A stretch of 64,000 nucleotides of DNA, taken from contig CM049322.1 in the NCBI GenBank assembly GCA_026874595.1, positions 51,673,386 to 51,737,385 on the forward strand, in the 5' to 3' direction. Both the position numbers and the translations under genes were made by a program. This document shows positions 1 through 64,000 of this stretch, in pieces. The notes under the pieces are model-generated. The model searched no databases. It had not been told where the DNA came from and saw nothing but the letters and a program-made list of their open reading frames with translations. Each line of letters starts with the position of its first letter. Positions within the stretch are counted from its first letter, which is position 1. This DNA is from Sipunculus nudus. Its lineage: Eukaryota > Annelida > Sipuncula > Golfingiida > Sipunculidae.

Positions 1-80
1 GTCAGGCCGGTAGTGATTATTTTACATTTACCACTGATATTTTATATGTTAAACAAATAATTCCATGCTTCGATACACAG

Positions 81-198
81 AACTTCTTCACTTGTGCCTG
101 ATGCACCCGGAACACCTCGGCCGAGCCCCTGGCTTCTATAGCCTGATCAGCAACGCAACGAGCGGCGAGTTGTTCTTCGTGATGCTTGATATCGTCCG
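81..198 (+). CDS. Internal exon of an unidentified gene
   Basis: A 118-bp stretch lies between an acceptor (…ATACACAG) and a strong donor (CG|GTGAGT). It has one open frame of 38 full codons with two bases over at each end. The translation starts Leu-Leu-His-Leu-Cys-Leu-Met-His-Pro-Glu and ends Phe-Phe-Val-Met-Leu-Asp-Ile-Val. It looks like a helical, HEAT-like or solenoid segment of a folded protein, and the exon is clearly richer in GC and CpG than its flanks. I do not recognise the family. Earlier exons would lie left of the window. The exon leaves a CG overhang, which fits the possible terminal exon at 2180. Both the exon call and its strand rest on frame, splice sites and composition only. 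Confidence 0.5.
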
Positions 199-384
199 GT
201 GAGTGAAGAGGTAATATAAATTGCCGCCAGATGGCAGAATCTGCAGGAACTTTGGTGTTACCCCCAACCGCGTACAGCCAAGCATAACGACTGGTCCGGT
301 CTATTAGTAGTTTCTCTTACCAGTTGCTAACAGATGCCAGATTTCGCTAGTGTCTAATACCGGTCGTCCAGGATAATTATCACG

Positions 385-616
385 AAGGATCCATTACAGA
401 CCAATCATTATTTAGCTTTTCTATACAGATTAATAATATACAGGACAATTTACGAAAAAAAAGTTGTTTCTCTATGAAAACAAGACGGCTGAAAATTAGC
501 AAAGGATCCATTACAGACTAATCGTTATTTAGCTTTTCTAAAAGGATTAATAATATCCAGGACAATTTACGAAAAAAGTTGTTTTTCTATGAAAACAAGA
601 CGGTGTTGAAAATTAA
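385..616. repeat. Two-copy tandem duplication, about 117-bp unit
   Basis: Two adjacent copies start AAGGATCCATTACAGAC at 385 and again at 502. Both run through a shared TTTACGAAAAAA stretch to CAAGACGG. They differ by a few substitutions and small indels. It looks like a simple local duplication with no coding content. Confidence 0.8.
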
Positions 617-728
617 CACGGTTGTAGGCTCTAAACATTAGGGCTCGGCCAACATTAAATCCAGCCAACGCCGGCCCGATGTAGGAATATTCATTGGGTA
701 TATCGTCGTTAATATCGCCCTAAAGCGG

Positions 729-729
<1 letters not shown>

Positions 730-788
<59 letters not shown>
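730..788. repeat. (AT)n microsatellite
   Basis: Uninterrupted AT dinucleotide run of nearly 60 bases. Confidence 0.95.
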
Positions 789-790
<2 letters not shown>

Positions 791-2179
791 AGGGGGCACA
801 TGGTTTATTCAGGTTGGGTTTAAGGTCATAATGCACGTTGATACAAGTATGATATACAGACCTTATATGGCGTACAGAATCTCCTAGCAATGATGTAGAA
901 CAGGAAAAATGACTGAAAACCTCCCACGCGATTTATAAGCTTTTTAACTATAGCAGAATAGAGGTTTGCTCAATAAATGTGTTGTTCATGCATAATTACC
1001 ATGATCCCATATGCAGCTAAGTCGTACTGTCTTCAAAGAATCAATTATATTTATAATAAAATATGATTCATATATATTGTTTCCTTAAAAATTTTAAATG
1101 TGTAGTCGTATGAGTGAAAGGAAAAGTGGTGTGTTCTCTTATGAAACTAAATACCATTGTAATATGACTTTTACAAATTTTTCACGTTCTATGTAAAAAA
1201 AAGCATGACGTACGGCAATTGAGAATATAATTTTGGAAAGCATCCATGAAAGAAATATTCATGGTATAATGAGGAATATCCAATTTAAAGTGTTCTAAAT
1301 AAAGATATTTTATTGGAGTCATTCATGGACTCGAGAGATAAAACACTCGCACTCGAAGAGTGACGAAGAATTATTTGGACTTGAACCTAACGGACTTGAG
1401 CTCGGATGGTGTTAACTCGGCTACAGCACTGACCTATATTCATGATATATTCTATATATAGCTGTTACAGTAATGCTGGAATCAAAGAATTTAGATAAAA
1501 TCTGAAATACATTTAAATATTTTTAAATCTAAATAAAATCCACTGCTATTTGAGGACCTAAACTTTTTTCTATTCACAAACATGTATAGGTGACGTTCTC
1601 AGCTTTTAGAATATGTACATGTTAATGGGTACCAGACCTGTAGTTTGTAAAATATTAAGGAAAATCTGAAACAATGTTTATACATATATCCTCATTCACA
1701 GTTCTGAGGTATTCGAGCGTCTGTAGCTACACGAAGGAACCCTTTGCATGGAAGATCGCACGTGTGTCACGGAATGTGATTGGTTACTATGGAGGAAATT
1801 TTTACTTCGATATGGGCGCACGAATAGTCTGATTGGTTACCAGAATTAAACAGGAAGTCCTTTAAATGAATATTGATGGACATTATTGATGGGTTATCAC
1901 GTTACCATTGTGATCGTGTCACATGGCCATATATCATGCTGTGTCTGTGGCGAATGAAGGAATATATTTATTGCTGGTGCCTCGATCTATTTTTTTTCTG
2001 TGTGGATTGAACACTTTTTAAGATTTTCACGATCTGGTACGGGTGCAGTTTGCATCCTTTTGAGTGGAGCCATATTCATCATCGAACGTTAAAATGCACA
2101 TTTGTGTATTTTACATCACATCGACAGAAAACTGGTATATTGTAATGTATAGTGAATGTTTGTATGTGTTTATTTACAG

Positions 2180-2216
2180 ATGTCTGTATGGGTCGCCATG
2201 GGAAAACTGTGTATAA
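2180..2216 (+). CDS. Possible terminal exon of the gene at 81-198
   Basis: A pyrimidine-rich acceptor (…TATTTACAG) at 2171-2179 is followed by a base that completes the CG overhang from the exon ending at 198. Eleven further codons (Cys-Leu-Tyr-Gly-Ser-Pro-Trp-Glu-Asn-Cys-Val) and a TAA stop follow. The phase match is real but the exon is very short, so a chance match is quite possible. The real gene could instead end elsewhere or on an exon I did not see. Confidence 0.25.
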
Positions 2217-4479
2217 CAATGTAAATGTTAATGCTCTTTGAGTATAATGTCATTTCAGAATCCAGGTCGGCCGTCAGCAAGGAAACCGCGATACTTAATG
2301 AGATAGTGAGGATAATAAATCTATGTAACTGCTATATCGCGTGATGTCCAGGGGCGTAGCCGGTCCCCCCCCCCCCCCCCCCCGGACTTTGTCATGTCTA
2401 TGTGCAGTATACAAGTATATCTACCCCTTGAATTTTTTTCGTTGTTTTAAGTAAAAAATAAAATGCACATCAAAGGCTGTTTTTATTTAGTATTTGGTCT
2501 CCAATTTGGGATTTACCGGTCGGAAACTTTTTTTATCTATTCGAGCGAAGTTTACTGAAAGGAGGTATCAGATCGGCCTTATTCGCTGAGGGAACTGGAG
2601 GGGTGTTTAGACATTGACCGCCAGATGGCACCCGCCTTCAAAGTTAGAATGCGTGGGAGTATGGAAATATCTGTTGTGCGCTCAAGGGTATATCAGTCCA
2701 AGTAAATTAGTTTAATGCCAAATAACGTTCTTCTGTAAGTTAGCATATGACTCCGCTATAATAATATGTCGGTTTCATGCACGTGAAAAAATGATAAAAA
2801 AATAATACGCATTCATCACCTCACCTTAATATTTTAATTATCGACATTAAGTTTCACCATTTAAACTAAAAATAATTGCAATGCATGCAGGTATCTTTGA
2901 CATTGGTAAATATGAAACCTATATTGATCTGAAATATTAAAATTGGGTACAATCCGGTTAATACATTACCATATATTTAAACAAATTACAGATAAAAATG
3001 ATCTAAATTTTAGATTTAAAAAATGGTATACACAGGCCCTACAGGGCGAGGCCCACATACCTGTCAACCCCTGTAATGTTGGCACCGACATATATCTCCA
3101 AAATCATTTATTTTCGATAACACTTGCTCGGAAGAACCGATTTTCTGAGGGGGGGGGGGGGGGTTATTGGCTATTCTAAAAGGCCTGTTGTTCACTCTTT
3201 TATGTTTTTTTCCCGAGTGCGCTTCTATATGACTGGAGCCAGTAAGCGAAAGGAAAGGTTCCCTTGACCTAGGTCAGATCCCGATCGGGATTCATTCCGA
3301 CTTGAATCGCGATCTTTAATTAATAACACAGAGAATGACTTACTATCTAATTAATTCAAGGTTATGTATGCAAGGTTATACCGATACACCCGATCCAGCA
3401 CGTGACCATATCTACATATGCTACCTTAATTCATGTCTATAAAGCCCTTTTAAGTTATCAGATGAATGTTAAAATGCTTATTTTTATTAAAAAATAAATC
3501 TGTTTATATGCAGGTTTTATATATTTCCATGAACATTGTAATGCAGGTAATAGGCCTATTTTGCGGTTACATTTTGCAATTTTCAATTATTATAGTTATT
3601 CTGTTGTCAGTATTGTAAACCTGCAATATGAATTTTGTGTTATACAGTTATGTAGATTGTTTAAGTTAAGTTTCATAAATTGATTTAACATCAGTTATCA
3701 ATGTTAATAAAACATGATGATCAATGTTCTTCAGTCATTCAACCTTAATAAAATATAATTTTTACAAATATTGAAAAAATATATGTGAAATAAATATACA
3801 TTACTATTTTAATTAAAAGCCAGAAACATATCATTCATCACGTTTGACATATTTATGTTTAGACAAAGGTTAAATGGTGTCATGAAAGATAGAAGTAGCC
3901 TATTCTTTTATTCCATTATTGTCCACGCCATGAATGTGTAATTCCTAATAAAAATATATTTTTTTAAATATATGTAAATGGGAATGAGTATTTCAGTATA
4001 TCATTATCTGATATATAACCCCCCCCCCCCCCCACATGTGTGATGTGCTGGTACAGAGCTGCTTTAATTATAACAGTCACCCATTCTGGAAACTACAAAG
4101 TTACTTTAGTAACCCCTATCCCTCCAAAGCAAAGAAGAAACAGTCAGCTGTAACAGAAGCACACATTCCCGACACAGTTGCGCAGCTAAGAACATGGCAC
4201 GGCTATTTTTTTCTGGGGCACGTGGTGCCGGCCCCTCGGCCTTGGACTGATGGCGTCAAACTGGTGTGCACGCATTCTCCACGCATTCCAGGCATTCCTG
4301 GAAACTGGAGAGTCATAAACTCGCACATGATCGATATCTACGACCTGATTGGCTAAAAAACATTTTGCTCATATGCATGGAAATTCTTTAAACAATGTTA
4401 TATCTAGTTTAATCATAATAAAAGCAGTTTCTATAGTGTAAATACTATCTGATTTTGCTCATTTTTATCACATTTTTAA

Positions 4480-4606
4480 TATTTACTACTCGCGTCTGTC
4501 CCGTTGCCATGGAGCGATTCGCAGATGTAAACTTAGTCACGTGATCAAATATGGCAGCTTAGGGCAGGGAACGTCAGAGGAGAGCAGACATACCCTCCTT
4601 TTTTGG
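4480..4606 (+). promoter_or_regulatory. Candidate USP2 promoter and non-coding first exon
   Basis: This short CpG-containing island stands out from AT-rich flanks. It holds GTTGCCATGG, which resembles an RFX half-site, and a perfect CACGTG E-box at 4538-4543 within TCACGTGA. An AAATATGGCAGC motif at about 4547-4558 resembles a YY1 or initiator element. A consensus donor (GG|GTAAGT) follows at 4607. The ATG at 4551 is closed by TAG after three codons, so any exon ending at 4606 is non-coding. It would splice to the acceptor at 9927, in front of the USP2 start codon. The link to USP2 is inferred from position and strand; a different gene could use it. Confidence 0.4.
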
Positions 4607-7600
4607 GTAAGTGAGTGTGGATTAGTTTGTGCTGCTATATGATTCTTACACGCAGCTGTACACTTAAGATTTGGACATACAGACTGTTCAGTCAAATTGT
4701 ATCTGCGTGCATACTGGTCAAAATGTCACGACATCGAATAGTAGTGGTCTGTCCAGCATCAGTGTTGAACTTGGGGAGGGTCAGACGTAACCTGTCGACC
4801 CTGTATCACTCACAGATTTTACTCACTGTTATTGTATTTTATGATCATTAATGGTACATTTGTCGAAGCCACTATAGAACGCGGGCTACGCTTCTATTGA
4901 GGAACATGATAATATAAATAAAACTCTCTCTTCTCAATATCTTCTCATGATTATATAAATAAAACTCTCTCTTTTCATTCCCTAAATCCTAATTTAACTC
5001 CTTTAAGGCTTTATTACCTGTAGATGTCCCTACACTCATATCAACTATTCTAACATAAACAACTACTGAACATCAGAAGTCGCCTGAATCGGGAATCGAA
5101 CCTACGATCAATAGACTAGGAGCCCTACACGCTACTAAGTGTGCTGTGAAGACAAGATACCAACAGGGGCGATTTTTGTTCATTTATGTCTGCGATGGAA
5201 GCGCCATCTATCGCAGGAATGGGGAACTATTTACTATTTGAACAGGAGAATTTAGCTTAAGGTGGGGGCGGAGCCTTCACACCCCCGTTCACACCCCCAT
5301 TTGTCAGTTAAAGTGCAGTAAAACTGACCCACCCCATTCCCAGAAAGGCGGTCAACCTGGGGCCCCATTCAGTGTAAAACCATCCTAAAGCCAGGCTTGT
5401 GTGTTTCCTTGAAGGCAAACTGTAAAACACACTCCCCACGGAGCCTGGATCCGGGACCCCAAGAAAAATCTATAATTCTTAAAACTCATGGTAATCTGTT
5501 GAGATATTTGAGTAGAAAAGTATATATACAGACCTATTTTATATCATGTTTGGTTCAAAACATAAAAACAAGTCTGTTTTGTAACATAATTTGACAATTA
5601 ACACTGACGGACCCCAATGCACGGATATGACGGACCCCACGGACCCCTTCAGTTGCTCTTTGTTTTGCTTATATTTGAACCTCACCTTCAGGCATAACAA
5701 CCATGTGATTTTGTTAGTGTTTTGTTTTGTATTTATACATTTATTTCATCTTTTATATACATAATTTTATATTTATTGTTTAGTGTATATATCTACATCG
5801 TTTAATATCTTAAGTAAATTTAGGTTATAATTGTTCTTGTACCTCAGCTAAGGTCTCTTGAAATGTAAGTAATCAAACTTTTTTGGGTAATTAAGTTAAT
5901 GTCAACTGTAAATTGTATGGCTATTCAAATTTAGAGAAGAATGAAAGATTTAAATGGCACACTTAATTGATCTCCTTTGGTATACCTGCACCATTATATT
6001 TTCACTCAAAACAACAAAAAGTCATTTTTAGTGTTACACAAGTGCTAATTCTTTATCCGTTCAATCAGAAATAAAAATTATGAGCGGTGGTTATATACTG
6101 GAGTCCACCAAAATTAATCAATCCTCAAACTCGAGCAGTTGCTGGGGGTCCTTTTCCATCTAAATATTTTTGTGTCCTTAAATCTTTCACCAGGTCGGTC
6201 ATTTAAAAAGCTTAGTGATTTTGCTCTGTTCTTATAATTATTATATCAGTATCAGGGGTGTATTTATTGGTATAAATATGGAAAATGTGGAAATTGATGT
6301 TAGGGGTCTGGGATCAGTGGGGTTTGGGTTTTACACACTACCTCCCTTTCATTAATCTGCCTGCTTGTGGCAGTTTCCATGGAACATAGTGAAGTAAATA
6401 GGCCTTGCCTTTTCTATTCGGCCTGAAAATTTACACCAGGGTCTAGCGGCACCAGGGCCATAAACATTTACATTTCGAGGACAACTTTGGCCGAGGTTTT
6501 GTGTGTGTGTTTGGGGGGGGGCAGGGGGAGCGGGCCAATTTTTTTACACTTAAACAGTAACGGGTAATTGTGTAGTTTAGGGTTGTTTTGGAGTGACTTT
6601 ACAATAGATGTGACATTATATTTCATTAAATTGTTTAAATAAGGCAAGGCTAGAGAAACATAGGGCAAGTACTAGCAATAAATGTAAAACATAAGATAGA
6701 AGAGGACCTATTTTTTTTATTCATAACCAGTTATAGGTGCCAGGCATTCCTATTCCATCTAACTATTTTCTCACTTTTTTTTAAAATTGTACCCTCCTTA
6801 TTATTATGATATTTACACTGGCCTGTACCCTCAGTATGCGCCTGCTGACCTGTCAGGGCAGCCTTCAGTGGGGTTTAATTGCCATCATTAACAATACTTG
6901 ACAACACCTAATTCACCAGAGGCAGCAGCCTATTTTTCTTACACCAGTCCTGGTATCCATCTTTTGGGTTACACGTTCTGCCAAAGGATGTACATGGCTC
7001 CTTTGATGGCACAAAAATAAGTGCTGATCACCATTAAGGTGGTGGCTAAGCCAAAAGAAGTATACGCTCATCGAGCAGCTACAGGTTGCTGCGGTCAAGA
7101 CCTCAGCCCTGTGCCCTCCTTAAGCATGTTCTCTGAACCAACAGTCACAGTGCCACGCCAAACCAAGCAAGGAGCTGTAGAGGTTGCCATCTTCTCTCCT
7201 GGGTTGAAGTCCTTGTTAGAAAGCTACAGCACCCACAGCCACAAAGCCCGAAGCAACCCGCATTCCCTCTACCAATCCCAGCAGCGGAGACCCAGCCATG
7301 CCATTCGAGAACCGAACTCGATCCTTGTGAACGACCCTTACTTTGAGTTGCAAAGCCCTTTTACTTGCGATTTCGGTCATTTGGACCGTGGCCCTTTCCC
7401 TTGGGTTGGTCACTTATATAACACTTAACTATTTGTGAAATGTTAGTTTTCCCCGCAATGTTAGGTGGAGCTGACTATTTGACTTCTTTTGCAGCCTGAA
7501 GTCCCTGAATAATCCCAATATATATATCAAAATGAAAGGACATGCCTTTCGTTCCACTCTGAGACCAGTTGTGGCTCTGTGGTATATATAGATTCAAAGG

Positions 7601-8316
7601 TCTTCATTTTATCTAGGGGGGGGGATTAAAACCAGTACAACAGTATGTGCAGCACTTTTGACCCCATGTGTTCGGTACCTATCCTGGAAGTACAATTGTT
7701 TCAGCAAGCCATTTGCATGTGTTTCATCATCACTGCTAACCTCCTGGCCGACCCAGCTGAAATGTAATACATGCACCCCCTCCCCCTGGGCTGAAACAAT
7801 CATGCTGGCTCACAAAGACAGGTGCCAAAACACCCAGGATCAAAACTAGACTGACCCAGTCAATGCAATGGTTAAAACATAATTCCTCCCATCAACAGAA
7901 ATTAAACATACTTTGCTGAGTCGCAAAGCTTAGAACAGGTACTGCCACCTTGCGCCAAATTATATAACTAAAGTATGGCTCTCTTGCTGACTGATTCATC
8001 AACTGGTAAACTCCACCCATTATGGGCTAAGGGCTTTTTCCAGTGACATAGGGAGTAACTTGTGGTCTTTCCCAGAATCTTTTTCAAAACCAACATGGAT
8101 TATTCAGTCACAGCCTATTGAGGGCTTCCAGCTGGCTATTGAAATTTCCCAGTTAATCAGTCTTATATATTAGGTCTTTGACTATTTTGAATAGAGCAAG
8201 ACTTTAAACACTGTAACCCTCAGCCTCAGTGTGTCACCATTTATCAGACCATCAACCTTCAAAGAGGGCCTGTTAAAAATCTATCTCAGTCAATCAGCAT
8301 GAGATATTCGGGTGTA
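4607..8316. other. Probable first intron of USP2, no gene seen
   Basis: If the first exon at 4480-4606 is right, this is the 5' part of intron 1. Besides the SINE fragment it is mostly unique AT-rich sequence. A 135-codon open frame at 7021-7428 lies in locally GC-richer DNA, but it shows no domain and no clear splice sites, so it is not called a gene. Confidence 0.5.
5075..5155 (-). repeat. tRNA-derived SINE fragment
   Basis: Read on the minus strand, the segment carries an intact RNA polymerase III B-box core (GGTTCGATTCC, complement of 5092-5102). It is preceded by a degenerate A-box-like region about 40-50 bases upstream. I could not fold it into a proper tRNA cloverleaf, so a SINE head or tRNA-related fragment is more likely than a functional tRNA. 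Confidence 0.45.
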
Positions 8317-9154
8317 CACATGACCAGGGTTGGGGCCAGGTACAGGTACATGATTTTCACAGAGTACCTAGGTACAGGTACAGGTACTTTAGAAAGTACC
8401 TTGGTACAGGTACATTTATTTGAGGATCACTTCAAAGACGTTTTAACGGCATAAATTTACGTACATGCAAGTTAACATGCCTTTTTTCTATCAAGCACTA
8501 CCAAAGTCATTTGCTAAAGTATATTTTTTAGAACTTATTAACTGTTTGGCACCATACATTCACAAAAATGATATGTAAGTGTATTAAAAGTCCATTAAGT
8601 GCACCAAGTGGTGTATGACACCATACATTCACAAACATGAAATTCAAGTCTACTGAAAGTCCTTTAAATACACCAAGTACAGTAAGACCAAGATTATTCT
8701 GAAACCATACTTTACAAACAGGATATTTGTGTACCAAATGTTCATTAAGTGCACCAAGTATAGTATAATCAAATGATTTGCTTAATAAGTGGTTACAGCT
8801 GATTTCACACATGTGACTATTCTGGAGGTGTGATAACAATTCAATTCATGAGCAGTTTATCACACTGGTGGCTTGCTGATTATTTTACACTACAGGTAAC
8901 CAAATTTAATACTTAAAGAGAAAGAAAAACTAAAAAAACTGAAAATATGAAAATGTACCTGGAGTACCTTGTACCAGGTACAGGTACTTTAGTTCCAGGT
9001 ACAGGTACAAGGTACTTCCTACTCATGACCAGCAGGTACAGGTACAGGTGCTCTGAAATGTGTACCTAGGTACAGGTACAGGTTCTCTGAAATGTGTACC
9101 TAGGTACAGGTACAGGTACATGTACAAGTACCTGGCCCCAACCCTGCACATGAC
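8317..9154. mobile_element. hAT-like non-autonomous DNA transposon with exact 8-bp target duplication
   Basis: The element proper is 8325-9146 (822 bp). Its ends are inverted repeats: CAGGGTTGGGGCCAGGTAC begins the left end, and the same 19 bases are read inward from the right end. The match extends to 26 of 28 positions. It is flanked by identical octamers CACATGAC at 8317-8324 and 9147-9154. A terminus starting CAGGG and an 8-bp duplication are hallmarks of the hAT superfamily. The interior has no transposase frame. It has many GGTACA-type hexamers near both ends, which could be subterminal transposase-binding repeats. It also has about three degenerate copies of a roughly 75-bp unit containing ACCATACATTCACAAA and TTAAGTGCACCAAGT (8545-8765). 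Confidence 0.93.
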
Positions 9155-9927
9155 GAATGCAGCAAAACTGTCATACAAGTACCCGCTGGCTGAAAGGATC
9201 ACGGTGATTTGCATGTTGGCAACTTTGCAGCTGCTTAGGGGAACCAATACACATTACAAAATTGTTGCTAGAAGTGTCTACAATGCACTTACAGTTGGTT
9301 CATGGACCATAATGCTCGAACAGCAGAGTTATATCACAGAACATAAAGGTCCATGTATTGAATACCTGAATACATGACTTCAGTGCAAGTGTTACCAAGG
9401 GGGTCGTGGTGTCAATTGCCTATGAGACCGCTGTTAGCATTCTCATAGCAGCAATGTATTAAAGTGGCTTATTCTAATATCCAATGTCTATTGCCTAAAG
9501 ATAATCCCTTGAAGCTTTTATAAAGATAGGCCGGAAAACGTTGATCCCGCAATGCACAGGTCGGTCATTTTGTTTATATCCACATATATATATATAACCT
9601 ATGGGTTACCCAGCAAAATAATCCAAACACATTCAACAAGGACATCTGGCAGCAAGTGAGGCGAATCAAAGTTTTTCAAGAAGTGATCTTTCAATATCAG
9701 CATACACACCATCAACCACCATAAGTGACATGTTTTTTTCTGATTGTCAACAATGTACTTGTTTACAGACAGCTTGTAGATATATAAGAATATACAAACG
9801 TCACAGAATGCTGTCACACAAACCTTTATTCACAGAAATAACCTATATGTAATATAATATGTGATGTAATACATACATGTATGTTTCTGGATAAAAGATT
9901 TTGTAATGAGTTAATTTTTAATTACAG

Positions 9928-10936
9928 ATCAGTGCTGAAAACACAGGGCAAATGGCCATGACAGACACCTGTGTGATGCAAGGTCAACATCACTACAACT
10001 AGAGGGTAGATCAGCACTCATTGAAAGGTCAAGGTCATCACGAAACTGACAGCTGCAATAATCATCTCAATGTCGAGAATTGTAGCCCAGTCTCCGGTAA
10101 CCTACTCCTCACGGACACTGAATAGCCGACCGAGAATGCGAGGCTTGGAAACGCACTATACAACAAGTTATGGCTCAAGCTATAAAGGTACTTCAGGAAC
10201 CTCTAGTGACCGCTTCAGCAGTCGCCACAATGATATCGGGAGCAGTGCCCGTTATCGATCATCATCAACCAGTCGAACAGGACACAACACATATTCCCCA
10301 TCTGGTCGGGCCTACGGTACCTCTTCACACGTATCCTCACATAGGCCCCTCCCACCAGGACCAGGCCCGTTTGATAGACACGGACATAAGATATCCACCC
10401 AGGAGGCTTTGGATAATTTCAGACCAGGCAGGAGCACCATTTCACATGGTCGAACACCAGTGAGAGCACCAAATTCATATCGATCACAAAGTGTTGCTAG
10501 GGATACATTTACCAATAAGTCTACGTATCCGACCACTCATGGGACTTCAAGGGGGGCAGTTAGTGAAATTACGAAAAAATTTGAAACACTCTCCACAACA
10601 GGAACTAGTAGTAACAGACTCAGCAGGAAGCAAAGCTCGGGCACTATTGATGTCAACTTCATTTCAACGACTCCGGATAAAGTTAATTCTGAGAAATATG
10701 AGTTATTTGATAAGAGTAGTAATGTGTCAACACCTACAAAATCTTATTATCCTAGTGTCACGGGAACACCACGGACGTACGATGCTGACGCTACATCGAG
10801 TGGTAAACTACCGAGCATCAGTAACCTAAGGTCAAGGTCAAATTCACGTGAGAAATTACGGAAGGACTCCCCAGACCGATCATCTAAACATGATTCCCTT
10901 GCTGGATCACGACAGAATTCTACATCATCATTAAAT
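9928..10936 (+). CDS. USP2: USP2 coding exon 1 (5' UTR 9928-10069, codons 1-289)
   Basis: An acceptor (TTTTTAATTACAG) ends at 9927. The start ATG at 10070 is preceded in frame by TGA at 10022-10024, so translation cannot begin earlier in this exon. The initiation context is weak (T at -3). A second in-frame ATG at codon 23 has A at -3 and could be used as well. The 289 codons are rich in Ser, Thr, Arg and Tyr, with no domain, signal peptide or membrane segment. The exon ends in phase 0 at a GTGAG donor at 10937, immediately followed by a T run and a mobile element that starts at 10953. Confidence 0.9.
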
Positions 10937-13900
10937 GTGAGTTTTTTTTTTTAGCTCAGCTGACTATAAGTCATCTGAGCTATAGTCGTGGTCCATTGTC
11001 CGTCGTCCGTCCGTCTGTCCGTCCGTCCGTCCGTCCGTAGATGTGGCACGTTTTGAAACCGTAAGACCTAGGAATCCAAAATTCAGCATAATGTTAGATG
11101 TCCCCAAGATCTCCTACCAAGCCGAAAACAGGGTCTTTGCGACTTCATTCCTTTGAGAAAATAAGGAAAAACCTCAATTTTTTATTAAAAACCTATTTTC
11201 ACACTTTAGGACCGCCTAATATCAAAACCACTCATCTGTTTTTCGTCATAATTCCTATAAATAATCCTCTATATAATTCCTATGTACATGCCAGAAATTA
11301 GGTCTGTATTATTTAATTTAAAAAAGTTATGGGCCCAAACATAATGCATTTTATAAATAATCAGGAAAGAAATTTTATCACTTAACACAAAACTTGTTAA
11401 AGCTAAGCACTTTTTTTCCAGTAATATTACTTTTATTAATCAAAATTAAATTGTATACCCAAAATTAGATCAAAATCTTTTAAATTTTTAAAAATATTAG
11501 CAAAAATAAAAAATTGGTACCTTATATTTTGCCCAACTTTGACCATGGCACGTTTTTTTGCTGTAACTGCTGTGGATTTAATTTTCACAGCATGTTTTTG
11601 TTAGCATTTCAACTGTTAACACCAAAAATTTGAAACCAGTTGATCAAAAACTGTAGATTTTATTCAAGTTTTCAAACACCATGTCACATATTGCTAGTGT
11701 TATGCAGTTTGCTAGAACTCAGCTCCCGAGCTTCAGCTCTAAGTTCCTTAAATTTGGCAAACAGTTAGATTTCTCCAAAATCCCCTACCATGCCAAGAAT
11801 TTGGTCACTAGGACTTAATTCCTTCGAGATATCAATGAAAAACTTCATTTTTCCATTAAAAACCCAATGTTACACTTTAAGACTGCCTAATATCAAAACC
11901 ACTGATCTGACTTTGATCATATATAATATACATATTTTTCTATACATTCACTATGTGCATGCCAGAAATGATGTCAGTATTGTGTATTTTTTTTAAGTTA
12001 TGGGCCCAAACATAATGCACTTTGTAAAAAATCAAGAAATATATTTACTCCATTAACAAGGGCATTGCTGAAGCTAGAGATTTTTTTTTGTCAGGGATGT
12101 AACATTATTTAATCAAGATTCAATTGAATACCCAAAATTAGTTCTGAATTTTTCAAATTTTATAAGTTATTAGTATAAATATAAAATTAGTACCTTAAAT
12201 TTTGCCCAACTGTGACCAAGGCATGTTTGTTTCCCGTGAGCACTGTTGATATAATTTTCATATCATGCACACATAAGGATTTCAGCTTTTTAGTTTAAAA
12301 AGCTGAAAGAAATTTGCCAAATATTGTAGCTTTTATTAATGTTTTTTATGAGACCCTGTCAGACTTTGGCTCTTTCCAGCCCCTCTTGAGTCACCTGTAT
12401 GTTGACCTTGTTGACCTTTCATCAAATTATGCACGCTTGAGGGGAGAATCCAGGCAGCTTATGGCCAGCCACAGTTGATCCAGGTGTTCAACCCAACTCA
12501 TCTAGTAGTTTTAACCAACAAAATAACAATAAACAATAAATTAATAAATTTTTATTGGTTTTTAATAACAAATTAAAGAAAAATAGAAAAGGAATTTGTT
12601 AGTTTATAATAACAGGAAATTAACTTGCAGTTACTGATGATATAAGAATCTTGTATCGATGGGTAGAATGTCACATATTCCAAATAACACCATGCAGTCA
12701 CCTATGGCATTTTTCAGTTCATTTTTAATGATAAAGAAGTAAATCATATTATTCATTACTAATCATTAAGGATTATATGAAGGAAATTAATGATAGACAA
12801 AGATGCAGTTGATAAAATTAATCTAGATTCCTACTGTGTCTAGTGTGTACATTGATGTGAAATTAGTCCAAAATGAATTTTTTACAGTTATTTTTTTAAT
12901 ATAAATAAAAGCCATAAAACCAGGTACTTATGATCATTATTTAAATGTGTGAAATTTGTATATTCTGGATTCTCAACATCATTGTTTGGTGAAAACTGAA
13001 TAAATACCAGACATGGTGCAAATACTTTGTAATTGTATTTAAATACGAATATGATTATGTACTCCATTATAAAATTTCTTGCATAAAGAATGGGAATTTA
13101 GGTAAAAATGAAAGTATATGAATACTCGTGCAAATACTTTCAAAATGTATTCATGAATGCATTCATGAATATATTCTTTAATATTATTTTAATAATCATA
13201 TCAGTTATATTTCATTTTAAAAAATCATAAGATTCTCTTATTATTTTTAATAAAAATTATATTTGGGACAATATTTGTAATTTTTTTAATAAATAGTTAA
13301 ACTCTTATATTATATGTTCTGCTTATAAGTTATATGGCCAAGTCAAAATCTGTGTGACAGTAGTACTCCATTTGTTAATAAAATAAATGAAATCAATCCT
13401 CTTCCCTGTCTCCAAAGGTACTATCAAAATCATACATAAGCTAAACAACAACAACTCATAATACAGCTTATATTTATTACCACACAAAACCAGCATGTGC
13501 CTCATTTCTAAATAATATTTTTTTATCATATAAAACAGCTGAGCGTTGTGACCCATAGGTCCCTTGTTTTCATTTTTATTAACACCATTTACATGGTAGG
13601 CATAAAATAGGCATAAACAATGTTTCAACCCCAATACCATGCAAGCTAAGATGTACTATAATCTGTCCTAAACTATTGAAAAAATGTCCCAAGAAATTAA
13701 CAAGAATAAAGTTGTTGAGGGATATTCAATGTATTCTGACATTCTTTCAACTGTTTCCATCTATGGTCAGTTGTGTAGTCAGTCCATGATATCGGAGTCT
13801 CAGTAAGTGCAGGGTACGAATTAGGCCCAAAAAATTTACATACATGTACTTCAGGTGCACCCTTGAAACAAGACCTACATGCACCTTAAGATTTCAACAT

Positions 13901-16900
13901 GCACCTGGTAATACTAGTGAGAAAATTTGTTTGTTAAGGATTTTCTGATGCTCAAAGAATAGAAATGCTAATTTATGATTGTGATGTTTAAAGATCTATA
14001 GAGAAAAAAAATAAGATACTGCACTTGTCAACATTTTATTCATCGTTTTATAATACTTGCACAGAGTGCACCCTGGGTACGATTTCTCCATGCACAAAAG
14101 AAAGTGACCATGCAAATGTGCACATGTGCCCCCTTTATTTTGCACCCTGAGAGTGCAAGTCTCAGTCCGGGCTTGATGAGTCAGAGTGCTTAATATCTGA
14201 GTCCTAATCTACCTCAAGGCTTTTAAAACTGAATCAGTCTAAAATAGTTCTTTTATCAAATAATATTTGAGTTTTCATTTTACTTAAATTTTATTTTCAT
14301 ATCCAAGCACAGTATTTAGACTATAGGTGCTTGTGGTTTACTCAGTATACATGTGAAATAAATGAGTGTACCTATGGTACTTGGCAGGAACATTTATTTT
14401 TCATTATAACTGTAAATACTTTTGTTTTATAAGTAAGTGTGGTGGGCCAAATTGTTTTATATTCACATAGTTGTGCATTATATACCATGTGCCATCAGTA
14501 GACTTGTAGTATGATTTTCCTGTCTGTTTTAAAATTGCTAGATACAGTTTTTGAAGCAAAACTACTTGTGCTTCTAAAGGCTCTAGTACATGCATGTATC
14601 TATCATTATTATTGTAATGAAGTACATATGTCTATCCTCAATATTTGACTCAAGTGCAAACGCCTATGAGGCTATGCTTATTGTAATAATATATACATAC
14701 CATGATGCATCTATCCTTATTATTGTACTTAAAAACGTACCATGATACATCTATCCTTATTATTTTCCTTAAACACATGCCATGATACATCTATCCTTAT
14801 TATTGTATTTAAACACATACCATGATAAATCTATCCTTATTATTGTATTTAAACACATACCATGATAAATCTATCCTTATTATTGTATTTAAACACATAC
14901 CATGATAAATCTATCCTTATTATTGTACTTAAACACATACCATGATACATCTATCCTTATTATTGTACTTAAAGTTAAACACATACCATGATACATCTAT
15001 CCTTATTATTGTACTTAAACACATACCATGATACATCTATCCTTATTATTGTACTTAAACACATATCATGATACATCTATCCTTATTATTGTACTTAAAC
15101 ACATATCATGATACATCTATCCTTATTATTGTACTTAAACACATACCATGATACATCTATCCTTATTATTGTACTTAAACACATACCATGATACATCTGT
15201 CCTTATTATTGTACTTAACATATTCCAGGATACATCTATCCTTATTATTGTACTTAACATATTCCAGGATACATCTATCCTTATTATTGTACTTAACATA
15301 TTCCAGGATACATCTATCCTTATTATTGTACTTAACATATTCCAGGATACATCTATCCTTATTATTGTACTTAACATATTCCAGGATACATCTATCCTTA
15401 TTATTGTACTTAACATATTCCAGGATACATCTATCCTTATTATTGTACTTAACATATTCCAGGATACATCTATCCTTATTATTGTACTTAACATATTCCA
15501 GGATACATCTATCCTTATTATTGTACTTAACATATTCCAGGATACATCTATCCTTATTATTGTACTTAACATATTCCAGGATACATCTATCCTTATTATT
15601 GTACTTAACATATTCCAGGATACATCTATCCTTATTATTGTACTTAACATATTCCAGGATACATCTATCCTTATTATTGTACTTAAACACATACCATGAT
15701 ACATCTATCCTTATTATTGTACTTAAACACATACCATGATACATCTGTCCTTATTATTGTACTTAACATATTCCAGGATACATCTATCCTTATTATTGTA
15801 CTTAACATATTCCAGGATACATCTATCCTTATTATTGTACTTAACATATTCCAGGATACATCTATCCTTATTATTGTACTTAACATATTCCAGGATACAT
15901 CTATCCTTATTATTGTACTTAACATATTCCAGGATACATCTATCCTTATTATTGTACTTAACATATTCCAGGATACATCTATCCTTATTATTGTACTTAA
16001 CATATTCCAGGATACATCTATCCTTATTATTGTACTTAACATATTCCAGGATACATCTATCCTTATTATTGTACTTAAACACATACCATGATACATCTAT
16101 CCTTATTATTGTACTTAAACACATACCATGATACATCTGTCCTTATTATTGTACTTAACATATTCCAGGATACATCTATCCTTATTATTGTACTTAACAT
16201 ATTCCAGGATACATCTATCCTTATTATTGTACTTAACATATTCCAGGATACATCTATCCTTATTATTGTACTTAACATATTCCAGGATACATCTATCCTT
16301 ATTATTGTACTTAACATATTCCAGGATACATCTATCCTTATTATTGTACTTAACATATTCCAGGATACATCTATCCTTATTATTGTACTTAAACACATAC
16401 CATGATACATCTATCCTTATTATTGTACTTAAACACATACCATGATACATCTGTCCTTATTATTGTACTTAACATATTCCAGGATACATCTATCCTTATT
16501 ATTGTACTTAACATATTCCAGGATACATCTATCCTTATTATTGTACTTAACATATTCCAGGATACATCTATCCTTATTATTGTACTTAACATATTCCAGG
16601 ATACATCTATCCTTATTATTGTACTTAACATATTCCAGGATACATCTATCCTTATTATTGTACTTAACATATTCCAGGATACATCTATCCTTATTATTGT
16701 ACTTAAACACATACCATGATACATCTATTCCTTAAGGTGCTTTTCCATTAGTGCGTAGCCTGTATCTGTAGTCAGCATGCATGGTCCGCAAAAATTGCTT
16801 TGTAGACTTTTTAACTGGGCCATTTCCATTCATCCACATGCATAGTACGTATGCGTAGTCTGTATGCGTATACCGTACCCACGGAATTTATATGCCCCCG

Positions 16901-19900
16901 CCACAAAGTGGCCGGGGCATATAGTTTTACCCATGTCCGTCCTTCCGTCATTCCGAATTCAAACAGTTGTACGGACTTTTTTTCGCAATGCCTGCAGATA
17001 TATGGTGTGTGGGCAGATATAGACCAGTTACAGATCGAGTTAGCGTTTCGTCCTGGTTGACCTACTTTTGACCGTTTTACGGCTCCTAAACTTAGAAAAT
17101 TTCATGAAAAATAGAAATATTCATGACAGATACACATGTACTGACTTTTTTTCGCAATGCCTGCAGATATTGGCCTGATATTTGGTGTGTGAGCAGATAT
17201 AGACCAGTTACAGATCGAGTTTGCGTTTTGTCCCGGTTGACTTACTTTTGACCGTTGTACAAACATAGAAAATTTCATGAAAAATAGAAATATTCATTAC
17301 AGATACACATGTACGGACTTTTTTTCGCAATGCCTGCAGATATTGGCCTGATTTTTGGTGTGTGGGCAAATATAGACCAGTTACAGATCAAGTTCGCGTT
17401 TCGTCCCGGTTGACTTACTTTTGACCGTTGTACAAACATAGAAAATTTCATGAAAAATAGAAATATTCATGAAAGATACACATGTACAGACTTTTTTCAC
17501 AATGCCTGCAGATATTGGCCTGATTTTTGGTGTGTGGACAGATATAGACCTGTTACAGATCGAGTTAGCGTTTTGTCCTGGTTGACCTACTTTTGACCGT
17601 TTTACGGCTCCTGAACATAGAAAATTTCATGAAAAATATGAAATATCATGACAAATACACATGTATGGACTTTTTTTCGCAATGCCTGCAGATATTGGCC
17701 TGATTTTTGGTGTGTGGCCAGATATTGACCAGTTACAGATTGAGTTCGCATTTCGTCCTGGTTGACCTACTTTTGACTGTTTTACGGCTCCTAAACTTAG
17801 AAAATTTAATGAAAAATAGAAATATTCATTACAGATACACATGTACAGACTTTTTTTCGCAATGCCTGCAGATATTAGCCTAATTTTTGGTGTGTGGGCA
17901 AATATAGACCAGTTACAGATCAAGTTTGCGTTTCGTCCCGGTTGACCTACTTTTGACCGTTGTACAAACATAGAAAATTTCATGAAAAATAGAAATTTTT
18001 TATTCATGAAAGATACACATGTACAGACTTTTTTTCACAATGCCTGTAGATATTGGCCTGGTTTTTGGTGTGTGGGCAGATATAGACCTGTTACAGATCG
18101 AGTTAGTGTTTCGTCCTGGTTGACCTACTTTTGACCGTTTTACGGCTCCTGAACATAGAAAATTTCATGAAAAATATGAAATATCATGACAAATACACAT
18201 ATACGGACTTTTTTTCGCAATGCCTGCAGATATTGGCCTGATTTTTGGTGTGTGGGCAGATATAGACCTGTAACAGATCGAGTTCGCATTTCGTCCTGGT
18301 TGACCTACTTTTGACTGTTTTACGGCTCCTGAACATAGAAAATTTCATGTAAAACATAAATTTTCATGACAAATACACTTGTACAGACTTTTCTTCACAA
18401 TACCTGCAGATATTGGCCTGATTTTTGGTGTGTGGGCAGATAATGACCAGTTACAGATCAAGTTCACGTTTTGTCCCAGTTGACCTATTTTTGACCGTTT
18501 GACGGTGCTTTAACAAAAGAAAATTTCATAAAAAGGTGCATATGTATGGACTTTTTTTCGCAGTGCCTGCAGATACGGGCCTGAATTTTGGTGTGTAGGC
18601 AGATAATGACCAGTTACAGATTGAGTTCTTGTTTTCTCTCAGTTGACCTACTTTTGACCATTTGACTGCTCCTGAACATAGAAAGTTTCATGAAAAATAT
18701 AAATTTTCATAACAAATGCATATGTACTTACTTTTTTTCCTCAATGCCTGCAGATACCACCCTGATTTTTTATGTGTGGGCAGATAATGACAGTTACAGA
18801 TCGAGTTCGCGTTTCATCCCGGTTGACCTACTTTTGATTGTTTTACGGCTCCTAAACCTAGAAAATTTCATGAAAGACAGATATTTTTATGGAAAATGCA
18901 CATGTATGGACTTTTTTTCACAATGCCTGCATATACTGGCATGATTTTTGGTGTGTTGCTTGATAATGACCCGTTACAGATCGAGTTTGCATTTTGCCCT
19001 TGTTGACCTACTTTTGACCATACGACACCTCCTGAACTTAAAAAAATTTTCAAAATTTTACAAATGTTTCTAATTTGCCCAAGGCGGGGGCATTCGTGTC
19101 GTTCCGACACATCTAGTTTTTTATGTGCACTATGCATACCAATCATCGTGTTGATTTCAGGTGTAGCATACAATTTCCCCATTCAGGCTGTGCTGTATGC
19201 TCAGTCTCTATGTCCAACGTGTATGAATGTCATTTTTGGCATAAGTTTTCTGGAAACCATTTGGTTGAATTTTGTTTTCCTTTCTTTTTCACAGACAACA
19301 TTTTTATTTATAATTGAAGCATAAACATCACTGTTGCATATAAAATAATAATAATTATGATCGTTTAAAAATTTTCTTATTCTAATTCTATTGTTTTAAC
19401 TTTTGATGCCAATATATACAAATGTACAATACAAATATGGTGAAATGGCTTTCAAAAAAAGAAAAACTTCAGGTATCAAGCACTTTTCAATACAGAGTAC
19501 GGACTACGCATATATGTACTTATTGAAAACAAACTTTGTGGATACGAACTACGCATTTGGACTACCCTTGTGGACTACGGATACAGACTATGCACTTATG
19601 TAAAATCACCTTTATTATTGTATGTAAACACATACCATGATACATCTGTCCTTATTGTTTTTAAACACATACCATGATGCATCTATCCTTTTACTAGTAC
19701 TTTTGTGTAGAGACAGTCATACACCTCTCCTTATTAATGCTCTCAAATACATGTATACATCTGTTTCTTTTATTGGACTCAAGTACAATGCCAAACATTT
19801 TGAAGTCTGTGTGTTTGAACTTAAATATTAGTGTAGTTTACAACATACTTGTCATAAACAGTTATGTTAAACCATGACTGAATTATTTTGTTCTTTTTAT

Positions 19901-22900
19901 TGGTTCATTTACAGACTGTGTCAGGTGCTATGACAACAGTTATGATGTCATTGTAACTGTGTGGTCCCTAGCAACCCCATGTCACCATGATCCCCTGACA
20001 AAGCTGCACATGTTACTGACATCCTAATGAGTTTGGACATGTTTTAATTAGTCAGGGCTAAAGCAGTCCTAATCACTGGGACTACTTATGGTTCACGGAG
20101 TGGACACACCACATTTTCAGATCCTTCACTATTCTTTTTTCTTGGATTATTTGTTTTCCTTCTCATGCAAAATGACAGAAGTATACACTTATCTATCACA
20201 GACCTTTAGCAGTAACAAGTCATCAGGAGCCGTCACCCGACAAGACAACTTGGGGCTTGTTGGACTACGTAACCTAGGCAACACAGTAAGTGTGATATTA
20301 TTTTTCATTTTTATTAAAATAAATCTTCAACTGATGAGCTTGAATGCTAAATTTATGTTAAAATGCAGTGTTGTCTGATTTAACATTAAGCTATAAAATG
20401 TTGTAGTTTTGCTTTCGAAGATAATATATAAAGAATATGCAGATGAGATAAAAGTAGTGTTTGTAGTGAGGCCATGTGTACAACTATTATTGGGTCATTT
20501 CTTTGAAATTTTTCCCACCGATGGTGTAAGAAAATATTGACAACTAAATTTTGTTCATGTTCTCAATATTAAATTTTAAGGTTTGTTTTATATTTTTGTG
20601 TTTGAAAATTTTTTAAAGATTAGAGATGTCCTGAATTGTTTTCTGGAGATAACATTAAGCTTGTATCGCTTTCATGAGGAGAGATGTTATTAGTATTATC
20701 TGACAGTACTTCATGAGGTTGACTTAGATGTGTGTTAGTGAAGGTACAAAAAGTGTTTTCTTTGTCTTGGTGGATATAGTCCCTTACTTTTTTTTGTGAG
20801 TCATATAGATTGATATTAGATGGAAGAATGGCAAAAAAAATTAATTGTTGTTTTATTTGGCTGCAAAATTCTCCTGTTCCTGAAATAAAGTTCACATAGA
20901 ACAGTGACAAAATATTTTATTCATATATTAATTACATTTAGGGCAACATCACTATAAACTGTATAGTTTTGTTTTGGTCACAATCTAGTCACTGATTTGA
21001 TTTGAAGTACATGGAATTAAGTCTTAATTTTTAATTTTAGTATTTATATAAATTTTAGTTATCCCGAGAATTTAGTGGAATATGTACTTTTATTATATAC
21101 TACATCTTATATTTATATTTGTGCATGAAATTTGTGTATATATGCATTTATTGTATTTGTGTCACATGATTGTATTGCTTGTTAATAAAATAATATCTGT
21201 TTACCAAGGTGAGTGCTCTGCAGGTTTAATTGGGATACTGTACCACACAGTTGTTTCACTTACAAACAAGTGCACTTTTTAGGGGTTCCTGGCTGTAACA
21301 TACCCCGGAACTGCAGGTGCAGTAGACAAGAGCCTGGTTGATGCTAGGATAACCATGTGTTTGCACCCTGTCACCCAGTCGGAAACAAGTTAGGAATTCT
21401 GTGGAAATAGGCCAGCATAACAAAAAATGGTGGAAGTTACCACCACCCAAAATTATTATTTTAAAAAAGCTGTAAAAACAGGCTTTAAATTTAGGGTGTT
21501 TCCTTGTCTGTGTTGAATTCTAAGCTGTCTTTCTTGTTTTTATCTTCCAGTGTTTCATGAACTGTATCCTTCAGTGCCTTTCGAACACGAAGCCGTTATT
21601 GGATTACATGTTGAAGGGAGAGTATAAAGATGAGATCAATATGACAACCAGTAGCATGAGTGGAGCACTAGTCCAAGGTCAGTCGCAGCACTAGCAAGGT
21701 TTACTGAACAAAATACAGGTTTTTGTGAACCTAGTCCACTTACAGACAGGGAATATACATCATATCATATGAAATGTTTTTATAATATAAACTTATTTAT
21801 TATACATGGATTGTACGAATAGTTATTATAACTAATCACGGCACTCTCCATGGCTCAGATTTTGGCGTTCGGTAGACAATAGGTGGTGGGAACTGGAGAA
21901 CCAAGAGAAAACCACCACCCTGAACGGGAAACTACAACCCACTCTCATAGCCACGCTGGGGATCAAACTTGGGTCGCCAGCGGAGAGAGCCAAGCGTTTT
22001 ACCCCTCGACTGTCCAGGCCCCAATGTTATTATGATAAAGTAATACATCTAATATACATTACACATATACTTATGTGTATGTGTTAATACTTCTGGCCAG
22101 AAGGCACATTGCATTATCAAAGGACAGGCATGGGAATTATATCAGGTTGTGCAACCTAGATTTTATGTAACCCACAAATATATTACTCAGATGTTTACTT
22201 TTGTCCATGTCTTGACGCTTCCGTAACTGAAAATTTTAATTTATTTAACAAATATAGTTTTTTGGTCACTTGAATCAAACAGAAGGATAGATGTTTGGCC
22301 TTATTACTAGGGGTTTACAGGGTAACAGGCTTATAGCCATCTAATAATTGCATAGATTAATTCCATACATGCTCTGTAGATGGCGCCAACATACAGTGTC
22401 ACATTTTTGTTCTCATCCAGGAACAGGTCAGTCAGTTAAAGAACCAAGACGTGTAGCACCAGAGCAGATAGGAATTATCTTTTCCCAAAACGTTTAGAGT
22501 TTATTTTGAAGTATCATGCTAATTAATGAGGTTCAGTCTCAATGGAATCAAAGTCCATGAACCATTAAAGATATAAAATATCTATAAAATATACAGAACT
22601 GTATTACTAAAGATCTATACATGATGTAAAAGCTGGCAAGATGACTTTCCCAGCCTCCCTCATTAATTCAAGCTGTAACTGTTTCAGTCAAGAAGGGCTA
22701 AACAAGTAAAGCATTTTGTTTTGTTTTTTCATTAAATGTAATTTTCAGTAATAAAAGGGCAAATCTTATAAGCCATTGGGACAACCCCATCTTTAACAAA
22801 CTGAAGCAACAGTTTCATGGACCTTCTCTAATCTTTTCTGTCATATGCAGGTTAATGTCAACAGTGTAAGACCACGCCCTTATATAAATGTGCTTATTTG

Positions 22901-25900
22901 TGCACTTTTCTTACAGAATACGCAAATCTGATGAAAGGGTTGTGGAAAGACAAGGAGAAGGACCGTTACGGAGAGAACTATTTATCACCAACTGTCCTCA
23001 AGAACAAGATACAGAAATTCGCCCCCACGTTTACAGGCTACAAGTAAGTCATAGATCTGTGTGTGTGTGTGTGTGTATACCATCCTTCTTCATCGTGTAT
23101 TTGAACTGTTTCCAAAGGTTGACATAGCAGATTGAACATTACTCCTTTATACAGCTCTTCGTTTACTTCATGTTTCTGAAACTTCATGTTGATTAAAATA
23201 TGGGATATCACTTACGATGATTCTCTTGTGTGTGGAGGTCATAAATGACAGCCTGTCACAAAAATTGGGGGCAAACAGATAGTGCTCCCTAGTGTCCAAT
23301 CTGTCCCAATGATTCAACACAGGTATGTGTATACACTGAGCATAACGGTATTAATGAAAATCCTGATATTTATTATGGACTCATCTTCAAACACAGGTAA
23401 TAAAATGAAAATATGTTGCAGGAACATGAAAATTACTTGTTGCAGCATTTAACTCAGTTTGCAGTAGAACTTAATTTTGATTCAGCTGGAATTATTATCA
23501 TGGGGAACCAACGCATGGTACTTAGTTAATGGATAAACAACTAGTTTTGCAAGTTTCCTTGAATTTTTCACGGGTCCTGGTATGCAATTAAAGTTGCTTT
23601 GTAATTTTTTTCACTAAACATAATAGTTAAGTAGAGATCATAATACATACAGGCTGAGAAGCTAGGAATAGTCAGATTTGTCTGTAATAATGAGTGTTCA
23701 GATGAATCAAACTTGCCTGTGTAAACGGGCTTCTTAATGAGCCAGCCATTTGTTTTTCACCGCCATCTACATGCCAAGCCGGGTCAGCGATACCCCATAT
23801 TGCATAGATACCCATAATTACAGAGACAGCAGGATCATACGAGTACATGTGGTGATTATGAGTGGTGTTCTGTTGCAGTCAGCAGGATGCACAGGAGCTC
23901 CTGATCTACCTGCTAGAGGGGCTGCACCAGGACCTGAACAGAGTCACGGTGAAGAAGAAACCAATCATCCCCGACGATGACGAGGATAACAAACTCAAGT
24001 TAGTTATCACACCTGTATTACATCTACACCATACACCACATTATACCTTTATCACAGCTACACCATACCTGCACCGTACCAGTATTGCATCTACATCACA
24101 CCTGCACTATACCTATATTGCATCAACAACACACCTGCCCTTCACCTCTATCACATCTACGCCTAACCTGTAGAACATATATTTAGCATCTACATAACAC
24201 TTGTGCTACACCTGAATTATATCTACAATACACCTGTATTTTATCTACACCACACCTGTAGTACACCTGTATTACTAGTATATCTACACCACACCTGTAA
24301 TGCACCTGTATTATATCTACATTACACCTGTGCTACATCTACAACACACCTGCACTACACCTATATAACATCTACACCACACCTGATGTACATATGTACT
24401 GCATCTACAGCACACCTATAGTTCACCTGTATTACTTCTACATTACACCTGTGCTTCATCTATATTACATCTAGAACACACCTATAGTACACCTTTACTA
24501 CATCTGCACCACACCTGTATTACATCTTCATTATACCTGTGCTACATCTACAACACACCTGCACTACACCTATATTAAATATACACCACACCTGTAGTAC
24601 CTGTATTATATCTACATTACAACTACACCACACCTGATGTACATATTTACTGCATCTTTTGCATCTACAGAGGTATACCTATACTACATCTACACCATAT
24701 ACCACATTTGCACATCTCTTAGCCTGTAGGTGTGGTCACACTTGGTTCATATTTTGGATGTTTTATTGATATATTGATGTATCAGGTAATTGTTACAGCT
24801 CTGATAATGATAATTTGTATTCCTCTCTTTCAGGCCTAGTGCCAAAGCCTTAAAGTATTGGGAGAGGTATTTATCACGGGATAACAGCAAATTTGTTGGT
24901 AAGTTTGTTTTTCCTATGTCTTGTGTACTATTCAGTTCAGCTACTATAATTTTAAATGTGAAAATGTAGACATCATTCAGAGGACAAACTCTGATACAGT
25001 TTAACATATTGATCCTGCTTCTACCAGGGATGTCATTGAAAAAAAACCTCTTGATTCAAGTTTATGCTGCAGGAGATCCACTGACAGCATGTCCTTTGAC
25101 AAGGCATGATGAATCCTTTAATTCAAGGTTTCTGCTGGAGCTAACTTTGAACATGGTTTACCAAGGGCCGGGGAATAAAAGCCTGGTGTACTTGTATGAC
25201 CTACAAACAGTCACAGGCTGATGATTCTCACACAGAGTACTGCACTCTACAAGATTGCAGTGAGATTTGATGGTTATTTTGTGAACAGAAGCAGTTGACA
25301 TACTAATTGACTGAGTGGCATTTTAATAATAAATTAATTTATTATATTTGCCTTAATAGCTCCTCTGGAAGGTGTTAATTTAAAGTCAGTGTCACTGAGT
25401 GAAGTTTTATTTCATCATTGTTTGTATTTGATTATTACAGATATTTTCGTGGGCCAGCTGAGAAGTTGTTTAAAATGCACTGAATGTCAGCATGAGTCAC
25501 TGACCTTTGACCCCTTTTGGGACCTTTCGCTGCCAATAAAAAAGGTGAGTAAATAATTGGCTCTTGGTTAAGCCTAGATTGGTACCCAACTCAATTCTAA
25601 CTGAAATAGAAACAGAGGGTACACCATAATGAGGCTGTTATACAATCAACAGGGGCCTATGTGTGAGGAATGGACTACAAGTCCCTACTAGTATTATGAT
25701 GTTATACCATCAGAGACACAGTGGTGTGAGGAAATGAGACTAATAGTCTCAAGGACCACTAGGCTTTGGGGTGAAACTTCCACTGGCCAGGATGTATAAT
25801 GTGTGTATAAAATGTTTTAAATATACATTCTCAGACTAACATTTTTGCAGCATCTTAAGAAAAAGGTGTATTTATTATTTTAATTATTCATATAAAACAA

Positions 25901-28900
25901 TCTGAATTATTGCACTCAGTGATATATGTCTTTTATCAAACTCCAGAAAAGGTGTGAACGACTTAACCAGAGGAGTGCCAGGGAAATTACTTAACTGCAA
26001 TACCTGTTGCAATGACATTATTTTATTGGTATATATCTCAGAGGTGCCCTGATCTTATACTGTCACACAGTTTATAACAACAGACTGGGGGTGGGGTTCC
26101 CTTTTTCATCTCACTAGCCTGATTTGTTCATAAAACCATGTCAGTTTCATTTTGTGTTTCTGATTTCAAAATACTCAGACGTTATGCTGTTATGTGTAAT
26201 AGGTTTAATATCAAGGTTGCTACACCCTTCTGAATCTTTTTCATTAAGGTCATAAAATTTAAATATGAAAGAAAAGTTAGAAATTACAGTAAATAGGGAA
26301 CAAAATTATAATCTTTGAATGTCTGGCAGTTGGAATGATCTTTTAATCTGATATCCTGTTTCACTTTGGAAACAGATGCACTTGTAAATTGCACATGCAT
26401 TTGCCAAAGGTTTGTTTCTTCGTAGAAAATGACAACTGTCATTTGAGTAGTATAAGCTGTTATTTCGGGACCTAAATTTTCTTTAAATGGTTAGAGAAAA
26501 TCACAAAAAAATACATGGGATTTTAATCCAGGAAGTGTATGTTGCCTGATGCTCTAGTGCTTTAAAGGTTCAGAGAATATAAAAATAATTGATTGGGAAG
26601 AAAATGAAAATAATGTGCATATAATTTAACAAGAATTTCACAGGGATTGATCTTGAGTAAAATAAATATGCATAGCAAATTAATCTCCAAAGTGACATTT
26701 GTGAATTAAACTTCAGAATAATAGAACTTGCTTATCTGCTTATGCTGATAGGGGTTGATGTTCACAAGAATAAAATCAGAGTACCTGTTTATTTTAAATT
26801 GTCAGCTGATGACTGATTTATTGCTTTATCACCAGTTATTCCTCCACAACCTGTATTCTCTCTCTCTATCATTCCCTCTCTCTCTCTCTGTCCCTATATT
26901 TCTTTGTTTAATAGCAGAAAATTATAGAGGTGATATAGTGAAAGTCCGGAAATTAAGTTGAAATACGTCATGGAGATAAGTCATGGTTGTTGGTGAATTT
27001 ACCCTGTTACAAAATAGATGTCACAGATGAGAGGGTTTTAATTTCCAATATCGTGTTAGAAATTACAGATGTAAAAATATCTCTGCAAAATTTATCAGTT
27101 TATAGAGACATCAGTTACAGTAGGTGGAACATTTCACTTGATATCTGACATGTTGGTCGTTCTTGCTGCAGTCGTACCGCCGACACAGCGTATCAACGTA
27201 CGGCTCTTTCGACTATACACCCTCCACAGACTACATGGTAGGGTGTCTAACTATGAATAGCATGAGCATTGCATTGCCTCAGCGTTATCCCAGTGCCTGG
27301 TAGCCATAGCAACCGTGGTAGCCATAGTAACAAGTGCTGCCTCTGCTGCACGAGATGTTCTTGTTTCTGCTGCTGAAGTTCGCTGAAACTCGTGTTCGCA
27401 AGAGTTTCTCGTCTTAATGCTTGAAATTCCCCAAGCAGGACCTTGCCATCACATAAATAGCAAATGATTGGTGTTTCAGGCCCTTGTTCTGTGGCCATTA
27501 TCTGTATTGAATTTATGCATTTTGCATGTGTGCTGAGATTGCATGCTGTACAGGGCATGTCTTTTGTTATATGTTAATATACTGGTAAGTTTCTCAGGCT
27601 GGCCCATGAAACAATATTAAATTTCTTAATATAAAAATTAAGACTAAAATATTAATAGAAACTTTAAAAATTATTTGTGAGTTCAAATAAGTTTGTTTAT
27701 TATATTTTTATCTATCTGTACATTATCATTCTAAGGGGCGGAGGGGGGGGGGGAGGGTCAGGTGGAAGCCCTTCACATTTATTTGTACACTGAAATCTCT
27801 GGGTTTTAAATATGGCTTCCTCTTCAACTCCAAGTCCTTGAAAACATCATTTCATCAATTAAATTCATTACAATATTTGTATTTTGTACAGATATTAATT
27901 CTTACCATATTCTCTAGTTTTTCCAGAAAGTATGCCAAAACAGTCTTTGCATTTATTGAATCAAACTCTGAGCTGAGTCTTAATATATTCCAGCGTTATT
28001 TGTGAAACTGGTTTTGTGTAACATCTGGAAGGTTTAAATAACAGGAAAGGAGAGAAATATGGGCCAAACATGTTAAAATTGAGAACCAAATTCTTGGAAA
28101 TAAAAAAATTTTATGTAAAATTTATTTAATGCTTAAGTGTGTAACCCCTTAGTTTTTATTTTTGTCCAATCAGACCCATCTTCAAGCTGTCAGTCATAAC
28201 ACAAGGCATCTTAATTAGAGTCTGTAGATAATTTGTGAAGTTCCATTGTTAATGTGCATTATTTATCATTGGTATGATAACTTTGTGTTTACCATAGTCT
28301 TATAAAATCATTTTTCACAAATGTTTAATTACTCACTAGTGTGATGATTTAACAGTGTACGTAATTATTATTTGGTGTCTGTACAGTAGTTTTATCTGTG
28401 TTTGGTATATTTACAGCACTCATGTAGCCTGCAGGATTGTTTCAAGATGTTCACGCAGGAAGAGGTTCTAGATGGAGATGAACGACCTGTAAGTTACAAC
28501 CAGAGTTTCAATACATAGCAGGGATCATAATACTTTGAAATTATCACATTTCCTATGGAAAGGCGTTAATACATTTAATGTGCCTTAACACATTAAAAAT
28601 GCTTTTCAGCTAAGAATGCATCCTTCTATCATATCAATCTTTCTGTCACACTTGTTACTGGGAGGGTATTCAGCCTTCTTTGGGTAAAAAGACCTTACTA
28701 GCACAGTCCCTTATGCCCCACCACTTTGACCTTATTATGCAAGTAAACACCCAAATAAACACTCCTCCATGGATAAATTTCCATGTCTTTGATTACTTGA
28801 GCTGTTTATAAGACAAGAGTGACGTCACAAATATGTTGATTGTGTATGTATTTGATTGACAGATGTCATCTGATGGAATGAATTGCTTGATTAGATCTCA

Positions 28901-31900
28901 ACTCCGATGATAATTATATCACAATTTTATGAAGTGTTTTGTCATATTTTGAATGTCAGTACTATAGCTCCTGCAACCCTTGGACTAGAACATTTTATAC
29001 TGTCTCGTTTGTTTAAAAAAAATATCTTGGAAACAGATGCAGAGACGTGTACTAGTAAAGCTGTAATTATTCCTGTTTTCAGCAACTGCACTACTCATTA
29101 AGTTCATTATAAGACTTTATCCACATGTAAACTATAACTTTAAGGTTCTGTCAGACAGATTCTTTTCTCCATGTACTTGCAGCAATGTGAACAATGTAAG
29201 AAGAGGCAGCGCTGCACCAAGCGGTTCACGATCGAGAGGTTTCCCCGGATTCTTGTGCTTCGTATCCTTCACAGAAAAGATGTAAATTCAAAATTGAAAA
29301 ATTTTGGAAAATAATTTTCAGACCAACATGTTTAGTGATAAGTTAGTTTTGGGTGAAATATTGTGGTTGCCCTGATAACTGATTTTACAAATTTTTAAAT
29401 ATTTGCAGTTATATTGATATCACAAAAACTTTTTAACTCAGCTATTGTTTTAAACAGATAGCTGTCCATTGTGGACTCTAAGTGGAACAGTTAGTTGAAT
29501 CTAGTCACAATTTACCTTTGTCATATGTCTGGTAATGTAACAAATGTTTTGTCATACAGGTGAGAGTAAGTATTAAACAAAAAAGGGTTATGAATGGTTA
29601 GACTTATAAATAAAAAGGACTGAAAAGCACCAAAAAACACTGAAAAGGACCAAAAGACATCAAGATTATCTATTACTTCTACTAACAAGTGGCCTTAAAA
29701 GTACTTTTGATTCAATCTGGTACATATCAGCTTGCAAAATGTGTTAACTGAGATTGTCAACATAACAAAATTATAGACAACAGTGATCTGGCATGTGGTG
29801 ATTTTGTATGTAAAGTGACCACCAGGTGTCAGCACTGTATGATGCCGGCGACAGTTGATAATGTAATTTTCATGGTGGTGACAGTTGGCAGATTATTTTG
29901 ACAATTACGTAAATATTTGTACCAAATTTGACAAAATATTTACTGTAAGACCACCAATAGGTAGAAATAGGTGAGAATATTGGAGCATTTTTGGTCCTTT
30001 TTGGTGCTTTTTGGTCCTTTTCAGTTATTATTCTGACCAGTTTTGAAGTAGCGTATAGCTTAAAGCTGGCTATTCATCTACCTCTCCTGTAAAATGTTTA
30101 TGTAGTTTCTGTCTTTTCTTTGTTTATATAAGTAAACTGTGGGTTATTTCTGTTAAGAAAAGATCTTATAACATCTCTGTGATAGCAATATGAGCTTATT
30201 TGTCTACAAGCTGTTAGTTAACATGGCTCATCTGACAATATTGATAAATAATAAAACCATGTCACCTTAGGTGGTCGGTTGCATATGTCCGGAAGTTGTA
30301 AGGTCAGTAGTTGCAAACTGCCTTTTGCAAAACTGGTATGTTTGACCTGCCTCCAGATGATTTTGGGATATTTTATGTTTGTATTATTTTGGCTGGCATC
30401 CCACATGTCATAAACTCATGGCTATAAACAAAATAAAAATCCTGTGTGTTTCAGGATCTGTGTTTTCTGGCCCGTTTTCATAAAAGGTTCAAGGGATTTA
30501 TAATCATTATCTTCAGTATATCTCAGTGGAATATGTCTTCCGCATGTTGTCTGATTCTGTTTAATATCAAAGTGTAGCACTGTCTGTTAGAGTTGGGACC
30601 GATGATCGATTACAACTAATGATCCGTCGGCTGATACAGGTGATCCGATGATTGATCTTGCATTGCCAAATTTTTTTCACAAAGGTGAGGCCTTATAATG
30701 ACAGAAAGAACACTTTCATAAAATTTATGCGAACAAACTGTAGAACAATCTGTGTTCTACCAATAGATTCCCATCTAAGTGTACAATATATGCATGTAGG
30801 TTATAGCCTTTAGAATTATAAGATATACTGTGGTTGGCTTCATATTCGCGAGGCAGAAATTTCGCGATTTCTCCATTTTAAATGTTTCGCGAGGGTTTCA
30901 TTTTCGCGATCTCACCAGAACCTATATCAAATCTTTGGTAAATCCATACCTGTGTGTATTATAAAATGAAAATAAGTCATGAGTTCGTGATATTCTTCTC
31001 ATATAACGATAGACCCGTACACACAGCACAGGTAGTTTAGCTCAAATTTAAGGGAACGTTTTCCCGATACCTGCATGGATGTATCTTATTATAAAATTTC
31101 TTACTGTTCTAACCTATTCCCATACAAGTATTGGCTACACAAAATATGAAGGACACACTCAATTGGCCAGTTATTCCCGAGGGCTTCATTTTCGCGATTA
31201 TTTTCCAGTCGCGAATATCGCGAAATTAAAACCCTCGGGAACAAAAAGGCAACCACAGTATTAGCCAATATTAAGCCTGTATATCATTTGAGAGGATGTA
31301 CAGGTCTATATTTTAACAGTTATTTCATTCTTCTAGAGGACGACCAATGTTTACTGATGATTGGTCATGAAATTACAACTGATTCCCAATACTTCTAAAA
31401 AGAGGCTAATAATCGATCATCGGTTGCTGATATGTTGTTGATGATCGATTATAGTCAAGGAAGGAACTCCCAACACCAGTGTCTATGATGTTTGATAGCT
31501 GTATGTCTGTGTTGAGAAGTAGCTCGTGAGGATAATAAGAACACACAATAAAACATCTTGACTGATGTTTATTTTATTAATTATTTATTTCATTATAAAA
31601 TACTTAATACTGATTTGCTGAGCTATTGTCATGTGTTTTCATTATGAATAAGGTCGAAGAAACGCTAGTCAGAGAAATTAATTTAAATCAAGGCCAGTGT
31701 GACCTTGAACCTTTATGAAATGACCTTGACCCGTTGATTAGATCTGAAGAGATTCAGTCAGGAGAGGATACTTCGCTCCAAGCTGGACACTCCTGTAGAC
31801 TTCCCCATCTCTCAGCTCAACCTTTCTGATTATGCATCCAGTAGATCAGGTAAATGATGCTCTGACATATATATTTATATATAACAGTAGTAGGAATCGC

Positions 31901-32578
31901 TTGCTAAATCATGTCTATCTTACCAGAAATATGCTGTATAGAATAATACCTAAAATATTGACATCCTAAATTCAGCCAAACTTGTACATCACACTGAAAG
32001 GTCAAGGTTATGGCTGTGTTCTTGACACTTATTTGTTGCAAAAGGTTAAGTTTTAATGCTGTTGTGCTGTTTTGTGCCTCTTATATCTCTGACAGAATGA
32101 GAATATTTTTAGCGGAATAAAATTAGATCTTTGGATTTACAGACTTAATCATTTGTGATCAATTATGCAGCTGATTTAATCCATTATGAAGAAAAATGAC
32201 CAATCATTTATATAATCCAATAATTGGCACACTACTAGAAGTAATATGTATATGTATATATATAAATGTTATAGCCTCTATTCTGTACCACCTAAACATT
32301 AGATCCTTTCACATCACACTGGTGACATCTATCTGCAGCGACTGGTACTGACTGTTTGGGTCTAAATAAGAAACATATCTTGTAATATCTCAAATGAGAA
32401 ATTCAAGAAGAAACCATAAAGATAACCTTTTTAAATCTTTCCAAAATAATCTCTGATTTCTTTGTTATTGATAATGTTTACTTGTATAGATTTTAGTTTT
32501 AAAATATTGATATATATTAATATTGTTTATGATGTAAATATTATTGAAATAACAATTATATATATATAAACAATTATA

Positions 32579-32631
<53 letters not shown>

Positions 32632-34954
32632 TATTTGTATTCATTACATATATATCATTAATAAAATAACAATTGTGTGTGTGTATATATACACACACAT
32701 ACACAAGTGCCAATGTGATTGCAGGTGTTAATTTAGATTTAAAATATTGATATATTTGAATATTGTTTATAATGTATAGTATACTTTATTATAATAACAG
32801 TTGTATATGTATATGTATTAACGTAGGTGTTAATCCGGTGTACAACTTGTATGGCGTGTCTAACCACTCAGGGACTCCACTGTCAGGCCATTACACTGCA
32901 CACTGTAAACACCCGTACTCAGGAGAGTGGCACACGTTCGATGATCGCAGGTTTGTACATTCCAGAGAAATTCTATACAGAAGCATTCATTATTATGTCA
33001 GAATAGGGATGATACAATCCACTGAATGCTCTGTGCAATGAATTGCAACCCCTTGATTGATTTGGAATTGATTCATAACCTCTGAATGGGTTCAGTTAGA
33101 TTATTATTATTATTAGCCCTCAGCCCCTAGGCTGATGGGCTATTGTCATCACCCAAGCTGTCCGTCCGTCCATCCGTCCGGCGTCCGTTAACTTTTACCT
33201 TGTGAGCGGGATATCTTGAAAAGGATTCACCGTCAGAATTTTATTTCCTTGGTAAAGATGTATATCGACAAAATCTCGGTCAAGTTCGAAGATGGGTGAC
33301 CTTGACCTATTTTTCTACATTTTAGAGCTGATTATAGAAAAACACTTAGATGCTTATTACTCAGGAACCATTTGGTGGATTTTCACAAAACTTACTATGA
33401 TTATTAGGACTGATGGTCTGTACCTGCTTCACAAGTTTGGTGGCGCCACCTACAATTTCTGATTTTTAATGAATTTTTATCGGATTTTTCAACTTTGGGC
33501 TTGTGAGCGGGATATCTCTAAAAGGATTCACCGTAGGAATTTTATTTTTTCGGTGAAGATGTATATTGACAAAATCTTGGTCAAGTTCGAAGATGGGTGA
33601 CCTTGACCTATTTTTCTACGTTTTAGAGCTGATTATAGAAAAAACATTTAGAAGCTTATTTCTCAGAAACCATTGGGTGGATTTTCACAATTTTTACTAT
33701 GCTCATAGGGACTGATGGTCTGTAACTGCTGCACAAGTTTGGGGGCGCCACCTGCAATTTCTGATTTTTAATGAATTTTTCTTGGATTTTTCAACTTTGG
33801 GCTTGTGAGCGGGATATCTCTAAAAGGATTCACAAGAGGAATTTTATTTCTTTGGTGAAGACGTATATCTACAAAATCTCGGTCAAGTTCGAAGATGGGT
33901 GACCTTGACCTACTTTTCAAGGTCACAGAGCTTATAATAGAATAAAACTTAGAAGCTTATTTTTCAGGAAGCATTTGGTGGATTGTTATGAATCATGGTA
34001 CATACCTCTGCATTTAAAATTTATAACTGAGACATGTACAGATATACATCCATGTGAGAACAGATATTTAGTACTTGTTACTGTTACCACCTCTAAACAC
34101 TGTTGTTTTGGCTGAGGGCTTTTGTCAGCTTCTGCTGATATTCTAGTTTTGCATTTACCATCCCAAAGCCCTCAGTGAGTTATCAACTTTGTCTGTCAGA
34201 GCACACTGCAGTGTCGAGACTGTTTCTTGTGTATGTGCTCTAGACCTAGTTTCAGTGTTGCCAGTAACTGGACATTCCCATAGAACAGAAATGATGGCAG
34301 TAAAAGAGGGCATGCCACATTGTTCCTTCACTTTCTAAAATCAACTTGCATACAAAGTGGTAACATATTTGTGATAATTTAAAAAAAAGTCTGAACTTTT
34401 CTACTGAAGTAAAAATTAATCAAGAATTGAGTCAAAGGTAAGGAATCAATTAATTGAATCAATTCAGAGGCCCCTCACAATTTACAGGCCTAATAAGAAA
34501 TATATGGGGATTGGTATGTTCAAAATGACTGTGTAAAAAAAACTAATATAATCACATTCCCGAAACTCTTAGGGTTTGCCAGATAAGGTTGTCTCAGGAA
34601 CAGCAGAAAGTATGGATAATTGGGATGTGATGGCAAGTGCTTGAGTTCCTGCACAATATATTGATTATTTTAATATCACAATATATCCCAATTAACAAAT
34701 TTTATATTGTCATGATGTAAAAAAAAATGATGTCATCCCTATCCTAATTACCACACATTCTAACTACAATTTATCACCACTTATTTCATAATTCTGGCTC
34801 TGCATTGATTAAACTGCTGCTTATCTTTTATCTTGCTATATTTTGACCACATTGACTATTTTATTTCAGGGTGATCAGCTGTTCGGAGCCCAAAGGAGGA
34901 AGAGAAGCATACGTGTTGTTCTACGAGTTGGCAAGCCAACCCTCAAGGTTATAG
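10070..34954 (+). CDS. USP2: USP2-like ubiquitin carboxyl-terminal hydrolase (13 coding exons, complete)
   Basis: This is a cysteine protease of the USP family (peptidase C19) that removes ubiquitin from protein substrates; vertebrate USP2 acts in the cytosol and nucleus. Thirteen exons at GT-AG sites join without a frame break into 675 codons plus TAG. Residues 1-289 are a Ser/Thr/Arg-rich, probably disordered N-terminus encoded by one exon. The catalytic domain covers about 307-675. The Cys box [12 protein letters not shown] has nucleophile C318 and oxyanion N313. The QQD box follows at 402-408. Zinc-finger cysteines are C476, C479, C546 and C549. The His box [15 protein letters not shown] has H628, and WHTFDD places the third catalytic residue at D645. 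The C-terminus [15 protein letters not shown] is close to that of vertebrate USP2. The layout resembles the long USP2 isoform; vertebrate USP2 is about 605 residues, so this protein is slightly longer. USP21-like or USP8-like paralogues are less likely given the C-terminus and the zinc-finger spacing. Confidence 0.93.
10953..13566 (+). mobile_element. Helentron-type non-autonomous element (HINE/pearl-like), family 1, copy A
   Basis: The 5' end AGCTCAGCTGACTATAAG pairs with ATCTGAGCT to form a hairpin. It is followed by a TCCGTCCGTCC tract and two degenerate units of roughly 650-700 bp (starting near 11041 and 11740). An AT-rich tail follows, then an inverse CAGCTGAGCG at about 13537, a GACCC…GGTC hairpin and a CTTG end before a T run. 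No transposase or helicase frame is present. The same unit sequence recurs at 40435-41970. The plan matches non-autonomous Helitron-like elements. It lies in USP2 intron 1, starting 16 bp after the exon edge. Confidence 0.75.
13810..14149. mobile_element. Possible short hAT-like MITE
   Basis: The left end CAGGGTACGAATTAGG and the inverted right end CAGGGTGCAAAATAAAGG (complement of about 14132-14149) match at most positions. I do not see an exact 8-bp flanking duplication, so either the element is old or the boundaries are slightly off. The interior is rich in TGCACC motifs. Confidence 0.4.
14600..16733. repeat. 39/40-bp minisatellite with higher-order blocks
   Basis: Head-to-tail copies of a 39-bp unit (core GATACATCTATCCTTATTAT) alternate with 40-bp variants carrying ACACATACCATG in place of CATATTCCAGG. 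From about 15180 on they form blocks. Each block opens with a 40-bp unit bearing an ATCTG variant, continues with 12, 8, 6 and 6 uniform 39-bp units in turn, and closes with a 40-bp unit. The left margin (14600-15100) is made of more diverged, mostly 40-bp units, as expected of an older edge. Because 39 is divisible by 3 and the unit has open frames, spurious long ORFs appear on both strands. The array lies in USP2 intron 1. Confidence 0.95.
16732..19614. mobile_element. PIF/Harbinger-like element inserted into the minisatellite
   Basis: The element is 16735-19611. Its inverted ends (AGGTGCTTTTCCATTAGTGC on the left; AGGTGATTTTACATAAGTGC read inward from the right) match at about 33 of 39 positions. 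TTA flanks both sides (16732-16734 and 19612-19614), the usual Harbinger target. Repeated subterminal motifs such as TACGGACTACGCA occur near both ends. No transposase is seen, and most of the interior is another element (16888-19116). The minisatellite sequence resumes directly on the right flank. Confidence 0.8.
16888..19116 (+). mobile_element. Helentron-type non-autonomous element (HINE/pearl-like), family 2
   Basis: The 5' end is a palindrome built on TATATGCCCCCGCC and GGCCGGGGCATATA. A GTCCGTCCTTCCG tract follows, then about eleven tandem units of roughly 160-200 bp. The units share CGCAATGCCTGCAGATATTG, GTTACAGATCGAGTT and GTTGACCTACTTTTGACC. Near the 3' end GGCGGGGGCAT is the inverse of the 5' motif. 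It is followed by a perfect 6-bp stem hairpin (GTGTCG TTC CGACAC) and a CTAG terminus before a T run. The element is nested inside the Harbinger-like element. Confidence 0.8.
19612..19775. repeat. Right-hand remnant of the split minisatellite
   Basis: TTATTATTG continues into degenerate units (ACACATACCATGATACATCT, then further diverged copies to about 19775). They match the array that ends at 16733, so the array was interrupted by the element at 16735-19611. Confidence 0.85.
20088..20201 (+). other. Possible alternative 5' end of a short USP2 isoform
   Basis: The reading frame of exon 2 stays open upstream of its acceptor to ATG at 20088 (38 codons), with another in-frame ATG at 20172. A transcript starting here and reading through would give a protein lacking the 289-residue N-terminus. 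Vertebrate USP2 has such isoforms from alternative promoters. No promoter motif is evident, so this is inference only. Confidence 0.2.
20202..20285 (+). CDS. USP2: USP2 coding exon 2 (residues 290-317, start of catalytic domain)
   Basis: The acceptor is TATCACAG and the donor ACA|GTAAGTG; the exon is 84 bp, phase 0 at both ends. It encodes the linker and [11 protein letters not shown], the first part of the Cys box. The frame stays open upstream through the acceptor to an ATG at 20088, so an alternative N-terminus starting here is possible. Confidence 0.92.
21551..21677 (+). CDS. USP2: USP2 coding exon 3 (nucleophilic Cys318)
   Basis: The acceptor is TATCTTCCAG and the donor G|GTCAGT. It starts [19 protein letters not shown], giving the catalytic cysteine and the following helix. 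It ends in phase 1. Confidence 0.93.
21835..22022 (-). repeat. tRNA-derived SINE with a conserved-core-like segment
   Basis: On the minus strand it starts GGGGCCTGGACAGTCGAGGG, a tRNA-like A-box region. A B-box-like AGTTTGATCCCC follows, and then a central block with GGTGGTGGTTTTCTCTTGG and CCCACCACC. That core resembles conserved central domains shared by metazoan SINEs. I cannot assign the superfamily by eye. It lies in the intron after USP2 exon 3. Confidence 0.6.
22917..23043 (+). CDS. USP2: USP2 coding exon 4 (residues 360-402)
   Basis: The acceptor is TTTTCTTACAG and the donor AA|GTAAGT. It encodes [15 protein letters not shown] and ends at Phe-Thr-Gly-Tyr-Asn, leading into the QQD box. 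Phases 1 in, 2 out. Confidence 0.92.
23879..23998 (+). CDS. USP2: USP2 coding exon 5 (QQD box)
   Basis: The acceptor is TGTTGCAG and the donor AA|GTTAGT. It encodes [20 protein letters not shown] and an acidic loop (PDDDEDNK). The donor is directly followed by a long ACACCTGTA-type minisatellite. Confidence 0.92.
24007..24720. repeat. Degenerate ACACCTGTA / TTACATCTAC minisatellite
   Basis: Dozens of imperfect copies of a 10-20 bp motif (ACACCTGTATTACATCTAC and variants) run for about 700 bp. They begin nine bases after USP2 exon 5. Open frames here are a by-product of the repeat. Confidence 0.9.
24834..24898 (+). CDS. USP2: USP2 coding exon 6 (residues 442-464)
   Basis: The acceptor is CTCTCTTTCAG and the donor G|GTAAGT. 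It encodes [20 protein letters not shown], the conserved Trp-containing helix before the zinc finger. Confidence 0.92.
25441..25544 (+). CDS. USP2: USP2 coding exon 7 (first zinc-finger cysteine pair)
   Basis: The acceptor is TGATTATTACAG and the donor AAG|GTGAGT. It encodes [19 protein letters not shown] with zinc ligands C476 and C479, then [13 protein letters not shown]. It ends in phase 0. Confidence 0.93.
26860..26892. repeat. (CT)n-rich microsatellite
   Basis: Imperfect CT dinucleotide run within the intron between USP2 exons 7 and 8. Confidence 0.85.
27172..27237 (+). CDS. USP2: USP2 coding exon 8, a 22-codon symmetric exon
   Basis: The acceptor is TTCTTGCTGCAG; the donor ATG|GTAGGG is weaker than the others. 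It encodes 22 residues ([15 protein letters not shown] then TPSTDYM), rich in Ser, Thr and Tyr. Phase is 0 at both ends, so skipping keeps the frame. In vertebrate USP2, as I know the family, the strand after DLSLPI is followed directly by a short loop, so this segment appears to be an insertion in the fingers subdomain. It is probably alternatively spliced; constitutive use is equally open. Confidence 0.7.
27247..27558 (-). pseudogene. PHD-finger-like zinc-binding fragment, antisense in a USP2 intron
   Basis: A 103-codon minus-strand frame has a Cys-x2-Cys, His-x3-Cys and Cys-x2-Cys pattern ([12 protein letters not shown] … [10 protein letters not shown]). This resembles half of a PHD/RING-type finger as found in some LINE ORF1 or chromatin proteins. 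A Gln-rich, possibly coiled-coil tail follows. No start context, intron structure or upstream domain is visible. I read it as a retroelement-derived or retroposed fragment. It begins ten bases after USP2 exon 8. Confidence 0.4.
28417..28488 (+). CDS. USP2: USP2 coding exon 9 (residues 521-544)
   Basis: The acceptor is TATATTTACAG and the donor CCT|GTAAGT. It encodes [20 protein letters not shown] and DERP, matching the USP2 segment just before the second zinc-ligand pair. Confidence 0.93.
29183..29261 (+). CDS. USP2: USP2 coding exon 10 (second zinc-finger cysteine pair)
   Basis: The acceptor is GTACTTGCAG and the donor C|GTATCC, the weakest donor in the gene. It encodes [15 protein letters not shown] with ligands C546 and C549, then [10 protein letters not shown]. 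Confidence 0.9.
29605..30030. repeat. Inverted-repeat element with AAAAGGAC-type ends
   Basis: The left arm around 29618-29660 (AAAAAGGACTGAAAAGCACC…) and the right arm around 29985-30027 (…GGTGCTTTTTGGTCC) are imperfect inverse copies about 40 bp long. Target duplications are not clear. Possibly a degraded MITE. Confidence 0.4.
30590..31480. mobile_element. Possible hAT-like MITE hosting a second MITE
   Basis: The left end TAGAGTTGGGACCGATGATC and the right end, read inward, GTGTTGGGAGTTCC share GTTGGGA. Both sides carry GATGATCGATTA-type subterminal motifs in inverse orientation. The interior is interrupted by the TA-flanked element at 30828-31258. Exact boundaries and duplication are unclear. 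Confidence 0.45.
30826..31260. mobile_element. TA-flanked MITE with CTGTGGTTG ends
   Basis: The element is 30828-31258 (431 bp), with terminal CTGTGGTTGGC and inverse GGCAACCACAG, flanked by TA on both sides (Tc1/mariner-type target). Just inside both ends are multiple TTCGCGA motifs in inverse orientation. No coding frame. Confidence 0.75.
31742..31849 (+). CDS. USP2: USP2 coding exon 11 (residues 571-606)
   Basis: The acceptor is CCGTTGATTAG and the donor G|GTAAAT. It completes [20 protein letters not shown] and [11 protein letters not shown], a highly conserved USP core strand. Confidence 0.92.
32566..32702. repeat. (TA)n and (GT/TA)n microsatellites
   Basis: A long TA run at about 32578-32632, followed by a GTGTGTGTGTATATATACACACACA palindrome-like stretch near 32675-32702, in the intron before USP2 exon 12. 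Confidence 0.9.
32827..32950 (+). CDS. USP2: USP2 coding exon 12 (catalytic His628 and Asp645)
   Basis: The acceptor is TATTAACGTAG and the donor AG|GTTTGT. It encodes [20 protein letters not shown] and then YTAHC, with general base H628. GEWHTFDDR follows, with D645 at the position that is Asn in vertebrate USP2 and Asp in most USPs. Confidence 0.93.
33115..34146 (+). mobile_element. Helentron-type non-autonomous element (HINE/pearl-like), family 3
   Basis: The 5' hairpin AGCCCTCAGCC … GGCTGATGGGCT is followed by a TCCGTCCGTCCATCCG tract. Three tandem units of about 301 bp follow, each opening GTGAGCGGGATATCT at about 33203, 33504 and 33805 and holding GGTGACCTTGACCTA. The 3' inverse motif GGCTGAGGGCT is at 34110-34120. 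A TCAGC TTCT GCTGA hairpin follows at 34125-34138, and CTAG at 34143-34146 before a T run. It sits in the intron between USP2 exons 12 and 13. Confidence 0.8.
34870..34954 (+). CDS. USP2: USP2 coding exon 13 (C-terminus and stop)
   Basis: The acceptor is TTTTATTTCAG. It encodes [20 protein letters not shown], then ASQPSRL and TAG at 34952-34954. The Tyr-Val-Leu-Phe-Tyr-Glu motif is the last strand of the USP fold. Confidence 0.93.
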
Positions 34955-35577
34955 GAAAGTCACTCTTGGGATCACCTGGAAAATCTGCTCAATCTATCCC
35001 CAGCATTTTATCATCCTCTGCACACAAATGTATTCTTTATTTCAAATTATGCAGGGAGACTGCCGTAGGTGTTTGCCGTTATTGGTGGCAAAACATTAAC
35101 TTAGCACAAGAATCAGTTAACAAGCCTACTTAATGCAAGAATATGTAAGTAAATGATTAAATCAAGGGAACACATCTGCTACATATTTAGCTCCTTTTCA
35201 TTTTATCTGATTGGTTGAGATTGTATGGAGATGCCATCTTGTAAAATAATCTTAATGTATATATTGTTGACATTTGATAAAATATTTGATTAGGAAATAG
35301 AGAGAGCATACCTCCACCAGAGTTAACCAGTCTGACTGGATCTGACCCTTAGACAGGACCCACACTCAGAAGTTAATCCTGCTACCACACAAACAAGCAA
35401 ACAAACCAACATGGGTGGAAACATAATTTTGGCCTAGGTAATAACAGTCAGTGGTAGCTGTAGAACAAAACTCTTTGATTGGCCGTATTCTGAAGTTGTT
35501 GGATGATATGGTGTTCACTAAGAGCAATCTCTTAATATCTGACTTTAATGTGTTTAAATTAAATATGTTTATATAAA

Positions 35578-35745
35578 CAGTAAAATCTTGCCTGACAACC
35601 ACCCAGCTGTGATGACCACCCTGTTATGATGACCACTTTAGTTGGTCCTGGACTTATATAAATCATCATTAAAACCCCCTGTTAACACGACCATCCCACT
35701 TACAGGACCACTTTGGCTGGTGGTTGTGTTAGCGAGATTTCACTG
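35578..35745. mobile_element. Short pogo/Tigger-like MITE
   Basis: The left end CAGTAAAATCTTGCCTGACA and the inverted right end CAGTGAAATCTCGCTAACAC continue into ACAACCACC on both sides. A CAGTG…CTCGCTAACAC terminus is typical of pogo-like Tc1/mariner MITEs. TA follows on the right (35746-35747) and AA lies on the left, so the left target base may have mutated. The element is 168 bp with no coding capacity. Confidence 0.7.
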
Positions 35746-37698
35746 TATATATAATATGTGGATGTGCATGTCAGAATAAATAGAATAATTAATCAGGATA
35801 ATAAAGATAGTCTGACAGTATATGTGTATGGCCAGGGTTTTCCCTTGCTTTTATTATATTGTGTGATAATTTATTTGGTGCTTGATACCCCAGGTTTGAG
35901 TTTATATTTTTATGTACAGGAGGCCTCACAGTTGCCTGACATATCTGTTCATGTATTCCCACATTTGTTTTGGTTTGTTCAGTGTCTCAATACCCAATAG
36001 CTTTAATCTAAAAACCAACTATGTTTGTCAGTCTTTATTTGCTACATGGCTTTACTTCTATAAAGTATTGATTATATAAAATAATTTTATTTATTCCTGA
36101 CACAATAATACCTCTGGGGGGTTGGGGTTAACTGCTACTAACCAAAACAGAAAAAAAAAAATTTGTGGCTGATGAGGTGGGGGGGGGGGGTTACGGGGCA
36201 GGGGGTTATACTTTTTTCCTGCAACCTGGACCTTGTAAAAGACTAGACTCCATTGACAAATGCAGGCACTGATAACAAAGCAGTGGTATGTTCCTGTTAC
36301 ACTGACATACCAGTAATTTATAGCATTTACATACATGACTATATAAGCATTCAGCATTTATTTATTGATTGAAAACATGATTTATTCTTACAGTTTACAA
36401 ATTCGTCATGTGGCATTTTTAGTGCGTTGATTAAATATTAATGTTAAACATGGGATTTATTATCATACTGTTACCATACAAGCTGGCCTTGACCTTCAGT
36501 TATATATGTGCCATATAATGCTACTGTCAAACTGATAATTTGAGGCTTGGATTTCCATTTGTTTGATATAATTGTAAACCTTTGTGTTTTCCTTTGTATT
36601 AGTATGTTCTTTCTCGTTTAGTTTGCCTATATTTTTTGCCTGTTTTGCCCATTTTTACCTGTATATGTAAAAGCTACTTTGATAAATCTGAAGTTCAGTA
36701 CTAGCAGATTTTATTTGTTTTTTATTTATTTTCTGTTGTTTCAGAGGAAACAACAGCATAACATTTTGATGCAGAACATTTCTGACTGGAATGAGTTAGA
36801 AACAACAAGGTCTTTGCTATATAAGCACATGTACACCCAGGTAAAAATAGATAAAAAAACTAGAAATCTGCAAGCTAAGGAATGCAAGCCTTCACCAATG
36901 TTTGGGGGTCTTAATTTTTGGAGGCTGCTCAACAGTGTTCACATTCACTTACTGCACATATTCCCAGATTTGTTTGTGCATAAGTGACTGTACATTTGTG
37001 AATATTCTTTGTGATGGTTTCTGAATCCTGATCATGTGCTGGATCAACACCAAAATCTAATTGAAACTTCATTGACCCATTCCCGAAATGCCCTGAAAAA
37101 TTAATGAGATTCAGTTCATGATTGATTTATATTGTGAACAAACACACACACACATGAGAGGGGATGAAAGCATAGCTTTCTGGCAGATTCAGTAGTCCTC
37201 AAGATCAGAAAGATGAAGTTATGGCACGACTAGACCCAATCTGAAACTCAACCACTGGACACTCCCAGAACTCATCAGACATTGTCCATTCATCAAATTC
37301 ATTATCCATGCAGCGATGACTTCTCACCTTTCACATCTGACATTATTCATCTTGTTGACCTCTAACCTTTCACCTCCTGCATTATTCATGCCTCGTGATA
37401 GGTCAGCACACCAGATGTTTGCCATCAGGGACTGTTTGTACAGTGCATTTGTACATAAAGCCACATCCTGTCAGGTGACAGAGGCCCTATGTCATAAGTT
37501 AAGTATTGGAACAATTACTATATGCTGATATACAAATAGGTATATATATAAGTATACTCACACACAATTTATACATTTTGAAAATTGTTAATTTGAATGT
37601 GAGATCACTTTTATAAAGATCTTTCAGGAGCATCTTTGAACATCTTCTAAACTCCCTGTCCAAAATGTGTCCTAGTTTCAGAATGTATGTATTTATGT

Positions 37699-37700
<2 letters not shown>

Positions 37701-37771
<71 letters not shown>
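37701..37771. repeat. (AT)n microsatellite
   Basis: Near-perfect AT dinucleotide run of about 70 bases. Confidence 0.95.
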
Positions 37772-37774
<3 letters not shown>

Positions 37775-39944
37775 TGAGGGAGTTCAAAGACCCTTCACTT
37801 ACTGAAGGGTATCAGCCATAAAAGTAAAAGGAAACAGTCTAACATTGGATGAACTGATGTACATTTGCAAAAAATTTGTGATGAGACCTGAGATGGTTGT
37901 CATAATGGCAAAAGTAATTTGAAGTAAAGTTATTTAAACTTACGCAAGAAAAGGATTTGTCGAATTGAATACTTTTTTTTCATTACAATATGTTTAGAAA
38001 CGTTGCAGCAAATAGACATAAATGAATTGTGATGGTAAGAGAATCACTTGTCAAACCAGAGAGGCATATTCGAATAAAAGCATTCAGCTTTAAGCAAATG
38101 AGATTATTAAACAAATATTTACATAGTCAATGGAGCATTAAGATTTTACATGGTTAATTTTGTACATTTACTTGTATTAGTTCTATGTATGTTTGTCGAC
38201 TAATTTATAAAGTAATATTATCTACTTAAGGATATGTATATAATGTTTAGACTGCATCAACATAATTTTATATACAAGGATATTTTCCAAAAATATTTTA
38301 AATAGGGACTAACAGACTAATATTTCACATGCTTGAGCATGATCAATGTTTGCTCAGTTAAATATATAGAGGTTAATTTTAGGAAAGAGAGCTGGTTTTC
38401 TCTTTTGAGTTAGGTAATAAGGGTTTAGACATTTACACTGTGCTGCTTTAACAAGCAATAATCAATATGTATAGTGTGAAATTATAGCTTCTTTAGTTTA
38501 AGTGATAATGATAAAAATTGTAAGATATAATGGTTTGAAGTATTAGAAGGCATTAACGTTTGAAATTTAGTTGCAAGTGGCGCCACCTGTTGGGCGTTGA
38601 AGGAACTGATAGAATGTTAATAAATGTACACGTATTTCAATACAGATGGGTTATGTGCATTAGATATGACCTTAAAAAGATGGCGTTGTTGCATGTCATT
38701 TTAGGAAGAAAAATATTTTGTTTCTGTGTTTTACCTGGTCAGGTTTGTATTGTCCCTGACTGATCAGACTAGATCTGTTAGAATGTGTGTTTATGTGTGG
38801 TTTGACTCGGGAGATGTTGAGAGTATTTAGACTGAGTCATCGGGAAAATGCTTGACTGAGCTTAATATATACTATGTTCCATTCAGTAAAGCTGATACTT
38901 AAAGGTAACTTAAACAGGTGCGGAAAATAATTGTACAGAACAAAGGTGTACATGTATATAATAAAATTTGATTTGCTTTTTAAAAATTGTCACCTTAAGT
39001 ATTTTTTTTCTCAGGTATAATCTCTATGATTATAAAATATATTCTGTGCAGTGTATCTATATCGGTTGGATGTTGATATTTGTAATTATTTACATAAGAT
39101 AATGGGCAGACTTATGTTTATATTCTGTTCAACCATTTGTAAAAATGTCAAGAGACATTTTTGTTTATTATGGGATGCAATCTTTAGTGTGTATGTACTG
39201 GCATTGTTCGAATCCAGATGAGGCGGACATCTAGGCGGTTGGTATGTGCCGTGACTGAAGTTAACTGTTTACCAGTGACATAAACTCGACCATGATCATG
39301 GTTTCACTTGAAATAAGAATTGACTGGCATCCAAAGATGTATGCCGTCACCAAAGATGTATATAATTGTTATAACTGAGACATGCACACTTTTTTTATGT
39401 TGTTAACTACCTCGAGCTCAGCGCAGAGCGTGATGTTAATCTATAATTAATATATATAGCCATATTTAATCTCACACAGGATGTTTTTTGTCTGGTCGGC
39501 GCACATAGCAGTGAGTTATCGCCATCTGGTGGCCTCTGGAGCAACTAAAGTGGAGCATTCTTCAACTGTCAATTGTTTCCTCCCCGCTCCTTTTGACTGG
39601 AGCATTCGATTATTTTAGTAGCCCATCTTTCTGTATTGACACAGAAATATACAAATAATGAAAAAAAAAAAATAATAATTTCAGCAGAGTACAAAATTAT
39701 GCCATGTCATGTTTAAGAGTTGCTGCTTTTCAAATACGTTCCATGTACTTATGCAAACGACACTTATTTTATAATGTTGCGCCGATCACAAATGGACATT
39801 GAAGGAACATAGTATATAATAGACAAATCTAAACCTTTGTGATACGATCCCACCTGCAAATAAGTTGATTTTTTGTTCCTTGGATTGTTTATATGCTTTA
39901 CTGTATTTGAATTTGTGATGTATGCAGATTTTATCCATATATGG

Positions 39945-40200
39945 TATGATGTGAATATTCATTCACCTGTTCCTATAGCAACCGGGTGGCCTAATTTAAA
40001 AGTTTGATGTTATTAATAAATATTCATATAGCATGTTGTGAATATCAGCTCGCGTGTTTTATTTAGCATGGAATTCACCTAATTTAAAACTTCGATACAA
40101 GGGCATGAATATTCATAATGCATCACGTGAGTATTCACTTGTTTTACATAACAACTGGTTGACCCAATTTATTATGAAATCATGAATATTAATGAGATCC
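39945..40200. repeat. Three diverged tandem units with TGAATATTCA motifs
   Basis: Three units of about 85-95 bp share a spine of ATTCA, CTTGTTTTA or CCTGTTCCTA, a GCAACCGG-like part, and CCTAATTTAAAA followed by CGAT or TGAT. Each junction carries a TGAATATTCATGA-type palindrome. It could be an old tandem duplication or a cluster of homeodomain/POU-type sites. Confidence 0.5.
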
Positions 40201-41970
40201 TTTTGGAGAGTTTACCATGGTAGTCACCGTTTTTAGACGAGAAATGTATATAAAAAATACACAGAAAAAAACGAAGAGTTGTTTTATGTGTGCCCTGCAG
40301 CTTTGTATTCATGTGCGTTTGTGCGTGGTTGGGGGGGGGGGGGGGTACTTTCCAAAGTATTATGAAAGAAAACATAAGTTGTGGATTTTTGTTCCCCTGG
40401 AAGTTATGAAATTAAAGCCCGGGGGATTTTTTTTAGCTCAGCTGACATTAAGCCATCTGAGCTATAGTCATGGTCCCTTGTCCGGCCGTCAGTTAAAAGG
40501 TCACGTTTTGAAACGGTTGGACCTACGGATCCAAAATTTTGCATAGAGTTGGATGTCCCCAAAAAAACTCCTTCCATACCGAACACTGAGTCACAAGGAC
40601 CTCATTTCTTTGGAGATATTAAGGAAAAACCTTAATTTTCCATTAAAACACACGGTTTCACTTCAAGGCTGCCTAACATAAGAACCACATCTGTATTGAT
40701 CATATTCAAATACATATTCCTCTATACATTTCCTATATACATACAAGAAAATATGCAAGTATTGTGTATTTTTTTAAAGTTAGGGCCGGAATATTATGCA
40801 CTTTGTAAAAAATCAGGAAATATATTTATTGTACATTAGAATTGCTCAAGCTAGAGACTTTTTTTCAAGGATATTATTTTATTTAATCAAGATTCAGTTG
40901 TATAATGAAAATTAAATTTGAATTTTGAAATTTTTTTAAGTTATAAGTATAAATATAAAATCAGTACCTTAAATTTTGCCCAAATTTGACCATGTCACCT
41001 TTTTCCCTGTTACTGCTGTTGATTTAATTGCTGTGGAAAACCGCATGTTTTCATTAGCATTTCATCTGTTTACATCTAAAATTTGTAACCAGTTGATTAA
41101 AAGCTGTATATTTTATTCAAGTTTTCAAGCACCATGTCAAGTATTTTTACATCAAGCTAGTGTTATGCATTTTGCTAGAGCTGAGTTCCCCAGGCCAGCT
41201 CTCAGCTTCCAAAATTCCCCCACCATGCCAAGAATTTGGTCACTAGTACTTTATTCTTTCGAGATATTAAGGGAAAACTTCAGTTTTCCAATAAAAACTC
41301 ATTGTTACACTTCAAGACTGCCTAATATCAAAACCACTTCTCTGACTTTGATCATATATAATATACATGTTCTTCTATACACTCCCTATGCACATGGCCA
41401 GAAATGATGTCAGTATTGCGTGTTTTATGTCATGGGCCCGAACATAATGCACTTTGTAAAAAAATCAGTAAATACATTTACTCCCTTAACATGAGAATTG
41501 CTGAAGCAAGAGATTTTTTTGTCAGGGATATAACATTATTTAATCAAGATTCAATTGAATACCCAAAATTAGTTATGAATTTTTTTCCAATTTTTATAAG
41601 GGATCAGCATAAATATAAAAAAAATAAAAAAAAAAATATAAAAAAAAGTACCTTAAAATTTGCCCAACTTTGAGACATGGCACATTTTTTTCTTGTAAGC
41701 ACTTCATATCATTTTCATATCATGCACAAATAAGGATTTCAGCTTGTTAGTTTTGAAAGCCAAAAAAATTTGGGAAAAAAACGTAGCTTTTGTTAAAGCT
41801 TTAATGAGACCATGTCAGACCCAGGCTCTACCCAGCCCCTCTTCAATCACCTGTATGTCACCTTGTTGACCTTGCAAGAAAATTATGCACGCTTGAGGCG
41901 GGGCATCTACTTGGCGGCCAGGCAGCTTATGGTTGGCTATAGTTGATCCAGGTGTCCAACCCAACTCATT

Positions 41971-44900
41971 AGCTCAGCTGACTGATAGTCATCTGAACTA
42001 TAGCGATCACTCTTTGTCCGTCGTCCGTCTGTCCGTCCGTTAACCAGGCACAAATCGTAACCGCTGTACCTAGAACCTTGTAACTTGGGATTCTGAGAGG
42101 TCCATGAAAAATCTCCTTGGAAACCAGAAATTAGGTCTCTGTTACCCATATCCTCCGAGCTATGGGGCCCGAAAGTACCCCCAGGAAAGTCAAAAATTTC
42201 ATACAAAAACTTCAATTTCTCATTAACTACTTGACTGATGGTCATGATTTTTTACATACATATTGATCATGAGATGTTCAATCAGTTCCTGCAGACTGGT
42301 GGCGCCACCTATATTTTTCGATTTTTACGATTTTTTTTTCTCTATTTTTGAGACCTTTAAAAATGTGAACATCTGTTAACAAGGCACAAATCGTAAAGAC
42401 TGGACCTAGAATCTTCATTCTTGACACACTGAGAGGTCCATGAAAAATCTTCTTGGAAACCAGAAATTAGGTCTCTGTTACCCATATCCTTCGAGGTATG
42501 GGGCCCAAAAGTACTCCCTAGAATAGTCAAAATTTCATACAAAAACTTCAATATCTCAATAACTACATCACTGATGATCATGATTTTTGGCATACATATT
42601 GATCATGAGATTTTCCATCAGATCCTGGAGACTGGTAGCGCCACCTGTATTGTTCGATTTTTTACGATTTTTCCTCTATTTTTAGACCTTTAAGGATGCT
42701 GTCATCTGTTAACGTGGCACAAATCGTAACGACTGGACCTAGAACCTTAATTCTTGACACACTGAGAGACCTATGAAAAGTCTCCAAGGAAACCAGAAAT
42801 TGGGTCTCTGTTACCCATATCCTTCGCGCTATGGGGCCCGAAAGTACCCCCCAGAAAAGTAAAAAAAAATCATACAAAAACTTCAATATCTCATTAACTA
42901 CTTCACTGATGGTCATGATTTTAAGCATACGTATTGATCATGAGATGTTTCATCAGTTTCTGCAGACTGGTGGCGCCACCTGTATTTTTCAATTTTTACG
43001 AATTGTTTTCTCTATTTTTGAGACCTTTAAAAATGTGAACAGATGTTAACAGGGCACAAATCATAAAGACTGGACCTAGAATCTTCATTCTTGACACACT
43101 GAGAGGTCCATGAAAAATCTTCTTGGAAACCAGAAATTAGGTCTCTGTTACCCATATCCTTCGAGCTGTGGGGCCCCAAATACCCCCCAGAATAGTCAAA
43201 AATTTCATACAAAAACTTCAATATCTCAATAACTACATCACTGATGGTCATGATTTTTGGCATACATATTGATCATGAGATATTCCATCAGTTCCTGGAG
43301 ACTAGAGGCGCCCCCTGTATTTTTCAATTTTTACGAATTGTTTTCTCTATTTTTGAGACCTTTAAAAATGTGAACAGCTGTTAACAGGGCACAAATCATA
43401 AAGACTGGACCTAGAGTCTTCATTCTTGACACACTGAGAGGTCCATGAAAAGTCTTCATGGAAATCTGAAATAAGGTCTCTGTTACCCATATCCTTTGAG
43501 CTGTGGAGGGCTCCCAATTACCCCCCAGAATAATGGGAAATTTGATACAAAAGCTGAAGTATCTGAACAACTAATGCAGAGATCACCACAATTGTTTGCA
43601 TGGATATTGATCATGGAGTGTTTCATCAGTTTCTGCAGACTAGTGGTGCCACCTGTATTTGTTCAGGGTTTTTTTTTACGAATTTTTTTCTCTATTTTTG
43701 AGACCTTTTAAGATATATGAACATCTGTTAACAGGGCACAAATCATAAAAACTAGACCTAGAATCTTCATTCTTGACACACAGGGAGACCCATGAAAAGT
43801 CTCCATGGAAACCTGAAATTAGGTCTCTGTTACCCATATTCCTTAAGGTGGTTGGCTCCAAAATACTCCCCAGAATAATGGAAAATTTGATACAAAAACT
43901 GCAGTATCTCAATAACTACAACACTGATGGTCATGATTTTCGGCATACATATTGATCATGAGCTGTCCCATCAGTTTCTGCAGACTGGGTGCGCCACCTC
44001 TATTTTTTTCAATTTTTTACGAATTTTTTCTCCTTTTTTATGAGACCTTAAAAGATGTGGTTATCTGTCAACAGGGTACAAATCGCAACAACTGGACCCA
44101 GAATCTTCATTCTTGTCATGCAAGGAGGCCCATGAAAAGTGCCTGTGGAAACTTGAAATTAGGTCTCTGTTACCCATATCCTTCAAGCTATAGGACTCCT
44201 AAGTATCCCTCAGAATTATTAACAATTTGATACAAAAACTGAAGTATCTGAACAACTAATGCGAAGATCACTATGATACTTTGCATGGATATTGACCATT
44301 CAAGTGTTTTTATTAGTTTCTGCAGACTGGTGGAGCCACCTGTATTTTTGTATCCACCAAAACGAAGTTTTGCCGATACTATGTTTTTGACCGGGTTCCT
44401 CCGCCGCCGCCGTGTTCGTTTCCAGAGAACTCCTCTGAGACTTATAGATCGATTTTTCCGAAACTTACACCAGTTATCGGGTCACATGTGAACTTGTGCC
44501 TAACCAATTTGCGTTGACCTCTGACCTTTCCTCTCTGCCATGCGTCCATTTATGCGTCTGTTTCCACACATAAACCCTCATATCTCGGGAACCGTTTGAC
44601 CGATCAGGAAAATAAAATTTATACAAATGTAGCCCTTGGATAGCTTTATAACATACACAAAAATGGTGGCGCCACCTGTAACCATGTTTGCACAGTGTCC
44701 ATCTGTTCATCTGCCTTGGGTTAAAATCACTCATATCTCTGCAGTGAATCGACTAATTCACCTGAAATTCGGCATGCGTATACATCCTGGATAGCTTTCT
44801 TGATTTTATGACAGGTGGCGCCACCTACATTATAGTTTACGCTGCAGACATCGAAGCTCATATCTCGGGAACCGTTTGACCGATTGCGCCAAAATTGTGC

Positions 44901-45436
44901 ATGTGTATAGATCTCACATAGTTTTTTATCATACGCAAAACTGGTGGCGCCACCTGCAACCATTTTTGCACAGCCTGCGTCTGTTTGTCTGCCGTGGGCT
45001 AAAATCACTCATATACATGTAGTGGTTTGACTTTTCTGCCTAAAATTTCGCATATGTATACAACTTGGACAGCTTTCTGGATTTGTGGTAGGTGGCACAA
45101 CCTACATACACATTTAGGCTGCAGACATCCATGCTAATATGCAACATACCTCACTCTATTTCCCCTTGCCACTCAATCCATGCCTCACTTCACCCATTCC
45201 ACTCTGATTTTGGCGGATACATGTAGTCACTTGTCGGCTACCCGTATTCTAGTTTTTAAAGTTTACACATTTTTTTTTCAATTTTTTAGATATATAAATA
45301 CAGACTTAATCTTGGCCTGTTGGTTAATCTGTTTCATGCTTCAGTTGAATGAGTATATACTACCATTCTGATGATAAAATTTCCTTTTGCGAATCTCTTC
45401 CCAGTCAGCTGAGCGTCATGACCCATGGGTCACTTG
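41971..45436 (+). mobile_element. Helentron-type element, family 1-related termini with a different core (middle of the nest)
   Basis: The 5' end AGCTCAGCTGACTGATAG forms a hairpin with ATCTGAACT, followed by TCCGTCGTCCGTCTGTCCG. About seven degenerate tandem units of roughly 335-350 bp start near 42040, 42374, 42708, 43044, 43380, 43730 and 44068. Each has GGCACAAATCGTAA, GTCTCTGTTACCCATATCC and a GGTGGCGCCACCTGT-like end. The 3' end has TCAGCTGAGCG, a perfect TGACCC AT GGGTCA hairpin and CTTG before a T run. The termini match the outer element but the core does not. The last unit is interrupted by the element at 44350. Confidence 0.75.
44350..45252 (+). mobile_element. Helentron-type element, family 4 (innermost of the nest)
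   Basis: The 5' palindrome GTATCCACCAAAACGAAG / TTTTGCCGATAC is followed by a core of two or more units. These contain CATATCTCGGGAACCGTTTG and GGTGGCGCCACCT. The 3' inverse motif TTTTGGCGGATAC is at about 45210-45222, with a GTAG…CTAC stem and CTAG at 45249-45252 before a T run. It lies within the last unit of the surrounding element, after CCACCTGTATTTTT. Confidence 0.75.
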
Positions 45437-47076
45437 TTTTGACCAACAACTTAACAATAAACAATAAGTACATATATTTTTATTGTTTTTTTTAATAACA
45501 AATTGAAGAAATAATAATAGAAAAGGAATTTTAAAGTTGATGAGTTACAAGAAATTACCTTGCAATTACTGATGTTGTAAAGTCTTGTATGGATGTATTC
45601 CATGTGAAATTGTATTCCAAATAACACCATGCAGCCTATTGTATAATTTTTTATTGATTATTTGTTTTTTTTTTCATATTTAATATATATAATTATTCCT
45701 CTATACATTTCCTATGTACATACCCAGACATTAAATCTGTATTGCGTAATGTCTTTAAGTTATTTGCCTCAGGATAACGCACTTTGTAAAAAAATCAGGA
45801 AATATATTTACTCACAAGAGAATTGCTAAACCTAGAGACTTTTTCAGGGCTTTAACTTTATTTAATCCAGTGTGAATTGTATACCCAAAAATTAGATCCA
45901 AATTTTGCCTTTTTAAGTTACTAGCATAAATATAAAATCAGTACCTTAAAGTATAACCATATATTACTATGGCACGTTTTTTTCCTGTAAGTGCTGTGGA
46001 TTTAAATTTCACAGCATGAACACATAAGCATTTCATCTGTTAAAATCTAAAATTTGAAACCAAATGATACAAAAAATGGTTTGCAGTGATTTTCAAGCAC
46101 CCTGTCGAGTACTGTTTACATCACACCATGCAGCCCAGAACAGTGGTATGCAGTGTGATTTGTAGAGCTAGCCCTCAGGCTGTTGTGTAATCGCTTCACT
46201 CCTGGCCAGCTCTCTCTGTCTAGGTGAGCTAGATCAGGCTGTCTGCAGTACCTACCCCAATTCTGTTTACAGACCTGTACAATAAACAAGATATATCTTT
46301 AATTTCATATTTTTTTTCAGCAACCAGCAGAGGCCACAGACTCCTCCCCCCAAGACCCCTTCAATACACAGGACTAATAAACAAGATGAATCTTATAATT
46401 TCAATGTTAAATTCATTTCTTTGTTGAGACTTGAAAAATTTTAATTTCTAACCAAAAAAAATCAGGATTTGAATCCTAATATTCAAATGTGATAAAATAT
46501 TAGGATCTAATGCAAGAGCTTTTTTTATATGCTTTAAGGTTTTTATAAGATACAAATACTTTGTAGCATTTGATTCGTATCTCTGAAAGTTGGCTGGGCC
46601 TTGATATGAATAACACTGTCAAAATTATTAATCAGAAATATTGGGAAAACTTTCTTGGAATTAATATTTAGCTCATATGGCCATATATTTAACGATTGAC
46701 AAATTAATTACATTCACACTTTTTTTTTTCTTATTACATCATTAAATGGTTACAGGCCACAAGTTTCATTTTTACACAGTGCAAATGTGATTTATACCTA
46801 ATTGCAATTGGCTTGTTTTAACATGATTATTAAAGTTTGTTCATGCTCATTTAAATTTTTTACAGCAGTCTATTTCAGGTTATAAATAAATGTTTATTAT
46901 TATACTTTGGCTCATGTCCTTTATTCTATAATTTACAGGGTTTCATTTTTGCAGGGCCTTTTCATCTCTGCCTATCAAATGCTAATATTTATGAAAAACC
47001 AATAGAAATAAGTAAATTTTGCATTTGCAAAAATTTTCCTAACTTTAGCAGAGCGACGTGACCCATGGGTTCCTTG

Positions 47077-49004
47077 TGTTGAATACATTATCTAAATTGA
47101 ATTTTGTATCGCCCAAGCACAGATCGTACTGGCAATAAAACTATGATTCTGTGCTCCCCCTGTGTGCTAGAAAAGCACGCAAAATAATTTCTAGGCTTAT
47201 GTAAACCAATACTTGGACTCAATCATTCGAAAGGAAATTCTGTTATAGTGTAGCTTGGCGGATATAAGGGGCGCTGTATGCGCCGCCGCAGTTTGGCACA
47301 GTGGCTCGTGCCCATTTCCCCACGGAGCTGATAGTATTAATGACGGGCAAGCCAAGTGCCCGTCCTAAAAAAGAAGTGACAATGATCTTTGCTTTTGAAA
47401 TTATTGCCAAGAAGCACCAGGGTTGCCCTCTGGTTGACCTGAATGCTATTAAAACTTTATTTTAAACTGCATAAACAAACGCGCAATTGAAAAAAATGGA
47501 CTCGCATAAGCCATGATATTATTTTTTATACTTCTATTAATGTTTCGCTTATTTGATGGCAAGGGGTTTATGATGAGGTGTTCCATGATAACGCGGTAGG
47601 AATTTAAAACGAAATCTGTACCCTAGAAAACTGCATTCGGTGGTACCTCTGACCGTTCCAGATCAACAAACTTGAAACAAGAAAGAGCAAGACTTAAAGC
47701 TACTCTTAAGGTCAGCTATCTACCTGTCTTAATTATTTATAGAATTTGTGATATTTTGCTTACTCGTCTCACAATTAATGAACTGTAAGTAATTACCGGA
47801 AAAGAAACCAAAAAGTTCTTGTAACGCCCTTGTGACGGAGATAATGAGCTTGTTTATCTACAATCTAATAGCAAACACGGTACATGTACACATGTTGACA
47901 AACAGAAAAAGCATGTAACTGAACGTGGATGATTGCACATTTACACAAGTTGAAAGGTCACTAGTTGACAGTATTTGTTCGTCGTGGCAGTAAATAAAAC
48001 AGCGCAATCTTTGTCATAAACAAAACTCTCGTTCGTCTTATTTTCTTGTTAAACGCATTTGGATTGGGACCGGCGGCCTTTTCAGATGGGTCAACCCACG
48101 TTATAAACACGGGAATATAAACAGTACTAACAGTTTCTGCCACGTGGGGTTGACGTTTTTCGACTTATTCTAATGAAAGGTCAAACGGTTGATCTCTATT
48201 TGATGGAAGAAAGGTATCGAATTAGGCCCATTTAAAGTAGTTCCGTTTACACAACAGTTTACCTATTTGCTTCTTATTCCAAAAGTTCTGGTTTAAAAGA
48301 ACTATAGGGAACACATTAAACGGTTGGAAATTAGAACAAGTTCAACGGATTTGGGTCACAATATTAAGTCAGAAGGGCGTGTAGAAAACACTTAAGAAGA
48401 ATGTGAGAAGGGTTTAATTCAGATTTCATGACAGACACAACTATAAAATACAATCCACACGTCAAATACCCACGCAACAAAATAACATTGTATATATATT
48501 AAAATTTTATTCTTAAATTTTTTGTTTAATATAAATTTATATACACAAATACTATATACACAAAAAATATACACTATTCGAAGTGCACCACAGGGTGTTA
48601 TATCCCGTGACCCTTGTCCAATGATAACAACGGTACACGCCCTTATTCTATCTTGCATACTTCGTCACAACCAGACTGATAAATTCTGCTGACTCAACAG
48701 GAAAGGAGTTGTCATGGAGCTCTCAACAAAACTGGACACACTTGATATGTATTGAACCGATAGCTGAGAACTAAGTTCAGGTTGAGCCCTTCCACTATTC
48801 AGTTCACAACCTAATACAAACAACACAGAATGACTCAACATGGCCTTACTATGAATAAACAACTCTCTGTCTGGAAAATATATTGTAACAATCTCCCCAT
48901 CACTAACCTTTGTAACATGTAAAGTTCACAGCCTCTGTTATAAATACAATATATGTATATAAGCATTCTGATTGGTTATAACTGACCAGTCTAATAAGAC
49001 ACCA
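47077..49004. other. Spacer, no gene recognised
   Basis: A small GC-rich patch at about 47255-47380 contains GGATATAAGGGGCGC and several CpGs and could be a minor promoter, but no exon follows convincingly on either strand. The remainder is AT-rich unique sequence. Confidence 0.4.
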
Positions 49005-49151
49005 TTAGGCCCGTTTTCCATGGTAGCGTTTCCGCCCGGGGAAAAATCGCTCCAGTGTAAACCATGTGTACGGTTTCCACGATCGCGGAAAATCAAGAGC
49101 GATGCCCAATTGTTCCGCGCGCGGAAACGTGATCACCGAAAACGGACCTAA
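49005..49151. mobile_element. Palindromic 147-bp MITE
   Basis: The left arm TTAGGCCCGTTTTCCATGGT runs on into AGCGTTTCCGC. The inverted right arm TTAGGTCCGTTTTCGGTGAT runs on into CACGTTTCCGC. Together they give a terminal inverted repeat of about 31 bp. The interior is CpG-rich. A TA or TTA target is likely but cannot be separated from the palindrome end. Confidence 0.75.
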
Positions 49152-51969
49152 CAACGGTTCCACTGAATATCTATAAACATGAACACATACGTCGACACAA
49201 AACTAATAAAACACGTAGTTTATATGTCACATACTTATATCTGAAATCGTCATTCAAATGGTTCAAGTAAATTTGATCTAATTTAATTGAATTGATCAAC
49301 TTAAAATAAAATGTGGCAGAGAATTCCTTTGCTTTGCGATCACAAAGAATGCAGGTAATATGAAAGAAAAGGTCACATATCCAATGACACAGATATCGAA
49401 ACTTTACATTTATGAATGTGTTATTAACATACATTATTACTGAACGACTTGATATTTTTATTAGCACAAATCTATTGAACCTGTAGGCTTCACCCATGGA
49501 ATATTCTTATGCTTAACCGCCCATGATGCCACACAAAGGATATAACAGTCTTAATCCATAAAAAATGTCATTTATGGTTGTCCTACGTCATCTTTGCTAC
49601 CTTTTTTAGAATCAAATAAATATGAAGACACAACATGCCAGATTAGAACAAATATATAGTGTGCCATCAAAGGCAGAAATGATAGTTTCTGTAGTGTAAG
49701 TCGTCACCGATAGGAGTCACTAGTATCGTGGAAAGGGTTCTTTTGATATCAATTTGTTGCTACAGTACATGTTATGTGCTCCGTTGAGTTTCCAGGTTTT
49801 AATGTTTTATCGTGAAACAAAATGAGAAAATGTACACAGTCACAACATCAAAATAGAAAAAGGGCACGGATACATACGACTATGTAAAACATGAATAAAA
49901 TGTTGACAGAATTTGTTGAAGGCCACTGGATGCACTCACTTTTTCTACTCACAAAATGTACATTTTCTTCCTTTACTAACATGTAGGCCACACCAAAAAT
50001 TGTTCTACAGGAACGCCACTCTTATTTTTCAAGGATCCATTATGTGTGTGTGTGTGAATGAGCACTTATTCTGCTGTTAGAGTGTTGCTAATTAGTTCTC
50101 CTTGCTAGATCCCTCAATGGAAACCAGGGCATTCATAAACAACAAAAATTACCATTCTTAAAAGTAAATGAAACTGAACTAAAGTTTGCGTTGTTCATAT
50201 GCAACATTTCAAGAACTGTTTCAAAGACTTATATTATGCCTACAAGTTGGCAATTTTCACATATTTTGTCCGTGTACCACTATTTAAAACCAAAACAACA
50301 ATCACCAGTTAATTTATTAATTTTGGATCCTGCATTCTGTAGAACAATTATTTGCATGGCCTGACCTCTATTATTTACAGCTAAAATCATATACAAAATT
50401 TGATACTGTTACAAAGCACCATATTTCTGTACCAGCCATTATACTAATGACTGCATGGCAACCCTTGGCAGCATAATTTATGCACTTGTAAAGTTGCATG
50501 CAAAGCCAAAGGTCAAATATGCAAATGATATGCAAAGTGACCTGATGGCTGCATGCTTCTACCAAGTAGACTGGTACCTGGCTTTTAACCTGACTGCAGC
50601 ACCATCTTATGGTGGAAATCAGAAACAACATAATTAACATGAAATTTGTGCTACACACACACAACCTCCATATCACATCTTGGTTTTACCAAAATATTCA
50701 CACAATCATTTGTATATATTCACACATATTTAAACATATATTATTTGTGTGTCTGTCCCTATATTTGTGCACATTCACACCAAAAAGGTTCAGCATTTTT
50801 TTTCAAATCATGTGATGTACCCTTTGATCATGTGACTTGTAGGTCACTTGACCTTTATCTGAAATTTTATAAAACCAAATTTGATATTCAGATATTAATT
50901 TACTTAGGTGAACATTACAGTGCATAGGTTTACTGAACGATCTGAAACACATTATCTGCATGCCCCATCTAATGATCTTTTATGTTTTCACAAGTTCTGT
51001 GTACAGTCATTAACAACTGATGTATCTGGGGCATTCTGTATGCATGTATAAATCCTTCCTATAAAATAAAGTTTTGACAAGTTCTGTGTGAAGAACAAAT
51101 TGATATAACATTTCTGTTGTGAGTCAAGGTCATATCCATGGCAACTGATAGGACTGCATGTAGTCATAGAAACCATTAGTATATAATGATCACCTTATAC
51201 AATTACCATATTTTCATTACAGGAATCACCTTGGTCATAAATAAACCCTGCTGATAACATCTTCAAACAAAGTGGTTTAGGGCATGATTAGAAATATGCG
51301 TTAACCAAGTGTGTATCAACCCTTGTTTAACCTGTATAAACAATTCTTCCTCTTGAAGGAAAAGATAATTAAGGTCACTTTCTGGTTGCTTCTGTGTTTC
51401 AAAATAAGTTACACATAATGGAAACAATCTGGAGTAATGTTTCTTTCTGTGTAAACTCCAATTTCTATAAATTGGACTCTAAATAAAATAATTCACAAAG
51501 CCACCACCAGGGGGCTCTCAATCACTGCAAACTTCAGACTGAAATTATTGTCAACAATTAGTAATTACATTTGTCTGAACACTTGCTTGAACATTTAAGC
51601 AATTAACCAACAGGTGACATCCCATGCACATTCAACCAATCTGCATGATAACTCTCAAAGTTGTCACCAGATGGCACTGTCAAATGTCCATAAAGAGATC
51701 ACAAGGGTGTCCGTTCTTGTAAGAACATGCGTATATGTACGTACATAGAATGCATGGTTTAACATTTCTATTGTCTGATACTAAAAATTCTGTTTTGGTT
51801 ATTTGTTCTGTTGCACCCATTTTTACCAATCAGACATCACACAATATTCACTGCATTTTCCAGGTCATCACAGCCATGTGTATCCCAACACTGGGAGACT
51901 TTTGATTTGTGTTGTATCACTCTGTAGCTTGGCAGGTTGATATGCATAGAAACAAAACAAAGGTCAAGG
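49152..51969 (-). other. Probable 3' UTR and downstream region of the minus-strand membrane protein gene
   Basis: No coding exon is visible. It lies downstream of the stop at 51970-51972 on the minus strand. A minus-strand AATAAA candidate sits at 50313-50318 (TTTATT on +). Extent and poly(A) site are undetermined. Confidence 0.35.
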
Positions 51970-52112
51970 TCAGACAATGACCTCATATATGACCTTCTTG
52001 GGTCGTGTGGGGTCAGGCGTGGAGTATCCAGACTCTGGTATATCTTTATGTATACTGCCACTTCCCTGGGAGTGGTTGTGGGGACCATCAGGGTCATCAA
52101 GGTACAGTTTAT
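51970..52112 (-). CDS. Membrane protein last exon (PDZ-ligand-like C-terminus)
   Basis: The acceptor on minus is TTTTTTTATCCAG. It encodes DKLYLDDPDGPHNHSQGSGS and continues through IPESGYSTPDP to KKVIYEVIV and TGA. 46 full codons, phase 1 in. The upstream exon's single G is completed here. Confidence 0.8.
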
Positions 52113-55100
52113 CTGGATAAAAAAACAAAATTATATTCACTAAAATTAGATTTACTATATAATTACATATAAAAAAGATTATATTTGCCAGTATAATATC
52201 AGATAAAACATTATATTTACTGAATAGTTCAAAATAAAAACAAAGATTACATTTACTTGATAATCCCCATTCAAAACAAGGTGCATATTTGCTAATTGAT
52301 CCTTATTAAAAGCAAATATATAATAATATTTACTGAAAAATCCCCAATATAAAAACACAGATAACATTAACAAAATAATTCCCAATATAAAAAATGAATT
52401 TATATGATCCCTTATAAAGTACTAAAATTCTTTCACAAAATAATCCATAATAAAACAAAAAAAATACTTTATTATCTTACAATTACCACCACTAAGTTAT
52501 ATGTTTACAAATTGTATAAATGATAATGTTTAACTACACATATACAATGGAAATCCTTTAATGTAATTATCAAATTACTGTACTATCAATTTCAGTGTTC
52601 ATTAACTCTTCCGAGTTGTATTAATTATGGTATCCTTTAATTTGCCACTGACCATCTGATATGGTCCCCATGACCTAACTTCTTGGTGTTAATTCACTAC
52701 TAGTATTCCTTTTTTATTAAATTATCAGGATGGATAACATAAACCTAAATATATTATCTAAGTATGTAAATAAAGAAGATCATATCAATGTGATTTAATC
52801 AGCTGATATGAAAATAAAGACTTTCAGTTTTGAGCCAATAAACACCAATGAAGGCTGTAGAAATAATAAATTTAGTAGACACTACAGTATTCAGGTCTGG
52901 TCTGTACCTGGAGATCTGGGTGTGCTTCTGTGACTGCCATGGTACGAGTCCTGGTGATCTGGAATGAGAGTAAGAATAATTATAAATTTTGATTTAATAG
53001 TACAGTATTCCCCCACTAGAGGCTGCTGCATTACAAAGTAAATACAGAAACCCCCACATGAGGTCACTCTTTAAAAGGTTATACAGAAACCCCTATTAGA
53101 AGTCACTCTATTACAAGTAGATTCAGTAACTCCCACTAGAGGTCATGCATCACAGCAACATGCAGATTTTCTAAAGTCAAAACTTTAAAAATCAGGTTAG
53201 TCAATAAGTAGAATGTTCAATGCATGTATAATCTCCATTTTGAAAAAGACAAAAGATACATTCTTCAAATTAGTCATTTAAAAGTAGAGATTTATTAGAT
53301 CAATGGCTCAAAGTATAATAACACCGTCAACAGAATAATTCTTAAATCATTGTTGAAATACAGTGAGATAATTCTTCCTTCATTAATTGTGAAGTGACAA
53401 GTGAGATGACTATCTCACCAATACATTCCACTGGTTATAAAAATCCTTCCAATAAAGTATTTTTCAAAAACGTTACTGTTAATATGACTTATGACTCACC
53501 CAGTTCCCTGTTTTTCTTGTTATGATAACGTTCCAGTGAGTGGCCATTGTACGGGGGAGGATGTTCGTCTGGCAGATCTCCGCTTGAATGCTGTCTGTGA
53601 TAATCGTAGATAACTCCACCGCCATTGTGCTTTTGGTCATAACCATAGTGTCCCCCTGAAAATATACATTTAAAATATTCTTTTTTTAAATAATTCTATA
53701 ACCAGTAGATGTCACTGTCTAACAGTTGACAATGAAGATTTCTATATAGTAAGAATCCTACCAGAATTCGAAGATTTTGGGTGTGGTCCAAAAAGTGTTA
53801 TTCTTCTCTAAACTTTGTCAAAGTATGTTATTATTTTTTCTATGCAGATTGTTTCTTGCCTGGATGCTGTCCTAGGAATACTTTCATGTTATTAATTTAC
53901 ACAAGTGCCTCATTGAAGGGACTTTAATTCCCTTTGCACAAAGCATGGCACACAAATCATTCATTAACACTGTGGGGAATTACAAATTTTTCACCAGAAA
54001 TAGTCTCAAATAAGAAGTATCTCATCCAAGTCTGTTTCCATGGAAACACATGTAAGTGACCTATTCAAAGGTAGCGGATGTTCTTAATTAACAGCTTTGC
54101 TAACGAGAAGGAGATAATTAGTCCACTTACCGACTGAGAAAACGCCCGCGTTCCGGGGGTCATCGAGGTCAATGTGGTCACCTGACTCCATCCCATGATT
54201 CACTACACCGTTACTTCTTTGCGGAACTGGTTGGGTTGGTTTACTGTAACAATGCAACAACATGTTAGATATTATGCAATACATCTATATACTGACCATG
54301 CAAGTGAACAAGTCAGATTTTATTAATGGCTTTCATGAGAACCAATATGTTCTCTAATGTTTGCTTATAGAATTGATATTATCTTCACAAACTGGTAGCT
54401 CAGGAAATTTAAAAATAAGAATTTTTGGGCTTGTTCTAAATTTAATCTATATACCACATGGAATTATTATAGTAAATATTGTAAATGTCTATCCTCATAT
54501 TTTACAGCAAATTAAGTGAATTTGAAACATGTTCATTAAATAGATTTGATAGATCTTCAAGTTCAAGTCATAGAATTATCTATATCATTTAAAAAAAATT
54601 AAATCATACCACCTAAAGCATCTTATATTTTCCAATTATACTATGTTACTTTGCAGATGGATCTTCAAATTTTATCCTCCATACAAATTTGCAATAATTT
54701 CATACCCTGGCCACAAAGCAGACAAATACAAACTTATTAGCCATGTTTAGATTCATACATAACTATTATGTCATAAGTTGTAGCTTAAAAATGTTATTCC
54801 TAAATTGTTACTTACTTGGAAGGTGAGCCATAATTTTTAGCTGAAAAATAAAATGAAAATAACATATATTTATTTCTTCAACAAATTGAATGTGTTTCCA
54901 CCTGAAGCTGTTAATGTTTTAGATCTGATATATTTCTATTTGTAATTATGTGTAATTTGACTACAACATTACGAGTATAATACAAATATGTGTACTAAAA
55001 ATATAATTTCATGTAAAAATTGTAGGAGTAATAAAATCATAATGAATTTGTGTGTAATAAAATTACAGAATACATTACCCATATTAATAGAAGTTCAGGT

Positions 55101-58100
55101 AGCATCAGGTATAATGCAGTTACAGGTAATATAGAAAGTGTAATAGAATAATGTAAACTAACTAATGTAATTGTGCCAAAAGTAAACTCACATGAGCGTA
55201 TTGAATTTATATGTAACATTACTAATAATTAATATTATTACAATAACCTGAAATTTTCCTACATGTAACATAAAAATATTATAACAATTACCTGTAATTT
55301 TCCTACATGTAACATAAAAATATCATTACAATTACCTGTAATTTTACTACATGTAACATAAAAATATGATTACAATTACGCATAAATTACTGACCTTGGT
55401 TTCTCCTTCTGATACACAGGTAGATGAGGATGGCTAACAAAATTAAGACGATGGTCCCACAAACACAGGCCACAATGATAATGGTTGACACTGGGACATC
55501 GTTGCTGGGTGGTTTAACTGTTACAAAAAACAAAATCAGACTTAGTTAAGCAAGGCATTTCAAATGTGCTGTAATCTACTGAAAACTTTTTATTTATCCA
55601 TGTTGAAAATATTATTGACCCATTTTAAAAACAATGACTACAAACGTGGTCCTTAGTTTATAAAAGCACAAAAACAAAATTGTTTGCTGCAGAATAAAGA
55701 GTGGCAATAAACATGTAGGAATATTTAAAGTAATAAAGCTGAATTCACGAGATAAAACACTAGTGAAGATTTGTGACAATCTCTTGATTCCCCATACAAT
55801 GATCAGACCTGAAATAAAGACCAATTAATACCGGGCTCCTTGACCCCTGCGTGACATCCTGCGTGACATCCAGTGCAAGCATTTAGCGAACAATAGCTTA
55901 CAGAGGCCCAAGGCTGCTCCTTTCAATGAAAACAAGAGGTTGTCATCTACCGATCTAATGTCTACCACTCTCCATTCAGTGGTCAATGTACTCTCACCTC
56001 GTTGATACATAAGGTGCGCACTCCGGAGTACGCAAACACGACGATTAGCAACAGCAATACTGAGAACGTCAAATTATTTATAAAGACAACATCACAGTGC
56101 TGCTAGTCCCAAGAACATTATAGATTTCTACCACTGGGTCAATCAGAAAACCTTGACCAATATTATATGTACAAACTGTTGAAACACTGACATATACATA
56201 TACTACTTCAATTTTTCTTTTATGTTGCTCAGTAATATTCCTCTCTTATAATACATTCCTATCTCGAGGGTACGATCTAAAATTTGGATTCTGCACAGTG
56301 AGTTTATTTGTAGATGTAAATTAAAACAAAAATAAGAAACCACTCAAATCCAGGTGAGCAGTTCAAATAATGCATGCTTGATTATATCATTTTATTTATA
56401 ATTATATTATTTTTTGCTAGATCATTGCATGATCATTACTCACTGACTTTGTGACTGAATTGACAGTTCTGAACCTTAAACTAATGAGTTTTTTCAGCAG
56501 TGTGATGGATAAAAATGATGAAGAACTGAGAACTGCCGCCTGGACGATATTAACGACAACATGGGTGGGAACATAAAACAGACCTGCATGTGTGGGAACC
56601 TCAATCTGTGGCCATTACACGGGGATTCTCTCATATAATCTGTAGGTAAATACACTCCAGACAGCCTGAATCAACAGGCTCAGCCTCACCTGTCTCTATG
56701 GCGATGACTTGCCATATCAAACCATGATTACAAGCGCCCCCTGCCCTAAATGATTATTCCCTGACCAAACACTAATGACCCAGCCACTAAATGAATGAAA
56801 TCTGATCGTACCCGGAATCGTGCCATAGTAATCAGGACCAGAATAGCTGACTGGTCTGACCCAGCTCTGGATCATCTGCTGCAGTACTGATCAATGAGTC
56901 ACTTATATAACAGAGGGAAAGGGAATTGTTAGGTTTAATCTGGATCATCCCTCCCCCCCTCCCCCAACCCTTCCACCCATCCTTTACATGTCAAAACACT
57001 GCATTTGTTATGGCCATGTAACATTCCTTCTGACATATTTCATTAACTATACTGCTTGCAAACACTGAAGAGGCCAAGGCATAAAGCCACCATGTTGCTA
57101 GAACAAATTGTGGTAGGTCATTTAAAACCAATGAGAAGGAGTCAGTGCCCTGGTGGCCATATACAACAAATGCAGACTTTGGTAGCAGTGGGTAAGAGAA
57201 ATGGGTAAGAATGAAACTAACAAGACCACTGGATAGGACACCTTCTGTACTTGTAAAAAATATCTTTTTTGAATCTGAATATATTTTTTTTTAATCAATG
57301 TCTATATATATAAACACAAATGCATGTAACAGTATGATGTCAGTATCAGCACCTCAATGTCAGGGGAGGTATACCATAATATAAATATACCATCACATCC
57401 ACATTGTCTTGGAGAAAACTGATAATTAATACTATTTTATAGACAGCTAAAAACCATGTGTTCAAAATTATTACCATTTAGATAATGATTAAGATTATTA
57501 TAATTATTAAGATGATGTGTATAAATTTTCTCACTGACAGGGCATGGATGAAACTAGTACAAGGGACCCAGTGTCACAGTGCTTTGCTGAATATAGTAAA
57601 ATTTTAGAAAATGCAAAATATAATTATTTCTATTATTTTCTTTATAAAGTAGCATTTGAAAAGCTAAAAATTGTTCTCCAGTTAAGACAAGCCAGGTGTG
57701 TTCAATGCTATGGTGAATGCCATATACTACTGAAAGCTTCAATGAAATCAGCTTTGTGTATATGACCATACACTCATCCTAGTTTTTCCTGTATAACTTT
57801 ACACTATACACATATTTGCACTCACTGGTTTCATTCTTACAACTCGTAATAAAGGAAATACCTACTGAGCCCCTGAGTCTGTTAGTATAAGCATTACTCA
57901 GAGAACATAGCATTAGTATTACTAGGTAGCCTCTATAAATAAACCTTTATTATATATGCATATTTGACGTGTACACACTTTGTCATGTGACTAGGCATTC
58001 CCTGGTTGTAGTGATTGAACCAGACAATGATAAGAATACGCTGATAGCAAACAGTGGGAACAAATCAACAGATGTCCACACATAAAGAACGCTAGAAAGA

Positions 58101-60458
58101 TACCACTATGGCTCTAAATAGAGCACATACCTCCACCAGAGCAAAACAATCATAAAGAAGAGCTACCTTTGATCCCCGGCTTTATAAAGATCTATATATG
58201 AAATTTAAAGCCTGAGTCCTTTCTTGGCTCACATTTCATCCAAAAATTTTTAGAAAAATGATTTAGTTGATTTTGCATTAAACTGCTGACAGACAAACAA
58301 ACAAATAAACAAACATAGGTGACAACATAATCTTATTAACTGAGGTTCTTATAGACCTAAGCACTAGGATATTTTCCAACAAGCTTTCTTCATTTGTACA
58401 GTGGTGCTAAAATGGTTGATATGAGCTTCTACAATCCAATCCTTCAACTCTGATCTGCTTGATACATTTTTTACCCACTATTTAGGTGCCTCAGGTGCAT
58501 AAATAAGACACATTGCCTGCCACCCCTCCCCACCCAAAAAGGTTTAAATAAATAAAATCAAGTGTGTGTGTATGTTTTTGTGAATGCATGTAATTTGAAA
58601 ACTGCTCCTTTATATTTGGAATTTAAGAGTAAAATCATGATGTGACGACTGTTCAGGTTTGTAACACAGCATGCCATGCCTACGTGTCGGTGTACACTAC
58701 TCACCACATAATGCAGTGACACAGGTGTCAGGTTTATTACACAATACCTGACAGGCAAGTACAGGTATATGGCCCTGTATAACAAAAGAATCCTCCTCAG
58801 GGTTATGCTGTGTTATAAAAACTGATTGTGAAAATTTATGTAAACAAAGTAAGGTACACCATATACTAGTATCCTTTAAGACGAGCACGACCTACAACAT
58901 TAACTAACCCCGTAATGTGACTCATGAGGGTTATTTCATATGTATACCTGTGAAATTTGGTGTTATGTAATCTTACTTGGTGGTATATAAGAATTCAGCC
59001 ACATACCTGAAATATTTGTTTTATTATTTAACCCTGTTGTCCCTACTGTCATTGTGTAATTCTCAACCCATGTATATCAATCAGCTCCAACAATTCTTGG
59101 GGGACATTTGTAATATTATACAAGTAAGTAGAACAGACACCTTTGTGACAAAACCATGGGGGTCACTGATCTTATCATGATATAGTTGTATTTCACAGTT
59201 GTTCATAAACTATTTTCACACCTGAGGGCTGATTAGGTTGCCATAGCAACAGTGGTCCATCATCATTTATTCACCTGAGGCTGATTAATGAGATGCTTCA
59301 AAACCATGGTGACCACCATCCCATAATTAGCTGTCTTTGTCTGCGATGACAGCGAGCTGACAGTTGACAAACATCCCTGACCTGTGAATGCACTCAACAT
59401 GATGTTAGTACCTCTAGTGGAGATATTACTCAGTATAAATGACTCCCCCCCCCCCCCCAAAAAAAAAAGATTTATTAAACCTCACCCAATCATATATATC
59501 ACCAGAAGATATGACAAAATGTGATCAAACCAGGAGAGTAGTCAACTACATAATATATCTCTACCTGGGTATTATAATAAAATGTTGGTATGTGCAAGTT
59601 GCAACATAGAAAACTGTGCATGTTACAGCTGTTTATGAATTCCATGGTTGGATCACAGGTCAGCACTGTTCACTAGAACAAAGGCATTCCCTTTATATTA
59701 CCACTGGCCATGCTCTGTTCCTTAGCCAGAATACACAAATCCCACAATGGTAAAGAACTCTATAAAATATCATGGTGACCAAAACTACCTACACAATTAT
59801 TTGAGTTGTTAGTTGCAGGGATGTTTAACCCTGTCCCTCCAACAAACTTTTTAAAATTCAGTTTAAGTTGATAACAGACAAATATATACCCAATGAATAC
59901 ATAAACACACATACCTAGTGACTCAACAGCCTATCACAGCTTAAAGGCAAAATGATGAAGTTAATTTCGAGAACACGTTCGAGGTAAATTCTTAAAGACT
60001 TTAACACGTCTTGACATCGTGTAAATATTCCTAGCTCTGTGCACAAAAAAACCCCACAAAATAAAGAATATCAGCACAACTATAGAATAACTCGCGCATC
60101 TCTCTCAGACGTGACCCTTGTGTTAACAGAAAACATCTTTATATCCAGCTGCTTGTATTTTGATTTTGCCACCTATTGTACCTGCCTCTTACTTCTTCAT
60201 TAATGCTTTCTAATCATCATATCATCATGTACCTTGTCATAACAGTGCAGGAATGACTCTGCAGTCACTCCAGAATATCTCCTTTTAAAATATACTTATC
60301 CAGAAATTACCTTTCATTTTCATTCAATGTATAGATCTACCAACAGGCCATGGATCAATCCTCAATGGAAAAAAGAATAATGAAATATCAGTGATCATGT
60401 GTCGATCATGTGACCTGGTGATATTTATAAACCTACCTGAGCTCTTTATGTCTGCCAT
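51970..60458 (-). CDS. Single-pass membrane protein with adhesion-receptor-like tail ending EVIV (seven-exon model)
   Basis: Six minus-strand exons (55517-55395, 54840-54816, 54243-54131, 53655-53500, 52958-52908, 52112-51970) join in frame. With a short first exon at 60458-60437 they total 210 codons plus TGA. Translation gives a short extracellular stretch, a transmembrane helix (residues about 18-42) and a stop-transfer IRRR. A cytoplasmic tail of about 165 residues follows, rich in His, Gly, Ser, Asp and Pro. The tail has a PPPY motif (WW-domain ligand type) and ends YEVIV, a PDZ-ligand-like terminus. Echinoid (EIIV) and nectins end in comparable hydrophobic PDZ ligands, so an Ig-superfamily adhesion receptor tail is my best guess; that is inference. 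No Ig or FN3 exon is visible in the window. The main ectodomain may lie beyond 64 kb, with the short first exons as alternatives. Confidence 0.6.
52908..52958 (-). CDS. Membrane protein cytoplasmic exon (His/Ser-rich)
   Basis: The acceptor is CTCATTCCAG and the donor G|GTACAG. It encodes HQDSYHGSHRSTPRSP. 51 bp, phase 1 at both ends, so it can be skipped without shifting the frame. Confidence 0.75.
53001..53150. repeat. Degenerate tandem repeat, about 45-bp unit, four copies
   Basis: Copies share CAGAAACCCCC or CAGTAACTCCC, then ACTAGAGGTCA and TTACAAAGTA-like parts. It lies in an intron of the minus-strand gene. Confidence 0.6.
53500..53655 (-). CDS. Membrane protein cytoplasmic exon (PPPY motif)
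   Basis: The acceptor is ATATTTTCAG and the donor G|GTGAGT. It encodes GHYGYDQKHNGGGVIYDYHR, then DLPDEHPPPYNGHSLERYHN. 156 bp, phase 1 at both ends. Confidence 0.85.
54131..54243 (-). CDS. Membrane protein cytoplasmic exon (acidic)
   Basis: The acceptor is GCATTGTTACAG and the donor G|GTAAGT. It encodes KPTQPVPQRSNGVVNHGMES and GDHIDLDDPRNAGVFSV. Confidence 0.85.
54816..54840 (-). CDS. Membrane protein 25-bp micro-exon
   Basis: The acceptor is TTTTTCAG and the donor AA|GTAAGT. It encodes AKNYGSPSN across its two split codons. Phase matches both neighbours, which supports it despite its size. Confidence 0.75.
55236..55382. repeat. Three tandem copies of a ~52-bp AT-rich unit
   Basis: The shared core TACATGTAACATAAAAATAT occurs three times with flanking ATTACCTGTAATTTT, immediately downstream of the transmembrane exon on the minus strand. 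Confidence 0.8.
55395..55517 (-). CDS. Membrane protein transmembrane exon
   Basis: The acceptor is TTTTTTGTAACAG and the donor G|GTCAGT. It encodes KPPSNDVPVS, then a hydrophobic helix (TIIIVACVCGTIVLILLAIL) and IYLCIRRRNQ. It enters in phase 1, so the upstream exon must end with one extra base. Both candidate first exons do. Confidence 0.88.
56812..56875 (-). CDS. Candidate alternative first or juxtamembrane exon
   Basis: On minus, ATG at 56875-56873 opens 21 codons (MIQSWVRPVSYSGPDYYGTI, then P) plus one G before a GGTACG donor. The phase fits the transmembrane exon, giving a 224-codon protein. Just upstream on minus are TTATATAAG and TGACTCA (AP-1 type), so it could be a TATA-driven first exon. 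A weak acceptor (GATCAG) would instead make it an internal juxtamembrane exon. Confidence 0.35.
57000..60430. other. Intron of the minus-strand gene, no convincing exon
   Basis: I looked for Ig or FN3-type exons on the minus strand and found none. A 43-bp minus-strand stretch at about 58703-58745 lies between an acceptor-like and a GTGAGT donor-like site with a short Cys-containing frame (CNKPDTCVTALC). It is too short to call. A C run is at about 59446-59457. Confidence 0.4.
60437..60458 (-). CDS. Candidate first coding exon (MADIKSS)
   Basis: ATG at 60458-60456 on minus opens seven codons, Met-Ala-Asp-Ile-Lys-Ser-Ser, plus one G before a G|GTAGGT donor. The extra G completes GTT (Val) with the transmembrane exon. 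A CCAAT box and GGGTGGAG lie 70-90 bases upstream. There is no signal peptide, so the transmembrane helix would have to serve as signal anchor. The exon is very short and could be chance. Confidence 0.4.
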
Positions 60459-60529
60459 GCTGTGAGGTGTCGAAACTTGAGACTGCGTGGGTCGTTAATA
60501 CTTAATGAGATTATTTCTTGACAGCTCCA

Positions 60530-60600
60530 CCCTCTGATTGGTGAATATTTCATGAACGATCCTACCGACGATCCTACCGACGATCCTACCGACGCGGTTA
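60530..60600 (-). promoter_or_regulatory. Candidate promoter: CCAAT box and triple 13-bp repeat
   Basis: On minus, three exact tandem copies of the 13-mer CGGTAGGATCGT(C) (60557-60595) precede CACCAATCA and GAGGGTGGAGCTG, about 80-140 bases upstream of the ATG at 60458. The patch is CpG-rich relative to its surroundings. Confidence 0.4.
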
Positions 60601-63600
60601 ACTCTTTGGTTTGTTTGGTAAAACAAACATGTGGTGGTAAGGGGATCAGTTATTTTAAAAATTATCACAAAAGTTCAAATATCCCTAGATTACCTTTACA
60701 ATTAATAAAGAAACAATAGTCCTTTTAAGTACCATATGTGATCCAAAATATTGTTTTACCATAAGGTACTAAAAATGACTGATATGTCCCACACTAGATG
60801 AATATCAGATGAAAGATACCATATAGGATGAATAGTGGTCCTCAAAAAAATATTCCTTCCTGTTACATATGTAACTTAATGTCCACTTTATCAATCAAAA
60901 TAATTTTGATCCGTCATAAGACAGTAACTAACACTGTTGGTGGTCTAGAACACAGAATATGCTGGTATTCTTCAAGCTGAGTAGCTTATAGCAATCAGTT
61001 ATTTTGAATATTGGCTACCTCAGCTCCCTAACTCTTCACAGATGTCTATAAATCAGTGATGCACTTCTATTCCAGAGCTTTTTTTTTTATTAACTCTTCT
61101 GTTGTTTCCTTGGACTACAGCCTCACAAAGTGATTTTTGAGGATTGTTATATCCCTTAGTCACAAGAATTTTGGTGTTTCAACTTTAACTGATCTTCCAG
61201 CCCACACAGAAAATTCAATGGTATATATATCCAAGTAATTATTGTTTCCTGACAACAAGAGTTAGTTGATCTCTTTGCAAACTGGACACCTCAAGATCTG
61301 AAACTTATCTGAAGCTGTGTTTGTCCTCTGAAAAAGTCCTGCATGTGACAATATAATGAAGACAGCTGTCAGAAAGCTACCACCTCCCTCTGGTAAATAG
61401 AAATAATCCAGGAACTAAAGCGATCAGTGACATTCAGTCTCATGTGGATTCCAATGTCACCCGAACTGATGCTCCTCATAACATGAATCCTCACAGGTTA
61501 TATCTTGTATTTGTCATCAGAACTGAGATATCAACTGTCACTCCATGAGTTTTAAAGAAATAATCCTCAACATGAAATGTCAATGGTTTCACTCAGTAAC
61601 ACGTGGGTACCTCTGTACACTGTACTGTACAGTAAGTATTTTGTGGACCTCCCGTTGACAGATGTATGCTGGCTTTTCTCTGCGGACCATTAACCCTGGG
61701 AATGGTTGCATTCACCCCCACCTGTACACAGGTGACATTCTATAGCCCTCACCTGTATAGGCTTAGTTCTGCTTGGCAGGAGTCATTATTCCTGGGGGTG
61801 GGCAGGGTCATGGGGAAGTCTATTAATGACAGGGGTGGCTGGTCCTGGGCCAGGTTTATATCAATTCTTCTCACATGAAATCTATCTCTATTACTGCATT
61901 ATTATGATTCATATGACAACCACCGAGCTCTTATCAATATATCATCAACTCAGTGTAGTTGTTGGCTGTGCTAAATTAAAACTGATGTACTCTTTTATTT
62001 ATTGTACATTTGTGATTATTGTTTTATTAATTTTATAGTTAATAAATCCACTTCATTAATCTCGCTTTTTTATCATGAATAATAATTGAATAATAATTTT
62101 TTTATATCAATATTTTTTAACCCTCGACAAAACAACTATATGAACATTTCATGTCATTGTTTGTTCAGTTTTTATAGGACATGGGCCGGTGAATTAAGAG
62201 TATTAAATATTAAATTTTCTAGTGGATCCAGAAAGAGGGTTGTATCCTGTAGGATTTATTGCCTTGGCAGAGGTGCCAGCTCTACTGAGGTTCTCTTAAG
62301 TTGATTAATACAATTAAAAAATAGTGTAAGGACCCTACTGACTTAGTGTAAGAGCCATACATTACTTAAACTAACAGGTACCTTTTTGTGAACATGGCAT
62401 GTATTTAGAATTCTACAAAGAGATACAAAAATTTCTTGGTGTGTCTTAAAATTAATTCCCTATATAAATTTCCAATAAATAACAGATTTAAATTTAATAA
62501 GTTTTTAGGAACCTGCATATTAAATTTGATATATCTCATTTAAAAATTTTTAATGTTACTCCAAACCCTTGAGGGAAATTCACACCATTTAACTTATTCA
62601 CGGATCCTTAAGGAGATTTTGAATGGCCATACCAGTTGGTTTGATGCCTGAAAACACTGAATTGTCACTCTATTGAGGACATCAATGGCTAATTCCTCTT
62701 CTGAACACTTAGTTGCTGTTCTAATGTCCCCGTTCGGGATGGCAGAAAGTGACAATATCATTCATTTGAATGTACCCTACCTAGCTATTCAATAGATGAG
62801 GGTGTCATTAACAAGATGAGAGTGCGGCCATCTTAACCTAGTCACCCTTAAATACCTGGTAAAATATCCCCCTCCGTACCGTAAACACCCTCATTTTTAG
62901 AGTCCTCTTCATCCTTTCACTCTAAAAGGTGAGAGGGATGTTTTCATCCACTGACAATGTCAGCCATTTTGCATCCATTGTTATGCTGAACAATGTTGGT
63001 ACGTTTTAAGTGCTGTCACTACGTCCACGCTCAGGGACACAGGATTTAAACCCACTCGTCCCGACATGAGGTCCTTTACTTAGGTTTTAAGTAATGTTAC
63101 TAATGCTGTTAATTAAAGGAAAATATTGTTGCCCCTTTTACACCAGACTGGATACTAATTATTCAGTATTTGTAAACTTCCCTGAAATAATTACCTTACA
63201 TCTTGTAGAATTAAAGTACTGAAGTATTAGGCTTCTGACATTAATTAATGAAATGGTGTTCTTAGTTATACCTATGGTTCCATTTTCAGCTGTTAATGTG
63301 AAATTTCCTGTAGTTAAGTCTATGGCATAAACCTTTATCTTAACTTTAAGTTTTATTGAGTAAAAGCAAACACTGCATTTATTTTCTGAGAGAGAAACAT
63401 GGTATTTATGTTTATACATATACTGGCAAATAAAGAGATATACAAGGTATTAAGGTTTAAATATAGTGGCAACAACAAATGGTTTTATACTGCAAATATA
63501 TATACAATATTACTTATTTATAAAGAAATTTAAATGGCTATTTGGGAATATGCTGATTTTGATTTAAGAGAGACTACATCTTATGAGAGATAGATATTCA

Positions 63601-64000
63601 ATAAACTCCAGCATTAAGATGACAGATAAATATTTTAGCTCTGTGTATGTATATCTTGCATGCTCACACAATGAAAATGAAAGCACAACCAGATTGGCAA
63701 AATCAAATCAAATAATGAATAAAGGTAAGCAAGTATAAAGGTTATAATAAAGGTAAGTAAGTAAGATGGGAACCTCCCATCTGCATGGAGGTTCTTTTTG
63801 ACCACTGCCTGGAGGCTGAGTTTCCCCGTTTGCCCTGAGGGTAAAATCAACCACTGAGAGCAAAATCATTAGCTAAGGTAAACCCAGCAACCATGGCACA
63901 CAGGTAACATACTCTGAGTCGCTACCGTTTCCGGCTTTAGCTCGGGCCCTGAGAGCTTGGTAGTTTGAATGTATCCGTTAATGCATATTTTGCTAGGAAA
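60601..64000. other. No gene recognised
   Basis: AT-rich sequence with short, featureless open frames (for example 61666-61878 and 63159-63419). GC-richer patches near 62810-63060 and 63770-63960 have no supported exon structure. Confidence 0.5.

Follow-up and report, generated by a model that had tools for sequence, protein, structure and literature searches.

The window (the whole analysed stretch of Sipunculus nudus DNA, 64,000 bases, no N) contains a locus whose best supported reading is a nest of Helitron-superfamily insertions, in which element B was entered by element C and C was then entered by element D. As to age, the locus yields nothing beyond this order (B, then C, then D). The ends of A, B and C are of one type, those of D of another (Table 1). 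Judged by their sequence anatomy, all six elements, A to F, are HINEs, i.e., non-autonomous Helentrons.

Table 1. Elements, core array and 3′ ends of the nest, with the separate elements of the window.
Feature	Position	Strand	Evidence, ends or remarks
B, outer HINE, 6642 bp including insert; core monomers of about 660 bp on both sides of C	40435–47076	+	Aligned to A; 5′ AGCTCAGCTGAC; degraded 3′ TAGCAGAGCG..GACCCATGGGTTCCTTG; 3′ end recurs at 57659–57560
C, HINE within B, 3466 bp including insert D; 335-bp core	41971–45436	+	A/B-type ends
C core tandem array, period 335, 6.8 copies	42039–44349	+	TRF
D, HINE within the C array	44351–45252 (start 44350 or 44351)	+	Ends TATCCACCAAAA and TTTTGGCGGATA..TTCTAG
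C 3′ subterminal repeat CAGCTGAGCG, palindrome TGACCCATGGGTCA (45419–45432), CTTG end	45406–45436	+	
B 3′ subterminal repeat (degraded), palindrome, CTTG end	47046–47076	+	3 mismatches to the 3′ motif
A, uninterrupted HINE, 2614 bp; gives the empty site for C	10953–13566	+	Ends as in B and C
E, separate HINE, 302-bp core with the C/D palindrome	33115–34146	+	Subterminal inverted repeat (subTIR) AGCCCTCAGCC; end TTCTAG
F, separate HINE, 180-bp core	16892–19116	+	subTIR ATGCCCCCGCC; end ATCTAG

Nested arrangement

Copy A is the sole uninterrupted copy used as a reference. BLAST of A on the window aligns A 10953–12501 with B 40435–41969 (75.7% of 1614 columns, gaps counted; 81.9% identity over ungapped columns in a separate alignment of the left parts) and A 12508–12697 with B 45436–45634 (80% of 200 columns). 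Since A matches B on either flank of C and is itself without C, B is interrupted at 41971–45436. The 3466 bases between the aligned parts of B have a single match to A (BLAST, E up to 1e-4), formed by the first 70 nt of C, which are 80% identical to the first 70 nt of A and match at A's own 5′ end. The 5′ motif occurs eight times in the window at up to two mismatches (0.73 expected) and is exact at 10952, 40434 and 41970. The 26-nt 3′ motif, at up to three mismatches, occurs three times (0.00 expected), with no mismatch at 13536 (A) and 45406 (C) and with three at 47046 (B). The ends run 5′(B), 5′(C), 3′(C), 3′(B) along the window; this order and the alignment of A together establish the nest.

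Several claims of the first-pass annotation are borne out: B can be rejoined across 41971–45436 by comparison with A, the words quoted as common to A and B are found in the sequence, and the insert has termini related to those of the outer element. The same applies to the third element, D, which sits at the end of the 335-bp array of C and has its own ends. A and B differ at 18% of ungapped columns; this divergence mixes time before and after insertion and therefore dates nothing.

Element boundaries and insertion sites

At the 5′ end, A, B and C each start with AGCTCAG, preceded by T. At the C junction, A reads CTCAT-CTAGTAG-TTTTAACC (junction sequence CTCATCTAGTAGTTTTAACC) and rejoined B reads CTCAT-(T)TTTTGACC. 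Across the join, 262 of the 309 aligned bases agree, and the junction itself carries a 6-nt gap. Base-level alignment of A to B thus recovers the interruption, and because A carries 6–7 extra nucleotides there, it places the site of C to a few bases, inexactly. The ‘exact empty sites’ proposed earlier are accordingly not upheld for C, nor for D, whose site is T-rich and whose register is approximate.

The last ~100 bp of B recur on the minus strand at 57659–57560 (78.6% of 103 columns), with the similarity ending between CTTG and the following T; as this second copy stops at the same point, the 3′ boundary of B is confirmed. The copy is a solo 3′ end with TTTTTAGCT directly before it and is perhaps an element that has lost nearly its whole inside. 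The right parts of A and B (12700–13566 and 46200–47076) show no overall similarity beyond chance (local score 35; best of 100 shuffles 37), and their terminal ~30 nt fit the common 3′ pattern. With shared left parts and right parts that differ save for these last ~30 nt, the right half appears to have been replaced.

A T follows the 3′ CTTG or CTAG end in all six elements; since the strict scan described below already demands it of A, C, E and F, the free tests are B and D. The left eight bases of the six elements contain 8, 8, 3, 6, 6 and 4 T residues, the value of 3 belonging to C, and the empty sites are approximate. The earlier statement that each insertion falls in a T-rich site with T after the 3′ end is borne out for the T and not confirmed for the left flank of C.

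Element D opens with TATCCACCAAAA, with TTTTGCCGATA near it, and contains a CCG microsatellite. Its core has two ~280 bp units, 75% alike (BLAST), which resemble four half-units; its repeat pair occupies 44351–44362 and 45208–45219 (TTTTGGCGGATA), and its end, TTCTAG, is followed by TTTTT. The repeat pair by itself gives five matches at up to two mismatches against 4.87 expected, which is not beyond chance, and D is not recovered by the strict HINE-anatomy scan of the window; its placement is therefore based on the whole anatomy and on the splitting of the C array. The right flank of D aligns from its first base to three of six C monomers (scores 33, 32 and 34; best of 100 shuffles 27, 31 and 29) and starts at least 9 bases in against the other three (29, 21 and 34; best shuffles 34, 34 and 27). 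These shuffles preserve nothing beyond base composition, in a sequence rich in T. The best alignment of the rejoined flanks is with the monomer at 42960–43060, with 69 of 84 aligned bases identical.

Anatomy of the elements

The common plan comprises a subterminal inverted repeat at the 5′ end, accompanied by an inverted repeat close by, a microsatellite, a tandem core, a complementary 3′ repeat, a short palindrome and CTTG or CTAG followed by T. It agrees with the plan published for HINEs (PMC4067079, PMC7492417). The strict scan sought a 10-nt 5′ repeat after T, an inverted repeat starting within 14 nt and the 3′ repeat, with at most two mismatches in all, then the palindrome and CTWG before T. 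All five anchors that it found lie on the plus strand, and 30 dinucleotide shuffles gave one in total. The anchors are A, F, E, C and the 5′ end of B, which is paired with the 3′ end of C because B's own 3′ repeat is degraded. The strict thresholds were set after the result of a looser scan had been seen, and the shuffles were run under the same thresholds. That first scan, with 13 matches against 5, 11, 10, 7, 9 and 7 in six shuffles, was dropped.

The 5′ subterminal repeat, the nearby inverted repeat and the complementary 3′ repeat are present in the five anchors; D has the pair, and the 3′ repeat of B is degraded. Among the tandem parts, the GTCC array of A and the cores of C, E and F were found by TRF, and the core repeats of A and B and the two units of D by BLAST. 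The microsatellites of C, D, E and F were identified by eye; that of B is degraded. Inverted words lie near the 3′ ends, with DNA folding z-scores of −2.40 (F), −2.22 (E), −1.78 (A), −0.52 (D), −0.44 (C) and +1.23 (B); as values below −2 occur solely in E and F, folding gives good support for the hairpin in these two of the six elements. The ends of E are of a third kind.

None of the elements showed a sign of encoding a transposase, and the longest ORF of B (40973–41404) has no Pfam match. A Pfam search with ten references (eight ORFs and two exon stretches) gave UCH as the sole match above the cut-off, and no autonomous partner was seen among them; an Rfam search of the window gave no matches. 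Relatives were also sought among the viral_contigs and genome_contigs. The palindrome pattern appears in six viral contigs, and the scan of genome_contigs gave one contig; these occurrences were taken as chance. The matches listed for the contigs against A, the C array, D and E (E up to 10) span at most 31 nt, the lowest E value, 2e-5, falling on the searched word itself. The other short patterns scanned in viral_contigs had no match.

Core arrays and the shared palindrome

The profile of each core was compared with the remaining cores, and 100 dinucleotide shuffles were run for each comparison. The six comparisons among C, D and E score higher (9.4–28.6 bits) than any of their shuffles, and the three cores have in common, under different ends, a segment centred on GGTGGCGCCACC. 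The profile of the A/B core scores 13.0 bits on C (reached by 0 of 100 shuffles), and the reverse comparison scores 1.9 bits (1 of 100); the ‘unrelated tandem core’ assigned earlier to the insert is thus not confirmed, and the relation among C, D and E is clearer. The A/B core gives no signal against D, E or F in the directions tested. Between F and E the scores are 6.2 bits (F to E) and 4.1 bits (E to F), neither of them reached in 100 shuffles; the F core gives no clear signal with the other cores, and a relation is not claimed.

With the palindrome masked in the target, only the comparison of C with E stays above all shuffles (4.6 bits); the remaining five are reached by 1, 3, 5, 11 and 100 of 100 shuffles. 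Because masking removes most of the signal, a shared motif in a matching position is claimed, and not homology of the whole segment. At up to two mismatches, GGTGGCGCCACC occurs 14 times against 0.36 expected (six in C, four in D, two in E and two elsewhere), the tandem copies not being independent of one another. Exact copies make up two of the seven in C, and the motif thus shows no special preservation within this element. Common ancestry, exchange or a retained function may explain why the cores share it.

The GGTGGCGCCACCT palindrome lies at matching places of the diverged monomers of C, D and E, and in C it is followed by a T-run. We consider it rather unlikely that it is a retained functional motif, which might act as a pseudo-terminator promoting array growth during rolling-circle copying, or might be half of a CTCF-like site spread in tandem by the elements in a host with other DNA rich in CTCF-like sites. 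A functional palindrome would bear on why Helentron cores are tandem arrays. The CTCF-like consensus is YAGRKGGCRS. Full CTCF sites in the cores were considered and rejected: of 12 exact sites for the 10-nt consensus, four lie within three mismatches of the 15-nt one. A search for the palindrome string in the literature led to a paper that, by its title, concerns a bacterial chitinase.

Outside the elements, the CTCF-like consensus CCASYAGRKGGCRSY occurs seven times at up to one mismatch in 50,835 bp, at 2618, 29819, 38579, 39518, 51504, 51664 and 53702; 40 shuffles gave a mean of 0.07 and at most one, and the reversed sequence gave none.

Neighbouring features

An element of 2877 bp, at 16735–19611, lies in a 39/40-bp satellite array (about 14610–16734 and 19615–19690). 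Its terminal inverted repeats are imperfect (33 of 39 outer bases), and its target duplication, TTA, suggests PIF/Harbinger. With the element removed and one TTA kept, 47 of 49 bases of the rejoined flanks agree with the satellite, and the alignment contains one 1-nt gap. HINE F lies inside it, giving a second three-level nest with an empty site cleaner than that of C.

The best solved-structure match of translated 32817–32969 is ubiquitin carboxyl-terminal hydrolase 2 (E 1.4e-14), and the stretch scores 45.6 bits on Pfam UCH (cut-off 23.9). Together with 10025–10951 and 20190–20300, it is likely to represent exons of a USP2-like gene; the first two of these were read by eye and the third is the one supported by the searches. 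Element A begins ~10 nt after GTGAGT, a possible splice donor of exon 10025–10951.

Proposed insertion mechanism and alternative readings

The nesting, the anatomy and the T behind each 3′ end, all directly observed, are best accounted for by three successive HINE insertions (probability about 0.9). In this reading B landed first; C, with ends of the A/B type, later inserted inside B, and D, with other ends, then entered a T-run of the C tandem array. By analogy with published Helentron work, the Rep/helicase of an autonomous Helentron, acting in trans, would recognise the 5′ subterminal repeat and the 3′ palindrome, and rolling-circle replication would copy the element into T-rich DNA, with a preference for TT and without target duplication. 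The autonomous partner would be expected to carry AGCTCAGCTGAC or TATCCRCCAAAA ends.

It is very unlikely that 40435–47076 moved as a unit, as one composite HINE with several arrays. Cg_HINE_10_13 and Cg_HINE_11_12 do have two arrays in series (PMC7492417), and the strict scan pairs the 5′ end of B with the 3′ end of C; however, the ends of C are complete, A carries both B flanks without C, and D has its own ends in the middle of C. That A lost an ancestral C, leaving CTAGTAG behind, is highly improbable: the 6–7 nt difference between A and B lies exactly at the junction, but insertion is the simpler reading for an element whose ends are complete, and since the left A/B alignment (1612 columns) has six gaps of at least 5 nt, a gap of that size by the junction is unremarkable.

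The probability that the elements are canonical Helitrons and not of the Helentron type is very low. D, E and F do end in CTAG, which conforms to CTRR, and a palindrome is present close to the 3′ end; nevertheless, the canonical combination of 5′ TC, 3′ CTRR and insertion between A and T is found in none of the six elements. Their 5′ starts are AGCT, TATC, AGCC or ATGC, with no 5′ TC, CTTG is the end of three of them (A, B and C), the base to the left of the 5′ end is T (G or T for D) and not A, and the inverted repeats are subterminal. Of the Helitron-like nest with a relative order described in the first-pass annotation, the nest and the order are retained, and the anatomy is that of HINEs. 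Three successive HINE insertions remain the preferred reading.

Comparison with known systems

The kind of element and the nesting habit are already known. The Cg_HINEs of Crassostrea gigas (PMC7492417) correspond to the elements here in 5′ subTIR, inverted repeat, GTCC-like microsatellite, tandem core, 3′ subTIR and palindrome, and insert at T-rich sites without target duplication, with some of the T-rich empty sites lying within other repeats. Their core monomers are mostly 140–180 bp, as against 180, 302, 335 and about 670 bp here (about 140 or 280 bp in D), the comparison being of plan and not of sequence. In Cg_HINEs an array type is tied to one flank pair (PMC7492417), whereas here C, D and E share a motif under different ends. 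The bivalve Pearl elements, as cited in PMC7492417, are likewise non-autonomous, have short central arrays and were later classed with Helentrons; this likeness, too, is one of description and not of compared sequences.

HINE/DINE-1 elements of mites and Drosophila (PMC4067079) are non-coding and have subTIRs, a 3′ palindrome and a T-rich/TT preference; the elements here resemble them in their subTIRs and probably in the other traits, a likeness of features rather than of compared sequences; their autonomous partner has been identified, whereas none is seen here. The order of three insertions and the near base-level boundaries obtained for HINE families can help annotation. In the shuffled C. 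gigas Helitron loci reviewed in PMC12628747, Helitron structures likewise lie within other elements, and the same array type occurs across different Helitron elements, as does the motif here. Given published oyster HINEs with satellite-like cores and inserted Helitron structures, the nest is of an ordinary kind; what differs from the shuffled loci is that a single locus is here separated into its successive layers, boundaries included.
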